Origin: Ectothiorhodospira sp. BSL-9
GTDB taxonomy: Bacteria; Pseudomonadota; Gammaproteobacteria; Ectothiorhodospirales; Ectothiorhodospiraceae
Direction of reading: 5' to 3'
Length of the DNA stretch: 64,000 nucleotides
Assembly (NCBI RefSeq): GCF_001632845.1
Contig: NZ_CP011994.1
Span: 620,001 to 684,000 of the forward strand
This document shows positions 1-64,000 of the stretch, one piece after another (within the stretch, counting starts at the first letter, position 1; each line of letters begins with the position of its first letter). Made by a program: the position numbers and the translations under genes. The notes under the pieces were generated by a model. It saw only the letters and a list, made by a program, of their open reading frames with translations. It was not told the origin of the DNA and did no database searches.

Positions 1-57
1 CTGGCCTCCCTGGGCGTGCCCCGGCGTGGCCCTGACAGTGACCGCATCTACTTCTGA
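1..57 (+). CDS. 3' end of an unidentified upstream gene
   Basis: Eighteen codons are open from the window edge to a TGA at 55-57, ending in SDRIYF. The next gene starts 15 bases later on the same strand, so it is probably cotranscribed with the RuBisCO assembly factor and the McdB-like gene. In alpha-carboxysome loci a ParA/McdA ATPase often sits here, but the visible residues are too few to test that. Confidence 0.55.
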   Translation: MASLGVPRRGPDSDRIYF

Positions 58-72
58 AGAGGGAGAGCGCAC

Positions 73-336
73 ATGAGCCCGGAATGGACCGAACGGCAAA
101 AGCCGCCGCGACTGGAGCGCCGGCTTGCCTTTGAGGATTATGAGGGCACTCGCCACTTTCTGGAGAAGGCGGCGGAACTGTCCGAGCGCAGCGGTATCCA
201 CCCGGATCTGAGCTTCGGGCGGACCTATGTAAACATCACCCTGCACGCCGAGGAAGGGGCCCAGGCCCTGAGCGAGGCGCAGCGGGACTTCGCCCGCGAC
301 CTGGATGCACTGGCGCCAACAAAGGAGGATGCATGA
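73..336 (+). CDS. pterin-4a-carbinolamine dehydratase-like protein, probable RuBisCO assembly factor (acRAF type)
   Basis: The 87-residue protein has the size and C-terminal layout of the pterin carbinolamine dehydratase fold. The usual catalytic His-His-Pro is reduced to Ile-His-Pro at residues 42-44; the later conserved His is kept (His58). Degenerate members of this family in alpha-carboxysome operons are known as RuBisCO assembly factors rather than enzymes. The start follows a GGGAGAG ribosome site. The stop overlaps the next start (ATGA), and cbbR lies just downstream, which supports the RuBisCO-related reading. A true dehydratase remains possible. Confidence 0.75.
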   Translation: MSPEWTERQKPPRLERRLAFEDYEGTRHFLEKAAELSERSGIHPDLSFGRTYVNITLHAEEGAQALSEAQRDFARDLDALAPTKEDA

Positions 337-623
337 GCGAATCACCCCCCCAGGAAAAACCGGAATCCCCCGGACCAGCGGCACAGTCAGCCGCTGCGAA
401 GGAATCCGGCCCGAAAGAATCCGGTCAGGCATCGGCATCGAGCAGCCACACATCGCCGCCGGGAAAACCCTCATCCGGGACCACCACACCCCGTAAACCC
501 GCCACAACCAAACGCCGCAGCGGCAACCGGAGTCACCCCCCGCGCTCGGCAACCCGCCGCGAGCAGGAGGAGGAGGAGGCACTCCCCGCCCTGCCCTCTC
601 GCCCACGCGTCTGGCCCGACTGA
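333..623 (+). CDS. McdB-like carboxysome positioning protein (disordered, C-terminal Trp)
   Basis: The 96-residue product is low complexity: Ser, Pro, Lys, Thr and Gly dominate, followed by a basic patch (residues about 57-75), a run of five Glu and the C-terminus RPRVWPD. The only Trp lies three residues from the end. Alpha-carboxysome McdB proteins are short, disordered and carry an invariant Trp within the last few residues; they work with the ParA-type ATPase McdA to spread carboxysomes over the nucleoid. The start is coupled to the upstream gene by an ATGA overlap and has a strong AAAGGAGG site. The call rests on features and context, since such proteins align poorly. Confidence 0.6.
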   Translation: MSESPPQEKPESPGPAAQSAAAKESGPKESGQASASSSHTSPPGKPSSGTTTPRKPATTKRRSGNRSHPPRSATRREQEEEEALPALPSRPRVWPD

Positions 624-646
624 CCCGGGTCAGCCCAGGAACGCCG

Positions 647-1720
647 ATGCCCCCTCGTGAAACGTCCAGCAAGGCGCGGTCCTCCAACGGCAACGATGAC
701 CGGGACCATCCCAGTGGTCCCTCCGGCACCGCCAGCCGCTTCATCCGCCACGCCACGCTGCGGCAGATGCAGTTGCTGGAAGCGATCGTCCGCCTGGGGA
801 GCTTCACCCGGGCGGCCGAGGAGATGTTCCTCACCCAGCCCACGGTCTCCATGCAGATCAAGAAACTCTCCGACACCGTGGGCATGCCCCTGTTCGTCAC
901 CGTGGGCCGCCAGGTGGCGCCCACCGATGCCGGCCGTGAAGTGTATGCCGCCGTGCGGATCATCCTGCGCACCCTGAGCGATCTTGAGACCAAGGTGGCG
1001 GATCTCAAAGGTCTCAAGAGCGGTCGACTGCGACTGGCCGTGATCACGACCGCCAAGTACTTCGCTCCGGAAATTCTCGGTTCGTTCTGCGAAAAATTCC
1101 CGGGCATCGAGGTGTCGCTCAAGATCACCAATCGCGAGAGCATCATCGAGCGCATGGTGGCCAACGAGGATGATCTGTACATTTTCGGTGAGCCCAAGAC
1201 TGCCGGTATGGAGGTGGAGGCCACCTACCTGGCACCCAACCCCCTGGTGATCGTCGCCCGCAATGATCACCCCCTGACCCAGGAAAAGCGCATCCCCCTG
1301 GAGCAACTGGCCGAAGAGAACTTCCTGCTCCGGGAGACGGGTTCAGGGATCCGCGATTCCCTGGTGCGACGCTTCCAGGAAAAGGGTCTGCGCCCGCGGG
1401 TACGCATGGAACTGGGCAGCAACGAGGCCATCAAGCATGCCATCGTGGCCGGCCTGGGCCTCTCGGCCCTGTCGCTGCATTCCCTGAATCTGGATTGGGG
1501 CGGCGGTCGCTTGGCCATGCTGGACGTGGAGGGCTTTCCGGTGGATCGTGCCTGGTATCTGGTGCATCCCAAGGGCCGGGAGCTGTCCACCCTGGCCCGC
1601 ACCTTCCTGGCCTTTGCCATTGAACAGGAACCGGAGATCCGCGCCACCCTGAACAAGACTTACCAGGTCCTGCGTGCCGACAAGCAGGCGATCCTGCTCC
1701 CGGAGGAAGACGATCCATAG
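647..1720 (+). CDS. cbbR: LysR-family regulator CbbR
   Basis: A LysR-type regulator of 357 residues. The winged helix-turn-helix lies at about residues 36-95 (LRQMQLLEAIVRLGSFTRAA, then LTQPTVSMQIKKL) and the periplasmic-binding-like effector domain at about 125-335. The helix sequence and the RuBisCO-linked neighbourhood point to CbbR, which activates Calvin cycle operons in response to metabolites such as NADPH or RuBP. The first 34 residues are an unusual polar extension; AGGAAC upstream supports this start, but a start closer to the DNA-binding domain cannot be excluded. Confidence 0.85.
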   Translation: MPPRETSSKARSSNGNDDRDHPSGPSGTASRFIRHATLRQMQLLEAIVRLGSFTRAAEEMFLTQPTVSMQIKKLSDTVGMPLFVTVGRQVAPTDAGREVYAAVRIILRTLSDLETKVADLKGLKSGRLRLAVITTAKYFAPEILGSFCEKFPGIEVSLKITNRESIIERMVANEDDLYIFGEPKTAGMEVEATYLAPNPLVIVARNDHPLTQEKRIPLEQLAEENFLLRETGSGIRDSLVRRFQEKGLRPRVRMELGSNEAIKHAIVAGLGLSALSLHSLNLDWGGGRLAMLDVEGFPVDRAWYLVHPKGRELSTLARTFLAFAIEQEPEIRATLNKTYQVLRADKQAILLPEEDDP

Positions 1721-1749
1721 ACGCGCATCGATGAACGTCACTCACTCCA

Positions 1750-2889
1750 GTGCTATGCTCTAGCCACCCGAACCCCGGCCACAGCCAAGGAAAAGCCCCT
1801 GGCCGGTCTATTTCACCCGGCAGGGCGAGTACGGCCATTCAGATCCACACCCGACCCATTGATGAACGTATCGGCTGGCTCATGTCGCTGGCCGAGGCCC
1901 ACAGTGAGGACTTCTGCAGCCCGGCCACCACACTGGCGCGGCAAAGATACCTGGCGCGCCACCCCACCCGGGTGATGGTGTTGAAGTGCATGGATGGCCG
2001 CGTGCACATCCCCCATGCGACCCGCACCCCACTGGGCATCATTCAGCCCTTTCGCAGCCTGGGTGGGCGTTTTGACCTGGGCTGGCCTTACCTGGGAGAA
2101 GTGATCACCCACGCCGTGGAAAACGCCACGCGTGCTGGCCACGGCGTGCTGCTGCTGATCACCTATCATTACTCCCGGGGCGATCACGCCAGGGGCTGTG
2201 CGGGCTTTGACTGCGACACGGCCGCAGCCATGGAGCACACGCAGGAGATCTGCGCACAGGCGGAAGCGTTGTTCGGTGCCGACGGACAAAGCGTGTACCC
2301 ACTGGTGTGCGGTTTCGAAACCGACAGCGATGCCCTGATCATTCATAACCGTCGTGGTGATGCCCTGGATATCTCATCACTTTCCCACGCCGATACGGAC
2401 GATCTGCCCCGACGCCTTCAGGCCCTGTGCCCGGACATGCCCGCCGGCTTTCAGCGGGATCTTCTGCCGCTGCTGCTGGGCAACCTGGACCATGTGGACG
2501 CCCTGCGCGGGGCGGATCGGGAACTGGACATCCAGCACCGGGAATGGGCCATCTGCGTGGGGCGCGGATTCGACTTCCTGCATCTGCCCAATACGGCGCT
2601 GATCATCGGGCCCTACAACCCAGACCTGTCAGAGCCCATTCTCAAGGCCGCAAGCATCATCGCCGCCAACATGACCGCCGGCCGCATCCCGGATGATGGT
2701 TTTCTGTTACTGACCTCGTCCCCTTATGAACAGATGGGGGTGGATCGCGCCCGCGCCCGCTTGAAGTCGCGCTTTTTGTGCGAATTTGCGGCCCAGGTGA
2801 TTGGCGAGGAGTTCCCGGACCTGGCCCGCCGCATGATTGCCCACACAGCCGTGGTGGACTGGCCTACACGGCGACTGGAGTTGTTGTAG
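1750..2889 (+). CDS. unassigned protein with a beta-carbonic-anhydrase-like CxDxR motif
   Basis: I do not recognise a named family. Counting from the GTG at 1750, residues 80-84 read CMDGR, matching the Cys-x-Asp-x-Arg metal/catalytic motif of beta-class carbonic anhydrases. A hydrophobic strand (GVLLLITYH) then leads to His140, His146 and Cys150 in HARGCAGF, a plausible remaining metal site like the His and second Cys of beta-CA and CsoSCA. The spacing is not the classical HxxC. The position right after cbbR at the edge of a carboxysome locus suits bicarbonate/CO2 chemistry. The start is uncertain: the first ATG is at 1882, no good ribosome site is seen, and TATGCT at 1754-1759 resembles a -10 box, which would favour a downstream start. 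Enzyme activity is inferred. Confidence 0.5.
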   Translation: MLCSSHPNPGHSQGKAPGRSISPGRASTAIQIHTRPIDERIGWLMSLAEAHSEDFCSPATTLARQRYLARHPTRVMVLKCMDGRVHIPHATRTPLGIIQPFRSLGGRFDLGWPYLGEVITHAVENATRAGHGVLLLITYHYSRGDHARGCAGFDCDTAAAMEHTQEICAQAEALFGADGQSVYPLVCGFETDSDALIIHNRRGDALDISSLSHADTDDLPRRLQALCPDMPAGFQRDLLPLLLGNLDHVDALRGADRELDIQHREWAICVGRGFDFLHLPNTALIIGPYNPDLSEPILKAASIIAANMTAGRIPDDGFLLLTSSPYEQMGVDRARARLKSRFLCEFAAQVIGEEFPDLARRMIAHTAVVDWPTRRLELL

Positions 2890-2893
2890 GGCA

Positions 2894-2947
2894 TTCACGC
2901 AAACGTCACGCCTTCTTCACCCGCCTGAAAACCAACGCGCCTAGCAT
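2894..2947 (+). promoter_or_regulatory. PHO box and -10 for the GT4/PAP2 operon
   Basis: TCAC occurs at 2895, 2906 and 2917, i.e. three tandem 11-bp repeats as in PhoB binding sites. TAGCAT, a -10-like hexamer, begins 25 bases after the last TCAC (2942-2947), leaving a leader of about 23 bases before the ATG at 2977. The same geometry recurs at 8091, 9405 and upstream of pstS. Confidence 0.7.
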
Positions 2948-2976
2948 CGGGGCAACCTGTCCACAGTGGAAGCCCC

Positions 2977-4218
2977 ATGCAGACTGCCCAGAAGACCCGG
3001 GAACCGGATCCGACCGCGCCAAACCCGGCCTCGGAACTGAACGACCAACCGAACCTGACCGCGGTGCCCAGGCAGCGGCTGCGCATCGCCATGATCACGG
3101 AGACCTTCCCGCCCGAGATCAACGGCGTGGCCCACACCCTGCACCAGATGGTGCATAGCATGCTGGAACGGGGGCATGAGGTTCACCTGATCCGCCCACG
3201 CCAGGGCAAGGGTGACAACGGCACCCTGGCACCTCGGGAAGGGCTGCAGGAGCAGCTCACCCAGGGCCTGCCGATCCCCGGCTACCCCGGCCTGCATTTT
3301 GGCCTGCCGGCCCGTGGCGCCATCCGCAAGGCATGGAAGGCCAACCCGCCGGACGTGATCTACGTGGCCACCGAGGGCCTGCTGGGCGGCTCCGTGCTAT
3401 CCGCTGCCCGGGCCATGGGTATCCCGGTGATCAGCGGCTTCCACACCAACTTCCATCGCTACAGCCAGTATTACGGCCTGGGGTTCCTGGCGCCGGCGAT
3501 CAGCTGGTTCCTGCGTCGCTTCCATCACCGCACCCAGTGCACCCTGGTGCCCACCGACACCCTGGCTCAAGAGCTGCAGGAGCAGGGTTTTGGCACCTGC
3601 CGCGTGCTGGCCCGGGGCGTGGACACCCAGCTATTCAACCCCGCCCGTCGTCGACCTGACCTGCGCGCCCAATGGGGCCTGGAGCCCGATGACCCGGCGG
3701 TGATCTACGTGGGCCGCCTGGCAGCGGAAAAGAATCTGGACCTGGCCGTGGAGGCCTTTCGTGCCATGCAGGCCCGCCAGCCCAAGGCGCGATTCATCCT
3801 GGTGGGCGATGGCCCCGCCGCCGCTGAACTGAGTGCACAGCACCCCGACCTGATCCTGGCGGGCGTGCACATCGGCGAGGAGCTGGCGGGTTATTACGCC
3901 AGCGGCGACATCTTCCTGTTCCCGTCCACCTCGGACACCTTCGGTAACGTGGTCCTGGAGGCCATGGCCTCGGGTCTGGCGGTGGTGTCCTACGACTATG
4001 CCGCGGGACGCCAGCATCTGCGCCACGGCGAGAGCGGCATGCTGGCCCGCTTCGATGATGCCGAGCAATTCATGGAATTGGCCACCGAGCTGGTGGCCGA
4101 ACCAGACACCTGGCGGCGCCTGGGTACCCAGGCCCGCGCCGAAGCCGAAACGGTGGACTGGCGCTGTGAGCACGACCGGCTGGAAGCCCTTTTCCTTGAG
4201 TACGCCCAAGCCAAGTGA
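2977..4218 (+). CDS. GT4 glycosyltransferase, MgtA/SqdX-like (probable diacylglycerol glycosyltransferase)
   Basis: A GT-B fold glycosyltransferase of 413 residues. The N-terminal acceptor domain begins at about residue 36 with RIAMITETFPPEINGV, typical of the MgtA/SqdX branch. The donor domain starts near IYVGRLAAEKNLD (about residue 242). The GT4 EX7E-type region is PSTSDTFGNVVLEAMASGL (about 313-332). Relatives transfer sugars to diacylglycerol or phosphatidylinositol. A PHO box lies directly upstream, pst genes and a PlcP-like hydrolase are nearby, and the PAP2 phosphatase follows after 10 bases, so glycolipid synthesis during phosphate limitation is the best guess. Donor sugar and acceptor are not deducible. 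The first 35 residues are a polar extension. Confidence 0.8.
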   Translation: MQTAQKTREPDPTAPNPASELNDQPNLTAVPRQRLRIAMITETFPPEINGVAHTLHQMVHSMLERGHEVHLIRPRQGKGDNGTLAPREGLQEQLTQGLPIPGYPGLHFGLPARGAIRKAWKANPPDVIYVATEGLLGGSVLSAARAMGIPVISGFHTNFHRYSQYYGLGFLAPAISWFLRRFHHRTQCTLVPTDTLAQELQEQGFGTCRVLARGVDTQLFNPARRRPDLRAQWGLEPDDPAVIYVGRLAAEKNLDLAVEAFRAMQARQPKARFILVGDGPAAAELSAQHPDLILAGVHIGEELAGYYASGDIFLFPSTSDTFGNVVLEAMASGLAVVSYDYAAGRQHLRHGESGMLARFDDAEQFMELATELVAEPDTWRRLGTQARAEAETVDWRCEHDRLEALFLEYAQAK

Positions 4219-4228
4219 GGTGTTCCCC

Positions 4229-4747
4229 ATGCGCATGATGCAGCGAATGACCGAAGCCGAACTCCCCCTGTGCCTGGCCTTCAACCGGGCCAACCACCAG
4301 TGGCTCACCCACCGGACCTTTGCCGTGGTGAGCCGCCTGGGCAATGGGGTGTTCTGGTATGTGCTGATGCTGGCCCTGCCCGTCATCCATGGCCTGTGGG
4401 CCCTGCAGGTGAGCCTGCACATGGCGCTGGTGGGCCTGCTCTGCCTTCCCATCTACAAGCTCCTGAAACAGACCACGGTCCGCGACCGCCCCTACACCCA
4501 GAACCAGGACATCCTGCAGAACGTACCGGCCCTGGACCGTTTCAGTTTCCCCTCGGGTCACACCATGCACGCCGTGGCCTTCACTATCATCCTGGTGGCC
4601 TATCTACCCACCTGGGCCTGGCTGGTGGTGCCCTTCACGGTGATGATCGCCCTGTCCCGACTGGTGCTGGGCCTGCACTATCCCAGCGACGTGCTGGCGG
4701 GCGCCGGCATCGGCGCTCTGGTGGCCTGCGTCAGCCTGATGCTTTAA
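4229..4747 (+). CDS. PAP2-family membrane phosphatase (phosphatidate phosphatase-like)
   Basis: A 172-residue integral membrane protein with all three PAP2 motifs: KX6RP (Lys80, Arg87-Pro88), PSGH (108-111) and SRX5HX3D (Ser143-Arg144, His150, Asp154). Four to five hydrophobic segments flank them and the active site is expected at the periplasmic face. PAP2 enzymes dephosphorylate phosphatidate, PGP or undecaprenyl pyrophosphate. Cotranscription with a PHO-box-driven glycosyltransferase suggests it supplies diacylglycerol and releases phosphate. The start at 4229 is chosen because it follows the previous stop closely; an open frame extends upstream but overlaps the glycosyltransferase. Confidence 0.85.
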   Translation: MRMMQRMTEAELPLCLAFNRANHQWLTHRTFAVVSRLGNGVFWYVLMLALPVIHGLWALQVSLHMALVGLLCLPIYKLLKQTTVRDRPYTQNQDILQNVPALDRFSFPSGHTMHAVAFTIILVAYLPTWAWLVVPFTVMIALSRLVLGLHYPSDVLAGAGIGALVACVSLML

Positions 4748-4760
4748 GACCTCGAACGCC

Positions 4761-6713
4761 TCAATCCGCGCACAACCGAAGGGCTCGCAACTGCGAGCTC
4801 TTCTTGCGTTGGTGGGACTGCATGCGCACCAGGATGTCGTTGAGGGTGTGCACCGCTTCAAGGATATAAGGCCCCTTGTTGAGCATGACACACTCGGCCC
4901 GTCCGGCCATGGCGGCATCGGTGAGTTCCGGACGGGAGATGGCCCCGCTCTTGGCCAGGGTCTCCAGCACCTGAGTGGCCCAGATCACCGGCACATGGGC
5001 CGCCTCGCACAGCCACAGGATCTCCTCCTGGATCTCCGCCAGCCGCTCGCCGCCGATCTCCACGGCCAGATCACCGCGAGCGATCATCACCCCCAGACGA
5101 TGACGCCCCAGGGTGGCCAGGATGATCTCGGAGAGGTTTTCCAGGGCGCGGCGCGTCTCGATCTTGGCCACCACACCCAGACCGGTGCCACCACGGCGGG
5201 CCAGTTCATCCATAAGGGCCACCATGTCCTGGCGGCATTCCACGAACGAGTAACCCACCAGATCCGCGTGGGCGACCACGAAGTCCAGATCCTTGAGATC
5301 CTGCTCGCTGAGAGAGGGCAGGTTCAGCCGGGCGCCGGGGAAGTTGAGACCCTTGTCTGCCCGAAGGCGACTGCCCTGGGGACGGCAATGGGTGATGCGA
5401 ACGGTCACGCCGCTCTCATCCACCGACTCCACCTGCCCGCCGATCTTGCCATCATCGATCCATACGGGCTGCCCCACCTCCAGCAACTGAAGTGCTTCCG
5501 GCGTGGAACAGGCGATGCGGGCGCAGCGTGTCACCTGGCCCCGGTCGTCCACCAGCGCCGGACGTCCCGGCACAGGATCACGGGTCAAATACAGCAGCGA
5601 TCCCTTGTAAAGACGGATATTCACCGGCTCTCGCGCCAACCACCCCAGGCGCAGGGACTGGACGCGCATTCGCTGGCCGTTGGCATCCGGCCGTGTCAGG
5701 ACGAACTCGGTCTCATCACTCACATAGGCCCCCTGGTTCAGGGTGGCCAGCCAGCCACCTCCCAGCAGGGGCTCCATCACTCTAAGCACCCGGGCCTTGC
5801 CACGGGTGTCGCAAAAACGCAGTTCATCCGCGGATTGAAGGCCATCCAGAGTGGCCTGGGGCAGCGAGAAGGCGTACTGACCCCGTGCCTGTACCGGATC
5901 CTGTCCCAAACCCTCTGGCAACAAGTGGACACGCGCGGGCTCGGTGACCCGGCCCAGGAGATTTCGCAGGGGTTTGATATGGGTGATGGCCGGCTTGAAG
6001 CCCAGCGGGCCGGTGCGCAACTTGTGGCCGGCCAGATCCATCAATACCGTGCAACGCCGCCCCAACTGCGCCTCAACGTCCCGAAGATGGCCGATCATGG
6101 CAGCCCAGGCCTGTGGATCGTCATGGGCGCAGTTGATGCGCGCGCAGTCCATCCCCTCCTCCATGAGCGCCCGCACCAGCTCGGGATTCACCGCCGCCGC
6201 GCTGGGCAGCGTGACCATGATGCGCACCTGACGGGGTCCGGAGGGGGCGCCAAAGAGTTGATCGGCATTATCCCTCAGGGTGGTCTCACCGGTGTCGTAG
6301 TCGATGGCGGGTTCGTCCTCCAGGCCGAGCACCTCACGACCCGTCAACTGCCCCAGCAAACCCGTCACCTGATTGATGCTGGCCAGCACATGGGCCTCGG
6401 TCCGCCCCAGGGACGACAGCCCCTGACGGGCCAGACCTCGCTGTATGGGGCGCAGATCCAGCGACCGGAAGGCCAGGTAATGGGCCAGATTCCGCGCGGA
6501 GAGGGGGATATCGCCGGGGTAGTCCCGGGAGAATCGGTCCAGGCGTCGATGCGCGCCCAGCAGCACCTCGGCGCGCAAGCTCAGCAACCCCTCCATCAAC
6601 GCCTCCAGGGAGTCGGTGGGTGGCGTGACATCGCGACAAGGCGCGGGGCCGGTCTCATCGACCTCAAGGGGGGCAAAAGGTGTGTGAATGGTTTCGGAAG
6701 CAGGTTTTTGCAT
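4761..6713 (-). CDS. pyruvate-kinase-like protein, long form without the C-terminal domain
   Basis: About 650 residues. A helical N-terminal region (about 150 residues, no match recognised) precedes a pyruvate kinase barrel. Visible catalytic elements are ARINCAH, DLAGHKLRTG, the lysine motif VAKIET, MIARGDLAVEIG and WATQVLETL. The B-domain-like insertion between the two barrel halves is much longer than usual. The protein stops after EAVHTLNDILVRM, so the C-terminal allosteric domain of canonical pyruvate kinase is absent. A second, ordinary pyk lies at 42322-43764. Open frame continues upstream to 6794, but 6793-6808 carries a PHO-box-like pair, so the ATG at 6713 is preferred. Phosphate-starvation control and PEP-to-pyruvate activity are inferred. 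Confidence 0.75.
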   Translation of the reverse strand: MQKPASETIHTPFAPLEVDETGPAPCRDVTPPTDSLEALMEGLLSLRAEVLLGAHRRLDRFSRDYPGDIPLSARNLAHYLAFRSLDLRPIQRGLARQGLSSLGRTEAHVLASINQVTGLLGQLTGREVLGLEDEPAIDYDTGETTLRDNADQLFGAPSGPRQVRIMVTLPSAAAVNPELVRALMEEGMDCARINCAHDDPQAWAAMIGHLRDVEAQLGRRCTVLMDLAGHKLRTGPLGFKPAITHIKPLRNLLGRVTEPARVHLLPEGLGQDPVQARGQYAFSLPQATLDGLQSADELRFCDTRGKARVLRVMEPLLGGGWLATLNQGAYVSDETEFVLTRPDANGQRMRVQSLRLGWLAREPVNIRLYKGSLLYLTRDPVPGRPALVDDRGQVTRCARIACSTPEALQLLEVGQPVWIDDGKIGGQVESVDESGVTVRITHCRPQGSRLRADKGLNFPGARLNLPSLSEQDLKDLDFVVAHADLVGYSFVECRQDMVALMDELARRGGTGLGVVAKIETRRALENLSEIILATLGRHRLGVMIARGDLAVEIGGERLAEIQEEILWLCEAAHVPVIWATQVLETLAKSGAISRPELTDAAMAGRAECVMLNKGPYILEAVHTLNDILVRMQSHQRKKSSQLRALRLCAD

Positions 6714-6792
6714 GGACGGGGACCACGTGGACCCGCCCCGCGAGGGGCGCGGATCGATTAGGGAATGAGACCCCATGGGATACCAGAACGGC

Positions 6793-6808
6793 ATGACAAA
6801 CGCGTGAC
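6793..6808 (-). promoter_or_regulatory. PHO-box-like pair upstream of the pyruvate-kinase-like gene
   Basis: On the minus strand TGTCAC and TGTCAT occur with their TCAC/TCAT cores exactly 11 bases apart. A weak hexamer TCTCAT (6765-6770) lies roughly 25 bases downstream. The pair overlaps the most upstream possible start codon of the gene, which argues for a later start. Confidence 0.5.
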
Positions 6809-6836
6809 AACACCTGCCCAGCCGGCCCAGGCCGCA

Positions 6837-6868
6837 GTCAAGAAAACGTCACAGTTCTGCCTTAGCAT
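6837..6868 (+). promoter_or_regulatory. PHO-box-like pair and -10 for the repeat lipoprotein gene
   Basis: GTCAAG at 6837 and GTCACA at 6848 are 11 bases apart. TAGCAT follows at 6863-6868, 25 bases from the first TCA core and 14 from the second, so in phase with the other sites. The lipoprotein ATG is at 6928. Confidence 0.5.
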
Positions 6869-6927
6869 CGACAGGATCACATGAGCGCCTGATCCCGTCC
6901 CTTTCCACACCCGAGGAAGTCTGACCC

Positions 6928-7356
6928 ATGAAATATGCACGCACCGCCCTGTTCACGGCCCTGGCTGCCACTCTTGTGGGGGCAGGCTGCCAAAGCACCC
7001 CATCCCATGATGCGACCACGATGGACGCCACCAGCGCCCAGCAGACCGCCCCCGAGGCCGCCTTCGCGAAACCCGGCTTCCGCGTGGAATTGGAGGATGG
7101 CCGGCTCTGGGTGCTCAAGCATGGCCAGGAGAAACCGGGCCGACCGGTGATCCTGATCGGTGCTGGCCCTCAGGGCATGACCCTGAAAGCCGTCGATCGC
7201 GAGACCGCTCTGGAATATGTGGCCGCCAAGCCCGACTTCGACGTCAGCGTTGAGGACGGGCGTCTGTGGGTGCTTCGGGAAGGTCAGGAGAAGCCACGCC
7301 CGCCCCGTGATGCTGATCGGTGCCGGTACCCCCTTATCGATGGGAAGGGGGCTTGA
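6928..7356 (+). CDS. small lipoprotein with two internal repeats; second repeat appears frameshifted
   Basis: An N-terminal signal sequence ends in a lipobox-like VGAGC (Cys21; the -3 residue is Gly rather than Leu). Two copies of a roughly 30-residue unit follow, starting at residues 51 and 104: FRVELEDGRLWVL...GQEKPGRPV and FDVSVEDGRLWVL...GQEKPRP. After the second GQEKPRP the annotated frame loses the repeat, whereas the next frame reads PVMLIGAG as in the first copy. One extra base in the C-rich stretch near 7297-7306 would explain this. The function is unknown. The upstream PHO-box-like site suggests a phosphate-linked role. The end overlaps the convergent higA by 23 bases. Confidence 0.55.
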   Translation: MKYARTALFTALAATLVGAGCQSTPSHDATTMDATSAQQTAPEAAFAKPGFRVELEDGRLWVLKHGQEKPGRPVILIGAGPQGMTLKAVDRETALEYVAAKPDFDVSVEDGRLWVLREGQEKPRPPRDADRCRYPLIDGKGA

Positions 7357-7705
7357 TCAGGCTCTCTGCTGGAATACCGAACATCCGATGCAGATTCCAA
7401 ACCATGGGAAGACTGAGTCCACGCTTGCCATTGAGGATTTCATAGACCCGATTTCTGCGACCAATAGCCGGTTCCAGGTCCTTGGCCGTCAAGCCACCCT
7501 GCTCCATGCGAAACTTGATGGCCTCAATGGGGTCAGGGAGATCCACGGGGTAATGCCTTGATTCGTAGGCCTCAATGAGGGTCATCAGAACCTCGAAACG
7601 ATCGCCTTCCAAAGACCCCGGTTCGGGCTCGTTTTCAAAGTAGGCAGACACCTCTCTCAGAGCCGCCTTGTAGTCTGCTTCAGTGCGAATCGGACGAATA
7701 TCCAC
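7334..7705 (-). CDS. higA: HigA-family antitoxin, XRE-type helix-turn-helix
   Basis: A 123-residue antitoxin. The N-terminal part (about 1-55) carries the acidic helical region typical of HigA proteins, and the helix-turn-helix covers about residues 70-112 (LTAKDLEPAIGRRNRVYEIL). It follows the toxin gene with a gap of 3 bases, the toxin-first order characteristic of higBA. It should neutralise HigB and repress the operon; a palindrome lies just upstream of the toxin gene. Confidence 0.85.
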   Translation of the reverse strand: MDIRPIRTEADYKAALREVSAYFENEPEPGSLEGDRFEVLMTLIEAYESRHYPVDLPDPIEAIKFRMEQGGLTAKDLEPAIGRRNRVYEILNGKRGLSLPMVWNLHRMFGIPAESLIKPPSHR

Positions 7706-7708
7706 GGG

Positions 7709-8011
7709 TCACTCCATCTCTATGGTTGCAGCATCCACCTTATCGTATTCCGCATGGGTACCGATGAACTTGACGTAAACCGCACCAAATCGGTAAGCCA
7801 CCGCGACGATCAGCCGATAGTCGTTTCCCTTGATGTTGAACACCACGCGCTTGCCGCCGACCATGCTGGCATTCCGGTACTTGGCTTTGATCTCGTGCGC
7901 ATCCTTCCAGTTCGCATGCTTCACTTCATCCACCCAAGCTTCCAGAGGCGCTTTTGCCTCAGGGCATCGCTCCCAGAAGTCACGCAGATTCTTGACAGCA
8001 ATGATCCTCAT
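7709..8011 (-). CDS. higB: HigB-family mRNA interferase toxin
   Basis: The 100-residue protein starts MRIIAVKNLRDFWE and contains the RelE-fold HigB hallmarks KYRNAS, RVVFNIKGNDYRL and VKFIGTHAEYD. Members cleave mRNA at the ribosome. The ATG at 8011 fits the family N-terminus; open frame reaches 8053 but would cross the palindrome at 8024-8038. It is the first gene of a two-gene unit with higA. Confidence 0.85.
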   Translation of the reverse strand: MRIIAVKNLRDFWERCPEAKAPLEAWVDEVKHANWKDAHEIKAKYRNASMVGGKRVVFNIKGNDYRLIVAVAYRFGAVYVKFIGTHAEYDKVDAATIEME

Positions 8012-8023
8012 TGCCGCCATCAT

Positions 8024-8038
8024 ATCCCATGATGGGAT
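8024..8038. promoter_or_regulatory. palindromic operator candidate of higBA
   Basis: ATCCCAT-G-ATGGGAT is a perfect 7-bp inverted repeat with a one-base centre, 13 bases upstream of the higB start. Autorepression by the antitoxin at such a site is typical of type II modules. Confidence 0.55.
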
Positions 8039-8090
8039 CAGGCGCGATGACATCCGGAATCGTTGCGCAAATGCAACACCTGTGGTGATT

Positions 8091-8143
8091 TCATCACAAT
8101 TTCACGCTTTCTTCACGGTAGCTTAACCCTGCACCGCCATATT
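8091..8143 (+). promoter_or_regulatory. PHO box and -10 of the porin gene
   Basis: TCAT at 8091 and TCAC at 8102 and 8113 form three 11-bp repeats. CATATT starts at 8138, 25 bases after the last repeat core, the same distance as at the GT4, plcP-like and pstS promoters. Confidence 0.7.
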
Positions 8144-8204
8144 TCTCCCCGGTTCGACAGGCTTGGGACGGCCTTTCCTTTCATAGACTTGGGGAGTCAT
8201 TCAT

Positions 8205-9299
8205 ATGCATCACAAGAAACTGATCGCGGCCATGGTCGCCGTGGGTATGTCCATGCCGGCCCTGGCCGTTGCCGACATGACGCTGTATGGGCGGGCCCAT
8301 CTGTCTGCCGACATCCTGGATGACGGTGACAACTACAGCGAGTTCAACGTCTCCAGCAACTCCAGCCGCCTGGGCTTCAAGGGCGAGCGTCAGTTCGCCG
8401 ATAACGTCACCGCCATCTTCCAGATCGAACAGCAGATCGATTTCGATGACTCCGGCACCGAATTCGCCACTCGCGACACCTTCGCCGGCCTGAAGGGCGA
8501 CTGGGGCATGCTGCGCGTGGGCAAGTTCGACACCCCCTTCAAGCGCGCCCGGGGCCCGGCCAACTTCTTCGGTGATCAGGTGGGCGACATGCGCAACCTG
8601 ACCCGCACCAATGACCATGGTCGTTTCGACGAGCGTTTCAGGAACAGCATCCATTACCGCACGCCTTCGCTGAACGGGCTGGTGTGGGATATCCAGTATT
8701 CGGCCGACAACTCCGGCCAGTCCACCGTCGAGGATGCCGAAAATCGCGCGGTGAGTACCTCCCTGGGCTTCCGTAATGGCCCCGTGAACGTGGTGGTGGC
8801 CTATGAAAATCAGAGTATCTATCGCGACGCCAACTCTGAATACGTTATCAATCAGAACACGGGAGACGTTGTCCTCAGATCAACGGGCGGCTTCGACTAC
8901 AACGCCGAAGCCTGGCGCCTGGCCGGCTCCTACCAGATCACCCCGGAATTCCGCCTGGGCGCCCTGTACCAGGTGACCGAAAGCACCCGCGGTGTCGAGG
9001 ATCAGGAAGGCAAGGTCTGGGGTTTCGGCGGCCAGTACAAGGCCAGCCCCAACGTCTACCTGAACGCCCACTGGTTCACCCTGGATTCCGACCTGGATGA
9101 CAACGACGCCAACCTCTACGCCATCGGCCTGGAATATCGTCTGGACAGCGCCCTGCGTTTCTACGGCAACATTGCCGTCACCGATAACGACGACAATTCC
9201 AGCCTGACCTCCTGGAGCGCCGCCCGCACCGCCAGCCCCAGCGGCGCTGCGGGTGAGAAGGCCACCGCCTTCTCCCTGGGCATGCGTTACGACTTCTGA
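8205..9299 (+). CDS. outer-membrane porin, general trimeric porin family
   Basis: The 364-residue precursor has a signal peptide (cleavage near ALAVA-DMTLYG, about residue 25). The mature start DMTLYGRAHLS and the strand LGFKGERQFADNVTAIFQIE are typical of proteobacterial 16-stranded porins. The C-terminus ends in Phe (GMRYDF), the BAM recognition signal. The constriction-loop region is near GLKGDWGMLRVGKFDTP. A PHO box upstream suggests induction by phosphate limitation, analogous to PhoE-type porins; anion preference cannot be judged by eye. It is followed by a strong terminator. Confidence 0.9.
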   Translation: MHHKKLIAAMVAVGMSMPALAVADMTLYGRAHLSADILDDGDNYSEFNVSSNSSRLGFKGERQFADNVTAIFQIEQQIDFDDSGTEFATRDTFAGLKGDWGMLRVGKFDTPFKRARGPANFFGDQVGDMRNLTRTNDHGRFDERFRNSIHYRTPSLNGLVWDIQYSADNSGQSTVEDAENRAVSTSLGFRNGPVNVVVAYENQSIYRDANSEYVINQNTGDVVLRSTGGFDYNAEAWRLAGSYQITPEFRLGALYQVTESTRGVEDQEGKVWGFGGQYKASPNVYLNAHWFTLDSDLDDNDANLYAIGLEYRLDSALRFYGNIAVTDNDDNSSLTSWSAARTASPSGAAGEKATAFSLGMRYDF

Positions 9300-9354
9300 T
9301 CACGGTCTGTGATCGGGGCAGGGACGCCCCCTCCTCTGCAAGCATGGCGATTTT

Positions 9355-9383
9355 GGCCCGGCCCTACCCGCCGGGCCTTTTTT
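9355..9383 (+). terminator. Rho-independent terminator of the porin gene
   Basis: A GC-rich stem GGCCCGG (9355-9361) pairs with CCGGGCC (9371-9377) and is followed by six T residues (9378-9383), 56 bases after the porin stop. Confidence 0.9.
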
Positions 9384-9404
9384 ATTGGAACTGCAACCGA
9401 ACGA

Positions 9405-9446
9405 TCACGACGGCTTCACCGACGTGAAAGATCATTCATTCAGCAT
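9405..9446 (+). promoter_or_regulatory. PHO box and -10 upstream of the PlcP-like gene
   Basis: TCAC at 9405 and 9416 are 11 bases apart, and CAGCAT at 9441-9446 starts 25 bases after the second, matching the other Pho sites in the window. Confidence 0.6.
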
Positions 9447-9652
9447 GGGCGCTGAACCCTGGAAGAGCACCCCGGGTGGACGATTCAATGGGTGGTGACA
9501 GGGCGCCGCCCGCATGCCTTACCGGGCGGGAAAGCAGACGACATGCAAACAGCGATCCTCAACGACGGTCATCCCAATGCCATCCAGCCTTGATCCGACA
9601 GTCATGTCGGGCGGGGATAATCGGCGCAGATTCCAAACGGGACATCCTCATC
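9447..9652 (+). other. about 200-base leader of the PlcP-like gene
   Basis: If transcription starts just after 9446, the transcript has a long 5' leader. It contains a perfect 6-bp inverted repeat, CCGACA-GTCA-TGTCGG (9595-9610), and GATAAT at 9616-9621 that could be a second -10. The reading frame stays open from 9476 but shows no coding character. No known riboswitch was recognised. Confidence 0.35.
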
Positions 9653-10498
9653 ATGGGTACCATCCACTGCCGCAGCATCTTCCTGTCCGACGTCCACCTG
9701 GGCACGCGTCAGTCCCGGGCCGATTACCTGCTGGATTTTCTCGAGTCCACCGAGTGCGAGTCCCTCTATCTGGTGGGTGATATCTTCGACCTGTGGAGCA
9801 TGAGGCGCAGCGTTTACTGGAGTGCGGATCACAGCGCCGTGATCCAGAGCATTCTGGACAAGGCCCAGGCGGGTACGCGGGTGATCTATATCCCGGGCAA
9901 CCATGACGAGGCCCTGCGGGCGTTCGTGGGCACGGTGTTCCAGGGGGTGAGCGTGCAGCGTCAGGCGGAGCATATGACCGCCGATGGGCGTCGCTTTCTG
10001 GTGAGTCACGGGGATGAGTTCGACACCCTGGTGAAGCACAACCGGCTGGCCAAGGCCCTGGGAGATGGGGCTTACAAGGTGCTGCTGCGCATCAACCAGG
10101 CCTATAACGCCTGGCGCATGCGCATGGGGCATCCCTACTGGTCGCTATCCGGCCATGTGAAAACACGCGTCGGCAAGGCCAGGGAGTATATCCGTCGATT
10201 CGAGGAAGCCGCTGCGGGACGGGCCTCGGAGCGGGCCTATGATGGGTATATCTGCGGCCATATCCACAAGGCAGGGATTGAGCGCATTGACGGGGTGCTG
10301 TACTGCAACGATGGTGACTGGGTGGAGCATTGCACGGCGCTGACGGAGGATTTTCAGGGTAATATCCGGCTGATGCACTGGTCGAATCACAGCCGCGAGG
10401 AGGCGCTGCACCCGGCGCCAGCCCTCACCCCTCTCCCGCAAGCAGGAGAGGGGTTGAAACCTGCCTTCCTTCAGTCCCGGGCGGGCTCGGGGCTGTAG
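9653..10498 (+). CDS. plcP: PlcP-type metallophosphoesterase (phospholipase C), usually annotated as LpxH-like
   Basis: A 281-residue calcineurin-like phosphoesterase. The metal ligands are all visible: Asp13 and His15 (SDVHLG), Asp43 (VGDIFD), Asn83-His84 (PGNHDE), His119 (SHGDEFD), His203 and His205 (CGHIH). Length and motifs such as YLVGDIFDLW, YWSLSGHVK and DGDWVEHCTA fit the PlcP branch better than the roughly 240-residue lipid A enzyme LpxH. PlcP enzymes cleave membrane phospholipids to diacylglycerol during phosphorus starvation, feeding glycosyltransferases. A PHO box upstream and a Pho-controlled GT4 gene 5 kb away support this. The last 30 or so residues are encoded by an inserted palindromic repeat and look non-conserved. 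An LpxH-like role is the alternative. Confidence 0.75.
   Translation: MGTIHCRSIFLSDVHLGTRQSRADYLLDFLESTECESLYLVGDIFDLWSMRRSVYWSADHSAVIQSILDKAQAGTRVIYIPGNHDEALRAFVGTVFQGVSVQRQAEHMTADGRRFLVSHGDEFDTLVKHNRLAKALGDGAYKVLLRINQAYNAWRMRMGHPYWSLSGHVKTRVGKAREYIRRFEEAAAGRASERAYDGYICGHIHKAGIERIDGVLYCNDGDWVEHCTALTEDFQGNIRLMHWSNHSREEALHPAPALTPLPQAGEGLKPAFLQSRAGSGL
10428..10453. repeat. palindromic repeat inside the 3' end of the PlcP-like gene
   Basis: CCCCTCTCC (10428-10436) and GGAGAGGGG (10445-10453) form a perfect stem, preceded by CCCTCA. The same kind of element occurs at 45213-45268 between pgk and gap. Here it is translated as part of the C-terminal tail. Confidence 0.7.
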
Positions 10499-10818
10499 GT
10501 CGGCCTCTGCTCTGCGCAAAACAGCGTCTGCCCCACGCGCTCGATATGGGCCTTCAGGTCGGCATGATCGATGTGCTCGTGCAGCGAGAGGTCGATCTTG
10601 TAGGGCAGCAGCAGGTCGTCAAGGTCCAGCTCCAGCTGATTGAAGGCCTGCCAATCCACGTCGCCCACGATGGTGAGGTCGATATCCGACCCAGGGCGAT
10701 GGGTGCCCTTGGCGCGTGAGCCGTAAATGATGACCTCGCGCACCTGTGGATGACGCTCAAACACGTTGTACAGCTTTTCCAGATCATCTTCCGTCAGCCC
10801 AAATCGCCCCGCCGCCAT
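10471..10818 (-). CDS. minimal nucleotidyltransferase (MNT, MntA-like antitoxin)
   Basis: A 115-residue DNA-polymerase-beta-superfamily protein. The motif GSRAKGTHRPGSDIDL gives Gly33-Ser34, Asp45 and Asp47; the third acidic residue is Asp76 in YKIDLSL. Such MNT proteins pair with HEPN toxins, which they silence by AMPylation. The partner expected directly upstream survives only as a 25-codon remnant (10849-10926), so this is probably an orphan antitoxin. Its 3' end overlaps the end of the convergent PlcP-like gene by 28 bases. Confidence 0.8.
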   Translation of the reverse strand: MAAGRFGLTEDDLEKLYNVFERHPQVREVIIYGSRAKGTHRPGSDIDLTIVGDVDWQAFNQLELDLDDLLLPYKIDLSLHEHIDHADLKAHIERVGQTLFCAEQRPTYSPEPARD

Positions 10819-10848
10819 GATCAATGGCCCCCGAGTTGGGACTTTTGG

Positions 10849-10926
10849 TCATGGGTCAATCAACTGCGCGTGTGCCTTGTTGAAGTTCGCAAACCGTTGC
10901 TGCCAGCGGATGTCCTGATCGTTCAT
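10849..10926 (-). pseudogene. N-terminal remnant of a HEPN-domain (nucleotidyltransferase substrate-binding) gene
   Basis: A strong AAGGAGG site precedes an ATG at 10926. The 25 codons read MNDQDIRWQQRFANFNKA and then HAQLIDP before a stop. The first 18 residues match the typical N-terminus of HI0074-like HEPN partners of MNT proteins, normally about 130 residues long. The rest of the gene is missing, and the MNT gene starts 30 bases after the stop, consistent with an internal deletion. Confidence 0.65.
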
Positions 10927-10992
10927 CGTGCCTCCTTATCCAGGCCCTCCAAACTAGCAGAACCCGCCACCGGCGTCATTGTCAGCACTCGG

Positions 10993-11730
10993 CTACTGCG
11001 AGTCCCCCTCCGGCGCGTCACCCCGGGCGACTCGCTCCATCTCATCCAGGCTGATGTGCCGAACATCCTTGCCCTTGACCAGGTAGATCACGTATTCGCA
11101 CATGTTGCGGGAATGATCGCCCACACGTTCCAGGGCGCGGATGGCCCAGACCACGTCCAGGGCCCGGGAGATGGTGCGCGGGTCTTCCATCATGAAGGTG
11201 ATGTGCTGACGCATCACCGCCTCGTAGTCCCGATCCACATTGATGTCTTCCCGGGCCGTGGCCAGGGCGGCATCCACGTCCAGACGGGCAAAGGCATCCA
11301 CGGCGTTGTGCACCAGCTGCGCCACCTTGTCACCCAGGGCCTTCACATCGGCATACTGGTTACGCGGCCGATCCTTCTCCGCCAGATGCAGCGCCATGCG
11401 GGCCACCTTTTCGGCCTGGTCGCCGATGCGCTCCAGGTCGGTGATGGTCTTGATGATGGCCAGGATAAAACGCAGGTCGCTGGCGGCGGGCTGATGCCGG
11501 GCCAGGATCTCGGAGCAATGCTCGTCGATGAGCACTTCCATGCTGTTCACCCGCACATCCTCCTGGATCACCTCGTCGGCCAGGGCGGTGTCTGCCGTGG
11601 CCAGGGCGTTGACGGCATTGGCCACCTGTTTCTCCACCAGCGTGCCCATACTGAGCACACGAAGACGCAGGGTCTCCAGCTCTTCATTGTATTTTTCCAG
11701 GTAGTGACCACCCAGACTGCTCTGATCCAT
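10993..11730 (-). CDS. phoU: phosphate transport/Pho regulon regulator PhoU
   Basis: A 245-residue all-helical protein with the two PhoU repeats. The metal-binding-type motifs ITDLERIGDQAEKVA and IRALERVGDHSRNM are clear. PhoU links the Pst transporter to the PhoR kinase and limits phosphate uptake. The ATG at 11730 is chosen because of the GAGGTG site seven bases upstream. It is the last gene of the pstSCAB-phoU set, 53 bases after pstB. Confidence 0.93.
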   Translation of the reverse strand: MDQSSLGGHYLEKYNEELETLRLRVLSMGTLVEKQVANAVNALATADTALADEVIQEDVRVNSMEVLIDEHCSEILARHQPAASDLRFILAIIKTITDLERIGDQAEKVARMALHLAEKDRPRNQYADVKALGDKVAQLVHNAVDAFARLDVDAALATAREDINVDRDYEAVMRQHITFMMEDPRTISRALDVVWAIRALERVGDHSRNMCEYVIYLVKGKDVRHISLDEMERVARGDAPEGDSQ

Positions 11731-11783
11731 CGCCGTGCACCTCTGTTGGGAATCTGTATCAAACGTCGCCTGCAAACCGGACA

Positions 11784-12647
11784 TCACCCGTAGCGACCGG
11801 TGATATAGTCTTCCGTCGCCTTCTTGCGGGGGTTGGTGAACAGGGTCATGGTATCGCCATACTCCACCATCTCCCCCAGATACATATAGGCCGTGTAATC
11901 GGAGACACGGGCGGCCTGCTGCATGTTGTGGGTGACGATCAGAATGGTGTAATCCTTCTTGAGCTCGTAGATCAGCTCCTCGATCTTCGCCGTGGAGATG
12001 GGGTCCAGAGCCGAGGCCGGCTCATCCAGCAGGATCACCTCCGGCTCGATGGCAATGGCCCGGGCAATCACCAGGCGCTGCTGCTGACCGCCGGAGAGGC
12101 CGAAAGCGTTCTGGTTCAGGCGATCCTTCACTTCGTCCCAGAGGGCTGCCGAACGCAGCGACCGTTCCACCGCCTCTGCCAGCACCTGACGATTGTTGAC
12201 GCCTTGCAGGCGAAGCCCGTAGGCCACATTCTCGAAGATGGACTTGGGGAATGGATTGGGCTTCTGAAACACCATGCCCACCCGGCGACGCAATTCGGCG
12301 ACATCCACCTTGCGATCGTAGATATCCTTCCCTTCCAGGCGGATGGTCCCCTCAATACGGCAGGAGTCCACCAGGTCGTTCATGCGATTAAAGCACCGCA
12401 GCAGGGTGGACTTGCCACAACCGGAGGGGCCGATGAAGGCGGTGACCCGGTTGGCGGCCAGTTTGAAGGAAATGTTCTTGAGGGCCTGATCCTCGCCGTA
12501 GTAAAGGTTGAGTTTGTCCACTTCCAGCGCCATACGCTCATCGGAGAGCTTGAGGCGCTTGGCGTTCGGGTTCTCGAACAGGCTCGAGGCGATGCCGTGG
12601 CTCGAGGCCGGGGCACTGTTGTCAGTCTGTGTCATTGTGGCATCCAT
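11784..12647 (-). CDS. pstB: phosphate ABC transporter ATP-binding protein PstB
   Basis: A 287-residue ABC ATPase with Walker [12 protein letters not shown], signature LSGGQQQRL, Walker [13 protein letters not shown] and the switch His in VTHNMQQA. It drives high-affinity phosphate uptake on the cytoplasmic face of PstCA. The sequence [13 protein letters not shown] is typical of PstB. The start at 12647 is preferred over the upstream frame end at 12689, which would cross into the end of pstA. Confidence 0.95.
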
Positions 12648-12685
12648 TGGAGTCACTCTTTCTGTATCTTGCCTGGGGCGGTGGA

Positions 12686-14365
12686 TCAATCGGATTCACT
12701 GCGGTACTTCTCCCGCAGCCGGTTGCGGATGCTGATGGCCGTAAGGTTCAGCAACACAATCAGCACCACCAGGGTCATGGCCGTGGCATACACCAGCGGC
12801 TGGGCTGCCTCCACGTTGGGACTCTGGAAGCCCACGTCAAAGATGTGGAAGCCCAGGTGCATGATCTTGCGTTCCAGGTGGATGAAGGGGAAGTTCCCGT
12901 CGATGGGCAGGGTCGGGGCCAGCTTGACCACGCCCACCAGCATCAGCGGTGCCACCTCGCCCGCCGCTCGCGCAATGGCCAGGATCAGTCCGGTCATCAT
13001 GGCCGGCGTGGCAAGAGGCACCACTACCTTCCACAGGGTTTCGGCCTTGGTGGCCCCCAGTGCCAGGCTACCCTGACGGATGGTGCTGGGGATACGCGCC
13101 AGCCCCTCCTCGGTGGCAACGATCACCACCGGCAGGGTCAGCAGTGCCAGGGTGAGCGAGGCCCACAGCAGACCCGGGGTTCCAAAGGTGGGTGATGGGA
13201 GTGCTTCCGGGAAGAACTGCTGGTCCACGGCCCCCCCCACGAAGTAGACGAAAAAGCCCAGACCGAACACCCCGAAGACGATGGACGGCACGCCTGCCAG
13301 GTTGTACACGGAGATGCGTATCGTTCGCAGCAACGGCCCCTGGCGGGCATATTCACGCAGGTAGATGGCTGCCAGCACCCCGAACGGCGACACAATGATG
13401 GACATGACGAACACCATGGTCACGGTGCCGAAGATGGCCGGCAGGATCCCACCTTCGGTGTTGGCCTCGCGGGGGTAACCGCTGATGAACTCCCAGAACT
13501 GCACCACATACAGCCCCGTCTTGGCGACCACGGACATGTCATTGGGCTGGATGGCGCGGATGATCTGGGCCAATGGCAGATCCACTTCCCGACCGTCCAT
13601 GACCCGGGCCACCAGGGTGTCCCGGCGCACGTCCTGATAGAGTTCATCCAGGCGGTTTTGCAACACGCCATACTCTTCATTCAACTCCGCGCGACGGGCT
13701 TCCAGCTCCGCCATGGCCTCTTCCTGGGTGGCGCGATCAATGCGCCCCGCACGCCGATCCATTGCCAGGCGGCGTTCGTCCAGACGCACCCGCTCCATGC
13801 GCTGGTTGACCCGGCCGATCTCCCGGCGCTCGATACGGCGGATCTCGTCGAAGATGTCATTGGCGCGACCGATCCGCTGCTGGAGCTCCGGCCAGAGGTT
13901 CTCGCCCTCGGCCACCGTACGTCCCGCCTCCTTCACGCGCACAGGATAGCCGTAGAAGTCCCCCCATTCGCGTCGTTCCAGGCGCATGGCCTCCTTGGGA
14001 AAACGCCATTCCTCCATACCCGTTTCCGGATACCAGACAAAGTCGCGGCCCCAGACGTCCCGGTTGCCCTGCTTGATCAGGTGGCGCGTGACCAGGTTGA
14101 TGTCGGCCGGGATGTTCACGCCCGCGTCCCGCATCACCTCGGCGGGCAGGGTCTGGGATCGGGACAGTTCGCCCATCACCTGGACCTGGCTGCCGTCGGG
14201 CTGGGTGACGGTGGTCTCCAGGATTGGCGTGGGCCAGAAATGTGAGAAGCCACGCACCAGGATCAGCGACAGCAACCCCACCACCATGATCATGCTGATG
14301 GCGATGGCGCCGGCATTGAGCCACACCCAGGGTGAACCGCTTTTAAACCATTGCTTGAGTGTCAT
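12686..14365 (-). CDS. pstA: phosphate ABC transporter permease PstA, long form
   Basis: The 559-residue permease is about twice the E. coli length. After the first membrane segment (about 20-40) comes a roughly 240-residue extracytoplasmic insertion rich in charged helices (residues about 160-250 resemble a coiled coil). The conserved permease core follows, with the ABC-coupling motif around [19 protein letters not shown]. Long PstA forms are also known in Pseudomonas-type systems. It lies 17 bases downstream of pstC and 38 upstream of pstB. Confidence 0.93.
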
Positions 14366-14382
14366 CGTTGAAGATTCCGGGC

Positions 14383-16683
14383 CTACAGGTTGCTGTAACG
14401 CTGGCGCAGACGCTGGCGCACGATCTCGGCGGCGGTATTGAGCACGAAGGTGAGCACCAGCAGCACCAGGGCCGAGAGGAACAGGATGCGGTAATGGGTG
14501 CTGCCCACCGCCGTCTCGGTGAGTTCCACGGCGATATTGGCCGACAGGGTGCGCATGCCCTCAAAGATGTTGAAGTTGATGACCGGGGTGTTGCCCGTGG
14601 CCATGAGCACGATCATGGTTTCCCCCACGGCGCGTCCGAAGCCCATCATCACGGCGGCGAAGATGCCGGGGCTGGCGGTGGGCAGCACCACGCCGACCAC
14701 CGTTTGCCAGGCCGTGGCTCCCAGAGCCAGCGATCCCTGTGTAAGGTGCCTGGGCACCGTGTAGACCGCATCCTCGGCGATGGAAAAGATGGTGGGGATC
14801 ACCGCAAAGCCCATGGCAATGCCCACCACCAGGGCGTTGCGCTGGTCATACGTTATGCCCACGTCCGTGAGCCACTGGCGGGTGCTGCCATCGAAGAACC
14901 ACACTTCCACCATGGGGCTCAACAGCACGCACACCCACGCCATGATCAGGATGGCGGGCACCAGGATGAGCATTTCCATGCCTGCCGGGATACGCATGCG
15001 AATCGATTCAGGCATGCGTGTCCATGCAAACCCCACCACCAGCATGAGCAGCGGCAGCAGGATGAAGATACTGAACACTGCCGGCAGGTGAGATTCGATG
15101 AAGGGCGCCAGCCACAGACCCGCGAGAAAGCCGAGGATCACCGTGGGCATGGCTTCCATCACCTCCACAGTGGGCTTGACGAGGCCCCGCAGGTGACGCT
15201 GCATGAAGTAGGCGGTGTAGATGGCCCCCATGATGGCCAGCGGCGTGGCAAACAGCATGGCGTAGAACGCCGCCTTGATGGTGCCCAGCGTGACCGGCAC
15301 CAGGCTGAACTTGGGCTCGAAATCGTCCGTGGCGCCGGAGGACTGCCAGGTGTAGGTGGGCTCGTTGCGCCCTTCGTACCACACCTTGCCCCACAAGGCG
15401 CTCAGGGAGACCTCCGGATGCGGATTGCGCAGGCTCATGGGCATGATCCGTCCATCCGGATCCAGCACCAGCATGGCTCGGTTGACCGGTGACAGCCCGA
15501 TGGCCTGAATGGGCCCGTCCAGGACGGTTTCCTGCATGAGGGTGCGATTGGAGGTGGCGAAGTGGATGCTCAGTCCACCGGCGGCATCCCCCACCACGAA
15601 GCCCTTGCGAGCCAGTTCCGGCGAGATGCTGGCAATGGGCGCCGGTTGCGACTCGAAACTGCGCACATGCATGAGACGGCGAACGTTGTCCTCATCCCGC
15701 GCCAGGAACCACTGGGACAGTGACCCGTCGGTACCGCCGACGATGATGGACTGTGTACCCACCAGGAACTCCATGGCGGTCACATCATGATCCTCACCCA
15801 CCACGCGCACGGTCTCCACCAACCGGGCGTTGCGCGGGTTGGAGACATCGTAATAGTGGATCTGGGATTCATTGTCGGCCACGAACACGGCGCGATGATC
15901 CGCATCCACCAGCACCCGTCGGGTCACACCGGGAGGCGAAGGCAGTTCATAGGCGCTGTGCTCGATTTCGGTCTCGCCCGTGAACAGATTGGTGGAGGTG
16001 CGGTACAGGCTGAAGACCAGTCGGTTATCAGCAGTGAGACCAGCAATGGCAAATCCGCGACTCCCCTCCTGGATGCCCACCTGGATCAGGGGCTCCCCTT
16101 GCGGGTCCATGACCACCGGCTCTTCACCCAGTGGGAAGGTGAGCTTGGGCTCGATGTATCTCACACCGTCCGGATAAGTCAGATCGTACTCGTGCCGGGC
16201 CACCACGGCCGTGCCGTCGGACAACCCGTAGGCCACCAGGCGCTGGCGCGCCTCGGCAGCGGCAAAACTGGTGATGCTCGCTTCTGATGGAATGGGCAAG
16301 TCCACGGCGTTGCGGACCTGGCCATTGGGCGTCTCGAAAAAGGTGGCCACCCCATCATCCGAGAACCGCACCCCCAGTTCCTGGTAGCGCTCCAGGGCCA
16401 GAAACAGGGTTTGCGCGGCGGGTTCGCCAGGGATCTGGTAGCTCTCATGAGGCGTGACATCCGCCGGCATGAGCATGGGCACGACTTCATAGAAGAGATA
16501 GACGAAGATCAGTCCCAGGGCGACCACGACCCCGATGCCGCCGGCGCCCACGCCATAGCGGGAGACGCCATCCTTGAAATAGCGCCATTTCCTGAGCCGG
16601 GCGCGTTTGACGCCACTGGGCAGAAGGGCCGCATCCCGGGGGCTTTCGCCCCCCCTACCAATGGCCGGGTTGGTTGTGCTCAT
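14383..16683 (-). CDS. pstC: phosphate ABC transporter permease PstC, long form
   Basis: The 766-residue protein has a first membrane helix near residues 45-70 and a roughly 370-residue extracytoplasmic domain. Stretches such as ADNESQIHYYDVS and VGGTDGSLSQW look like beta-propeller blades. The permease core with the coupling loop [13 protein letters not shown] lies in the C-terminal third. It has its own PHO-box-like promoter and is separated from pstS by a hairpin. The extra domain may interact with PstS or the matching PstA insertion; that is inference. Confidence 0.93.
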   Translation of the reverse strand: MSTTNPAIGRGGESPRDAALLPSGVKRARLRKWRYFKDGVSRYGVGAGGIGVVVALGLIFVYLFYEVVPMLMPADVTPHESYQIPGEPAAQTLFLALERYQELGVRFSDDGVATFFETPNGQVRNAVDLPIPSEASITSFAAAEARQRLVAYGLSDGTAVVARHEYDLTYPDGVRYIEPKLTFPLGEEPVVMDPQGEPLIQVGIQEGSRGFAIAGLTADNRLVFSLYRTSTNLFTGETEIEHSAYELPSPPGVTRRVLVDADHRAVFVADNESQIHYYDVSNPRNARLVETVRVVGEDHDVTAMEFLVGTQSIIVGGTDGSLSQWFLARDEDNVRRLMHVRSFESQPAPIASISPELARKGFVVGDAAGGLSIHFATSNRTLMQETVLDGPIQAIGLSPVNRAMLVLDPDGRIMPMSLRNPHPEVSLSALWGKVWYEGRNEPTYTWQSSGATDDFEPKFSLVPVTLGTIKAAFYAMLFATPLAIMGAIYTAYFMQRHLRGLVKPTVEVMEAMPTVILGFLAGLWLAPFIESHLPAVFSIFILLPLLMLVVGFAWTRMPESIRMRIPAGMEMLILVPAILIMAWVCVLLSPMVEVWFFDGSTRQWLTDVGITYDQRNALVVGIAMGFAVIPTIFSIAEDAVYTVPRHLTQGSLALGATAWQTVVGVVLPTASPGIFAAVMMGFGRAVGETMIVLMATGNTPVINFNIFEGMRTLSANIAVELTETAVGSTHYRILFLSALVLLVLTFVLNTAAEIVRQRLRQRYSNL

Positions 16684-16767
16684 GGTGCTCGTCGTCTTGA
16701 TGAAGGGAAAGACGGGGTGACGCCCCTTCGGGCTCCACCGTATCGGCGCTCACGCTAACCCACGAAC

Positions 16768-16784
16768 GTGACAGTTTCGTGACG
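16768..16784 (-). promoter_or_regulatory. PHO-box-like pair upstream of pstC
   Basis: On the minus strand CGTCAC and TGTCAC lie 11 bases apart (cores complementary to 16779-16782 and 16768-16771), about 85 bases before the pstC start. A degenerate third repeat adjoins at 16790. Confidence 0.55.
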
Positions 16785-16812
16785 GCGTCATGAAGCGCAG
16801 AGATTGAAAAGA

Positions 16813-16841
16813 CCAAGGCCCCGCGAGAGGCGGGGCCTTGG
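16813..16841 (-). terminator. terminator or attenuator between pstS and pstC
   Basis: A perfect 12-bp stem (16813-16824 with 16830-16841) and a five-base loop, followed on the minus strand by TCTTTTC. It would trim most pstS transcripts and give more PstS than permease. Confidence 0.75.
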
Positions 16842-16879
16842 CCAGGGCGGCGGACCTGCCATGCCCGCCCTGCCCCACT

Positions 16880-17857
16880 TTAGTCGAGACCCAACTCGGC
16901 GCGCATGCGGCTCGCCACAGACTCGGGCAGCGGCACGAAGCCATCACGCGCGGTCACTTCCTGACCCTGCCTGGACAGCACCATTCTCAGGAACTCGCGC
17001 TCCAGCGGGGGCAGACCATCGTTGGGATGGGCATTCACATACAGCATCAGGGAGCGGGCCAGCGGGTAGTCGCCAGCCAGGGCATTTTCCGCAGTGGGCT
17101 CAAACAGCTGACCGTCTTCAGCACCCAGCTTGATGGCCCGAACGCCTGCAGTCTGGTAGCCGATACCGGAGTAACCCACGGCATTGACGGACTCGGTGAC
17201 GCCCTGTACCACGGAAGCCGAACCCGGCTGCTCGTTCACGTCGTCACTGAAATCACCGCCGCACAAGGCATGCTGCCGGAAATAGCCATAGGTGCCGGAC
17301 ACAGCGTTGCGACCGAACAGGGCCACATCACGGTTTTCCCAGCCACCGGTCAGACCCAACTGACCCCAGCGGGTGACACGCTCATCCGCGCCACAACGGC
17401 GGGTTTCCGAGAACACGGAGTCCACCTGGGGAAGGCTCATGCCTTCGATGGGGTTGTCCTTGTTCACGAAGACAGCCAGCAGGTCGATGCCCACGGCCAC
17501 CTCAGTGGGCGGATAACCATGACGCTCCTCGAAGGACTGCTTCTCGGAGGAGCGCATGGCGCGGCTCATGGGGCCGAAGTTGGCGGTGCCCTCGGTGATG
17601 GCCGGCGGCGCGGTGCCGGAGCCAGCGCCCTGGATCTGGATGTTGACGTTGGGGTAGAAGCGGTTGAACTCCTCGGCCCACAGGGTCATGAGGTTGTTCA
17701 GGGTGTCGGAACCGATGGAGGACAGGTTGCCGGAGATGCCCGAGACGCGCTCGTAGGTGGGCAGGTTCGGATCAACTTCGCTGGACTGGACGGGACCGGC
17801 CATCACCAGCGCGGCGGATACGCCGGCGGCGACAAAGGCTTTCTTGAGGTGCTTCAT
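16880..17857 (-). CDS. pstS: phosphate-binding periplasmic protein PstS
   Basis: The 325-residue precursor has a signal peptide ending near MAGPVQS. Typical PstS features are [12 protein letters not shown], the phosphate-site [19 protein letters not shown], and SGTYGYFRQ. It delivers phosphate to PstCA. The ATG at 17857 has a GAGG site six bases upstream. A three-repeat PHO box lies about 110 bases upstream. Confidence 0.93.
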
Positions 17858-17940
17858 GACATTCCTCTTCTCGCGGGATGGATGGCAAGCCGGCCCCCAC
17901 CCATGGCAAGCCAGGGCAGAAACCGGTTTTGACGAGAGAG

Positions 17941-17996
17941 AGTATGGGAAGCGCCGGTGTCTTCTTTGTGACGTAAAGATGACGATTTGATGACAG
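17941..17996 (-). promoter_or_regulatory. PHO box and -10 of pstS
   Basis: On the minus strand CTGTCAT, TCGTCAT and ACGTCAC are spaced 11 bases apart (17990-17996, 17979-17985, 17968-17974). CATACT (17941-17946) starts 25 bases after the last TCAC. This is the best PHO box in the window and anchors the interpretation of the others. Confidence 0.8.
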
Positions 17997-17998
17997 CG

Positions 17999-18406
17999 TT
18001 AGAACCCCTGCGCATTCAGAAACGCCAGCACATCCTCCAGCACCGGGTTCCGGATGCGATCCTCCTCCATGAGCAGCTCATGGCGGGCACCGGGATAACG
18101 GATCAGGGTGCAATGGGTCAGCCGATCGCAAAAGGCGGGGTGGCGGTCGGCGACCACGAGCCGGTCGGCGGGGGCGGAAAGCACAAGGACCGGCTGCTGG
18201 ATGGCTTCGGCGGCCTTGCGCTTGATGTGACGCCGGGAGCCGAAGGCCTGGTGCAGCCATCCCCAGGTGACGCCGCCGAGCACCAGTTCCGGTTGGTCCC
18301 GGAAGTGGTCGTGGTGAACCGACCAGCGTGCCAGACTGCCCGTCACCGGGTTGCCCGCAAACCGATGCCTGTCCGGATGTAAGGTCCCTGGCCCAGAGCG
18401 TAGTGC
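17999..18406 (-). pseudogene. 5'-truncated lysophospholipase / alpha-beta hydrolase (PldB-like)
   Basis: The frame is open from just after a TGA at 18407-18409 to 17999. It reads RFAGNPVTGSLARW, then GGVTWGWLHQAF, VLVLSAPADRLV and the catalytic-His region GARHELLMEED, as in the C-terminal third of PldB-like lysophospholipases. The nucleophile (GxSxG) and N-terminal two thirds are missing, and no start codon with a ribosome site is seen. The break lies next to the VapBC module, suggesting loss during rearrangement. Confidence 0.65.
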
Positions 18407-18531
18407 TCACCCAGCCCAGAGACCTTGAACAGAGACTGACTTCGTTTACGTCGCCGACCGGCAACTGGCAGGCGAAATAGCGTGCTGCAGCGCGGCTGCG
18501 CGCCGTTTTTGGCGGTGCTTGCCTGTGATTG

Positions 18532-18912
18532 TCATGTGCTACTTTTGGGAATGTATCTAACATTCACCAAGCCCTCGAAGTCCCTGTCTTGAGTCCAGAC
18601 TAAAGCAGAAAACTTCTGGGCAGTGGCGAAGATAATGCTATCGGCCAGCGGCAATTTATGGACAACACCAAATTTTGCGGCATCCTTAGCAAGCTCCGAA
18701 CTCAGAGGAATCACCTTGCCCTGCTCCATATGAGCAGTGACAATCAGGGCAGCCTCTTCCCCTCGTTGACGCAATACGTTCTTGAAAACCTCAGTGATTG
18801 TGATGCTTGGCACCAGTAACTCTGGTAACGTTTCAATGGGTTCCGCAAATACCGCAGAATTGCCATCATTGGCGAAATACGACAACCAAGCTGACGAATC
18901 CACGACGTTCAC
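18532..18912 (-). CDS. vapC: PIN-domain toxin, VapC family
   Basis: A 126-residue PIN ribonuclease with the acidic active-site residues Asp5 (VVDSSAW), Glu41 (ITEVFK), Asp91 (LADSII) and Asp109 or Asp111 (TQDRDFEGL). VapC toxins cleave tRNA or rRNA. Its start overlaps the vapB stop by 4 bases. The module is visibly less GC-rich than its surroundings, suggesting acquisition. Confidence 0.88.
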   Translation of the reverse strand: MNVVDSSAWLSYFANDGNSAVFAEPIETLPELLVPSITITEVFKNVLRQRGEEAALIVTAHMEQGKVIPLSSELAKDAAKFGVVHKLPLADSIIFATAQKFSALVWTQDRDFEGLVNVRYIPKSST

Positions 18913-19115
18913 AGCCGGTCTTCTTCTCTGAGAACGGTGGTATCAATTCCTTCCAGAAAGCCTCTCATCGCCTTCATGGGCTTGAGGGGAATCACCTCGA
19001 TTCTCCCCTGATATGATGTAATCTGGACTTTCTGGCCAGATACAATCCCCATGGATTCACGAATTTCTTTAGGAATAACAATCTGATACTTGGGAGAAAC
19101 GGTTACTGAAGTCAT
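18909..19115 (-). CDS. vapB: AbrB/MazE-type antitoxin, VapB family
   Basis: A 68-residue protein with the swapped-hairpin AbrB DNA-binding motif VTVSPKYQIVIPKEIRESMG at the N-terminus and a C-terminal tail (MRGFLEGIDTTVLREEDRL) expected to block VapC. It is translationally coupled to vapC. Palindromic CGATAG/CTATCG sites lie just upstream. Confidence 0.87.
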   Translation of the reverse strand: MTSVTVSPKYQIVIPKEIRESMGIVSGQKVQITSYQGRIEVIPLKPMKAMRGFLEGIDTTVLREEDRL

Positions 19116-19123
19116 GACGCCAC

Positions 19124-19161
19124 CTATCGATGAGTAGCCGGTATTACGATAGCTCTATCGA
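19124..19161. promoter_or_regulatory. operator candidate of vapBC
   Basis: CGATAG-CT-CTATCG (19147-19160) is a perfect palindrome, and a further half-site CTATCGA lies at 19124-19130, 31 bases from the matching half. Both are within 50 bases upstream of vapB, where the VapBC complex usually binds. Confidence 0.5.
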
Positions 19162-19400
19162 CTCGAACGATCAAGGCACATAAACCAGCGGGCAATAGTG
19201 ACGTGACGAAGCGCCGCTTTTGCGTGTCTGCGTCCATGGCGTTGTTGGATATCCCCCCTTCCTCCGCTCTGCCAGCAACTCATTCAACCTTCCCCGCTCA
19301 TGCTCATGTTTTGAAAGGACCGGCCCATCACGACCGTTCATCCCGGCCAGGTCAACGCGTGTCGGATAAGCCCCCCCAGCCACCATCCCGTTGATGGGGC

Positions 19401-20750
19401 TCAACCTGCGGCGGCGCCCTCCTGCTTACCCGAGTTTTTCACCAGGTCACGTAGTGACTGGCTGGCAAGAACTCCCTCCAGGGCCTGTTCCATATCCCGA
19501 CAGACCTGGGCCACCTGGTCATCCTCATTGGGGCCCTGGTCGCCGGGCAGGGAATTACCATACCCCCGTACAGCATCCAGGATATCCTTGAGGGCGATTT
19601 GCCCCAGGTCCCGGCCCGGTAGGTAGCGGGTGGGATACTTGGATGTGGCAACAACCAGGCCGGCCCTCTCCAGGGCCTGCAACACGCGATCCAGTGCCTC
19701 TTCGGGCAACCCCACGCGGCGCGCCAGATCTTCGCGGGGCATGGGCTCCCCACCCTCGTAGAAGCGCATCCCCAGGATCTGCATCAGGCGCAGCGCCAGG
19801 CGCTCCTGCAGGTTGCCCGAAAGACTGGCCGTTGCGCCTTCGGTGATCAGCAGGTAGGTGGGGTTCTGCAGATAGAAGGACACCTGAGAACCCACCAGCA
19901 GGATCAGCCAGTTCAGATACAGCCAGAACAGCAGCATGATCATGATGGCAAAGCCTGAATAGATGGCATCGTAGCGGGTGGAACCCGCCATCATGGACGC
20001 AAATCCCCAGCCCACACTCTGCCAGAGGATCGCGGCCAGCAGTGCTCCCAGCAGGGCTGGCAGCGGCCGCACCCGCGTATTGGGCACGAACACATAGATG
20101 AAGGTGAAGGCCAGGGTGATCAGGAAATACGGCACCAGCTTCGACAACACTTCCAGAGGCTTGCCGACGACCCCGTATTCCATGGCCTGCTGCACAACGT
20201 CCGTCGCCATCACCGTGCCGGTGATGCCCAGTGCCGAGAAGATCAGCACAGGACCTACCAGGATCACGCTCAGGTAGCTGGAAAACTTCTGCACGAAGTT
20301 GCGCGGCGTGTCCACGTGCCAGATGTAGTTGAAGGCCGCTTCCACCTTCTGGATCAGCCCCACCACCGTGAAGAACAGGAACACCAGGCCCACAAACCCC
20401 AGCACGCCCACGCGCATGTTCTCCACGAACTCCACGATGTTGGCGACGACCTCCTCACCCTGCTCCCCCAGGGGATCGAGCAGGGTGAGCAGAAAGGGCT
20501 CCACCGCATTGTGGGCGCCAAAGGCCTTGAGCACGGAAAACGACAGGGCCAGCAACGGCACCATGGACAGCAAACTGGTGTACACCAGACTCATGGCATG
20601 CAGATTCAACTGCCCACCGGACACCTCCCGACCGATGCCCATCATGGCCCGCACGGCGCTCACCGACCAAGCCTGGGAGCGGGGCATCTGCCGGATATCG
20701 CCCCGCTCCACCATGCGCTTGATCTGCAAAGACTGTTCCTTGATCTTCAT
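19401..20750 (-). CDS. YihY/BrkB-family inner membrane protein with C-terminal winged-helix region
   Basis: The 449-residue protein has six predicted membrane segments (about residues 55-315) with the family motif around AMSLVYTSLLSMVPLLAL and the later RYDAIYSGFAIMIMLLFWLYLNW region (split here by context). The C-terminal 130 residues resemble a winged helix (PREDLARRVGLPEEALDRVL). The molecular function of the family is unsettled; it was once called ribonuclease BN by mistake. It stands alone, with a 285-base spacer from vapB in which I see no gene besides the operator. Confidence 0.85.
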   Translation of the reverse strand: MKIKEQSLQIKRMVERGDIRQMPRSQAWSVSAVRAMMGIGREVSGGQLNLHAMSLVYTSLLSMVPLLALSFSVLKAFGAHNAVEPFLLTLLDPLGEQGEEVVANIVEFVENMRVGVLGFVGLVFLFFTVVGLIQKVEAAFNYIWHVDTPRNFVQKFSSYLSVILVGPVLIFSALGITGTVMATDVVQQAMEYGVVGKPLEVLSKLVPYFLITLAFTFIYVFVPNTRVRPLPALLGALLAAILWQSVGWGFASMMAGSTRYDAIYSGFAIMIMLLFWLYLNWLILLVGSQVSFYLQNPTYLLITEGATASLSGNLQERLALRLMQILGMRFYEGGEPMPREDLARRVGLPEEALDRVLQALERAGLVVATSKYPTRYLPGRDLGQIALKDILDAVRGYGNSLPGDQGPNEDDQVAQVCRDMEQALEGVLASQSLRDLVKNSGKQEGAAAG

Positions 20751-20890
20751 GGAGCGGTATCTTTTCGGTGAGTGATGCTGTCAGGATACAAGCCTGGACA
20801 CGATGGAACCACCAAGGCCTGGCCCCACTAGCCACCCATCACAAGCCGCCTCTAAAATACCGGCCTTCACAACCCCAGGAGGATCCTGCC

Positions 20891-21391
20891 ATGACCATCC
20901 AGATCGGTGATCAGCTTCCCGAGGTCACGCTGCGGATCATGACCCCCGCGGGAGACCAGCCCGTGGCCACATCCGAGCTATTCACCGGCTTCAAGGTGGC
21001 CATGTTCGCCGTCCCCGGCGCCTTCACCCCCTCATGCTCCGGCATTCACCTGCCCGGTTTCATGGCTCGCCATGAAAAACTCAAGGCGGCGGGAATCGAG
21101 CGGGTGCTGTGCCTGGCGGTGAATGACATCTTCGTCATGAATGCCTGGGGGGAAATCCATGAGGTGGAAGACCGTATTCTCATGGTGGCCGACGGCAACG
21201 CCGACTTCACCCGGGCCGTCGGCCTGGACGTGGATGCCAGCGGCAGCGGCATGGGCATCCGCTCCCGGCGCTATGCCATGATCGTGGACAACGGCGAGGT
21301 GCAGTGGCTCGGTGTGGACAAGCCTCGGCAGGTGGAGGAAAGCTCCGCCGATGCGGTGCTCAGAGCCCTGGGTGCAAACGGCGGGTCCTGA
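20891..21391 (+). CDS. peroxiredoxin, Prx5/AhpE-like type
   Basis: The 166-residue peroxiredoxin has the Prx5-type peroxidatic motif PGAFTPSCSGIHLPGF, with the reactive Cys in PSC. Other family marks are LCLAVNDIFVMNAW and the conserved Arg in RSRRYAMIVDNGEV. It reduces hydrogen peroxide and organic peroxides using thioredoxin or glutaredoxin. Start 20891 follows an AGGAGGATCC site; open frame upstream to 20768 is not needed. The minisatellite begins ten bases after the stop. Confidence 0.9.
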   Translation: MTIQIGDQLPEVTLRIMTPAGDQPVATSELFTGFKVAMFAVPGAFTPSCSGIHLPGFMARHEKLKAAGIERVLCLAVNDIFVMNAWGEIHEVEDRILMVADGNADFTRAVGLDVDASGSGMGIRSRRYAMIVDNGEVQWLGVDKPRQVEESSADAVLRALGANGGS

Positions 21392-21400
21392 GGGCTCCAG

Positions 21401-21475
21401 CCACCGATAGCCACCGATAGCCACCGATAGCCACCGATAGCCACCGATAGCCACCGATAGCCACCGATAGCCACC
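21401..21475 (+). repeat. 10-bp tandem repeat, seven and a half copies
   Basis: CCACCGATAG is repeated seven times without a mismatch (21401-21470) and followed by CCACC. It starts right after the peroxiredoxin gene. Perfect copies imply recent expansion and probable copy-number variation between strains. Confidence 0.97.
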
Positions 21476-21543
21476 AACGCTGACCCACCTCAGCGGGGCC
21501 AGGTTCCTGGAGGCGGGTGTTCGCCGCATGGATGCGGCGGTCA

Positions 21544-21573
21544 AGCCTACAGGGACGTATTCACGGCGTCCCG
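21544..21573 (-). repeat. dispersed 30-bp repeat, copy 1
   Basis: The minus-strand sequence starting CGGGACGCCGTGAATACGTC matches 35982-36011 on the plus strand at 29 of 30 bases. It includes an imperfect palindrome (GGGACG...CGTCCC). The remaining 242-base gap between the peroxiredoxin and the antiporter genes holds only this, the tandem repeat and short inverted repeats (CCAGGTTCC...GGAACCTGG around it). Confidence 0.8.
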
Positions 21574-21633
21574 CCGCAAGGAACCTGGCCTCGATGAGGT
21601 GACCACCCCAAAGTAAAACCCAGGCACAGCCAG

Positions 21634-23349
21634 TTAAACAGACAACGCCAGCACCAGAAACAGCCCCAGCACCAACGCCATGAACATCACCCCGATCACA
21701 TCCCAACGACCCATCCAGCGCTCCCCCCAAAGCGACCACCCCAGCAGGGCCCGCCAGAACCGCTGAGCCCCCTCTCCCAAACGCCCCACCCCGGATTCCC
21801 AAGCAGCCTGAAGCCTCCCCGGCACATCCCCGAACACCTTCACCAACCCCGCCCCACCCCGCTCCAGGGGCACCCAAAGATCCCCTTCCGGAATCCAGCC
21901 CGGAACACCCCAGGCACGCCACCGCCACAAGGCCCACCCGGCCAGCCCCAGCACACCCCCCAGCACCATCGGCCACACAACCGACCCAAGCTTAGGGAGC
22001 GCCAACGACTCCAGGCCCACCTCAGGGCTCCAGCCCCAGGGCAGCAACACCCCCGACACCACCAGCACCAACCAGGGCATCGACATGGATAGAGGTAACG
22101 GCCGGGAAGGCCTCCGGTCCCGCAACATCACCACCACCAGACGCACCATCAACAAGGTCGTGCCCGCTGCCGCCAGCGTCAGCACCCATAACACCACAGT
22201 GAGATCCACCACCGGCGCCTCCATGGGCGCCTTCAGGGCCGTCTTGGCCACGGCCCCCGAGGTCAAGGGCAAACCCGCCAGCGCCAGGGCCGGCAAACCC
22301 ACATAGGCCAGGATCCACGGCCCCCGCACCCGCGTTGCGATACCCACGCACAGGAACAAGGCCCCCTTGGCCAGGGCATGATGCATGGCGTATAGCCCCA
22401 CCGCCGCAAGCAGCGCCGGCGCCAGGGCCGGTACCTGAATCGCCACCCCCAGACCCGCGATCATCAACCCCATCTGACTGATGCTTGAATACGCCAGGAT
22501 CGTCTTGGGGCGCGACTGGAACAACCCGGCCACCACCCCGAACCAGGCACCCAAGAGCCCCAGCACCAGCAACACATCGCCGACCCAGAGCGTGGGCTCA
22601 CCCAGGGGCAGCAGCCGCATCCAGCCCAGCAAGCCCGCCTTGATCATCACCCCGGAGAGCACCGCACTGGCCGGTGTCGGGGCCGCCGGATGGGCCAATG
22701 GCAACCACATATGCAAGGGCAGCAGGCCAGCCTTGATGCCCAGCCCGATGATCAGCAACCCCGCCGCGAGGGAGTTGGACGGCGCCTCCGAAGCCAACTC
22801 CGCCAGGGAATGCCCGCCGGCCCCATGCACCAGCAGTAGCAGCCCCGAGAACAGCGCCACCTCCCCCACCATGGCCATCCCCAGATACACCCAGCCCGCC
22901 CGCCAGGCCTCGCGGGTGCGCTCATGCACCACCAGGCCCACCGAGGACAGGCTCATCAGGGCAAAGAACAGATAGAAAACCATGGCATCGCCAGCCAGGA
23001 TCAACCCCAGGTTGCCCGCCATGGCCAGCAGGAAGAAGACATGGAACCGCACCACAGCGGCGTCACCCCGCAGATATCCCTGGGCAAACACCGCTGCCGC
23101 CCCCCAGAGCAGCGCCGTCACCAGCAACAGCCCCCGGCCGATGGGATCCAGGGCCAGTTCCGCCCCCAGCAGCACAGCGGGATACTCCGCCCAGACCCCG
23201 ATGGGCAACAGCAGCGCACCCGACAAGCCCGGCAAGGCAGCAAAAGGCGCCAGACGCCAGGCATACTCGCGCCCGGGAAAGGCCAGCAACAGGGCCAGCA
23301 GCAGAGGTGCCCCGGGAATCAGGGCCAGCCACAAGGCTTCCCCGGTCAT
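21634..23349 (-). CDS. Mrp-type antiporter large subunit (MrpA/MrpD/NuoL-like), third copy
   Basis: A 571-residue polytopic protein of the NuoL/M/N-like family. The conserved Glu/Lys channel region shows in GLGIKAGLLPLHMWLPLAHPAAPTPASAVLSG, with the broken-helix motif. Two later features are KTILAYSSISQMGLM and ALAKGALFLCVG. It has about 14 membrane segments and lacks the MrpA-specific C-terminal extension. It is the last gene of the antiporter run; its start overlaps the previous stop by 4 bases. Confidence 0.85.
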   Translation of the reverse strand: MTGEALWLALIPGAPLLLALLLAFPGREYAWRLAPFAALPGLSGALLLPIGVWAEYPAVLLGAELALDPIGRGLLLVTALLWGAAAVFAQGYLRGDAAVVRFHVFFLLAMAGNLGLILAGDAMVFYLFFALMSLSSVGLVVHERTREAWRAGWVYLGMAMVGEVALFSGLLLLVHGAGGHSLAELASEAPSNSLAAGLLIIGLGIKAGLLPLHMWLPLAHPAAPTPASAVLSGVMIKAGLLGWMRLLPLGEPTLWVGDVLLVLGLLGAWFGVVAGLFQSRPKTILAYSSISQMGLMIAGLGVAIQVPALAPALLAAVGLYAMHHALAKGALFLCVGIATRVRGPWILAYVGLPALALAGLPLTSGAVAKTALKAPMEAPVVDLTVVLWVLTLAAAGTTLLMVRLVVVMLRDRRPSRPLPLSMSMPWLVLVVSGVLLPWGWSPEVGLESLALPKLGSVVWPMVLGGVLGLAGWALWRWRAWGVPGWIPEGDLWVPLERGGAGLVKVFGDVPGRLQAAWESGVGRLGEGAQRFWRALLGWSLWGERWMGRWDVIGVMFMALVLGLFLVLALSV

Positions 23350-24887
23350 GGATCACCCTCCTCGAACACGGCCCGCCAGATATGCTCGTAGCCGTACTCA
23401 AACTCGATGATGAAGGTCACCCAGTACAGGGGGCTGATGCTCAATGAGGCCAGTACCCCCATGCCCAATGCCATCAGCGCCACCGCCAGGGTCGGCAACA
23501 GCAGCATCCAGTGGGTTTCCAGCACACCGTCCCGGAAACGATCCTGGGACCAGTGATGCTGCGGTCGGCCAAACCACCCGGCCAGGATCGGCGGCAGGAA
23601 ATACGCCGCGTTGAGCAGGCTGCTGACCAGCAGCACACCGATCACCCAACCCTGCCCCGCCTCCAGGGCCCCCAGCCCCAGATACCACTTGGTGATGAAA
23701 CCCGCCATGGGCGGCGCACCGATCATGCCCAGCCCACCCAGGGTGAAGGCGGCCATGGTCCAGGGCATGCGCCGCCCTACACCACGCATTTCCTCGATGC
23801 GGTGGATGCCCAGGGTCTCGGCGAAATTCCCGGCACAGAAGAACAGGGTGATCTTCATCACCCCCTGGTGCACCAGGTGCACCAGCCCCCCCACTGCCCC
23901 CACCGGACCAGCCAGAGAGATGCCCAGCACGATGAAGGACACCTGGCTCACCGTGGAAAAGGCCAGCCGGCGCTTGAGATCCTGAGTGAACAGGGCCCGC
24001 ACCGATCCATACAGAATGGTCACGATGGCCAGCGCCATCAGCGGCAGGGTCACCCCCATGTCCGAGGCCAGCTGGATGCCATACACATCATGCACCACGC
24101 GCACGATCCCGTAGGCCCCCGCCTTGACCACCGCCACTGCGTGCAGCAGGGCACTCACCGGCGCCGGCGCCACCATGGCACGGGGCAGCCAGCTGTGCAG
24201 GGGCAGCAGGGCCGCCTTGACCCCGAACCCCACCACGAACATGACGAACAGGACGGTCAGCGCCAGCTGATGCTCCGGGTAGAGGGAGCCCAGGTAACCG
24301 CCAGCGGCGAAGTCATGACTTCCCGCCAGCACCGACAGCCACACCACAGCCGCCAGCAGCACGGCACCACCAATCAGGGTATAGGCCAGGTAGATGCGCC
24401 CGGCACGAAACGAATCCGGCGTTCCCCGGTGCACCACCAGGGGCCAGGTGGCCAGGGTGAGGATCTCGTAAAAGATCAGCAGCGTGATCAGGTTGCCGGA
24501 GAAGGCAATCCCCACCGTGGCACTCACGCAGAGGCTGAAGAACCCGAAGAAACGGCTGCGCTTGGGGGAATGCTCCAGATAGCCGATGGCATAGACGGTG
24601 GTCACCAGCCAGAGCACCGCCGAGAGGGTGGCAAACAGCAGGGACAGGGCATCGGCCGCCAGCACCAGATCGATGCCCGGCAACAGGTTCAGGGTGAAGG
24701 TGTAGGTCTTGCCATCCCGGTACACACCCACCAGCAAACTGATGATCAGCATCAGCTTGAGCCCGGCGCCACCCAGGTTGAGGAAGGTGCGCAGGGCGAA
24801 CTGCTGCTCGCGCAGGAAGAAGATGACCACCCCCGGCACCAGGGAGGTCATCAGGATGATCACCAGCATCAGGCCGCCCTGTTCCAC
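23346..24887 (-). CDS. Mrp-type antiporter large subunit (MrpD-like), second copy
   Basis: A 513-residue NuoM/L-like protein with VVGFGVKAALLPLHSWLPRAMVAPAPVSALLHAVAVVKAG (proton/cation channel region; Lys and the PAPVSALLHA signature) and KRRLAFSTVSQVSFI. About 14 membrane helices. It sits between two related large subunits with 1-base and 4-base-overlap junctions, so stoichiometric expression is likely. Confidence 0.87.
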   Translation of the reverse strand: MEQGGLMLVIILMTSLVPGVVIFFLREQQFALRTFLNLGGAGLKLMLIISLLVGVYRDGKTYTFTLNLLPGIDLVLAADALSLLFATLSAVLWLVTTVYAIGYLEHSPKRSRFFGFFSLCVSATVGIAFSGNLITLLIFYEILTLATWPLVVHRGTPDSFRAGRIYLAYTLIGGAVLLAAVVWLSVLAGSHDFAAGGYLGSLYPEHQLALTVLFVMFVVGFGVKAALLPLHSWLPRAMVAPAPVSALLHAVAVVKAGAYGIVRVVHDVYGIQLASDMGVTLPLMALAIVTILYGSVRALFTQDLKRRLAFSTVSQVSFIVLGISLAGPVGAVGGLVHLVHQGVMKITLFFCAGNFAETLGIHRIEEMRGVGRRMPWTMAAFTLGGLGMIGAPPMAGFITKWYLGLGALEAGQGWVIGVLLVSSLLNAAYFLPPILAGWFGRPQHHWSQDRFRDGVLETHWMLLLPTLAVALMALGMGVLASLSISPLYWVTFIIEFEYGYEHIWRAVFEEGDP

Positions 24888-24888
24888 G

Positions 24889-26346
24889 TCACAGCCCTCC
24901 CGGACCGGTCATGGTCGCGCCCAGCAACTCCAGCGAGGCCGCACCGGCAAAGCCCAGCAGGATGGACACCAGCGCCATGCCCAGAGTGGACCATTCCATG
25001 ATCCCGGCGATCGGCCGACCGGGACTGCCCCGCCCCGCCAGAAAGGCCGGCCCGAGCAAACGGAATACATACGCACCCGCCAGCAGACCACCCACCACCA
25101 CGACCACGGCCCAGGGCCAGACATCGCCGGCGATGGCGGTTTCCACCAGCAGCCATTTGGCGATGAACCCCCCGGTGAAGGGCAGACCCACCAGACTGGC
25201 ACCGGCGATCCCCATGGCAAAGCTGGTGATCGGACGGCCCCGCATCACATCGGCCAGATCCGTCATCCGGTCGTGTCCCGCCGCTCTCTGCAAGGTGCCG
25301 GCGGCCATGAACACCGTGGCCTTGGCACAGGCATGGGCGGCGGCAAAGAACACCACCGCCCGCCAGCCGCCCGGCACCGCCAGCATGAACGGGAAGAACA
25401 GGGACAGGTATCCCACCTGGGCCACGGTGGAATAGGCCACAAAAAGCTTGAGCCGATCCGCGGCCATGGCCATGACACCCCCCCAGATCACGGCGACGCC
25501 GCCCAGCGCCCCCATGAGCATGCCCAGCAAGGGTGTGGCCAGGTCCGGGAACAGGGTCAGCCACAGACGCAGCATCAGATAGAACGAGACCTTCACCACC
25601 AGGGCCGACAGAATCGCGCTGGCAGGCGCCGGGGCGCTGCCATGCCCCGGCGCCAACCAGCCGTGCAGCGGGAAGAGTGCGGTCTTGGCCATCAGGCCCA
25701 CGGTCATCAGGGCCGCCACCAACATCAGCAGGTACGTGGGCGTCACCTGCATGGCCAGCGAGGCAAGATCCAGCACCCCATGGGCCGCGTACAACAGGGC
25801 CACCCCCATGAGATAGGCCAACGACCCCAGCAGGCTCAGCAGCAGATAACGCATGGAGGCCACCAGGGCGGGGCCACCGGTGGCCAGCGCCACCAGGGCC
25901 ACCGAGGCCAGAACCACCAGTTCCAGGGCGACATAGAGGTTGAAGACATCACCGGAGAGATACAGGGCGTTCATGGCCGCCCAGAGCCAGAGCCACAGAA
26001 CCCAGAAGCGCCCGGCCCGCTCCTGCCCGCCCACGTAGCCCATGGCATACAGGGTGACAAACAGCCCCACCACCGCCGTCAGCAGCAGCATGAAGGCCGC
26101 CAGACCATCCAGGACCAGAGCGATCCCCAGGGGGGCATCCCAACCACCCAGAGCATGGATGGCCGGGCCCTGGAACCACACGTGGAGGGCACCACCCAGG
26201 GTCGTCCCCAGGGTGAGCAGGGCCACGAGCAGCGCCACCCAGCCGCCGGCACGGGGCCACAACCCTGCCAGCAGAGCCCCGAACAGGGGCACGATCACGA
26301 TCCAGGCTGCCCAGGACAGCCCGATTGTCAGGCCAGCGACGGGCAT
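24889..26346 (-). CDS. Mrp-type antiporter large subunit (MrpD-like), first copy
   Basis: A 485-residue NuoN/M-like protein. The region LMAKTALFPLHGWLAPGHGSAPAPASAILSALVVK carries the conserved Lys and PASAILSALV channel signature, and KLFVAYSTVAQVGYLSL follows. It starts one base after the mrpC-like stop, the normal order for mrpC-mrpD. Confidence 0.88.
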   Translation of the reverse strand: MPVAGLTIGLSWAAWIVIVPLFGALLAGLWPRAGGWVALLVALLTLGTTLGGALHVWFQGPAIHALGGWDAPLGIALVLDGLAAFMLLLTAVVGLFVTLYAMGYVGGQERAGRFWVLWLWLWAAMNALYLSGDVFNLYVALELVVLASVALVALATGGPALVASMRYLLLSLLGSLAYLMGVALLYAAHGVLDLASLAMQVTPTYLLMLVAALMTVGLMAKTALFPLHGWLAPGHGSAPAPASAILSALVVKVSFYLMLRLWLTLFPDLATPLLGMLMGALGGVAVIWGGVMAMAADRLKLFVAYSTVAQVGYLSLFFPFMLAVPGGWRAVVFFAAAHACAKATVFMAAGTLQRAAGHDRMTDLADVMRGRPITSFAMGIAGASLVGLPFTGGFIAKWLLVETAIAGDVWPWAVVVVVGGLLAGAYVFRLLGPAFLAGRGSPGRPIAGIMEWSTLGMALVSILLGFAGAASLELLGATMTGPGGL

Positions 26347-26347
26347 C

Positions 26348-26668
26348 TCAGTCCTCGGGCGGATCCGCCGGCAGATGAGCCCGACCAGTGGCAGCCCGGA
26401 CCTTGAGCATCAGCGTCAGGGCCACGGCGCTGGCACACACGGCGACGACGATCCCGGTGATGACCAGGGCATGGGGTACGGGATCCGTGACAGCAGGCCC
26501 CCTGGCAGCGGTCAGCAAGACCATGAAGACCCCGGAGCCCATGATATTGATGGCCAACACCTTCACCAGCAGATGAGGCCGCACCACCAGAGCATGCAGG
26601 CCCAGCATGAAAAGCAGGGCTCCGCACACCAGATAGACTTCACCAACAAGGTTCTCAGCGACCATCAT
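26348..26668 (-). CDS. Mrp-type antiporter subunit C (NuoK-like)
   Basis: A 106-residue protein with three membrane helices and the NuoK/MrpC pattern VLAINIMGSGVFMVLL and DPVPHALVITGIVV. An AGGGAG site precedes the ATG pair at 26668/26665; the start lies inside the end of the B-like gene (14-base overlap). Confidence 0.88.
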   Translation of the reverse strand: MMVAENLVGEVYLVCGALLFMLGLHALVVRPHLLVKVLAINIMGSGVFMVLLTAARGPAVTDPVPHALVITGIVVAVCASAVALTLMLKVRAATGRAHLPADPPED

Positions 26669-27329
26669 TATCTCCCTGAACGCGCCCCCCCAGGAACAAC
26701 AGCACAAGCCCCAGTCCGATGGACACGGCAGCCGCCAGCTCCACGGTGAGGATCAGGCCATAGGCCCATTCCGGGTGATACCCCATGAACCCGTGCCCCC
26801 CCAACAGGCCGGCCACACCACTGGCCAGAAAGACCATGACCCCCAGCGCAATGCCGAATCGCAACCAGGGCCTAGGCACCCCGGGCAGGGACCGGGGCCG
26901 GGACAGCACCAGGATCACGCCCGCTGCACCCAGCACCGCACCGCCCTGAAAGGCCCCCCCAGTGGCACTCGCACCTGCCCAGACCAGATAACCGCCGGTG
27001 AGCACGGCCACCGGAAGCAGGTGCCGCAGGGTACCGCGCATCACGGGGCCCCGCACCGAACGGACAGGCACCGGATCATGGCGGCCCAGGGACCACACCA
27101 CCCAGACCGCCAGCACCAGCACCGCCAGTTCCAGGAAAGTGTCGTAGCCCCGGAAGTTCAGCAGCACGGCCGTCACATCGTGACCCACGCCGGAACGGTC
27201 CATGGCCTGAGCCACAGGTTCGGACAAGCCCGAGTGGTCCGGCAGATCCAGCAGGATCAACACCAGGACCACCGACAGCACCCCAGTCAGCAGGGACGCC
27301 AGGACATGGGACAGTCGCCAACGGCTCAA
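26655..27329 (-). CDS. Mrp-type antiporter subunit B (MbhE plus MnhB domains)
   Basis: A 224-residue protein joining two parts. The first 85 residues have the MbhE-like signature VTAVLLNFRGYDTFLEL, which in other systems sits at the C-terminus of MrpA. The rest is an MnhB domain (HLLPVAVLTGGYLVWAG, GAFQGGAVLGAAG). This layout shows that the MrpA C-terminal modules are distributed over separate small genes here. Confidence 0.87.
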   Translation of the reverse strand: MSRWRLSHVLASLLTGVLSVVLVLILLDLPDHSGLSEPVAQAMDRSGVGHDVTAVLLNFRGYDTFLELAVLVLAVWVVWSLGRHDPVPVRSVRGPVMRGTLRHLLPVAVLTGGYLVWAGASATGGAFQGGAVLGAAGVILVLSRPRSLPGVPRPWLRFGIALGVMVFLASGVAGLLGGHGFMGYHPEWAYGLILTVELAAAVSIGLGLVLLFLGGRVQGDNDGR

Positions 27330-27613
27330 GATCCGTCCTCCTCATTCGCCACGGACTCCATGCGTCTGAGTCGCCCGAGGGCCACCAGCAGCAGGGCTCC
27401 GGTCACCCCCGCGCCGATGGCCGCCTCGGCCAGGGCCACGTCCGGGGCCTGCAATCGTACCCAGGCCAGGGAGAGCAGCAGGCCAAAGGCAATGAACAGC
27501 ACCACCGAGCGAAACAGATCCTGTCCCCGAAGCAACTGCCAGGCCACGCCCAGCAGGGTGAGGACCAGCGTCAGATCAAAGGCCAGCAGCAGACCCGCCT
27601 GCCAGGTGTTCAT
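27326..27613 (-). CDS. short MbhD-like (DUF4040) antiporter subunit
   Basis: 95 residues with three membrane helices. The region LQAPDVALAEAAIGAGVTGALLLVALGR matches the MbhD domain that forms part of MrpA in Gram-positive Mrp systems. 4-base overlaps on both sides. Confidence 0.83.
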   Translation of the reverse strand: MNTWQAGLLLAFDLTLVLTLLGVAWQLLRGQDLFRSVVLFIAFGLLLSLAWVRLQAPDVALAEAAIGAGVTGALLLVALGRLRRMESVANEEDGS

Positions 27614-27957
27614 GACCTCTCCTCGGGGCGCGTCGAGCCACCCCGCGAAGCCGGCCTGTTCTCAGGCTCTGCTTCGCCTTGCGTCAGCGCCCGTTGCGCT
27701 ACCAGGTGACAGGCGGCGGCACCACTGAACAGCACCAGAAACCAGATCAGCAACAACTTGAGCACCAGCGGCAGGCTGCCCGCCTGCAGGGTCAGGCCCA
27801 GGATGACCAGCCCCAGACCCAGGTTGTCGGCCTTGGTGAGGGCATGCAGGCGGGTGTACACATCGGGAAAGCGCAGCATCCCCAGGCTGCCGGCGGCGAA
27901 GAACACCAGCCCCGCAACCACCAGGGCCAGACTGACCATGTCCGCGAGGCTCATCAT
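27610..27957 (-). CDS. mrpG: Mrp-type antiporter subunit G
   Basis: 115 residues with the MnhG/PhaG pattern FFAAGSLGMLRFPDVYTRLHALTKADNLGLGLV and three membrane helices, plus a short basic tail. 4-base overlaps with its neighbours. Confidence 0.9.
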   Translation of the reverse strand: MMSLADMVSLALVVAGLVFFAAGSLGMLRFPDVYTRLHALTKADNLGLGLVILGLTLQAGSLPLVLKLLLIWFLVLFSGAAACHLVAQRALTQGEAEPENRPASRGGSTRPEERS

Positions 27958-28229
27958 GGCGCTTCACCTCCGCCCCGGGGTAATCCCCGCTGACGCACGA
28001 AGGCCACCGTGGCCACCGCCGACAACAGGGCGAATACCAGGGCCACATCCACCAGGGCCGGCATCTCCAGCCCCCAGGCCAGCAGCAGGAGTATGGCGAC
28101 ACCGGCAGTACCGAAGAGCTGTGCCGCCAGCATGCGGTCCCCAGGGCGGGGCCCCATCAGCACCCGCACCATCCCGGCCGCCACGGTGAGCAACAGAAAC
28201 AGGGCTGCGGCAATCCAGATCGCGCTCAT
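27954..28229 (-). CDS. mrpF: Mrp-type antiporter subunit F
   Basis: 91 residues with three membrane helices and the MrpF-typical RVLMGPRPGDRMLAAQLFG and MPALVDVALVFALLSAVATVAFVR. Mrp subunit F belongs to the small hydrophobic set required for complex assembly. Confidence 0.9.
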   Translation of the reverse strand: MSAIWIAAALFLLLTVAAGMVRVLMGPRPGDRMLAAQLFGTAGVAILLLLAWGLEMPALVDVALVFALLSAVATVAFVRQRGLPRGGGEAP

Positions 28230-28738
28230 GCTGCCTCCCGTTGGGTGATGGGCAATGCGAACAGGCGTGCCACCCGGCGCTCAAGATCCGCAAGCGAGCC
28301 CTGAACGTCCAGCCCCAGATCCAGCACATGCACGTGCACACAGTCCCGATGCAGTCCCACGCTCAAGGTACCTGGCAGCAGGCTGATCACGATCATGAAG
28401 AAGGTCAGGGCCGGGCCCCGGGGCAGGGTGACGGGATAATCGATGAACCCCGGGCGCAGCGGCAGTCGGGGGGAGAAGGCACGCCGCGACACATCCAGCC
28501 CGCCCACCAGGGACTGCCAGAAGAAGTTCAGGCCAAAGGGCACCACCTGCCGCCAGGCGATCCGGTAGGGCCGCCCGGCAGGCAGGGCGAACACCGACAG
28601 GGCCGCCAGCACGGCCAGCGGCACCCCAAGCGTCCAGGACCCCGGATCACCCTCAGTGAGCACCCACCACAGGAACAGGCAGGCCCCCAGGGTGACCAGA
28701 AAGCGGTGGCTATTTTTGCTGCCAGCGGCCGCGGTCAT
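28226..28738 (-). CDS. mrpE: Mrp-type antiporter subunit E
   Basis: 170 residues. The MrpE family pattern is seen in LWWVLTEGDPGSWTLGVPLA, the middle FFWQSLVGGLDVSRRAF and the C-terminal SLLPGTLSVGLHRDCVHVHVLD. It is the first antiporter gene. Its start lies 29 bases inside the end of the ydbL-like gene, so the antiporter may be translated from the same message. Confidence 0.88.
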   Translation of the reverse strand: MTAAAGSKNSHRFLVTLGACLFLWWVLTEGDPGSWTLGVPLAVLAALSVFALPAGRPYRIAWRQVVPFGLNFFWQSLVGGLDVSRRAFSPRLPLRPGFIDYPVTLPRGPALTFFMIVISLLPGTLSVGLHRDCVHVHVLDLGLDVQGSLADLERRVARLFALPITQREAA

Positions 28739-29339
28739 CCTGGTACCAGTAGCCGGAGGGGGCTTCCTCCACCCAGACCCGGGCGAAGGTCTTGCGGATA
28801 TCCGATTCCCATTCCGGTCGGTCGTTGGCGCGGGCGATCTCTCGATACAGGGCGCTGCGATCGGAGTTCTCCTCGGAGACGAGACGCTGCACCGTGGACC
28901 GATCCCGCAGGGGGACGGCATTGAGATCACGCACGGCCACCAGGCCATCGCTGGTGAAACCCACCGCTCCGGACTGGTAGTGGGGGCGCAGGGCCGAGGC
29001 ACGCTGGCGCATGGAGGCACGCAGGGAATCGATGGCCGAGGAGCGGATATTGATGTCCGGCTGCTGGGCCTGGGCCGGGGAGATCACCCCGTTGAGCAGG
29101 GCCACCATGGCCCGGCTGCCCATCTCCCTGAGGGCCCCCTGATCCGAGGCACCGGACGCATCGGCCGGATCCCGGGCCGGCGGCTGCTCCGTCTCGCCCA
29201 GCACATCGCGCACAATGATGCGGGCTGCATCCTCTGCCGCTGCGGCAGGGAAGTAGATGTTGATGGTCACGCAGGCGGACAGCAGCAAGGCCAGGCCAAA
29301 CCAGGCCAGCGGGCGTGCGCATCGGGCGATGGGGGTCAT
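28710..29339 (-). CDS. YdbL-like (DUF1318) lipoprotein with N-terminal YnbE-like segment
   Basis: A 209-residue lipoprotein: MTPIARCARPLAWFGLALLL, then SAC lipobox. The segment TINIYFPAAAAEDAARIIVRD follows, then a DUF1318 domain at about 120-209 ending in GYWYQDDRGRWQQK, close to the C-terminus of E. coli YdbL. In enterobacteria YdbH, YnbE and YdbL form a phospholipid-transport system bridging the envelope; here the lipoprotein and YdbL parts appear joined in one protein. The ATG at 29339 has a GGAG site upstream. Confidence 0.8.
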   Translation of the reverse strand: MTPIARCARPLAWFGLALLLSACVTINIYFPAAAAEDAARIIVRDVLGETEQPPARDPADASGASDQGALREMGSRAMVALLNGVISPAQAQQPDINIRSSAIDSLRASMRQRASALRPHYQSGAVGFTSDGLVAVRDLNAVPLRDRSTVQRLVSEENSDRSALYREIARANDRPEWESDIRKTFARVWVEEAPSGYWYQDDRGRWQQK

Positions 29340-29400
29340 GGGTGATCTCCAGGTCGAGGAAGGTTCCTGCGCCATAGTCTCGGTCACCCCGGCGCCGGCA

Positions 29401-30729
29401 TCAAGGGGAAGGCGGGGCGTCCGTGTGTCTGAGAATCAGCCCCAGGTGGTAATCCCCGGGCGGCAACGGGATGGACACCCGGTGACCGGCCCCGGGGGCC
29501 TGTTCCACCGGCAGACCCTCCCGGCCCGTGATGGCATCGAGCACCACCTCGCGGCTTCCGGTGGGGGTCATGATCTCCAGGCGGTCCCCGACGGAAAAGC
29601 GGTTCTTCACATCCACCCGGGCCATGCCCGAGGCCGGATCATAGGCCTGGATCTCCCCCACGAACAGCCGCCGGTCGGACTCGGAATGCCCGCGTGTGTA
29701 GTTCTGGGCGGTACGCTCCCGGGGGCGGGTGAGAAAGCCATCGGTATAACCCCGGTTGGCCAGCCCCTCCAGGGCATCCAGCAGGGTGGGGTCGAACGCG
29801 CGGCCCCCGGCGGCATCGTCGATGGCCCGGCGATACACCTGAGCCGTGCGCGCCGCGTAGTAATGGGACTTGGTGCGCCCCTCGATCTTCAGGGCATCCA
29901 CACCAATGGCCACCAGACGCTGCACATGCTCCACGGCCCGCAGGTCCATGGAATTGAGGATATAGGTGCCGTGCTCGTCCTCCTCCATCGGCATGAGCTG
30001 CCCGGGGCGCTCGCCCTCCTCCAGCAGGAAGGGCTCGCCCGCCTGGGGATGACGGCTGGCGGTGCTGGTCTCTTCCCGGGGGATCAGATCGCCGCCCTCG
30101 TCCTGCTCGGCGGCATGCAGGCGATACTGCCAGCGACAGGCATTGGTACAGGCGCCCTGGTTGGCGTCGCGGTGGTTGAAATAGCCCGAGAGCAGACAGC
30201 GCCCGGAATAGGCGATGCACATGGCCCCGTGGACCATCACCTCCAGTTCCATGTCGGGGCAGGCCTGACGGATGGATTCGATCTCCCCCAGGGACAGCTC
30301 CCGGGAGAGGATCACCCGGGTCAGCCCCAGGCCCTGCCAGAAGCGCACGCTGGCAGCATTCACGGTATTGGCCTGCACGGAGAGGTGCACGGGCATATGG
30401 GGCCAGCGCTCGCGCACCTGCATGATGAGCCCGGGGTCGGACATGATCAGTGCGTCGGGGCCCAGTTCCACCACGGGGGCCATATCCTGGGCAAAGGTGG
30501 CCAGCTTGGGCTGATGGGCGCTGATGTTGGCAGCCAGGAAGAAGCGTCGACCGGCCTCATGGGTGAGCCGGATGCCTTCCGCCAGGGCCTCCAGGGAGGC
30601 GAATTCGTTATTGCGCACCCGCAGGGAGTAGCGGGGCATCCCGGCATAAACGGCATCGGCGCCGTAAGCCAGGGCGTAGCGGAGGTTCTTGAGGGTGCCG
30701 GCGGGGGCAAGCAGTTCGGGGGCGTTCAT
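29401..30729 (-). CDS. trhP: U32-family tRNA hydroxylation protein TrhP (YegQ)
   Basis: 442 residues. The N-terminal U32 barrel starts ELLAPAGTLKNLRYALAYGADAVYAG. The cysteine cluster CIAYSGRCLLSGYFNHRDANQGACTNACRWQY (given in parts by residues about 168-199) binds an Fe-S cluster. The C-terminal part has DALKIEGRTKSHYYAA. TrhP supports prephenate-dependent hydroxylation of tRNA U34. About 35 extra residues (HPQAGEPFLLEEGERPGQLM) sit mid-protein. The gene separates ydbH from the ydbL-like gene, which are adjacent in E. coli. Confidence 0.88.
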   Translation of the reverse strand: MNAPELLAPAGTLKNLRYALAYGADAVYAGMPRYSLRVRNNEFASLEALAEGIRLTHEAGRRFFLAANISAHQPKLATFAQDMAPVVELGPDALIMSDPGLIMQVRERWPHMPVHLSVQANTVNAASVRFWQGLGLTRVILSRELSLGEIESIRQACPDMELEVMVHGAMCIAYSGRCLLSGYFNHRDANQGACTNACRWQYRLHAAEQDEGGDLIPREETSTASRHPQAGEPFLLEEGERPGQLMPMEEDEHGTYILNSMDLRAVEHVQRLVAIGVDALKIEGRTKSHYYAARTAQVYRRAIDDAAGGRAFDPTLLDALEGLANRGYTDGFLTRPRERTAQNYTRGHSESDRRLFVGEIQAYDPASGMARVDVKNRFSVGDRLEIMTPTGSREVVLDAITGREGLPVEQAPGAGHRVSIPLPPGDYHLGLILRHTDAPPSP

Positions 30730-30755
30730 GGCGGGACGATAGCACAGGACTGTGA

Positions 30756-32918
30756 CTATGGTGCCTGGCCCCCGGCTTCCATGGCCGCCTGCAGGCGCAG
30801 GATCAGGTCCCGCCAGGCCACCTGACGGGTATGGCCGATCACCTCCACCCGGGGCAGGCTGGCCCCCTGGATGATGTAATACCCCTCCCCGTCCGGTGCG
30901 GGCGCCACGCCATCCATCTCGCACACCTCCCCGCGCAACCGGCACGACAGCCCCAGTTGCCGGTAGGCGAAGGAGTCAAAGAAACGCAGGAACCCCGTAC
31001 CCAGCATGCCGCCGACACCGCCCCCCAGGCTCACCAGGTTGTCCAGGGCCCGCTGACTGATCCGTCGCCGAAAACGCTGATCCAGGGGGGTGTAAAGGGC
31101 AGCATCGAAGCGCACCGGCTCCCAGTTCACCAGGATCATGTCACGCACATGGCCCTTGAGGCGCCCCTCGATCAGGCCGAACTCGAAGGTGTTGGTGATG
31201 GAGGACAGGTCCAGATCCTCCATCTCGATGTCTGCCCACAGCACTGGTGCCACACCGAAGGGGTCCCGCAGGCGCAGGTTGCCCACGCGGATCATGCCAT
31301 CGAAGGCCTGAATCACCAGACGCCCGCCCACGGTGAGTTCACCGTCCTGGTAGCGCACCCGGGGGATGCTTCCCGCCAGGGTTCCGGTGAACAGGGGGCG
31401 CCCCACGGTGGCCGCCAGACGTTCCATGGAGATGGGCATGACGCTGGCCTCGAAGGTCACCACGGGGTCATCGCCGCCCAGGCCCAGGGCCTCCAGTCCA
31501 TGGATGCGCAACTCACCATCCAGTATTGGAACCCGTGCTTCCTGAGTCAGCCGGACACCGTCCTGCTCAAGCTGCAGTGCCATGCGGGTCATGCCCAGGG
31601 GAATGCGGTACAGATGCCCGCCCTCCAGGGATACATGGCTGACGGGCGCCGCCCCATCAGACGTCCAGATCAATCGCCCATCCAGACCATAGAGGCCCAG
31701 GCGACCCTTGCGGTCGTCCGCATCCACGCCGGAAAGGGTGAGGGCTGCCTGCTGCGGGGCGCCCTCGCGGATTTTCAGGCGCCCGGAGATGAGGCCACCG
31801 GTCTCCAGGTCGTCCAGGACGGTGCCGTAGGCAAAGGGCTGCAGGAAGGCCTCGTAAACGGCCGGCAGCCTGGCCCGATCCACGTCCAGGGTGGCCTTCA
31901 AGCTACCGGGCAGGTGGGCCGTATCCAGGCTTGCCTGCCCTGCCAGACGCAGATCCTCCCCCCAGGCAAGCGCCAGATCCTTCGCGGACAGCCTGCCGTC
32001 ATGCCACCCCAGCCGGGTGCTGACCCGGACCGGCTGTTCAGGCCCCACCTCCACGAAGATCGGATCCACGTACAGGGCGCCCTCATCCCAATCCAGGGTC
32101 ACCCCGCCCTGCCAGGCCGGCCCCATCTGGCGCACATCCCATTGCAGGGCCATACCCAGACCCTCCCCCGCCAGGGTACCGTCCGCGCTGGCGAAGGCAC
32201 CGTCGCCCAAGACCACTCGGCCTTGAGTGGCATGAATGCCATCCATCCCGCCCCGGCCCTTGAGGTCCAGCTCCAGATGGCCTTCCACCTGGAAGCCCTC
32301 GGGCAACAGATCCTCCAGCGGCACCCCCACCCTTTCTGCCAACCCGTGGACCTGCCGCCACGCCAGCCGCTGGCCCCGAGCCTGTAATCCCCACTGACCC
32401 GCGTCATGCGTGAAGGAGACGTCCATATGCCCATCCGCCAGGGGGAGTTGCTTCAGTGTCAGGTCCAGGCGGCCATCAAATCCCAGATCCAGTTGCCCGG
32501 GCACCTGGCTGACGGTCAGCCAGGGATGACGTCCAGAGAACCGGATGGCGGGGCACCTCAGTCGTGTGGGCTCCAGACGTCCCCCGGGGCAGCTCACCTC
32601 CACGGCCTTCATCGAGCCCACCGGGGCCGGCAAGTGCAGGTGATCCACATGCAAACGGATCGCGTCCGTCCCGGTCGGCCCGGGCGCCAGCGTCATCTCC
32701 AGCGTTACACCCGTCATGGACCAGCCATCGCCCTGCACATCGCCAATGTCCAGCATCCACTGCCCCGAGGCCGGCGATGCCATCAGCAGCAGGGTGATCA
32801 GCCACCAGGTTGGCGAGGCGAAACGGAGCAAGGTGGGCAGAATCCACACAGAAAATGGGCGATGGGGCCGCGGCCCACCAGTAAGCCCGGAAAACGGGTC
32901 AGGGCGGCGCCTGAACAC
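30756..32918 (-). CDS. ydbH: YdbH-family intermembrane phospholipid transport protein
   Basis: Up to 720 residues: an N-terminal membrane anchor or signal (about 25-50), then a long beta-rich AsmA/TamB-like body. The C-terminal domain includes LSSITNTFEFGLIEGRLKGHV and LVSLGGGVGGMLGTGFLRFFDSFAYRQLGLSCRL, the most conserved YdbH region. YdbH makes a bridge carrying phospholipids between membranes, with TamB and YhdP as relatives. The GTG start at 32918 lacks a clear ribosome site, so a later start is possible. Confidence 0.8.
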   Translation of the reverse strand: MFRRRPDPFSGLTGGPRPHRPFSVWILPTLLRFASPTWWLITLLLMASPASGQWMLDIGDVQGDGWSMTGVTLEMTLAPGPTGTDAIRLHVDHLHLPAPVGSMKAVEVSCPGGRLEPTRLRCPAIRFSGRHPWLTVSQVPGQLDLGFDGRLDLTLKQLPLADGHMDVSFTHDAGQWGLQARGQRLAWRQVHGLAERVGVPLEDLLPEGFQVEGHLELDLKGRGGMDGIHATQGRVVLGDGAFASADGTLAGEGLGMALQWDVRQMGPAWQGGVTLDWDEGALYVDPIFVEVGPEQPVRVSTRLGWHDGRLSAKDLALAWGEDLRLAGQASLDTAHLPGSLKATLDVDRARLPAVYEAFLQPFAYGTVLDDLETGGLISGRLKIREGAPQQAALTLSGVDADDRKGRLGLYGLDGRLIWTSDGAAPVSHVSLEGGHLYRIPLGMTRMALQLEQDGVRLTQEARVPILDGELRIHGLEALGLGGDDPVVTFEASVMPISMERLAATVGRPLFTGTLAGSIPRVRYQDGELTVGGRLVIQAFDGMIRVGNLRLRDPFGVAPVLWADIEMEDLDLSSITNTFEFGLIEGRLKGHVRDMILVNWEPVRFDAALYTPLDQRFRRRISQRALDNLVSLGGGVGGMLGTGFLRFFDSFAYRQLGLSCRLRGEVCEMDGVAPAPDGEGYYIIQGASLPRVEVIGHTRQVAWRDLILRLQAAMEAGGQAP

Positions 32919-33001
32919 TTGACATTATGCACAAGGAGGCAGCGACGGGCACACCATGCACGCTGATCCCGCCGCGTTTAGTCAGATTTGAGAACACTCA
33001 A

Positions 33002-33135
33002 AATAAACTCGCAATATCAAAAAGTTACGATATTGATTAAAAAGTGATCAGTTTGAGAACAGGCCCTGTGCCACGGGGGCTGGGAACAGTTTCCGACATA
33101 CCATCCACAGAGTTATCCACAGCTTTTGTGGATAA
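33002..33135. other. AT-rich segment followed by a DnaA-box cluster
   Basis: 33000-33060 is strikingly AT-rich for this genome. It is followed by two perfect 9-mer DnaA boxes in opposite orientation, TTATCCACA (33113-33121) and TGTGGATAA (33127-33135), and a 7/9 match at 33101-33109. TTTGAG-AACA-CTCAAA forms a palindrome at about 32985-33001. The spacer lies between divergent ydbH and the transglycosylase gene. This could be a replication-control site or part of an origin; the neighbours are not typical of gammaproteobacterial oriC. Confidence 0.5.
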
Positions 33136-34661
33136 TGGGAAATTCCCCTGTGGTACGCAGCGTTTGCGTCGTCGAGGGCACCAAACACTTCAGCTCTGGT
33201 CCACAAGCCCCAGGTCCGGGTCCTCGCGACAAACGTGCCCAAACGGCCTTCCGCTGCCGCCATGAACTTGAGATATTACGCCCTGTGAGACGCCGCCATT
33301 ATCACAGACCCCGACGCTGGTCATTCCGGCGCTTCCTGATCCGCCTGACGGTGGGAATCGTCCTGTTGCTGCTGGTCTCCACCACCCTGGTGGTGGGTGG
33401 ACTGCGCTGGATTGATCCGCCCACCACGGCCTTCATGCTCCTGCACGAGAATTCCAACCGTGCCTCCGGGCACAAGGTGCCGGTGCGCCATGAATGGGTG
33501 CCCAGGGATCGCATCGCTCCCGAGGCGGCCTATGCGGTGATCGCCGCCGAGGATCAGAACTTCATGAACCATCGGGGCTTTGATTTCGGCTCCATCCGTG
33601 CGGCCCTTCGGGAATACCGGGAGGGAGGGCGGCTCAGGGGCGCCAGCACCATCAGCCAGCAGGCGGCCAAGAACGTGTTCCTGTGGCCGGAGCGCAGTTT
33701 CCTGCGCAAGGGGGTGGAGGCCTACCTGACCGTATTCATCGAAGCACTCTGGCCCAAGCAGCGTATCCTGGAGGTATATCTCAACGCCGCCCAGTTCGGG
33801 CCGAACATCTACGGGGTGGAGGCGGCCAGCCAGGCCTATTTCGACAAACCGGCCAGCGCCCTGACCCAGTCCGAGGCGGCGCGCCTGGCGGCCGTGCTGC
33901 CGGGCCCGGTGCGCCTGAGGGCCAATCGTCCATCGTCCTATGTGCTGGAGCGACAGGCCTGGATCGAGCGCCAGGTGCCGCAGCTGAAGAGGGCGGGTTA
34001 TCTGGAGGGGGTATGGGCCTCGCCCACGGGTGGCCAGACCGGGCACCCTCCTCTTTTCCCGCAGGATGACCTGGCACTGAAACATCGCCTGAAGCCAGCT
34101 TCCGGTGATACGGTGCTTAAAGACTTGAGCAAACCCGGGTTCTTCTCGATCCAGGAGGGAATGATGACCACACTGATCGACCTGCATGCAGCCGATGAGT
34201 CAGCACGCTGGCATATCGTCAACGATGGTGTCATGGGGGGGCTGTCACGCAGCCGGTTCCAGATCAGCGAGGACGGTGTGGCCGTGTTCGCGGGGGAGAT
34301 CTCCCTGGCCAACAACGGCGGCTTCGCCTCCGTGCGCCGGGCACCCGACACCCTGGAGATGGGCCAGGCCCGGGGCATCCAGTTGCGGGTCCGTGGTGAC
34401 GGGCGCACCTACCAGTTGCGACTGCGCACCGACACCGGGGACGATGCCATGGCCTACCGCCAGCACTTTGATACCACGGCGGGTGAATGGCGGGAGGTGG
34501 AACTGCCCTTCGACGGCTTCGAACCCGTGTTCCGTGGTCGCATCCTCTCCGATGCACCGCCCCTGGAACCGGCCCAGGTGCGTCAACTGGGCTTCATGCT
34601 CGCCGACAAGGCCCCCGGCCCGTTCGTGCTGGAGATCGGGGCCATGGACCTCATGGAGTGA
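33135..34661 (+). CDS. monofunctional peptidoglycan transglycosylase (GT51) fused to a CIA30 domain
   Basis: A basic, membrane-anchored N-terminus (helix RFLIRLTVGIVLLLLVSTTL, about residues 67-87) precedes a GT51 domain. Catalytic motifs are IAAEDQNFMNHRGFDF, GASTISQQAAKN, and EVYLNAAQFGPNIYGVEAAS, as in MtgA. A linker follows, then a CIA30/NDUFAF1-like jelly-roll (HIVNDGVMGGLSRSRF to the C-terminus). The fusion is unbroken in frame, yet AGGAGG (34153-34158) precedes ATG 34161/34164, a good internal start for the CIA30 part. The true N-terminal start is uncertain: GTG 33285 would remove about 50 residues that look non-conserved. Confidence 0.8.
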   Translation: MGNSPVVRSVCVVEGTKHFSSGPQAPGPGPRDKRAQTAFRCRHELEILRPVRRRHYHRPRRWSFRRFLIRLTVGIVLLLLVSTTLVVGGLRWIDPPTTAFMLLHENSNRASGHKVPVRHEWVPRDRIAPEAAYAVIAAEDQNFMNHRGFDFGSIRAALREYREGGRLRGASTISQQAAKNVFLWPERSFLRKGVEAYLTVFIEALWPKQRILEVYLNAAQFGPNIYGVEAASQAYFDKPASALTQSEAARLAAVLPGPVRLRANRPSSYVLERQAWIERQVPQLKRAGYLEGVWASPTGGQTGHPPLFPQDDLALKHRLKPASGDTVLKDLSKPGFFSIQEGMMTTLIDLHAADESARWHIVNDGVMGGLSRSRFQISEDGVAVFAGEISLANNGGFASVRRAPDTLEMGQARGIQLRVRGDGRTYQLRLRTDTGDDAMAYRQHFDTTAGEWREVELPFDGFEPVFRGRILSDAPPLEPAQVRQLGFMLADKAPGPFVLEIGAMDLME

Positions 34662-34690
34662 GCCTGATGGACTGAGCCTGCCCCGAGGCA

Positions 34691-35776
34691 TCAGTCCACA
34701 ACGTCGTTCAGGGTGACCCCAACCCCCACAGTATTCTGGTACCAGTTGTAATCGATCAGGCTCTCCCCGTAGCCGGAGAACACCTGCACGTAGCCGCGCA
34801 GCGGCCCGAGCACCGGTGGCGAAGTCCAACTGGCCGATAGCGCACCCCGACCCGTGGACGGATTGCCCCGCAGCATGGTGGTGAAACGGTGATCCCCATG
34901 GCGGTACGAGGCAGTCAGGTCTCCATAGCCGTAGTAGTCGGTGATGTCCGGATTATCGTCCCGGCGCTTGCCTTCCGGCAGGCGATACCACAGCCGCCCC
35001 ATCAGGGCCAGATCGTCCCGCTCCAGCCCCACCCCCGCATACAACCGATCCCAACTACGGGAAAGGATCTCGGAACGACCATTGGAATGGTGCAGGAACC
35101 CCAGGTTGAGCAACTCCCAGTCGAAACCGGCCAGATGCAGGCCGGGGCGATAACTGAGGATCAACTCGGGCGAATAGTTGCTCTCCCGGAACGGACGTGA
35201 AACGTCCTCGTTATACACCTGCCACTGACTCTGCTGGGTATACCCGGCCCACAGGCCCCAGCGACGGTCATGGGTGGTCCACAGGCGCGCCTTGAAACTG
35301 AACTGAAACTTGGACTCCACCGAGTCCAGATCCTGGTCAGCGGCAGGATCAATGCCTGCCAGCGGCGCAAACGGCCGGTCGTTGGTGCGATCCGAGTATC
35401 GGGCCGGGAGGAAGTAATTGGGTTGATGCACCCGCAGCATGTGCGTATCGGAGTCGGGCGAGAATCCCCAGGTGCTGGCGAGCCGGGAACTGGAACGCCC
35501 CTGTGCCGGCTCACGGGCGGGCGCCTCGGCTGGCTCCGACTCGGGTAATTCGATGGCGGTAAGCCCTTCCGTGGCGGGGGCCGCATCCGTCCGCTCCCCG
35601 GCCAGGGCGTCGTAACAGGCCAGGCGTTCGTCATCCGCGTCGATCCGGGCGCAGTCCTCCCAGGTGGTCGCCACGGCCGACATCGGCCAGCAGGCGACGA
35701 ACGCCAGCGTCAACGGGGAGAGCCTGCCGAAGCGACGGGGCGTCAGCTGGAGCTTTGCTAAGTGATTGGGGGGCAT
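34691..35776 (-). CDS. pldA: outer membrane phospholipase A (OMPLA)
   Basis: 361 residues. A signal region ends near SAVATTWEDC; a short Cys-containing segment ARIDADDERLACYDALAGE and a Pro/Glu-rich linker precede the 12-stranded barrel. Catalytic HSNGRS lies in FLHHSNGRSEILSRSWDR, giving the His-Ser-Asn triad. The C-terminal strand is GVGVTLNDVVD. OMPLA hydrolyses phospholipids misplaced in the outer leaflet. Start 35776 is the second ATG; no clear ribosome site distinguishes it from 35812. It is convergent with the transglycosylase gene. Confidence 0.88.
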   Translation of the reverse strand: MPPNHLAKLQLTPRRFGRLSPLTLAFVACWPMSAVATTWEDCARIDADDERLACYDALAGERTDAAPATEGLTAIELPESEPAEAPAREPAQGRSSSRLASTWGFSPDSDTHMLRVHQPNYFLPARYSDRTNDRPFAPLAGIDPAADQDLDSVESKFQFSFKARLWTTHDRRWGLWAGYTQQSQWQVYNEDVSRPFRESNYSPELILSYRPGLHLAGFDWELLNLGFLHHSNGRSEILSRSWDRLYAGVGLERDDLALMGRLWYRLPEGKRRDDNPDITDYYGYGDLTASYRHGDHRFTTMLRGNPSTGRGALSASWTSPPVLGPLRGYVQVFSGYGESLIDYNWYQNTVGVGVTLNDVVD

Positions 35777-35907
35777 GAGGGGGGGTGTGGGGCTGGGGTC
35801 AGGCCACAGCATAGGTCAGCAAGCTATCCGGATGGAAGGCAGTCCCGCAGGGATCCACCCAAGGCAACCGACAGCCCGATGCCATCGCTGGCGCGAGCCC
35901 CGCCCCC

Positions 35908-36122
35908 GTGGGAGCGGCCCTCGGCCTCGCAGCCAGGCCAGAGATCGGGGTGGACCTCGGGGTGCCCGGATTCCTTACAGCGGGACGCCGTAAATACGTC
36001 CCTGTAGGCTCTGCAGCCGCTTCCTGCGGCTGAAGCCCGCTTACAGGAACCCGGACACCCCGAGGCCCGGACAGTCCGGAGTTTTTTTCGAAAAGCCCTT
36101 CGCGGCCAAGGGCCGCTCCCAC
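35908..36122. repeat. REP-like element pair in a 365-base spacer
   Basis: GTGGGAGCGGCCCTCGGC (35908 onward) and, in the opposite orientation, a TTCGCGGCCAAGGGCCGC element ending GCTCCCAC (36099-36122) flank further palindromes such as GCAGCCGC...GCGGCTG (about 36014-36033). The inverted layout resembles BIME/REP pairs of pseudomonads. No gene is evident between 35813 and 36177. Confidence 0.75.
35982..36011 (+). repeat. dispersed 30-bp repeat, copy 2
   Basis: Matches 21544-21573 (opposite strand) at 29 of 30 bases; the single difference is GTAAATAC here against GTGAATAC there. It lies inside the REP-rich spacer. Confidence 0.8.
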
Positions 36123-36177
36123 CAGGCACCAGACACGAAGTGTTGTCCCTGGGGAAGTGGCTTTGGCGGCGCGAAGA

Positions 36178-37134
36178 TCAGCCTCCCACGGCCTCTTTCA
36201 CCACTTCCAGCGCGGGACGGCCCTGGCGGTCGGTGACGCCTTCGAGCCAGGGCTCCATCGCCTCGGGGTTATCCTGCAGCCACTGTCGGGCCGCCTGCAT
36301 GGGATCCACGTCCTGGTTCATGATCTGATCCATGAGATGGTTTTCCATCTCCAGGGTGAAGCTCAACTGCTTGAGGAACTGGCCCACGTTGGGGCAACGG
36401 TCCACATAGCCGGTCTGCACATTGGTGTGCACCGTCGCGGCGCCGAAGTCCGGACCAAAGAAGTCCTCACCGCCCTCCAGATAGGCAATATCGAAACGGG
36501 TGTTCATGGGGTGGGGTTCCCAGGCCAGGAACACGATCCAGTCCCCGTTCCCGGTGCTGCGGCGCACCTCGCCCAGCATGCCCGCCTCGCTGGACTCCAT
36601 CACCCGGAAGCGACCCAGGCCATAGGCATCCTGGTCGATCATGTCATGGATGATCTCGTTGCCGTCATTGCCCGACTCCAGGCCGTAGATCCGTCCACCG
36701 AACTCCCGGCGGTGATCGGCCAGGTCAGCAAAATGCGTCACACCCGCATCGTACACATACTGGGGAACCGCCAGGGTGTACTTGGCGCCCTCCAGATTGG
36801 TGGCAATGGTCTCCACCGTGCCTCGGGTCTCGTAGGGCTCGATGATGCTGGCCATGCTTGGCATCCAGTTGCCCAGAAAGACATCAAAATCATCATTGGC
36901 CAGACCACCGTAAGCAATGGGAACCGACACGGTGAGGCTGGTGGTGTCGTAGCCCATGGACTCAAGGACCACGCGGGCCGTGGCGGTGGTGGCCGTGATG
37001 TCTGTCCAGCCCACCTCGGCGAAGCGCACCTGGCCACAGGCCTCGGGTTCGTCGCTGCCTGCCAGGGTGGCAAACGGTGTGGCCAGCATGAAGACCGCCG
37101 CACCGGCGGTCAGGATTCGGGGTAATGAAGCCAT
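36178..37134 (-). CDS. choline/betaine ABC transporter substrate-binding protein (ChoX/ProX type)
   Basis: A 318-residue periplasmic protein with signal peptide MASLPRILTAGAAVFMLATP. The mature part has VRFAEVGWTDITATTATARVVLE, FLGNWMPSM and FLAWEPHPMNTRFDIAYL, close to the choline-binding ChoX branch. A GGGAGAG site supports the start at 37134. It is divergent from betI over the operator pair. No permease or ATPase gene accompanies it here. Confidence 0.85.
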   Translation of the reverse strand: MASLPRILTAGAAVFMLATPFATLAGSDEPEACGQVRFAEVGWTDITATTATARVVLESMGYDTTSLTVSVPIAYGGLANDDFDVFLGNWMPSMASIIEPYETRGTVETIATNLEGAKYTLAVPQYVYDAGVTHFADLADHRREFGGRIYGLESGNDGNEIIHDMIDQDAYGLGRFRVMESSEAGMLGEVRRSTGNGDWIVFLAWEPHPMNTRFDIAYLEGGEDFFGPDFGAATVHTNVQTGYVDRCPNVGQFLKQLSFTLEMENHLMDQIMNQDVDPMQAARQWLQDNPEAMEPWLEGVTDRQGRPALEVVKEAVGG

Positions 37135-37171
37135 GAAAAGGTTCTCTCCCATACAGTTGATCACATACTGA

Positions 37172-37210
37172 TTGAACGTTCATTCAAACACAGATTGAAC
37201 GATCATTCAA
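37172..37210. promoter_or_regulatory. tandem BetI operators
   Basis: TTGAACGTTCATTCAA (37172-37187) and TTGAACGATCATTCAA (37195-37210) are two near-identical palindromic boxes spaced 23 bases apart, between the divergent binding-protein gene and betI. Tandem occupancy by the TetR-type repressor would control both directions. Confidence 0.8.
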
Positions 37211-37253
37211 TTTTCGTTAGAGTGAATGGCATTCTTACAGGTAGAGATGGATC

Positions 37254-37844
37254 ATGCCTCATCACGAATCACTCAACGGACGCCGCGAACAACTCATCCG
37301 GGCCAACCTGACGGCCATCCACCAGTATGGACTGGCAGACGCCACCATTGCGCGCATTGCCCGACTGGCGGGGGTGTCCACCGGCATCATCAGCCATTAC
37401 TTTGGCGGCAAGTCCGGACTGATGGAGGCCACCATGCGCCATCTGCTCACCGAACTGGGCCGGGCGGTTACCGAACGCCGCCAGGGGCTGGATGCCGATG
37501 ACGTGGAAGGCCACGTGGACGCCATCATCGACGGCAATTTTGATTCCACCCAGACCAACCGGGCCGCCATGCGCACCTGGCTGGAGTTCTGGGCCTCCAG
37601 CATGCACCAGCCCAGCCTGCAGCGACTGCAGCGGGTGAACGAACGGCGCCTTTACTCGAACCTGTGCCACCTGCTTCGTAAACGGCTGCCGCCGGCACAG
37701 GCCAGGGATGCCGCCCGCTCGGTGGCCGGCCTGATCGACGGCCTGTGGCTGCGCGGCGCGCTGCACCCCGATGGCATCGATATCGATGGCTGCCGCCGCC
37801 TGGCGCGGGACAACGCCCGATTCTGGCTCGCGCAGGGCCGCTAA
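37254..37844 (+). CDS. betI: TetR-family repressor BetI
   Basis: 196 residues with a helix-turn-helix at about 28-52 ([20 protein letters not shown]) typical of BetI, followed by the all-helical ligand domain ([20 protein letters not shown]). BetI represses betaine synthesis genes and responds to choline. First gene of betI-betB-betA on this strand. Confidence 0.92.
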
Positions 37845-37869
37845 ACCCACCCTCATTCCGGAGCCCCCC

Positions 37870-39348
37870 ATGCCCCTCCCTCAGATCGACCCCCTTCAGG
37901 GCAGCTACATTCACGGCCGTCGGGTGACCGACCCCGACGGCAAGTCTTTCGACACCGTCAATCCGGCCACAGGGCAAACCCTCGCCCGGATGCAAGGCAG
38001 CACCCCGGAGCAGGTGGACGCCGCCGTTCGCTCGGCTCGCGAAGGTCAGCAGGCCTGGGCCGCCATGTCCCCCATGGTGCGCGGCCGCGTACTACGCCGG
38101 GCCGCCGATCTGCTGCGTGAGCGCAACGACATACTGGCCGCCCTGGAGACCCTGGACACCGGCAAGCCCATCAGCGAAACCACCTCCGTGGATATCCAGA
38201 CAGGCGCGGACGCCCTGGAATACTTTGCCGGTGTGGCCATGGGGCTGGAAGGTGAACAGATCCCCCAGGGGGATCAGGCCTTCATCTACACCCGCCGCGA
38301 ACCCCTGGGGGTCTGCGCGGGTATCGGCGCCTGGAACTACCCCCTGCAGATCGCCTGCTGGAAGGCAGCCCCCGCCCTGGCCGCCGGCAATGCCATGGTG
38401 TTCAAGCCCAGCGAGGTGACGCCGCTCTCGGCCCTGGTGCTGGCGGAGATCCTCACCGAAGCGGGCCTGCCAGATGGGGTATTCAACGTGGTCCAGGGGG
38501 ATGCGGACACCGGGCGGGCCCTCACCCGTCACCCGGACATTGCCAAGGTCTCCTTCACCGGCGAGGTGGAAACGGGCAAGGCGGTCACCGCCGATTCGGC
38601 CAGCAGCAACCTCAAGCAGGTCACCATGGAACTGGGGGGTAAGTCACCGCTGATCATCTTTGCGGATGCGGACCTGGAACAGGCGGTAAGCGCCGCCCTG
38701 ATGGCCAATTTTTACAGCAGCGGCCAGATCTGCACCAACGGCACCCGGGTGTTCGTGGAATCGTCCGTCCGCGAAGCGTTCGAGGCGCGCTTGCTGGAGC
38801 GCATCGGGCAGATCCGTGCCGGGGATCCCCTGGATCCCGAGACCAACCTGGGGCCGCTGGTCAGCCAGGCCCACCGGGATCAGGTGATGGACCATATCGA
38901 CCGGGCTCGTGCCGATGGCCTGAAACTGCTCATTGGGGGCGAGACCCTGTCTCCCGGCTCGGCCCCGGATGGGGCCTTCGTGGCCCCCACCGTGTTTGCC
39001 GATTGCCCCGACGATCACCCCATCGTGCGCCAGGAGGTCTTCGGGCCGGTGATGGTGCTGCAATCCTTTGATTCCGAACGGGAGGTGATCGGGCGGGCCA
39101 ATGACACCCGCTACGGCCTGGCGGCGGGGGTATTCAGCCGTGACCTGGCCCGGGCCCATCGGGTGATCCATCAGCTTGAGGCGGGCATCTGCTGGATCAA
39201 CACCTACAACCTTTCGCCGGTGGAGATGCCGGTGGGAGGTTACAAGCAATCGGGGCTCGGGCGGGAGAACGGGCTGGCGGCGCTGGAGCATTACACCCAG
39301 CGCAAGTCGGTGTACGTGGAACTGGGAGAGGTGGAGAGCGTGTTTTAA
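37870..39348 (+). CDS. betB: betaine aldehyde dehydrogenase
   Basis: 492 residues, NAD(P)-dependent aldehyde dehydrogenase. Visible features are the [20 protein letters not shown] segment, the general base Glu254 in MELGGKSP, and nucleophile Cys288 in SSGQICTNG. It oxidises betaine aldehyde to glycine betaine, the osmoprotectant expected in a halophile. It starts 25 bases after betI. Confidence 0.93.
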
Positions 39349-39412
39349 CGGCGGGGCCTCCGCGCCCCTCACCTGTCCACCCCTAATCCATTCAACCAAG
39401 GGGCATCACCCC

Positions 39413-41107
39413 ATGACCACCAAAACTTACGATTACATCATCATCGGCGCCGGCTCCGCCGGAGCCGCGCTGGCGGCGCGCCTCACCGAAGACCCGGACA
39501 CCCGCGTGCTGCTGCTGGAAGCCGGTGGCCGCGACTGGCGCCTGGACTTTCGTACCCAGATGCCCGCCGCCCTGGCCTACCCGCTGCAGGGTCGGCAGTA
39601 CAACTGGGCCTTCCAGACGGAACCCGAACCTCATATGAACTGGCGACGCATGGACTGCGGCCGGGGCAAGGGGCTGGGCGGCTCCTCCCTGATCAACGGC
39701 ATGTGCTACATCCGCGGCAACGCCCTGGACTACGACCACTGGGCCAGCGATTTTGGCCTGCCCGGCTGGGAATACGACCACTGCCTGCCCTATTTCCGCA
39801 AGGCCGAAACCCGGGACATCGGCGCCAATGAGTATCATGGCGACGATGGGCCGCTGTATGTCACCACCCCCAAATCGGACAACAACCCCCTGTTCGAAAC
39901 CTTCATCCAGGCCGGTGAACAGGCCGGTTATCCCCGCACGGAGGACGTGAACGGCTACCAGCAGGAAGGTTTTGGTCCCATGGATCGCACCACCACGGCC
40001 CAGGGGCGTCGCGCCAGCACCTCACGGGGTTATCTGGATCAGGCCCGGCAGCGGCCCAATCTGGACATCCAGGTCCGCGCCCTCACCGACCACATCATCA
40101 TGGAGGGCCGCACCGCCCGGGGCGTGAGTTACATCCAGCGGGGCCGCCGCCAGGAGGTTCGGGCCGAGCGGGAGGTGCTGATCTGCGCTGGCGCCATCCT
40201 CTCCCCTGCCATTCTGAAGCGCTCGGGGATCGGCCCCGCCCAGGAACTGGTCGACCTGGATATCCCCGTGGTCCATGAACTCCCCGGCGTGGGCGAGAAT
40301 CTGCAGGATCACCTGGAAATCTATGTGCAGTACGAGTGCAAGGAACCCATCAGCCTGTATCCAGCGCTCAAGTGGTGGAACCAGCCCTGGATCGGCGCCC
40401 AGTGGCTGTTGGGGGGGCGCGGCATCGGGGCCAGCAATCAGTTCGAGGCGGCGGGGTTCATCCGCAGTGAAACCGGCTTCGACTGGCCCAACCTGCAGTA
40501 CCACTTCCTGCCCATCGCCATCAATTACAACGGCACCCAGGCAGTGGAAGCCCACGGCTTTCAGGCCCATGTGGGTTCCATGCGCTCACCCAGCCGGGGC
40601 CATGTGCGCCTGGCCGCTGCAGACCCGAGACAGGCGCCGCGGATCAGCTTCAACTACATGAGCCATGAGCAGGACTGGCGGGAATTTCGGGACGCCATCC
40701 GCCTCACCCGGGAGATCATGGCCCAGCCGGCCCTGGACCGTTACCGGGGCCGCGAACTGGCCCCCGGGGCCCAGGCCACGTCGGACGTGGAGCTGGATGA
40801 GTTTGTGCGCAACCACGCCGAAACGGCCTATCACCCCTGCGGCTCCTGCCGCATGGGTACGGCCGATGATGACATGGCCGTGGTGGACGACCAGGGTCGG
40901 GTACATGGTGTGGAGGGGCTGCGGGTGGTGGATGCGTCCATCATGCCGCGCATCGTGACGGGCAATCTCAATGCCCCCACCATCATGATGGCGGAGAAGA
41001 TCGCTGATCGAATTCGTGGTCGTCAGGCACTGGCCCCGTCGGAGGTGCCGGTGTATCGGGTGCTGTCAGGGAGCCCGACCCGGTTGAAGGGGCCGCGGGC
41101 AGCTTGA
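39413..41107 (+). CDS. betA: choline dehydrogenase (GMC oxidoreductase)
   Basis: 564 residues with the FAD-binding GAGSAG at residues 12-17, GMC signatures [20 protein letters not shown] and [15 protein letters not shown], and the active-site His region [13 protein letters not shown]. BetA is membrane-associated and converts choline to betaine aldehyde (and onward). Start 39413 fits the family N-terminus ([10 protein letters not shown]). Confidence 0.93.
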
Positions 41108-41111
41108 GTGA

Positions 41112-41134
41112 GGGGCCGGTCGGGCACCGGCCCC
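41112..41134. terminator. hairpin between convergent betA and fba
   Basis: GGGGCCGGT (41112-41120) pairs with ACCGGCCCC (41126-41134) around a five-base loop. No long T run follows on either strand, so termination strength is uncertain, but its position suits both converging units. Confidence 0.55.
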
Positions 41135-41144
41135 TGGTTCAGGC

Positions 41145-42209
41145 TTACTTCACCTTGGGGTCCAGTTCGCCGGACTTGTAGCGGGCGACCATGGCCTCCA
41201 GATTCATGGGACGGATCTTGGAGGCCATGCCGGCGCAGCCGAAGGCCTCGTAACGGGCCTTGCAGATGTCCTTCATGGCGGCGGTGGAGGCCTTCAGGAA
41301 TTTGCGCGGATCGAACTCCTTGGGGTTCTCGGCCAGGAACTTGCGCACCGCGCCGGTGGAAGCCATGCGCAGGTCGGTGTCGATGTTGACCTTGCGCACA
41401 CCGTGCTTGATGCCTTCCTGGATCTCCTCCACGGGCACACCATAGGTCTCGCCCATGTCGCCGCCGTACTGGTTGATGATCTTCAGCCACTCCTGGGGCA
41501 CCGAGGAGGAACCGTGCATCACCAGATGGGTATCGGGGATGCGGGCGTGGATTTCCTTGATGCGCTGGATGGCCAGGATGTCACCGGTCGGCGGACGGGT
41601 GAACTTGTAGGCACCGTGGGAAGTGCCGATGGCGATGGCCAGGGCGTCCACGTGGGTCTTCTTCACGAAGTCGGCGGCCTCGTCCGGATCGGTGAGCAGC
41701 TGGTCGTGAGACAGGGTGCCCTCGGCACCGGAGCCGTCCTCTTCGCCGGCCTGGCCGGTTTCCAGGGAGCCCAGGCAACCCAACTCGCCTTCCACGGAGA
41801 CCCCCACCCAGTGAGCCATGTCAGCCACCGTACGGGTGACCTCCACGTTGTACTCGTAGGTGGACGGGGTCTTCATGTCGGCCATCAGGGAGCCGTCCAT
41901 CATCACCGAGGTAAAGCCGGACTGGATGGAGGCCTGGCACACGGCCGGCTCGCCGCCGTGGTCCTGGTGCAGCACCACGGGGATGTGAGGGTACTGTTCC
42001 ACCGCGGCCACGATCAGGTGACGCAGGAAGGGCTCGCCAGCGTATTTGCGGGCACCGGCCGAGGCCTGGATGATCACCGGCGAGTCCACCTCGTCGGCGG
42101 CCTGCATGATGGACTGCACCTGCTCCAGGTTGTTGGCGTTGTAGGCGGGCATGCCGTAGCCGTGTTCGGCGGCATGGTCCAGCAGTTGTCGAAGGGAAAT
42201 CAGGGCCAT
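41145..42209 (-). CDS. fba: class II fructose-bisphosphate aldolase
   Basis: 354 residues. Zinc-ligand and catalytic motifs are visible: [31 protein letters not shown] and [13 protein letters not shown], plus KVNIDTDLR. The CbbA-type branch is used in the Calvin cycle and in gluconeogenesis or glycolysis. An AGGAGG site precedes the ATG at 42209. Last gene of tkt-gap-pgk-pyk-fba. Confidence 0.93.
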
Positions 42210-42321
42210 TGGGACCTCCTTTTGGTTTACTTGAGAAACAATCTATCGCAGGTTCGCTATCGTTATCATGACCTGACCGCCGCGGTCACACACCCGGACC
42301 GACAGCGGCGGTTTGCTGCAT

Positions 42322-43764
42322 TCAGGTGACGCCATCCTGGAGCGCGCCCACCTGGACGATCTTCATGGCATTGGTACCGCCCATCACCCCGCTCAGATCC
42401 CCCTTGGTGATGATGACCAGGTCCTCGTCCCGCACCACGCCGGCCTCCCGCAGGATATCCACCACCTGGCGGTTATTCTCCGCGTGACTGCTGTTCTCGC
42501 TCACGAACAGTATCGGGTAAACACCGCGGTACAGGGCCATCTTGCGGCAGGAGCGCTCGTGGCGGGTCATGGCGAAGATGGGGATGCCGGAACTGATCCG
42601 GGACATCCACTGGGCCGTGGAGCCGGATTCCGTCATGGCGGCGATGGCGCGCACGTCCAGATGATTGGCCGTGTACATGGTGGCCATGGCGATGGCCTCG
42701 TCCACCCGCTGGAAATAGCTGTCCATGCGATGGGTGGACACACGGGCGCTACGCTGGCGCTCGGCGGCCTCACAGATGCGCCCCATGGCGGCCACGGCCT
42801 TGTCGGGATACCGACCGGTGGCCGTCTCACCCGAGAGCATCACGGCGTCGGTGCCATCGAGCACGGCGTTGGCCACATCGAACACCTCGGCCCGGGTGGG
42901 AATGGGGCTGGTGATCATGGACTCCATCATCTGGGTGGCCGTGATCACCACCTTGTTGCGGGTGCGGGCGTCATGGATGAGGCGCTTCTGCACGCCGGGC
43001 AATTCCGCATCGCCGATCTCCACGCCCAGATCGCCTCGGGCGATCATGATGGCATCGGTGGCATCCAGGATCGCGTCACTGGCGGTGACCGCCTCGGCCC
43101 GTTCGATCTTGGCGCAGATGGCGCCATCGCCACCGGCATCGCGCAATCGCTGTCTGGCCTGATGCACATCGTCGGCACAGCGGGGGAAGGAGATGGCCAG
43201 GTAATCCACCCCCAGTTCCGCCGCCAGGCGGATGTCGTTCACGTCCTTGTCGGTGAGCGCGGCAGCGGAGAGGCCGCCGCCCTGGCGATTGATACCCTTG
43301 TTGTTGGACAGGGTGCCACCCACCACCACATGGGTGTGGATGCGCGGGCCATCCACCCGCTGCACCTCCAGCACCAGACGGCCATCATCCAGCAACAGGA
43401 CATCCCCGGCATTCACGTCCCCGGGCAAATCCTTGTAGGTGAGGCCGACCTTCTGAACATCTCCCTGCCCTGGATCCAGTTCGGCATCCAGCACGAAGGG
43501 ATCGCCCTCATTCAGTTCGACACTGCCCTGGGCAAAACGGGCGATGCGTATCTTGGGGCCTTGCAGGTCCCCCAGCACGGCGATGATGCGGGAGGCCTCG
43601 GCGGCGGCTTCCCGCAACAGGTTGACGCGCTTGCGATGATCATCCGCCTCGCCATGGGAAAAATTGATGCGCACCACGTCGACGCCAGCGCGCACCAACG
43701 CCCGCATGGCTGCGGGTGAGTCCGTGGCCGGTCCCAGCGTGGCTACTATCTTGGTTCTACGCAT
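42322..43764 (-). CDS. pyk: pyruvate kinase
   Basis: 480 residues with the standard pyruvate kinase elements [54 protein letters not shown] and TATQMMESM, and a complete C-terminal allosteric domain. The start at 43764 gives the canonical N-terminus; the upstream extension to 43815 runs into a repeat-containing spacer. This is the conventional paralogue of the long Pho-linked protein at 4761-6713. Confidence 0.94.
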
Positions 43765-43835
43765 GTTGGGCCTGTTCCTGTGTTCTGGGCACTTCGTTCG
43801 GGGCAGGGGCCGCATGCCCCCTGCCGGATCGTTCG

Positions 43836-43858
43836 TTCGCGGCCAGGGCCGCTCCCAC
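43836..43858 (+). repeat. REP-like element between pgk and pyk
   Basis: A 23-base element beginning TTCGCGGCCAGGG and ending GCTCCCAC, nearly identical to 36099-36122. A further palindrome GCAGGGGC...GCCCCCTGC lies just upstream (43804-43825). It may terminate or stabilise part of the operon message. Confidence 0.75.
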
Positions 43859-43917
43859 CGGGCATCCGAGTACCCATGGCGGGAACGGCGACGGTCACGA
43901 ACCGAACAGCACGGAAC

Positions 43918-45096
43918 TCAGGCCTTGGCCCGGGCCTCCAGCATGGCTACCGCCGGGAGGGTCTTGCCTTCCAGGAACTCCAGGAAGGCGCCACCACCGG
44001 TGGAAATGTAGGAGATGCGCTCGGACAGGCCGTATTTGTCGATGGCCGCCAGGGTGTCACCGCCACCGGCGATGGAGAAGGCATCGCTCTCGGCGATGGC
44101 CTGGCCCATGGCCTGGGTGCCGGCGGCGAATTGATCGAACTCGAACACGCCCACCGGGCCGTTCCAGACAATGGTGCCAGCCTTTTTCATGAGTTCGGCA
44201 TAGGTGGCAGCGGTCTCGGGACCCACGTCGAAGATCATGTCATCCTCGGCCACCTGGTCCACGGGGCGGTTGGTGGCCGCGGTGGTTTCGGAGAACTCCT
44301 TGCCCACGCACACGTCGGTGGGTACCGGGATCTCGCCGCCCTTGGCCTGGGCGGCCTCCATCAGGCGCTTGGCCTCGGCCACCAGATCCGCCTCGTACAG
44401 GGACTTGCCCACACCATGGCCCTGGGCGGCGATGAAGGTGTTGGCGATACCGCCACCGACGATGAGCTGATCCACCTTGGTGGACAGGGATTCGAGCACG
44501 GTGAGCTTGGTGGACACCTTGGAGCCGCCCACAATGGCCACCAGCGGCCGCTTGGGGTTGCCCAGGGCCTTGCCCAGGGCTTCCAGTTCGGCGGCCAGCA
44601 GCGGGCCGGCGCAGGCCACCGGGGCGAACTTGCCGGCGCCATGGGTGGAGGCCTGGGCCCGGTGGGCGGTGCCAAAGGCATCCATCACGTAGATGTCGCA
44701 CAGGGCGGCATATTGCTTTGAGAGCGCCTCGTCGTCCTTCTTTTCGCCCTTGTTGAAGCGCACGTTCTCCAGCAGCACCACCTCGCCGTCCTGAACCTCC
44801 ACGCCATCCAGGTAGTCGCGCACCAGCCTCACCTTCTGGCCCAGCAGACCGGAGAGGTGCTCGGCCACCGGTGCCAGGGAGTCCTCCTCGGAGAATGCCC
44901 CCTCTTCCGGCCGCCCCAGGTGGGACATGAGCATCACCTTGGCACCCGCCTTCATGGCGTGCTGGATGGTGGGCAGGCTGGCGCGGATCCGGGCGTCGGA
45001 CGTCACCTTGCCGCCCTTGACGGGCACGTTCAGATCCTCCCGGATCAGTACCCGTTTACCCTTGAGATCCAGATCGGTCATCTTGATGACGGACAT
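43918..45096 (-). CDS. pgk: phosphoglycerate kinase
   Basis: 392 residues. Typical motifs are [50 protein letters not shown] and [14 protein letters not shown], and the C-terminal glycine-rich GGGDT. It links 1,3-bisphosphoglycerate and ATP in glycolysis and the Calvin cycle. AAAGGAG upstream fixes the start at 45096. Confidence 0.95.
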
Positions 45097-45212
45097 TGAA
45101 AAGACTCCTTTGGTGGTTTTGGCATTTTTTGTTTTAAGAACACTTTGGCAAACCCGGTGGGGGCTTGGCAAAGGATTCTTGGGGTGCCCTCCGTTTGCCC
45201 CTCATCCCCGGT

Positions 45213-45268
45213 CCTTCTCCCCACGGGGGAGAAGGGCGTCGGAGCCCCTCTCCCCTTGGGGAGAGGGG
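45213..45268. repeat. double palindromic repeat between gap and pgk
   Basis: Two adjacent perfect inverted repeats: CCTTCTCCCC/GGGGAGAAGG (45213-45235) and CCCCTCTCCCC/GGGGAGAGGGG (45245-45268), flanked by CCCTCA...TGAGGG. This type of intergenic element is widespread in proteobacteria; a shorter copy lies at 10428-10453. Confidence 0.85.
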
Positions 45269-45293
45269 TTGGGGTGAGGGCGCCAAGCGCCCC

Positions 45294-46307
<1,014 letters not shown>

Positions 46308-46366
46308 TTACGGGTCATCATTCTTGTAATGGTTGGCCGCTGCCGAAGCCGGCAGCGGCCGGTGGA

Positions 46367-48361
46367 TCACAGGATGTCTTCCACTGCCTGCACCACGTTG
46401 TCCACCGTGAAGCCGAAGTAATCCATCAGGGCATCACCCGGGGCCGATTCGCCAAAGCCTTCCATGCCGACAACCTTGCCATCCAGGCCCACGTAGCGGA
46501 ACCAGCCGCTGGTACCGGCGGCCTCAACGGCCACACGGGCGCGCACCGACGCAGGCAGCACCGACTCGCGGTAGCTGACATCCTGCGCCTCGAACAGGTC
46601 CGTGCAGGGCATGGATACCACGCGCACCTTGCGGCCCTTGTCCGCCAGTTTCGCGGCGGCATCCATGGCCAGGGCCACCTCGGAACCGGTGGCGATGAGG
46701 ATGGCATCGGGGGTGCCGTCGGTGTCCTTGAGGACGTAACCACCGCGGGATACGTTGGACAGCTGCTGGGAATCACGCTGCTGGTGAGGCAATCCCTGAC
46801 GGGACAGACTCAGGACGGTGGGGCCATCCTGGCGCTCGATGGCGCATTTCCAGGCCACGGCGGTTTCCACCGCATCGCAGGGGCGCCACACGGACATATT
46901 GGGGATCAGGCGCAGGCTGGGCACCTGCTCCACCGGCTGGTGGGTGGGGCCGTCTTCGCCCAGGCCGATGGAGTCGTGGGTGAGCACATAGATGGCGCGC
47001 TGCTTCATGAGGGCCGACATGCGCAGACCGTTGCGGGCATAGTCGCTGAAGATCAGGAAGGTGCCACCGTAGGGGATGAAGCCCCCATGCAGGGCAATCC
47101 CGTTCATGATCGCGGCCATGCCGAACTCGCGCACGCCGTAGTAGATGTAATTGCCATCGGCGTTCTCGCGGCTCACACCGCGGGCACCGCCCCAGAGGGT
47201 GAGGTTGGAGCCGGCCAGATCGGCGGAGCCGCCCATCAGTTCCGGCAGCGCCGGGGCATAGCCACCGATGGCCTGCTGGGAGGCCTTGCGGCTGGCCACC
47301 TTCTCGGCCTTGTCCACGGTGGCCTGGACGAAGGCGGCGGCCTTTTGCTGCCAGTCGGCGGGCAGGTCGCCCTTCATGCGGCGGGTGAATTCGGCGGCCA
47401 GTTCCGGATGGGCCTTCTTGTACTCATCAAAGCGGGCCTGCCAGGCCTGCTCGGCCTTGGCACCCTTGTCCCTGGCATTCCAGCCGGCATAGATGTCCTC
47501 GGGGATCACGAAGGGTTCGTGCTTCCAGCCCAGGGTCTCGCGCACCAGCTTGATCTCGTCATCACCCAGGGGGGCGCCATGGCATTCTTCCTTGCCCTGC
47601 TTGTTGGGGGAGCCCCAGCCGATGATGGTCTTGCAGCAGATGAGGGTGGGACGATCAGTGACGCCACGGGCCTCCTCGGTGGCCTTCTTCACGGCCTCGG
47701 CATCGTGGCCGTCCACGTTGCGCACCACGTGCCAGCCGTAGGCCTCGAAACGGGCGGGGGTGTCGTCGGTAAACCAGCCTTCCACTTCGCCGTCGATGGA
47801 GATGCCGTTGTCATCATAGAAGGCGATGAGCTTGCCCAGGCCCAGGGTGCCTGCCAGGGAACAGACCTCGTGGGAAATCCCCTCCATCAGGCAGCCGTCG
47901 CCCAGGAACACATAGGTGTGATGATCGACGATGTCATGACCGGGGCGGTTGAACTGACCGGCCATGGCCTTCTCGGCGATCGCCATGCCCACCGCATTGG
48001 CCAGGCCCTGACCCAGCGGGCCGGTGGTGGTCTCCACACCCGCGGTGTAACCATATTCCGGGTGCCCGGGGGTCTGGGAGTGCAACTGGCGGAACTGCTT
48101 GAGCTCGTCCATGGGCAGATCGTAGCCGGTGAGGTGCAGCAGGGAGTACACCAGCATGGAGCCGTGACCGTTGGACATGATGAAGCGGTCGCGATTCACC
48201 CAGTGAGGGTTGCCCGGGTTGTGGGTGAGAAAATCATTCCACAGCACTTCGGCGATATCGGCCATGCCCATGGGGGCGCCCGGGTGACCGGACTTGGCTT
48301 TCTGGACCGCGTCCATGGAAAGCGCGCGTACGGCGTTGGCTAGCTCTTTGCGAGACGGCAT
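46367..48361 (-). CDS. tkt: transketolase
   Basis: 664 residues. Visible: [20 protein letters not shown], the thiamine pyrophosphate motif [36 protein letters not shown] and the conserved His in [20 protein letters not shown]. It regenerates pentose phosphates for the Calvin cycle. The GAGGAGAA site fixes the start at 48361, although open frame extends to 48520. First gene of the minus-strand carbon metabolism run. Confidence 0.95.
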
Positions 48362-48814
48362 GCAGTTCTCCTCAAGTGATTTAAAACGACGAAAACAAGG
48401 GCAGCCGCGATGACACCTTTCGATGGTGTTCTTGTTCTTCTCGACGATATTCAACGATCGCGACAACCGGGAATCTGGCGTTGCAAGACCGGCCTGGAAA
48501 GGGATCTGGGCGCCTGACACATCTCGCTCTCAGCTACCTTGACATTGCGCATTCCATGGCCTGGTCACAACTTTGGAGCGGTGCATTTTCGCTGACAGAA
48601 TGCTTCTGAGCAAGTCCGAGAGTTTCACACGGCTTTTTGCTGCAGTGCCTCATAAAACCTCAAAGAGACTCCCTGGTAACACTCTTGATGTTTTTAATAC
48701 TCAAGCGGGTTTTACTTTCACGCGCTGCCGGCGGGTGATGGCCTCACCGGTATGAGGCTGATTACAATACGCCCCCTACCAGCCACAAACCCGCTTCAAG
48801 GGCGGTCATCCTGC
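48362..48814. other. 453-base divergent spacer upstream of tkt
   Basis: Holds the promoter region of tkt and of the plus-strand hydrolase gene. The stretch 48550-48740 is less GC-rich than its surroundings. Repeated CGAT words (CGACGATATTCAACGATCGCGA, within 48440-48462) might be part of a regulator site, but I cannot identify a CbbR box with confidence. No convincing gene was found. Confidence 0.4.
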
Positions 48815-49297
48815 ATGCATCCAATCCGCATCCTCTTCCTGCACGGCTGGCAATCCAGCCCCGGGGGCCTCAAACCCACCCATCTGCTTCGTCACGGCCA
48901 TGATGTGATCAATCCACCCCTGGACGATGATGACTTCGAGGCGGCCATGGACACCGCACAGGCCACCCTTCAGGCCCATCGACCCCAGGTCATCGTGGGG
49001 TCATCCCGGGGTGGCGCGGTGGCCATGAACCTGCACACGGGGGACATCCCCCTGGTCCTGCTGTGTCCCGCCTGGCGACACTGGGGCCAGGCTGACCGCG
49101 TCAAGCCGGGTACGCTGATCCTGCATTCCCGTGGGGACGAGACCATCCCCTTCGCCGATTCCCAGGAACTGCTGACGCGCAGCGGTCTGCCCGAAAGCTG
49201 CCTCATCGAAGTGGGAAGGGATCATCGCCTGGCCGACCCGGAACCCCTGCAGGCCATGCTGGAGGCCTGCGAGCGCCAGGCCCGACCCGGACCATGA
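48815..49297 (+). CDS. small alpha/beta hydrolase (YcfP/YqiA-like)
   Basis: 160 residues, a compact alpha/beta hydrolase: oxyanion strand ILFLHGWQSSPGGLKP, nucleophile elbow GSSRGG (Ser in VGSSRGGAVAM), an Asp near LILHSRGDETIPF and the catalytic His in VGRDHRLADP. It resembles small esterases of the UPF0227/YqiA type. Substrate unknown. Its stop overlaps the next start (ATGA), so the two genes form a unit. Confidence 0.75.
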   Translation: MHPIRILFLHGWQSSPGGLKPTHLLRHGHDVINPPLDDDDFEAAMDTAQATLQAHRPQVIVGSSRGGAVAMNLHTGDIPLVLLCPAWRHWGQADRVKPGTLILHSRGDETIPFADSQELLTRSGLPESCLIEVGRDHRLADPEPLQAMLEACERQARPGP

Positions 49298-49878
49298 CGC
49301 CCGAAACCATCGCCACAATCGATGCCCTGCCATTGACCCGGCAGGCGCACCACTATCTGGAAAACTGCCTCGATGAAGGGGATCACGCGGTGGACGCCAC
49401 CGCGGGGAACGGGCATGACAGCCTGTTCCTGGCACACCAGTCCGGGGCCACGGGGCATGTATGGGCGTTTGATATCCAGGCCCAGGCCCTGGAGGCCACC
49501 CGCGCGCGCCTGGAGGCCGAGGGCCTGGCATCACGGGTCACGCTGATCCACTCCGGGCATCAGCACCTGGCTCAATACCTGCCGGAAAACCTGCGTGGCA
49601 GGATCAAGGCTGTGATGTTCAACCTGGGTTATCTGCCCGGCGGGGACCATGGCATCGTCACCCATCCACGGCACACCCTCGCGGCCCTGGAGGCCTCGCT
49701 GGCCTGGCTGCACCCTGATGGAATGATCAGCCTGATGATGTATCGGGGCCACTCCGGTGGGCAGGAAGAACACGCCGCCATCGAGGCCTGGTTGCGGGAA
49801 CGCCGGGATATCGTCTGCCACAGGACCCGGGAGCGTCCCTTCCCTTCTCCCGTATTGAAGTGTCTCAAGCGGGCCTGA
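49294..49878 (+). CDS. class I SAM methyltransferase, MnmM/YtqB-like
   Basis: 194 residues with the SAM-binding VDATAGNGHDSLFLA and the family signature FNLGYLPGGDH, followed by ISLMMYRGHSGG. Related proteins (MnmM, formerly YtqB) methylate the wobble uridine side chain of tRNA. Translationally coupled to the hydrolase gene. Confidence 0.82.
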   Translation: MTPETIATIDALPLTRQAHHYLENCLDEGDHAVDATAGNGHDSLFLAHQSGATGHVWAFDIQAQALEATRARLEAEGLASRVTLIHSGHQHLAQYLPENLRGRIKAVMFNLGYLPGGDHGIVTHPRHTLAALEASLAWLHPDGMISLMMYRGHSGGQEEHAAIEAWLRERRDIVCHRTRERPFPSPVLKCLKRA

Positions 49879-49998
49879 TGGGCCCTTGCCCGAGCACACC
49901 GGCATGGCATCGGGCGCACCAGGCTTCGTATAATCCGCGCCCATGTTGATTGTCGCCCCATACCACCGCGCCGGTCGGCCCACCCCGGAGGCCGCCCC

Positions 49999-51285
49999 AT
50001 GAAGAACACACTCCGCCCGGGCCTGTTGCGCCACGCCATCGGCCCCGGGCTGCTCATGGCCGGGGCAGCCATCGGCGTGTCGCACCTGGTGCAATCCACC
50101 CGCGCCGGGGCCGAGTACGGCCTGCTGTTGCTGCCGGTGGTGCTGCTGGCCTGCCTCCTCAAATACCCCTTCCTGGAATTCGGACCCCGCTACGCGGCCG
50201 CCACCGGCGAGAACCTGCTGATCGGCTATCGGCGTCTGGGGCGCTGGGCGCTTGGGCTCTTTGCCCTGGTCACCCTGGGCACCATGTTCATCATCCAGGC
50301 GGTGGTGACCGTGGTAACGGCGGGACTGTTCGGGATGGTGTTCGGGATGGACGCCTCGCCGGCCACCCTGTCGGCCTGGATCATGGGGGGCTGCCTGCTA
50401 CTGCTGGCCATCGGCAACTACCGGGGGGTGGACCTGGGCATGAAGCTGATCATGGGCGCCCTGACCATCTCCACCCTGGCCACCGTGGCCCTGGCCTTTG
50501 GCGAGTCGCCGGACTGGTCCACCCTCTCCGGCATTGCCCAGGCGCCACAGGTATGGACCGCCGCCGGCGTGGCCTTCCTGCTGGCCCTGCTGGGCTGGAT
50601 GCCCATCCCCCTGGATGTGGCCGTGTGGCACTCCCTATGGACTCTTGAACGCTCCCGGGAGACCGGCACCCGTCCCAGCCTGGGCCAGGCACTCACGGAT
50701 TTTCGCATCGGCTTCATGGCCGCCACCCTGCTGGCCCTGGCCTTCCTGCTATTGGGGGCGCTCACCCTGCATGGCACCGGGCAGGGCTTTGCCGACTCGG
50801 CGGTGGGCTTCTCGGCACAGTTGGTGGATCTGTACGCCGGCGCCCTGGGTGAGTGGAGCCGACCGCTCATCGCCGTGGCCGCCCTCACCACCATGTTCAG
50901 CACCACCCTGGCGGTGACGGACGCCTATCCGCGGGTGATCACTGCCCTGACCCGGGCAGCCCGGGCCGATGAGCGGGGTGTGGTGCTGGGCCCGCCGGAA
51001 GACCATCGCTGGCCCTATGTGCTCTCGCTGGTGGTTGTACTCAGCGGCGCCCTCACCCTGATTTACCTGGCTGGTGAGCGCTTCACCACGTTTGTGGATC
51101 TGGCCACCACCATTTCGTTCCTCTCGGCCCCGGTGCTGGCCTGGCTCACCCTGCGGGTGGTCACCGATGAACACATGCCCCCCGCGGCGCGACCGGGGCC
51201 CGTGCTCCTGGGGCTGGCCTGGGTGGGGCTGATTTTCCTGATCAGCTTCTCCCTGGTCTGGGCCGGCTGGCGCATTCTCGGGTAA
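49999..51285 (+). CDS. Nramp-like divalent metal transporter homologue with altered metal site
   Basis: 428 residues with about 11 membrane helices and Nramp-type topology (GPGLLMAGAAIGVSH at the start, LATTISFLSAPVLAWL near the end). The DPGN motif of helix 1 is replaced by GVSH (26-29) and the MPH motif of helix 6 by MPIPLD, so the canonical transition-metal site is missing. Such divergent members exist in proteobacteria; substrate unknown. Confidence 0.8.
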   Translation: MKNTLRPGLLRHAIGPGLLMAGAAIGVSHLVQSTRAGAEYGLLLLPVVLLACLLKYPFLEFGPRYAAATGENLLIGYRRLGRWALGLFALVTLGTMFIIQAVVTVVTAGLFGMVFGMDASPATLSAWIMGGCLLLLAIGNYRGVDLGMKLIMGALTISTLATVALAFGESPDWSTLSGIAQAPQVWTAAGVAFLLALLGWMPIPLDVAVWHSLWTLERSRETGTRPSLGQALTDFRIGFMAATLLALAFLLLGALTLHGTGQGFADSAVGFSAQLVDLYAGALGEWSRPLIAVAALTTMFSTTLAVTDAYPRVITALTRAARADERGVVLGPPEDHRWPYVLSLVVVLSGALTLIYLAGERFTTFVDLATTISFLSAPVLAWLTLRVVTDEHMPPAARPGPVLLGLAWVGLIFLISFSLVWAGWRILG

Positions 51286-51344
51286 GCCTCACGCTTTGGG
51301 GCATCGTGCCCCGTTGTCTCTCAACATGATGAAAGGAGTCCGAC

Positions 51345-51710
51345 TTGGACACGTTCAAGCTGGTCAGACCGGAACACCTGAACCATTACGGTTATCTATT
51401 TGGTGGATTTTTGCTCAAATGGGTGGATGAGATCGCCTGGATTGCCGCCAGCCGTGACCACCCGGGTTGCCGGTTCGTGACGGTGGCCATGAATAGCGTG
51501 GAATTCCACAAGGGAGTGCATCAGGGGACCGTGCTGCGCTTCAACTCCCATGAGCACCAACGTGGCAGGACTTCCGTGCAATACGCGGTGAGCGCCTTTG
51601 CGGATGACCTGGAAAGCGGCCGGGAAGAGCCGATCTTTTCCACCTGCGTGACCTTTGTGAATCTGGATGATGAGGGGAACAAGACGGCGCTGCCAGAGGG
51701 TGCAGACTGA
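51345..51710 (+). CDS. hotdog-fold acyl-CoA thioesterase (YciA-like)
   Basis: 121 residues of the hotdog family: HLNHYGYLFGGFLLKWVDEIAWIAA carries the catalytic Asp, followed by TVAMNSVEFHKGVHQGTVL. Probably a homohexamer hydrolysing acyl-CoA. The start is TTG, supported by AAAGGAG seven bases upstream. Confidence 0.85.
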   Translation: MDTFKLVRPEHLNHYGYLFGGFLLKWVDEIAWIAASRDHPGCRFVTVAMNSVEFHKGVHQGTVLRFNSHEHQRGRTSVQYAVSAFADDLESGREEPIFSTCVTFVNLDDEGNKTALPEGAD

Positions 51711-51756
51711 GGGGAGAGAGGGGGGAAGGCGGGCACGGGGCCATGCCCTGTACCCG

Positions 51757-52683
51757 CTACCAGGGCACTGCCTCGGATGACACCGGTTGCGGCAACTCGA
51801 AGACCGCCTCCAGTCGCTGGATCAGCCCCCGCATCTCATGACCCAGCAGGGTGAACTCGGCATCCATGCGGGCCACGGCGTCCTCCGCCTCGGCCACGCC
51901 GCCCTCTTCGATCAGCTCATCGGCCATGCGCAGGCGTTTGATGGACAGATCATCCGCCAGCACGAAGTTCAGACGCTCGTTCCAGTCCAGGGCCAGTTGA
52001 ACCACCTGCTTGCCTGCCTCCAGATGCTTGGCGATCTCCTCGCCCGCGAGATCCTGCCCGCGACAACGAACCACTGACTGGGTGTCCTTGGGGTCACGCA
52101 GTTCACAGGCATCGCCCAGCTCAAAGCCCTCGTCACCGTGGCCCTGCGACACCCAGCGGGTCATCAGGGAGGCCGGGGGATTGGCCGGCTGCGGCAGGGC
52201 CGCGGGCAGGCTGCCCAGGGTCTCCCGCAGCAGGCTGACCAGGTCATCGGCCAGGCGTTCACTGGAGGCATCCACCACCAGCCAGCCGGCCACGGTATCC
52301 ACATAGGCCATCAGCCGCCGCGAGCGGGTGAAGGCCTGGGGGAGCAGTTCGGCGGTGATGGCCTCGCGCAATTGCTTGCGTTCGGCACGACCCACACTGC
52401 GGGCCTCGCCAGCCTCGATCTCGGCCACCCGTTCCTCCAGCATCTCGGCCACGACCGAAGACGGCAGCAGCCGCTCCTGGCGACGGGCGCAGATCAGCAG
52501 GCAGCCTGCGGCACCGTGCACCAGGGCCTGGGTGTCGTTGCCCAGGGGCTCGGTCCAGCCCATGGTGGACAGGGTCAGAGGGCCGCAGGGTTTGAAGCGG
52601 TGCTCGGCAAGCTTGTCTTCGAGTTCGGAGGCGGAAAGACCCAGGGGGTCTCCCAGGCGAAAGAGTCTGGCGTTCTTGAACAT
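51757..52683 (-). CDS. rdgC: recombination-associated protein RdgC
   Basis: 308 residues starting MFKNARLFRLGDP, with FKPCGPLTLSTMGWTEPLG and VDTVAGWLVVDASS, characteristic of RdgC, a ring-shaped DNA-binding protein that restrains RecA. It is convergent with the thioesterase gene. Confidence 0.93.
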   Translation of the reverse strand: MFKNARLFRLGDPLGLSASELEDKLAEHRFKPCGPLTLSTMGWTEPLGNDTQALVHGAAGCLLICARRQERLLPSSVVAEMLEERVAEIEAGEARSVGRAERKQLREAITAELLPQAFTRSRRLMAYVDTVAGWLVVDASSERLADDLVSLLRETLGSLPAALPQPANPPASLMTRWVSQGHGDEGFELGDACELRDPKDTQSVVRCRGQDLAGEEIAKHLEAGKQVVQLALDWNERLNFVLADDLSIKRLRMADELIEEGGVAEAEDAVARMDAEFTLLGHEMRGLIQRLEAVFELPQPVSSEAVPW

Positions 52684-52747
52684 GAAGTGACCGATGGTGG
52701 GAAAGGCGGAAGATTATACCCGCCGTGACCCGATCTTGCTCACTGGG

Positions 52748-53464
52748 TCAGGTCTTGCTCAGGGCATCGTGGACCTGTGACAGGATCTCGGTAGCCACCA
52801 TCAGCACATGATCCCGGGCAAAGCCCGCGTCGATCATCTCGTCATAGAGGGTGTGGGCCATGAGGCGCGCCACCTTCTCAGGATCGTGGGTCATGCGGCC
52901 GGTGCGGCGGGCCTCGCGGGCCAGGGTGAGTTGCATGAAATGGGTCTTGAGCAGGCCCTGGAGACGGTGGATATGCACCGACTTGGACACCACCAGGGCC
53001 AGGATGCTGGCCAGGCGCAGATCCGCATCATCCAGGCGCTCCCGGCCAACGGGGCTGTCCACGTTGATCACGCCGATCACCTGATCCTCCAGGATCACCG
53101 GCACCGAGATCACGTCCACGGTGCCGGACTCGCCGCGACGGGCCAGGGGCGCATAGGGTGAATGATGCAGGTCCTGGATCAGCAGTGGCTCCCCGGAACT
53201 GGCCACCCGTCCCGCGATGCCATCCCCAAGCGGCTGAGCATGCTGGCGGGCCTCCTCCGGCAGGCGTCCACAATGGGCCTCCACCCTGAGATGCGGCAGC
53301 TCCTCGCCCTCGCTCCTGCTGACCAGCATGATGGAGCAGTGGTGGCAGGTCATGGCATGCGCCACCAGCGTGCTCAGTTGATCCAGCCCTGCCTCTAGGG
53401 ATTGGGTGGTCTCCACGAAGCGGGACAGCTCAGTGAGTCGGTCAGTGAAGGACGCATCGTACAT
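52748..53464 (-). CDS. GAF-domain protein
   Basis: 238 residues. A GAF domain spans about 20-165 (LGDGIAGRVASSGEPLLIQDL, VISVPVILEDQVIGVINVDSP), followed by a helical C-terminus. It has no kinase, cyclase or DNA-binding module. It lies ten bases after the histidine kinase gene and probably senses a small ligand or redox state for that system. Confidence 0.8.
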   Translation of the reverse strand: MYDASFTDRLTELSRFVETTQSLEAGLDQLSTLVAHAMTCHHCSIMLVSRSEGEELPHLRVEAHCGRLPEEARQHAQPLGDGIAGRVASSGEPLLIQDLHHSPYAPLARRGESGTVDVISVPVILEDQVIGVINVDSPVGRERLDDADLRLASILALVVSKSVHIHRLQGLLKTHFMQLTLAREARRTGRMTHDPEKVARLMAHTLYDEMIDAGFARDHVLMVATEILSQVHDALSKT

Positions 53465-53473
53465 AACAGGCTC

Positions 53474-54172
53474 TCAGGTCAGTACTTCCGGAAGACGCAG
53501 GGTGAAACAGCCACCTCCCAGGTTGCCCCGGTTGGATAACTCCACATAACCCCGTCGCGTTTCATCCGCATGCATGTCGGCCACCAGGGCACAGAAATAA
53601 AGCCCCAGCCCGGTGCGTCCCTGCGTGGGATCGAAATCGCCCTGATCCTCCAGCGACCGGCGACCCAGCATGGAATCGGGGTAACCGGCGCCGTTATCGT
53701 CCACCTGCAGGACCAGCCACCCCCGCTCCTCACGGGCCCATATGGACAGCTTATCCTGAGTGTAGCGGATGGTATTGTTAATGACGTTTTCCAGCAGGCT
53801 GTTCACCAGGCCGCGATCCATCACCCAGATCAGATCCGGATCGCAATGGAGTTCGCAACTCACCTGACGGTGATCCATGAGGGGCTTGTTACTGAGCCAG
53901 TAATCCTCCAGCAGCTCCTGGATCATCACCGGGGCGAAACGGGGTGTGAAGCCGCCCGCGTTGTTCCGGTAGAGGGTCAGCAACTGGATCAGCGCATCAT
54001 TGACACGGCGCGCCTCGTAGCGGAGCTGAGTGAGGCGGCCAGGATCGCACTGGATGGGGCCGCCTGTATGATCTTCCAACAGGGTGTCCAGTGAGTTGAG
54101 CACCATGTTGAGCGAGTTCTTCATGTCATGGATGCTGATGGCCAGCACCGCGCTGAAATCCAGTCGGCTCAC
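53474..54172 (-). CDS. soluble histidine kinase without sensor domain
   Basis: 232 residues: a dimerisation helix with the phospho-acceptor in AISIHDMKNSLN (His15), then the ATPase domain with N box LLENVINNTIRYT, G1 VDDNGAGYP and G2 GRTGLGLYFC. No membrane segment or sensor domain. Input probably comes from the GAF protein or another partner. Confidence 0.85.
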   Translation of the reverse strand: MSRLDFSAVLAISIHDMKNSLNMVLNSLDTLLEDHTGGPIQCDPGRLTQLRYEARRVNDALIQLLTLYRNNAGGFTPRFAPVMIQELLEDYWLSNKPLMDHRQVSCELHCDPDLIWVMDRGLVNSLLENVINNTIRYTQDKLSIWAREERGWLVLQVDDNGAGYPDSMLGRRSLEDQGDFDPTQGRTGLGLYFCALVADMHADETRRGYVELSNRGNLGGGCFTLRLPEVLT

Positions 54173-54229
54173 ATACTCCCCCGTTGGCTGCTTTCCATCA
54201 TCCTAACCGTTTCACGGGGAGCAAGACCA

Positions 54230-55447
54230 TCAAAGGCCCTCCTGGCGCAGCATCTCCGCCCGTTCCACTTCTCCCAGATGGGACAGGCCCTGGATCAATG
54301 CAGCCCGGACCAGGGCAGGCGGCTGCCCACGGGAAAGCTGCACATCCAGGGCGTCCAGGATGGCGTCCTTGTCCAGTGCCAGTTCGCTGCAGACCAGCAG
54401 TTGCCCCACCAGCTCCCACCAGGAAAACTCTTCATGCCCCCGCAGATCGATGCGCATCTGCTTGAGGCATGCCCCCGCCTCGCTGGACTCACCCTGCCTG
54501 GCCAGCGCCTGGGCGAGCCAGACAGCATCGGAGGGATGGCCCAGGCGTTGCGACTGGCCCAGTTGCACGGCTTGTTTCCAGGAGGCCACCGCCTGCTCCC
54601 AATCCTGAAGCGCCGTGGCCAGACGCCCCAGATGACGCTGACGCCCCAGGGATCGCCCCGAGCGTCTCACCGCTTCGACCAGAATGTTGAAGGCGTCTGC
54701 GGAACGCCCCTGGCGTTCCAGGGAGCCAGCCAATCGATCGTGGGCAGACATGAAGTGGGGCGTCACTTCCAGGGCCTTGCGATAACAGGCCTCCGCCTGG
54801 CCATCGTCACCGCGCATCTCTTGCGCCTGCCCCAGGGCCACATGGGCCCAGGCCACTTCCTGCTCCGCCAGGGCGGCGCGTGCTGCCACCTCCATGCCGT
54901 CGGCGTCGTTTTCCTCAAGGGCCAGGTCTGCCTGCAGACGCAACACATCGGCCCGCTGGCCGCGCCCCGATGTGAGCATGTCCTGCAGCAAATGGCGGGC
55001 ACCAGGGAGATCCTTGCGCGAGAGCGCCTCGGCCACCGGCCTCAAGGGCAGACGACGGCGCAGCACCCGCTGTATCCGGACGGCCAGCAGGTCCTTGGTG
55101 ATGGGTTTGGCCAGATAGGCATCGGGAGCACTCTCCAGTGCGGCCATGACCATCTCCGGGGTGTTCTCGGCGGTGATCATCAGGAAGGCGGTGCCCACAC
55201 CCACCCGCCCCTCGCGGCGGGCTGTTTCCAGCAACTGCTGCCCGTCCATGCCAGCGCCCAGGTTGTAGTCGCATAGAACGATGTCGTAGCGCCTGGCGCG
55301 CAACTGGCCCAGTGCATCCTCGGCATTGGCCGCCACGTCCGGCTCCTGCCGCGCCCCCATGGACATCAGCATTCCTGAGAGATTGGAGCGCATGGTGTGG
55401 AAATCGTCGATGATCAGGACCGACAACCGCTCCAGCACATTCTCCAT
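54230..55447 (-). CDS. response regulator receiver protein with TPR-like repeats
   Basis: 405 residues. Receiver domain at about 8-130 with Asp14-Asp15, phospho-acceptor Asp60 (VLCDYNLG), the Thr in MITAENT and Lys in LAKPIT. The remainder is made of TPR-like helical pairs (for example AWAHVALGQAQEMRGDDGQAEACYRKALEV). No DNA-binding domain, so output is by protein contact. First of a three-gene minus-strand unit with the kinase and the GAF protein. Confidence 0.87.
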   Translation of the reverse strand: MENVLERLSVLIIDDFHTMRSNLSGMLMSMGARQEPDVAANAEDALGQLRARRYDIVLCDYNLGAGMDGQQLLETARREGRVGVGTAFLMITAENTPEMVMAALESAPDAYLAKPITKDLLAVRIQRVLRRRLPLRPVAEALSRKDLPGARHLLQDMLTSGRGQRADVLRLQADLALEENDADGMEVAARAALAEQEVAWAHVALGQAQEMRGDDGQAEACYRKALEVTPHFMSAHDRLAGSLERQGRSADAFNILVEAVRRSGRSLGRQRHLGRLATALQDWEQAVASWKQAVQLGQSQRLGHPSDAVWLAQALARQGESSEAGACLKQMRIDLRGHEEFSWWELVGQLLVCSELALDKDAILDALDVQLSRGQPPALVRAALIQGLSHLGEVERAEMLRQEGL

Positions 55448-55595
55448 CAGTGTTTTGCCTCCCGTGGCAAGTGGGCACCCGATTCTGCCCCAAACGACAC
55501 CCGGGGCATTCTGCTACATTCATTAAGGGAATCGTCTCGCGCGATTCGTCTCCTCAGTTTACAAACATCAACGTAACAACACCAAGGAGTCCGTC

Positions 55596-56072
55596 ATGGG
55601 CAGGTTCTGGGTCATCCTGATCGTCGTCATCGTTCTGGCGCTGCTGGTGGGTGGGGGCGTGGGCGGCCACCACGTGTCCAAGCAGAACGATTTCTGCATC
55701 ACCTGTCATGCCTACGAGAAGGTCTCCTGGGACCACGGCGATCATGCCTTCAGCAACTGCCTGGACTGCCATACCAAGGGCCTGGTCACCGACAAGGTGC
55801 AGGGGGCGCGCAAGGTCTACCTGATGTTCAGCGGTCAGAACAATCCCCACAACGACCCGCCGTCGCAACTCCACCCGGAAAAGACCAGTGCCAACTGCGC
55901 CGCCTGCCACATGACCAGCGAAGTGGAAGCGAATGATCCGGCATTCTTCGCCCAGCACACGGGCATGATGGAGAACTTCGATACCTGCCAGGCCTGCCAC
56001 GACTATTCAGGGCATGACCCGGAATTGCAGGCCCTGCGCTTCGAGGCACCGCGCTTCGCGCAGGACGATTAG
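55596..56072 (+). CDS. membrane-anchored tetraheme cytochrome c (NapC/NirT-like)
   Basis: 158 residues: an uncleaved N-terminal membrane helix (4-24) and four CXXCH heme sites at 34-38, 55-59, 101-105 and 131-135. NapC/NirT-type proteins pass electrons from the quinol pool to periplasmic reductases. The gene lies beside the cytochrome c maturation locus but no partner reductase is visible. An AAGGAG site precedes the start. Confidence 0.85.
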   Translation: MGRFWVILIVVIVLALLVGGGVGGHHVSKQNDFCITCHAYEKVSWDHGDHAFSNCLDCHTKGLVTDKVQGARKVYLMFSGQNNPHNDPPSQLHPEKTSANCAACHMTSEVEANDPAFFAQHTGMMENFDTCQACHDYSGHDPELQALRFEAPRFAQDD

Positions 56073-56091
56073 GCGCACCCGGCGAACCGGG

Positions 56092-56259
56092 CTATGACGG
56101 CGGGCTCTCCTGGAGCCTTGCCAGCCGGGCCAGCTGACGGCGCAACGCGATGCGCCGTCGGCGCAGCCAGATCATCTCCCCCACCAGCACCAGCAGGGCG
56201 GCCCCATAGGAGCCCCAGATAAACGGCCCGTGGCCGCCCATGGCGAGAAAATCCATCAT
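56092..56259 (-). CDS. ccmD: heme exporter protein CcmD
   Basis: 55 residues with a single membrane helix (FIWGSYGAALLVLVGEMIWL) and a basic C-terminus, as in CcmD, which releases heme-CcmE from CcmABC. The ATG at 56259 overlaps the end of ccmC by 4 bases. Confidence 0.85.
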   Translation of the reverse strand: MMDFLAMGGHGPFIWGSYGAALLVLVGEMIWLRRRRIALRRQLARLARLQESPPS

Positions 56260-57005
56260 GCCTTGCCCCCCATGCGTTCGAGCACCCACTTGGCGCGGCG
56301 TTCACGTTCCAGCAATTCCAGCCGTGCCCGCCACAGCACCACGGCAATGGCATACGTCCAGCAGGCGAAGGTCATCAGCATGAGCGCCGTGAACATGACC
56401 GTTTCCATGGTGGGCGCACTGGTCACGGTGATGGACGCCCCCTGGTGCAGGGTGTTCCACCAGACCACCGAGAAATAGATGATGGGCACGTTGACCACCC
56501 CGGCCAGGGCCAGCACGGCGCTGGCATTGGCGGCCCGTTGACGGTCCTCGATGGCACCGTGCAGCGCCATGTAGCCCAGATAGAGAAACAGCAGGATCAA
56601 CTGGGAGGTCAGGCGTGCGTCCCACACCCAGTAGGTGCCCCAGGTGGGCTTGCCCCACAGGGCACCGGACCACAGGCACAGGAAGGCGAACAGCGCCCCG
56701 GTGGGGGCAATGGCCTTGGCCATCACCTCGGCGGTCTTCACCCGCCAGATCAGGCCGATGGCCGCATACACGGCCATGAGCACGTAGAGGAACATGGACA
56801 TCCAGGCCGCCGGCACATGGATGAACATGATGCGGTAGCTGTCCCCTTGCTGGTAATCGGGTGGAGCCACCACGAAACCCACATATAGCCCCGCGACGAA
56901 CAGGATCGCCGCCAGGCCTCCAAACCAGGGGATCAAGCGTCCCGACAGGTCGTAGAAATTCGGTGGTGAAGAGAACTTGAACCACTGCACACGCGGTTGA
57001 GCCAC
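56256..57005 (-). CDS. ccmC: heme exporter protein CcmC
   Basis: 249 residues, six membrane helices, the tryptophan-rich WWD motif WGTYWVWDARLTSQLIL and flanking heme-ligand His residues (FIHVPAAW, ALHGAIEDRQ). It loads heme onto CcmE. Confidence 0.95.
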   Translation of the reverse strand: MAQPRVQWFKFSSPPNFYDLSGRLIPWFGGLAAILFVAGLYVGFVVAPPDYQQGDSYRIMFIHVPAAWMSMFLYVLMAVYAAIGLIWRVKTAEVMAKAIAPTGALFAFLCLWSGALWGKPTWGTYWVWDARLTSQLILLFLYLGYMALHGAIEDRQRAANASAVLALAGVVNVPIIYFSVVWWNTLHQGASITVTSAPTMETVMFTALMLMTFACWTYAIAVVLWRARLELLERERRAKWVLERMGGKA

Positions 57006-57018
57006 GGCCTTCCTCCAG

Positions 57019-57696
57019 TCAGTCCAGCATGATGCGCAGCGCCGCGGCGATCGCCCAGGGCGCCAACAACAGGGTAAAGATCAGCAGTGCGGCCAGCAGC
57101 GACAGGTGGGCATCGGGGCTGGACCCGTACATGACCGCATCCACGGCCCCTGCCCCCATGATCAGTGCCGGTACATACAGGGGCAGGATCAACAGCGAAA
57201 TCAGCACACCCCCACCCCGCAGCCCCAGCGTGAGCCCCGCACCGATGGCTCCCACCAGGCTGAGAATCGGCGTACCCAGCAGCAGGGCCATCATCAGCAC
57301 CGCGATTTCGGTGCCATCCAGGTTGAGCTGCATGCCCAGCAGGGGCGAAATCAGCACCAGGGGCAGGCCCGTGACCAGCCAGTGGGCAAGAATCTTCATC
57401 AGCACCAGCAGCGGCAGGGGCTGAGGCGTGAGCAACAGCTGCTCCAGCGAGCCGTCCCGGAAGTCATCGGCAAACAGACGCTCCAGGGAGAGCATGGTGG
57501 CCAGCAGGGCGGACACCCAGAGCACCCCGGGTGCCATGCTGCGCAGCAATTGTGGATCCGGCCCCACCCCGAGGGGAAACAGGGACACCACCACCACGAA
57601 GAAACCCAGCACCACCAGCGCATCCTGGCGACGACGCACCGCCAGCAGCAGATCCCGCCTCAACAGAGACAGCAGGGCGTTCAGCAGCGCTCTCAT
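57019..57696 (-). CDS. ccmB: heme exporter protein CcmB
   Basis: 225 residues with six membrane helices and the CcmB signature region LERLFADDFRDGSLEQLLL. Permease partner of CcmA. Its start overlaps ccmA by 4 bases. Confidence 0.94.
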   Translation of the reverse strand: MRALLNALLSLLRRDLLLAVRRRQDALVVLGFFVVVVSLFPLGVGPDPQLLRSMAPGVLWVSALLATMLSLERLFADDFRDGSLEQLLLTPQPLPLLVLMKILAHWLVTGLPLVLISPLLGMQLNLDGTEIAVLMMALLLGTPILSLVGAIGAGLTLGLRGGGVLISLLILPLYVPALIMGAGAVDAVMYGSSPDAHLSLLAALLIFTLLLAPWAIAAALRIMLD

Positions 57697-58382
57697 GCCC
57701 CATTCCCCAGGGTGAGTGTGCGCTGAGTGCCGCGCACGGGTACGGCCTGATGGGTGGTGAGAATGATCATTCCCCGGGCCGCCAGATGGGCCTCCAGTGC
57801 CTGTCTGAGCACTTCGATCACCTGCACATCCAGAGCGGCAAAGGGTTCATCAAGAATCCACAGGGGCCGTCGCAGCAGCAACAACCGGGCCAGGGCCACG
57901 CGCCGTTTCTGGCCTTGAGACAGCAGCTTCACCGGCAGGTCCGCATGTCCACCCAGACCCAGTTCCTCCAGCATGGAGAACACCCCTTCAGGTGTCTGCG
58001 GGCAGCCATGCAGTCGGCACTGGCTTTGGATGTTTTCCTCGGCGCTGAGTTCATCCTTGAGGGCGTTGTGATGCCCCAGATAGGCCAGGTGCCCCCCAGG
58101 GCCGTCATCCAGGCGACGCACCGGCACACCGTCCCAGGTCATTTCCCCCTCCATGGGACGGGTGAGCCCGCACAGCACCCGCAACAGGCTGGTCTTGCCG
58201 GCGCCGTTGCGACCGGCCACCTGCAGGAGTTCTCCGGCCTGCAGCGAGAACGTCAGACCATTGAAGAGCAGGCGCTCGCCGCGCTCCAGCACCAGGCCTT
58301 CCACCGCAAGACAATGCGCCGGAAAGGGCTGCGGGATTGGGGCATCCAGCGTGTCATCCGACACGGCTGCGGCATCGCTCAT
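57693..58382 (-). CDS. ccmA: heme exporter ATP-binding protein CcmA
   Basis: 229 residues, ABC ATPase with Walker A GRNGAGKTSLL, signature LSQGQKRRVALARL and Walker B LWILDEPFAALD. ATP hydrolysis frees heme-CcmE. The ATG at 58382 overlaps the cheV stop as ATGA; an ATG two codons upstream (58388) is also possible. Confidence 0.94.
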   Translation of the reverse strand: MSDAAAVSDDTLDAPIPQPFPAHCLAVEGLVLERGERLLFNGLTFSLQAGELLQVAGRNGAGKTSLLRVLCGLTRPMEGEMTWDGVPVRRLDDGPGGHLAYLGHHNALKDELSAEENIQSQCRLHGCPQTPEGVFSMLEELGLGGHADLPVKLLSQGQKRRVALARLLLLRRPLWILDEPFAALDVQVIEVLRQALEAHLAARGMIILTTHQAVPVRGTQRTLTLGNGA

Positions 58383-59305
58383 GGCCATTGCCCCAACTGC
58401 CGCATGCGCTCGCGCACGGCTTCGGCCAGGTCATCCGGATGGTATTTCTGCACGAACTTGTCCGCCCCGGTGCGACGCACCATGTCCACGTTGAAGACCC
58501 CACTGATGGAGGAATGCAGCAGGATGTAGAGATCCTTGAGGCGCTCGTCCTCGCGAACCCGCGTGGTGAGCTGATAACCGTCCACCTCCGGCATCTCGAT
58601 GTCGGAGACCATCATGATGAATTCCCGGGCCACGTCCACACCGTCGGCCTGCATGCGCTCGATCAACTCGATGGCATGCTTGCCATCGGTCACCAGGGTG
58701 CACTGCACGCCGAGTTGTTCCAGGGCGGCGCGAATCTGATTACGGGCCACGGTGGAATCATCCACCACCAGGACCTTGCAGTCCTCGGCGCGAAAGCCAT
58801 CACTGAAATCTGCCGACACCTGGGTGCTGGCATGCACCACCTGATCCAGCACCTTCTCCACATCCAGAATCTCCACAATGCGATCATCCAGCAGGGTAAT
58901 GGCGGTGACGAAGGCATTGCGGCCCGTGGCCCGGGGCGGTGGCTGAACCTGTCCCCATTGGGTGTTCATGATCCGCTCCACACGGCGGATCAGGAAACCA
59001 TGCACCGAGCGGTTGTACTCGGTGATGATGATGTAGCCGTCTTCCGGCGCCTTGAGGGGCGGGCCGCCGATGGCCAGGGAAAGGTCCATCACCGGCATGG
59101 TAATGCCCCGCAGGGTGGCGATCCCCTTCACCAGCGGATGGGAACCCGCCAGATGGGACAGGGGCTGATAGGGAATGACCTCCTGAACCTTGAAGATATT
59201 GATGCCATAGAGTTGCTGGCCCTGGAGCTGAAACAGCAGCAACTCGAGTCGGCTGCCGGCCACCCGATTGGATTCCAGGGATGACCCCCAGCGATCTTCG
59301 ACCAT
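58379..59305 (-). CDS. cheV: chemotaxis coupling protein CheV (CheW-receiver)
   Basis: 308 residues: CheW-like domain at about 18-165 (LLLFQLQGQQLYGINIFKVQEV) and a receiver domain at about 178-300 with VLVVDDSTVARNQI and acceptor Asp in MMVSDIEMPEVDG. CheV couples chemoreceptors to CheA. It is translationally coupled to ccmA, an unusual place for a chemotaxis gene. GGAG precedes the start. Confidence 0.92.
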   Translation of the reverse strand: MVEDRWGSSLESNRVAGSRLELLLFQLQGQQLYGINIFKVQEVIPYQPLSHLAGSHPLVKGIATLRGITMPVMDLSLAIGGPPLKAPEDGYIIITEYNRSVHGFLIRRVERIMNTQWGQVQPPPRATGRNAFVTAITLLDDRIVEILDVEKVLDQVVHASTQVSADFSDGFRAEDCKVLVVDDSTVARNQIRAALEQLGVQCTLVTDGKHAIELIERMQADGVDVAREFIMMVSDIEMPEVDGYQLTTRVREDERLKDLYILLHSSISGVFNVDMVRRTGADKFVQKYHPDDLAEAVRERMRQLGQWP

Positions 59306-59653
59306 GTCGACACTCCAGATGATCCATCTTCACCCCATGGTACCAGTGCGCCCAGAAGGGCACACGCTCGCACCCACTTTCCATCCCGGGGTTCATGCAC
59401 CGTTTTCTGACCTGGATCATACTGATAAATCGCAACCATAGAACCTGACGCCATCCAGGTTGTCTTGATAACGGATGAACAGAACAAACGCCCAGGCCGG
59501 ATGGCGCGAATGGGGACAACGGCCCGCTTGCGACCCCGTCTGTGATGGTGCTATGAATGGCCGGCGCCGCCCCGGGCGGCCAGGCCCACGGATGGAAATG
59601 CCCCATGGAAAGACCATGATCATTGGGTGGAAACACCCTGGCAGGAGAATGCA
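59306..59653. other. 348-base divergent spacer between cheV-ccmABCD and ccmEFGHI
   Basis: Must hold the promoters for both halves of the ccm locus. TTGATAAC and TGATAAAT words (about 59420 and 59464) are the most promoter-like. No gene, terminator or known operator was recognised. Confidence 0.45.
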
Positions 59654-60109
59654 ATGACGCCTCGACAGAAGAGACGAATGGCTGGCGTGGTGCTCGTCGT
59701 GCTGGCGGTTTCCACCGCCTCGGCCCTGGCCCTGAGCGCCTTCCGCGAGAACCTGATGTACTTCTATGGGCCCTCCCAGATAGCCCAGGGCGAGGCACCG
59801 GGCGAGCGCATCATCCGCCTGGGCGGGCTGGTGGAGAAAGGCTCCATCCAGCACAACGATACTGACCTGACCGTAAAGTTCAGCATCACCGACACAGCCC
59901 ACAGCATCCCCGTGGAGTACGTGGGCCTGCTGCCCGATCTGTTCCGTGAGGGTCAGGGCGTGGTGACCCACGGTCGTCTGGGCAGCGACGGCATCTTCCG
60001 CGCCGAGCGGGTGCTGGCGCGACACGATGAGAACTACATGGCCCCCGAGGTGGCCGCAGCACTCAAGGCGGCGGGATATGAGGAACACCCCGGCGAGAAG
60101 GTCTACTGA
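59654..60109 (+). CDS. ccmE: heme chaperone CcmE
   Basis: 151 residues with an N-terminal membrane anchor (10-30) and the heme-binding motif LARHDENY, giving His124 and Tyr128 (HxxxY). It carries heme covalently from CcmABCD to CcmFGH. AGGAG lies upstream of 59654. Confidence 0.95.
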   Translation: MTPRQKRRMAGVVLVVLAVSTASALALSAFRENLMYFYGPSQIAQGEAPGERIIRLGGLVEKGSIQHNDTDLTVKFSITDTAHSIPVEYVGLLPDLFREGQGVVTHGRLGSDGIFRAERVLARHDENYMAPEVAAALKAAGYEEHPGEKVY

Positions 60110-60111
60110 TC

Positions 60112-62145
60112 ATGATCGCGGAAATCGGTCAGCTCGCCCTCATCCTTGCCCTCCTGATGGCCGCCGTACAGGGCATCATCCCCCTCATCGGCGCCCATCG
60201 GGGCACACCCGCCTGGATGGCCACCGCTCACACGGCCGTGGGCGGTCAGTTCCTGTTCCTGGTGATCGCCTACATCGCGCTCACCTATGCCTTCATCACC
60301 CATGATTTCTCGGTGGCCTACGTGGCCAACCACTCCAACTCCGAGCTGCCGTTGATGTATCGCATCTCCGGGGTCTGGGGCGGCCATGAGGGATCGTTGC
60401 TGCTCTGGGCGCTGATGCTGTGTGGCTGGTCGCTGGCGGTGTCCTGGCTCAGCAAGGGGCTGCCCACGGACATGGCGGCACGCACCGTGGCCGTCATGGG
60501 CCTGGTGAGTGTGGGCATCCTCTCCTTCACCCTGTTCACCTCCAACCCCTTTGAAACCCTCTTCCCGGTACCGGCCGACGGGCGCGATCTCAATCCGCTG
60601 CTGCAGGATCCGGGTCTGGTGATCCATCCCCCCATGCTGTACATGGGCTACGTGGGGCTGGCCGTACCCTTTGCCATTGCCGTCGCCGCACTGATCGGCG
60701 GAAGACTGGATGCGGCCTGGGCCCGCTGGACGCGGCCCTGGGCCACAGTGGCCTGGGCCTTCCTGGGAGCGGGCATTGCCCTGGGCAGCTGGTGGGCCTA
60801 CTACACCCTGGGCTGGGGTGGATGGTGGTTCTGGGACCCGGTGGAAAACGCTTCCCTCATGCCCTGGCTGGCTGCCACGGCCCTGATCCACTCGCTGATC
60901 GTCACGGAAAAGCGGGGTGCCTTCCGCACCTGGACGGTGCTGCTGGCCATCATGGCCTTCTGCCTGAGCCTGCTGGGGACCTTCCTGGTTCGCTCAGGCG
61001 TGCTGGTTTCAGTGCATGCCTTCGCCACTGACCCCGCTCGAGGCGTGTACATCCTGGCGCTGCTGCTGGTGGTGACCGGTGCCTCGTTCGCCCTGTATGC
61101 CTGGCGCGCCCCCAACGTGCATAGCCATGCCGAATTCCAGCCCGTATCACGGGAGGGGGGCCTGCTGGCCAACAACATCATCTGGATGGTGGCGCTGGCA
61201 GCCGTCCTGCTGGGCACCCTGTATCCCCTGCTGCTGGATGCCCTGAACATGGGCAAGATCTCCGTGGGACCGCCTTACTTCAACGCGGTGTTCGCGCCGC
61301 TGATGCTGCCCTTGATCTTCCTGGTGGGCCTGGGGCCACTGCTGCGCTGGAAGAGCGCCTCCGCCCGTGAGATCAGCCTGCGCTTCTGGCACACCCTGCT
61401 GGCGGCCCTGGCGGTGGGCGTGGTCTTCCCGCTGGCCATGATGGGCAGCACGTCGCTGATGATCACCCTGGGCGTGGGTCTGGCGGTGTGGATCATCCTG
61501 GCGTCCGGGCGTGACCTTTACAGCCGGCTGCGCCAGCGCGGCACCCCCCTGACCACGCTGCGCAAGCTGCCCGCCAGCTACTGGGGCATGACCACCAGTC
61601 ACCTGGGCTTTGCCATCCTGGTGATCGGCATCACCCTGCTCATGGCCTTCGAGCAGGAGCGTGATGTGCGCATGGGCCTGGGGCAGAGCCATGAGCTGGG
61701 CGGTTATACCTACGAGTTGCGGGATGTGTACAACGTGGCCGGACCCAACTGGGATGCCCTGGAGGCCCACGTGCATGTGACCCGCAACGGTGAACCGGTC
61801 ACCGACCTGTACCCCCAGCGGCGGGTGTACCGGGTGCAGACCCAACCCATGGCCCAGGCGTCATACCAGTCCCGATTTACCCGTGACATCTTCGTGGCGC
61901 TGGGCGAGCCCATGTCCGGCAACACCTGGTCACTACGGCTCTATCACAACCCCTTCCAGATGTGGCTCTGGATCGGGGCCACGTTGATCGTGCTGGGGGG
62001 CTTCATTGCCGCCGCCGACCGCCGCTACCGTGTGTTCTCCCGGCGTCGGGCCACCGAGCCGGCCTCGCAACGCATCGACAACGCTGGCGGGATGGCTGAT
62101 CAGGAAGCCGCCCCCCGTCCCGCCCAACGGAGCCCCTCGGCATGA
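60112..62145 (+). CDS. ccmF: cytochrome c-type biogenesis protein CcmF
   Basis: 677 residues with about 14 membrane helices, the WWD motif GWGGWWFWDPVENASLMPWL and conserved HEGSLLLW region. Catalytic component of heme ligation to apocytochrome. Starts two bases after ccmE and overlaps ccmG by 4. Confidence 0.95.
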   Translation: MIAEIGQLALILALLMAAVQGIIPLIGAHRGTPAWMATAHTAVGGQFLFLVIAYIALTYAFITHDFSVAYVANHSNSELPLMYRISGVWGGHEGSLLLWALMLCGWSLAVSWLSKGLPTDMAARTVAVMGLVSVGILSFTLFTSNPFETLFPVPADGRDLNPLLQDPGLVIHPPMLYMGYVGLAVPFAIAVAALIGGRLDAAWARWTRPWATVAWAFLGAGIALGSWWAYYTLGWGGWWFWDPVENASLMPWLAATALIHSLIVTEKRGAFRTWTVLLAIMAFCLSLLGTFLVRSGVLVSVHAFATDPARGVYILALLLVVTGASFALYAWRAPNVHSHAEFQPVSREGGLLANNIIWMVALAAVLLGTLYPLLLDALNMGKISVGPPYFNAVFAPLMLPLIFLVGLGPLLRWKSASAREISLRFWHTLLAALAVGVVFPLAMMGSTSLMITLGVGLAVWIILASGRDLYSRLRQRGTPLTTLRKLPASYWGMTTSHLGFAILVIGITLLMAFEQERDVRMGLGQSHELGGYTYELRDVYNVAGPNWDALEAHVHVTRNGEPVTDLYPQRRVYRVQTQPMAQASYQSRFTRDIFVALGEPMSGNTWSLRLYHNPFQMWLWIGATLIVLGGFIAAADRRYRVFSRRRATEPASQRIDNAGGMADQEAAPRPAQRSPSA

Positions 62146-62681
62146 AAAGACTGATGTATCTGCTGCCCATGGGACTGCTGCTCCTGCTGGGCCTGTTCCT
62201 GCTGATTGGTCTGGGTCTCAACCCGCGTCTGGTTCCCTCGCCCCTGGTGGACAAACCGGCGCCAACGTTCGAACTGCCGGCCCTGGAAGACGCCGAACGC
62301 ATGGTGGGCTCGGCGGACTTCGAGGGCCAGGTGGTACTGCTCAATATCTGGGCCAGCTGGTGCGTGTCCTGTCGTCAGGAGCACCAATTGCTGGTGCGCA
62401 TGGCCGATCGGTATGGCGTGCCCATTTACGGGCTCAATTACAAGGACGAACGCCGGGACGGCCTGGAGTATCTGCGAGCCTTTGGCAACCCCTACGTGTG
62501 GAACGCCCATGACCTGGAGGGTCGCGTCGGTATCGACTGGGGCGTGTACGGCACGCCGGAAACCTTTGTCATCGACGGCGAGGGCCGCATCCGCTACAAG
62601 CATGTGGGCCCTCTCACCTGGGACAAGGTTCAGAATGACATCCTGCCCCTGGTGGAGCGCCTGCGGAGTGAAACCCTATGA
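62142..62681 (+). CDS. ccmG: thiol:disulfide interchange protein CcmG (DsbE)
   Basis: 179 residues: N-terminal membrane anchor and thioredoxin fold with active site WASWCVSCRQEH and the cis-Pro in YGTPETFVID. It reduces apocytochrome c thiols with CcmH. Confidence 0.94.
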   Translation: MKRLMYLLPMGLLLLLGLFLLIGLGLNPRLVPSPLVDKPAPTFELPALEDAERMVGSADFEGQVVLLNIWASWCVSCRQEHQLLVRMADRYGVPIYGLNYKDERRDGLEYLRAFGNPYVWNAHDLEGRVGIDWGVYGTPETFVIDGEGRIRYKHVGPLTWDKVQNDILPLVERLRSETL

Positions 62682-63154
62682 AGGCGTGGTTGCCCCTGAT
62701 CCCGCTGCTGGCGCTGCTGGCCTTCTCCCCCATGGCCTCGGCCGGCGGGGTCGACCCGACCGATTTTGATGAACCGGGACTGGAGGAACGCTACCGCGCC
62801 CTGCTTCATGAACTGCGCTGCACCGTCTGCCAGAACCAGTCCCTGGCGGACTCGGATGCCGGCCTGGCCCGGGATCTGCGTCGGGAGTTGCGCACCCAGC
62901 TCAATGCCGGCTCCAGCGACGATGAGATCATCGATTACATGGTGTCGCGATACGGCAATTTCGTGCTCTACCGCCCCCCGTTCTCGCCCGCCACCTACCT
63001 GTTGTGGATAGGCCCCTTCGTGCTCCTGGGGCTGGGCTTCGTGGTGCTGTATCTCACCTCACGCGGTAGCCGTCAGGGCACCAAGACCACCGGCGTGGAT
63101 AGCGCCGCACGCGAGCGGGCCCGGCGCCTGCTGGGTGAAGGAAAAGACGTATGA
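62678..63154 (+). CDS. ccmH: cytochrome c maturation protein CcmH (CycL)
   Basis: 158 residues: signal peptide, the thiol motif LRCTVCQNQSLADS, and a C-terminal membrane helix (about 107-128). Single-domain CcmH; the TPR domain is in a separate ccmI gene. Overlaps both neighbours by 4 bases. Confidence 0.94.
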   Translation: MKAWLPLIPLLALLAFSPMASAGGVDPTDFDEPGLEERYRALLHELRCTVCQNQSLADSDAGLARDLRRELRTQLNAGSSDDEIIDYMVSRYGNFVLYRPPFSPATYLLWIGPFVLLGLGFVVLYLTSRGSRQGTKTTGVDSAARERARRLLGEGKDV

Positions 63155-64000
63155 CAATCGGTTTCTGGATCGCGGCCGTGCTGCTCCTGCTCACGGCCAT
63201 GATAATGGTCATCTGGCCGTTCCTGAGGCATCGCACCGGGCCGCAGGTGGAGTCCCGGGGCCTCAACCTCACCATCTATCGGCAACGCATGGCCGAACTG
63301 GATCAGGAACTGGCCTCGGGACTCATGAACCGGGAGCAGTATGAGGCTGCGCGCCTGGAGCTGGAAGACAACCTGATCACGGACGTGGAGGACGACCCTG
63401 AGACGTCCGCGCCTGCGAGGACGGCCTCCCCTCACCGTCAGGGGGGGGTGGTGCTGCTGGCCACTGCCGCCCTGGTACCCATCCTGGCGCTGCTGATCCA
63501 CTTCCAGCTGGATCATGGCGGGCCGGATCCACGCCAGACCATCGCCATGGGGCAGGCCCCCTCGGCCGGCGGGGGATCAGAGCAGGGTGCGACCCAGCAT
63601 GATCTTGAGGAAGTGGAACGCATGATCGGCCAGCTCAGAGCCCGTCTGGAGCAGGAGCCGGATGATGCCGAGGGCTGGGTGGTGCTGGCCCGCACCTACC
63701 GCTTTCTGGAACGTTTCGGCGATGCCGCCCAGGCCTACGAGCGGGCCCATGACCTCATCGGCGATGACCCCATCCTGAACGTGGACTATGCCGAAACCCT
63801 GGTGGTGGCGCAGGATGGCCGTGTTTCCAGCCGGGCCGCCCGACTGCTGAACACGGCCCTGGAACAACAGCCGGACAACCAGAACGCCCTCTGGCTGGCG
63901 GCCATCGGCGCCTTCCAGGACGGTGACCTGAGCCGCTCTCAGGAGCATCTGGAACATCTTCAGACCCTGGTGGACTCTGACACCGGCTCGGCCCGTGCGG
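63151..64000 (+). CDS. ccmI: cytochrome c maturation protein CcmI (CycH), partial
   Basis: The first 283 residues are visible, running off the window edge. Two membrane helices (about 5-24 and 94-115) flank a cytoplasmic loop with YRQRMAELDQELASGLMNREQYE, and periplasmic TPR repeats begin near 145 (AEGWVVLARTYRFLERFGDAA). CcmI chaperones apocytochromes to CcmFH. Confidence 0.92.
   Translation, partial: MTIGFWIAAVLLLLTAMIMVIWPFLRHRTGPQVESRGLNLTIYRQRMAELDQELASGLMNREQYEAARLELEDNLITDVEDDPETSAPARTASPHRQGGVVLLATAALVPILALLIHFQLDHGGPDPRQTIAMGQAPSAGGGSEQGATQHDLEEVERMIGQLRARLEQEPDDAEGWVVLARTYRFLERFGDAAQAYERAHDLIGDDPILNVDYAETLVVAQDGRVSSRAARLLNTALEQQPDNQNALWLAAIGAFQDGDLSRSQEHLEHLQTLVDSDTGSARA

Follow-up and report, generated by a model that had tools for sequence, protein, structure and literature searches.

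A candidate phosphate-starvation lipid-renovation locus in Ectothiorhodospira with two predicted sources of diacylglycerol

Any sugar lipid assembled on diacylglycerol (DAG) depends on a source of DAG, which must be either the dephosphorylation of phosphatidate or a phospholipase C (PMC4796936). For heterotrophic bacteria the literature, in the portions consulted, gives PlcP as the DAG source for lipid renovation, and a phosphatidate phosphatase has been suggested just for cyanobacteria (PMC4796936, citing Nakamura 2007). The 64,000-nucleotide stretch of the Ectothiorhodospira sp. BSL-9 genome analysed here (contig NZ_CP011994.1; the window) carries genes for a GT4 glycosyltransferase, a PAP2-superfamily phosphatase and a metallophosphoesterase, which an initial annotation had read as a phospholipid-to-glycolipid remodelling set. 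Does that reading stand, and which hydrolase would supply the DAG? Our data favour the set through the PlcP grouping of the metallophosphoesterase, the presence of a separate LpxH and the Agt2 clade of the glycosyltransferase, with the function itself predicted from these.

Gene layout and the PlcP-type hydrolase

Table 1. Genes and PhoB-type arrays of the locus, in window coordinates.
Feature	Position	Strand	Basis or remark
PhoB-type array before GT4	2892..2931	+	CATTCAC, ACGTCAC, TCTTCAC, CTGAAAA at 11-bp spacing
GT4 glycosyltransferase, Agt2 clade, predicted glucuronosyl-diacylglycerol synthase	2977..4218	+	Pfam GT4, identity, tree
PAP2-superfamily lipid phosphatase	4229..4747	+	PF01569, 80 bits; about 10 bp after GT4
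PRK14725-type pyruvate kinase	4761..6794	-	728 bits, cut-off 642; convergent with PAP2
Gram-negative porin	8205..9299	+	PF13609, 139.5 bits; Pho-type array at 8088
PhoB-type array before plcP	9566..9605	+	CGGTCAT, ATGCCAT, CCTTGAT, CAGTCAT at 11-bp spacing
PlcP-type metallophospholipase C	9653..10498	+	Identity, tree
pstS-pstC-pstA-pstB-phoU phosphate uptake genes	10993..17857	-	Profile scores

The three open reading frames are real, their Pfam matches lying above curated cut-offs, and the likely PAP2 start is the ATG at 4229. The initial annotation had put GT4 and PAP2 in a single operon. That operon and plcP are indeed neighbours, but as separate units, with the convergent pyruvate kinase gene, two small genes (7334-8053, neither with an NCBIfam match at 1e-8) and the porin gene between them. 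Because pstS-pstC-pstA-pstB-phoU adjoin it, plcP lies in a Pho island; PstB (415.5 bits), PstA (239.7), PstC (199.2) and PstS (234.9) each exceed their own cut-off, and PhoU exceeds one of its two model cut-offs. The porin and pyruvate kinase genes are neighbours within this island, and we claim no role for the kinase as a lipid-pathway enzyme.

The 9653 protein is 47% identical to the PlcP of P. aeruginosa and 48% identical to that of S. meliloti, both references being named by gene context, and 25% identical over 131 residues to the LpxH of its own genome. In a 57-row tree, from which duplicates, rows below 180 residues and near-identical rows of the genus were left out, the PlcP and LpxH sides (the latter with 4 LpxH-type rows) each received 100/100 support, and both PlcP references fell inside the PlcP side together with the 9653 protein; one reference with a stop codon was removed from each of two alignments. 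The full metal ligand set noted earlier was borne out, since D13, H15, D43, N83, H119, H203 and H205 do not vary across 30 aligned sequences of PlcP type, both characterised PlcPs included; LpxH has most of the same metal-binding residues. The length of 281 residues, which had been offered as an argument for PlcP, is a weak one because the alignment stops by residue 265 in 23 of 25 family relatives. Two LpxH models scored the protein at 46 and 37 bits (cut-offs 134 and 190), and a separate true LpxH at about 2.06 Mb on contig C1 (locus L004) passed both cut-offs with 316 and 301 bits. An LpxH identity for the 9653 protein was rejected on these scores, its PlcP clade and the LpxH elsewhere. The refuting condition set by the initial annotation, an LpxH grouping for the sole LpxH candidate of the genome, thereby fails on both points. 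By sequence the hydrolase is a PlcP, with predicted cleavage of PE or PG to DAG.

Glycosyltransferase family and Pho-type promoter sites

The GT4 protein shows 51% identity to the P. aeruginosa product of the gene adjoining plcH-plcR, which we take to be PA0842 (Agt2) from this context and the locus numbers. An 80-row tree, built without identical or short rows and without loci L001-L051, placed both in an Agt2 clade (100/98) apart from a separate Agt1 clade (100/98). Within this comparison of Agt-type rows, the earlier label of MgtA/SqdX-like should read Agt2-type; the assignment to a glycolipid-synthase clade holds. P. aeruginosa Agt2 makes GADG from UDP-GlcA and DAG (PMC8528852), and glucuronosyl-DAG is accordingly the sugar lipid predicted for the window enzyme. 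Three NDP-sugar dehydrogenases of the genome exceed the TIGR03026 cut-off; the best equivalog for the nucleotide-sugar dehydrogenase L155 is UDP-glucose 6-dehydrogenase (459 bits, under the cut-off of 700), and a gene of this kind adjoins the glycosyltransferase in loci L110 and L209. No second glycosyltransferase of Agt1 or GT4b kind was found in the window genome, where the next match of the GT4 query had an E-value of 3.8e-13. The glycosyltransferase beside PlcP in a sister genus was considered as an ortholog and rejected, as that GT4b forms another clade.

PHO boxes had been reported at both units, a claim that holds for tandem arrays and less well for half-site pairs. Scored as arrays of four 7-bp half-sites, the GT4 and plcP sites rank 9 and 2 of 127,922 window positions, ranks that are less independent because arrays were scored only once pairs had been (the ortholog test came first). 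The top-ranked array of the window stands in front of pstS, the porin array at 8088 ranks 7 of 127,922, and further Pho arrays lie at 17957 and 16757-16768 in the pst region. As triples the two sites rank 18 and 7 of 127,944 positions, and as pairs 85 and 6 of 127,966; by softened weights the best two-half-site Pho box of the window is at 6793-6810 (pyruvate kinase), which is third by other weights. The weights follow the E. coli consensus, printed in PMC11828411 as CTGTCATNNNNCTGTCAT.

Against dinucleotide shuffles the window promoters, taken as half-site pairs, were not significant (GT4 p=0.24, at a site other than the 2892-2931 array; PlcP p=0.08). Among orthologs with upstream stretches of at least 150 bases, p<0.05 versus shuffles was reached by 34 of 59 leaders of GT4 operons and by 6 of 28 plcP promoters, the two of the window not among them. 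In 15 of 28 plcP promoters, that of the window included, the top-scoring pair is found between -82 and -89. Before GT4, the best pair of two Ectothiorhodospira sisters (L052, L053) is placed at -85, as is the window array, and has similar letters (p 0.85 and 0.39, not significant). Pho control is supported by the orthologs and tandem arrays, and less by the window's own half-site pairs, so that PhoB would be the predicted regulator of both units.

Conservation of the GT4-PAP2 pair

In the family, PAP2 stands directly behind GT4 in all 39 genomes with a full GT4 (gaps of 8-91 bp), and the pair is kept in 14/14 genomes without a full plcP, two of which have PlcP fragments and three of which are less than 80% complete. 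PlcP and PAP2 occur together in 25 of the 39, with PlcP and GT4 on different contigs in 11 of these 25. Sampling the class gave a similar picture: of 29 loci 24 had PAP2, in 21 cases no further than 300 bp away, and 20 of the 22 families that could be tested had a same-strand PAP2 close to GT4; all eight GT4 genomes without PlcP retained PAP2, and all four without a PAP2 neighbour had PlcP.

Among 80 named loci, which are not a random sample because they are the best 80 of at least 587 relatives, PAP2 is the next gene in 37 and PlcP lies directly behind the glycosyltransferase in 5 (2 of 27 in the class loci). In the stretch examined around these best 80 of at least 587, 36 have PAP2 only, 15 PlcP only, 2 both and 27 neither (uncorrected p=0.0009). 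We do not claim this table as proof of an exchange, because the phylogeny-aware test had too few independent pairs: with correction for relatedness the exchange was not significant (median p=1, from 5 independent pairs on starred branches). No association appeared in the class loci, of which 27 were usable after two edge loci of the 29 had been left out (p=0.50).

The company kept by the pair varies, with OlsB, OlsA, PlcP and DgkA among its recurring neighbours. OlsB/OlsA-like genes in the neighbourhood of many relatives link it to OlsB-OlsA ornithine-lipid synthesis, and olsB of A. baumannii responds to phosphate (PMC11828411). An A. baumannii record has GT4-PAP2, its only PlcP match being its LpxH. 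Unlike in the OlsB-OlsA-bearing relatives, no OlsB match was obtained in the window genome, in a run without a positive control; local tblastn with that query detects OlsB at 65-67% in sister loci, and E. haloalkaliphila retains olsB. The conserved core is thus GT4-PAP2, and PlcP and OlsBA are partners that come and go. The initial annotation had described a PlcP-glycosyltransferase pair extended by PAP2; a lipid-renovation set is retained from this description, but with PlcP as the variable member.

Nor is the PlcP-glycosyltransferase pair new beyond marine bacteria, as PlcP-Agt has already been published for P. aeruginosa, one of the Gammaproteobacteria. The window resembles that PlcP-Agt1/Agt2 system (PMC8528852) in its orthologous PlcP, Agt2-type glycosyltransferase, Pho boxes and DAG intermediate. 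In P. aeruginosa, by contrast, Agt1 is beside PlcP, and a PAP2 neighbour is absent from the Agt2 gene, as it is from 13/13 listed loci titled Pseudomonas; the window has PAP2 behind its glycosyltransferase, in a genome without a second one of Agt1 or GT4b kind. The plcP-agt pairs of SAR11, Agrobacterium and Methylosinus likewise lead from PlcP to DAG and through a GT4 enzyme to MGDG or GADG under Pho control (PMC4796936, PMC9239053), but the plcP neighbourhoods described in PMC4796936 contain btaAB and glycosyltransferases, not PAP2. We found no PAP2 gene paired with a PlcP/Agt glycosyltransferase in the searched portions of the open-licence literature, including those of PMC9804370 and PMC6445935; the PAP2 word occurred for LpxE in a table (PMC2691993) and within plasmid names (PMC10128005).

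PAP2 and the supply of diacylglycerol

PAP2 enzymes share the catalytic motifs KX6RP, PSGH and SRX5HX3D. The window protein carries all three, and K81, R88-P89, P109-S110-G111-H112, S144-R145, H151 and D155 are invariant in 45/45 aligned sequences. Its structural model (pLDDT 94.6) matches LpxE at Z 20.9 and B. subtilis PgpB at Z 18.2, the closest solved fold being A. aeolicus LpxE (rmsd 2.1 over 163 residues, 26% identity); the Foldseek and VIA-align comparisons show the common PAP2 fold and nothing further. Fold and catalytic motifs are thus those of the LpxE/PgpB lipid phosphatases, from which the window protein differs in being partnered with an Agt2-type glycosyltransferase. It is the single PF01569 match of the genome. 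A housekeeping role as UPP or PGP phosphatase was rejected, as genes of the BacA/UppP and PgpA families exist elsewhere in the genome.

The predicted substrate of PAP2 is phosphatidic acid, from which it most probably makes DAG for GT4 as a second supply beside PlcP. Counting against PAP2 as a DAG source are the closeness of its fold to LpxE, the lack of a PAP2 gene beside Pseudomonas Agt2 and the frequent coexistence of PlcP and PAP2. The non-significant exchange, the 27 of 80 named loci with neither gene and the non-significant half-site pairs of the window also weigh against the wider scheme.

The main rival, which we consider unlikely, makes PAP2 a lipid A 1-phosphatase of LpxE type, a co-regulated phosphorus-saving step, with GT4 drawing its DAG from PlcP or another enzyme. 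A. aeolicus LpxE is the top match both by structure and by phmmer in the PDB, lpxH lies behind GT4-PAP2 in one genome (L112), and other DAG sources exist, given that E. coli can make DAG by MdoB (PMC4796936). Yet GT4 genomes lacking a full PlcP keep PAP2 in the class and family samples alike (8/8 and 14/14), and the NCBIfam LpxE model, with a cut-off of 177 bits, gives 30.5; PAP2 scores of such size do not separate substrates.

It is improbable that GT4 glycosylates phosphatidylglycerol and that PAP2 increases PG by hydrolysing PGP. P. aeruginosa GpgS is likewise a GT4-family enzyme with a lipid acceptor (PMC12713373), and the best NCBIfam model for the window GT4 is N-acetylglucosaminyl-PG synthase. 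Its 145 bits fall below the cut-off of 480, and the same model also comes out best, at 135 bits, for P. aeruginosa Agt2 (named by context), which is proven to be a DAG glucuronosyltransferase (PMC8528852), so the GlcNAc-PG synthase identity was rejected. Unlike GpgS, the window GT4 has neither a deacetylase nor a flippase gene among its identified neighbours, and a PgpA family gene is already present for PGP. Slightly less probable again is a role of PAP2 in undecaprenyl diphosphate recycling, in the service of a surface polysaccharide that GT4 helps to build: undecaprenyl-diphosphatase is the best NCBIfam model for PAP2 (51.5 bits, cut-off 250), but the BacA/UppP gene, the Agt2 clade of GT4 and the recurring OlsB, OlsA, PlcP and DgkA neighbours all speak against it. 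Least credible is a second LpxH or other phosphoesterase unrelated to lipid renovation, as shared Metallophos membership and residual LpxH model scores are outweighed by the cut-offs, the true LpxH, the identity and clade shared with two characterised PlcPs, and the rank-2 Pho array.

We return to PlcP and PAP2 as joint DAG suppliers to GT4. Under phosphate starvation PhoB would turn on the two neighbouring units, PlcP would remove the phosphate head of PE or PG to leave DAG, and the Agt2-type GT4 would join UDP-GlcA and DAG into glucuronosyl-DAG, an anionic, phosphorus-free lipid that could substitute for PG. PAP2 would add a PlcP-independent branch by making DAG from phosphatidic acid straight out of new lipid synthesis, and may be the main DAG source in relatives without PlcP. 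Family membership, the separate LpxH, gene-pair conservation, Pho-type sites and a nucleotide-sugar dehydrogenase gene are its footing in sequence; the actual lipids, the PAP2 substrate and PhoB binding are what we infer from them. We regard this whole scheme as reasonably probable, and a purple sulfur bacterium thus probably swaps phosphorus-containing membrane lipids for a sugar lipid at low phosphate.

Across Gammaproteobacteria we suggest more tentatively, as close to an even call, that the PAP2 beside Agt2-type glycosyltransferases is a dedicated, PhoB-controlled phosphatidic acid phosphatase, PlcP-independent and often accompanied by ornithine-lipid synthesis, and that an enzyme of this kind is the DAG source left in plcP mutants. 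The P. aeruginosa delta-plcP mutant still has some GADG, which its authors read as an alternative DAG supply (PMC8528852); a PAP2 branch would fit this unexplained supply. Two marine strains appear to be without phosphatidate phosphatases (PMC4796936). The cyanobacterial proposal in PMC4796936 likewise has glycolipids made on DAG that comes from phosphatidic acid instead of from PlcP, whereas the window has a phosphatase gene fixed behind an Agt2-type glycosyltransferase, in a Pho-type context and in Gammaproteobacteria; in the portions of the literature searched, a phosphatidate-phosphatase route is known as that proposal, and no dedicated route linked to enzymes of the Agt2 type was found. 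A phosphatase gene that adjoins or shortly follows glycosyltransferases of this class in 20 bacterial families is a concrete, testable DAG-source candidate, and would predict glycolipid remodelling in groups without PlcP as well as in phototrophic and chemolithotrophic sulfur bacteria.

The glycosyltransferase and its phosphatase neighbour

The window lies in a complete genome of 3.55 Mb. A Pho island occupies the initial 18 kb of the window and consists of GT4-PAP2, pyruvate kinase, porin, plcP, phoU-pstB-pstA-pstC and pstS. An 80-row glycosyltransferase (GT) tree resolved three clades with support of 100/98 or better: an Agt1-type clade (16 rows), the GT4b clade, which adjoins PlcP in some relatives (13 rows), and an Agt2-type clade (51 rows) holding the window's GT4 together with the P. 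aeruginosa gene behind plcH-plcR, taken as Agt2 from its gene context. The nearest named relatives among the matches listed are the GT4 proteins of Ectothiorhodospira haloalkaliphila (93% identity) and E. magna (85%), which points to a purple sulfur bacterium in Ectothiorhodospira or close to that genus. The second-best match of GT4 in its own genome (E 3.8e-13) is weaker than the matches of GT4 to GT4b or Agt1-type proteins (E 1e-24 to 1e-47), which argues that a second GT of either kind is not likely to be present. Three nucleotide-sugar dehydrogenases are encoded in the genome; the best equivalog of one is UDP-glucose 6-dehydrogenase (459 bits, cut-off 700), and a similar gene adjoins the GT in two relatives (L110 and L209).

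Coordinates of the features discussed (window positions, unless a relative's locus is named)
Feature	Position	Strand	Remark
CsoSCA-like protein	1750-2889	+	Weakly resembles the carbonic anhydrase of carboxysomes, 24 bits (cut-off 21.5)
Pho-type array, GT4	2892-2931		Four 7-bp half-sites at 11-bp spacing
GT4	2977-4218	+	Agt2-clade glycosyltransferase
PAP2	4229-4747	+	Lipid phosphatase
Pyruvate kinase	4761-6794	-	Long, PRK14725-type
Pho box, pyruvate kinase	6793-6810	-	In front of the gene; among the window's best
Two small genes	7334-8053	-	Resemble a HigBA-type toxin-antitoxin pair, judged from ORFs
Pho-type array, porin	8088
Gram-negative porin	8205-9299	+	Perhaps a phosphate or anion porin
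Pho-type array, plcP	9566-9605		Four 7-bp half-sites at 11-bp spacing
plcP	9653-10498	+
plcP frame's tail	10420-10498	+	PLPQAGEG...
MntA-like minimal nucleotidyltransferase	10471-10824	-	42.5 bits (cut-off 60); overlaps plcP end
Locus L112	5972-8436		GT4-PAP2 with lpxH directly after it, in one genome
Locus L152	6001-7716		GT4-PAP2 pair in an Acinetobacter baumannii record

We found PAP2 directly behind the GT in 39/39 genomes of the family with a full GT, at gaps of 8-91 bp. In the class sample the GT was found in 32/274 genomes, and 24 of the 29 GT neighbourhoods outside the family carry a same-strand PAP2, within 300 bp in 21, the weakest matches being of 34-39% identity; in L102 and L104 plcP sits between the two. 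Across all 32 GT genomes, own family included, the pair was seen at least once in 20 of 22 testable families. Among the best 80 of 587 relatives, PAP2 is the next gene after the GT in 37 of the 80 named loci; it adjoins the GT, for instance, in Thiobacillus, Dyella, Rhodanobacter and 5/6 Marinobacter, and is absent beside it in 13/13 loci titled Pseudomonas. As lpxH does in L112, genes of lipid A synthesis may also adjoin the pair.

The catalytic residues of PAP2 are invariant in 45/45 sequences, and its predicted structure (pLDDT 94.6) matches A. aeolicus LpxE (Z 20.9) and B. subtilis PgpB (Z 18.2); an LpxE-like role for PAP2 is a less probable alternative. PAP2 is the sole PF01569 match in the genome, where the UppP and PgpA families are each represented by one gene at other loci.

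PlcP and the OlsBA genes

The initial annotation had preferred PlcP to LpxH for the window's metallophosphoesterase, and phylogeny upholds this: in a 57-row tree the PlcP and LpxH sides (the latter of 4 rows) each have 100/100 support. The protein scores 46 and 37 bits on two LpxH models (cut-offs 134 and 190), and a separate true LpxH is encoded elsewhere in the genome (316 and 301 bits on the same models), to which it is 25% identical over 131 residues. The window's protein is 47% identical to P. aeruginosa PlcP and 48% to S. meliloti PlcP, both picked by gene context; these two references are 46.6% identical to each other, in line with the value of 46% given in PMC8528852. The full metal ligand set is borne out, seven metal-binding residues being invariant in 30 aligned sequences. 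The length of 281 residues, also taken as a sign of PlcP, proved poor evidence because the C-terminus is variable: the alignment stops by residue 265 in 23/25 family relatives, and reaches 280 or 281 in E. haloalkaliphila and one other. The tail beyond may, as a guess, be read-through of an intergenic repeat.

Of the 39 family genomes that carry the GT, 25 also have PlcP and 14 lack it; among these 14, two contain a PlcP fragment and three are <80% complete. PlcP and the GT share a contig in 14 of the 25 genomes, at a distance of ≤10 kb in 12; in the remaining 11 they are on separate contigs. Class-wide, PlcP occurs in 24/32 GT genomes versus 54/242 others (Fisher p 6.9e-9, ignoring kinship). 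Every PlcP-less GT genome of this sample has PAP2 (8/8), and PlcP is present in all those without a PAP2 neighbour (4/4); given these margins, chance alone predicts roughly one genome that lacks both, so the pattern is suggestive only.

OlsB-like proteins were found in 23/29 and OlsA-like proteins in 16/29 fetched family GT loci (NCBIfam 160 and 144 bits, under cut-offs of 320-350 and 300). Gene rows seen are GT4-PlcP-PAP2-GT4b-OlsB-OlsA (L102) and GT4-PAP2-OlsB-DgkA-PlcP (L070). In the neighbourhoods fetched from six PlcP-less family genomes, both OlsB and OlsA occur in five, immediately upstream in four of these and with OlsA downstream in the other; the sixth has neither. In the Ectothiorhodospira sisters L052 and L053 olsB adjoins plcP; an OlsB match was not found in the window genome, in a search without a positive control in the same run.

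Predicted Pho-type regulation of the island

PHO boxes had been proposed at both units. As four-half-site arrays those of plcP and GT4 rank 2 and 9 of 127,922 positions in the window (E. coli-based weights). As half-site pairs scored against 200 shuffles, with weights from the E. coli consensus, neither promoter is significant (p 0.08 and 0.24, respectively). Across the orthologous promoters scored, the window's two included, p<0.05 was reached by 34/59 GT-operon leaders (Fisher 4e-22) and 6/28 plcP genes (Fisher 1.7e-7), both values inflated by related sequences. Controls gave 0/4 (apaH), 0/9 (an aminotransferase-like gene), 0/5 (F20) and 1/13 (rhodanese), and the expected Pho genes 1/1 (pstC) and 1/3 (phoA). 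The pyruvate kinase, which adjoins GT4-PAP2 in another family too (L099), has a Pho box in 6/9 orthologs; this putative Pho control is unexpected.

The two small genes lack an NCBIfam match at 1e-8, and L052 and L053 have phoA and a sulfotransferase gene in their place. A CbbR-like regulator adjoins the CsoSCA-like protein.

Diacylglycerol supply for lipid renovation

According to PMC4796936, diacylglycerol (DAG) must derive from phosphatidate dephosphorylation or a phospholipase C; marine heterotrophs probably obtain it mainly through PlcP, and two of them appear to lack phosphatidate phosphatases, and such phosphatases are suggested as the source for cyanobacteria. PlcP-deficient P. aeruginosa keeps some glucuronosyl-DAG, for which the authors propose an alternative DAG supply (PMC8528852, in part). 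Unlike the window's GT4, P. aeruginosa Agt2 has no PAP2 neighbour, and any phosphatase there is therefore encoded elsewhere. The A. baumannii record gives a single PlcP-like match, namely its LpxH, which exceeds the cut-offs with 288 and 234 bits. This species makes lipid U3 in low phosphate, which is gone in a phoR mutant (PMC11828411, in part); it is speculation that U3 is a glycolipid of this kind, with the GT4-PAP2 pair as candidate genes.

Judged from gene content, the window genome has the established PlcP-Agt pathway in a predicted Agt2-only form. The chemistry from phosphatidate to DAG is not a new idea, as PMC4796936 already sets it out; what is added is a putative phosphatase gene tied to the glycosyltransferase, with GT4-PAP2 as the conserved unit.
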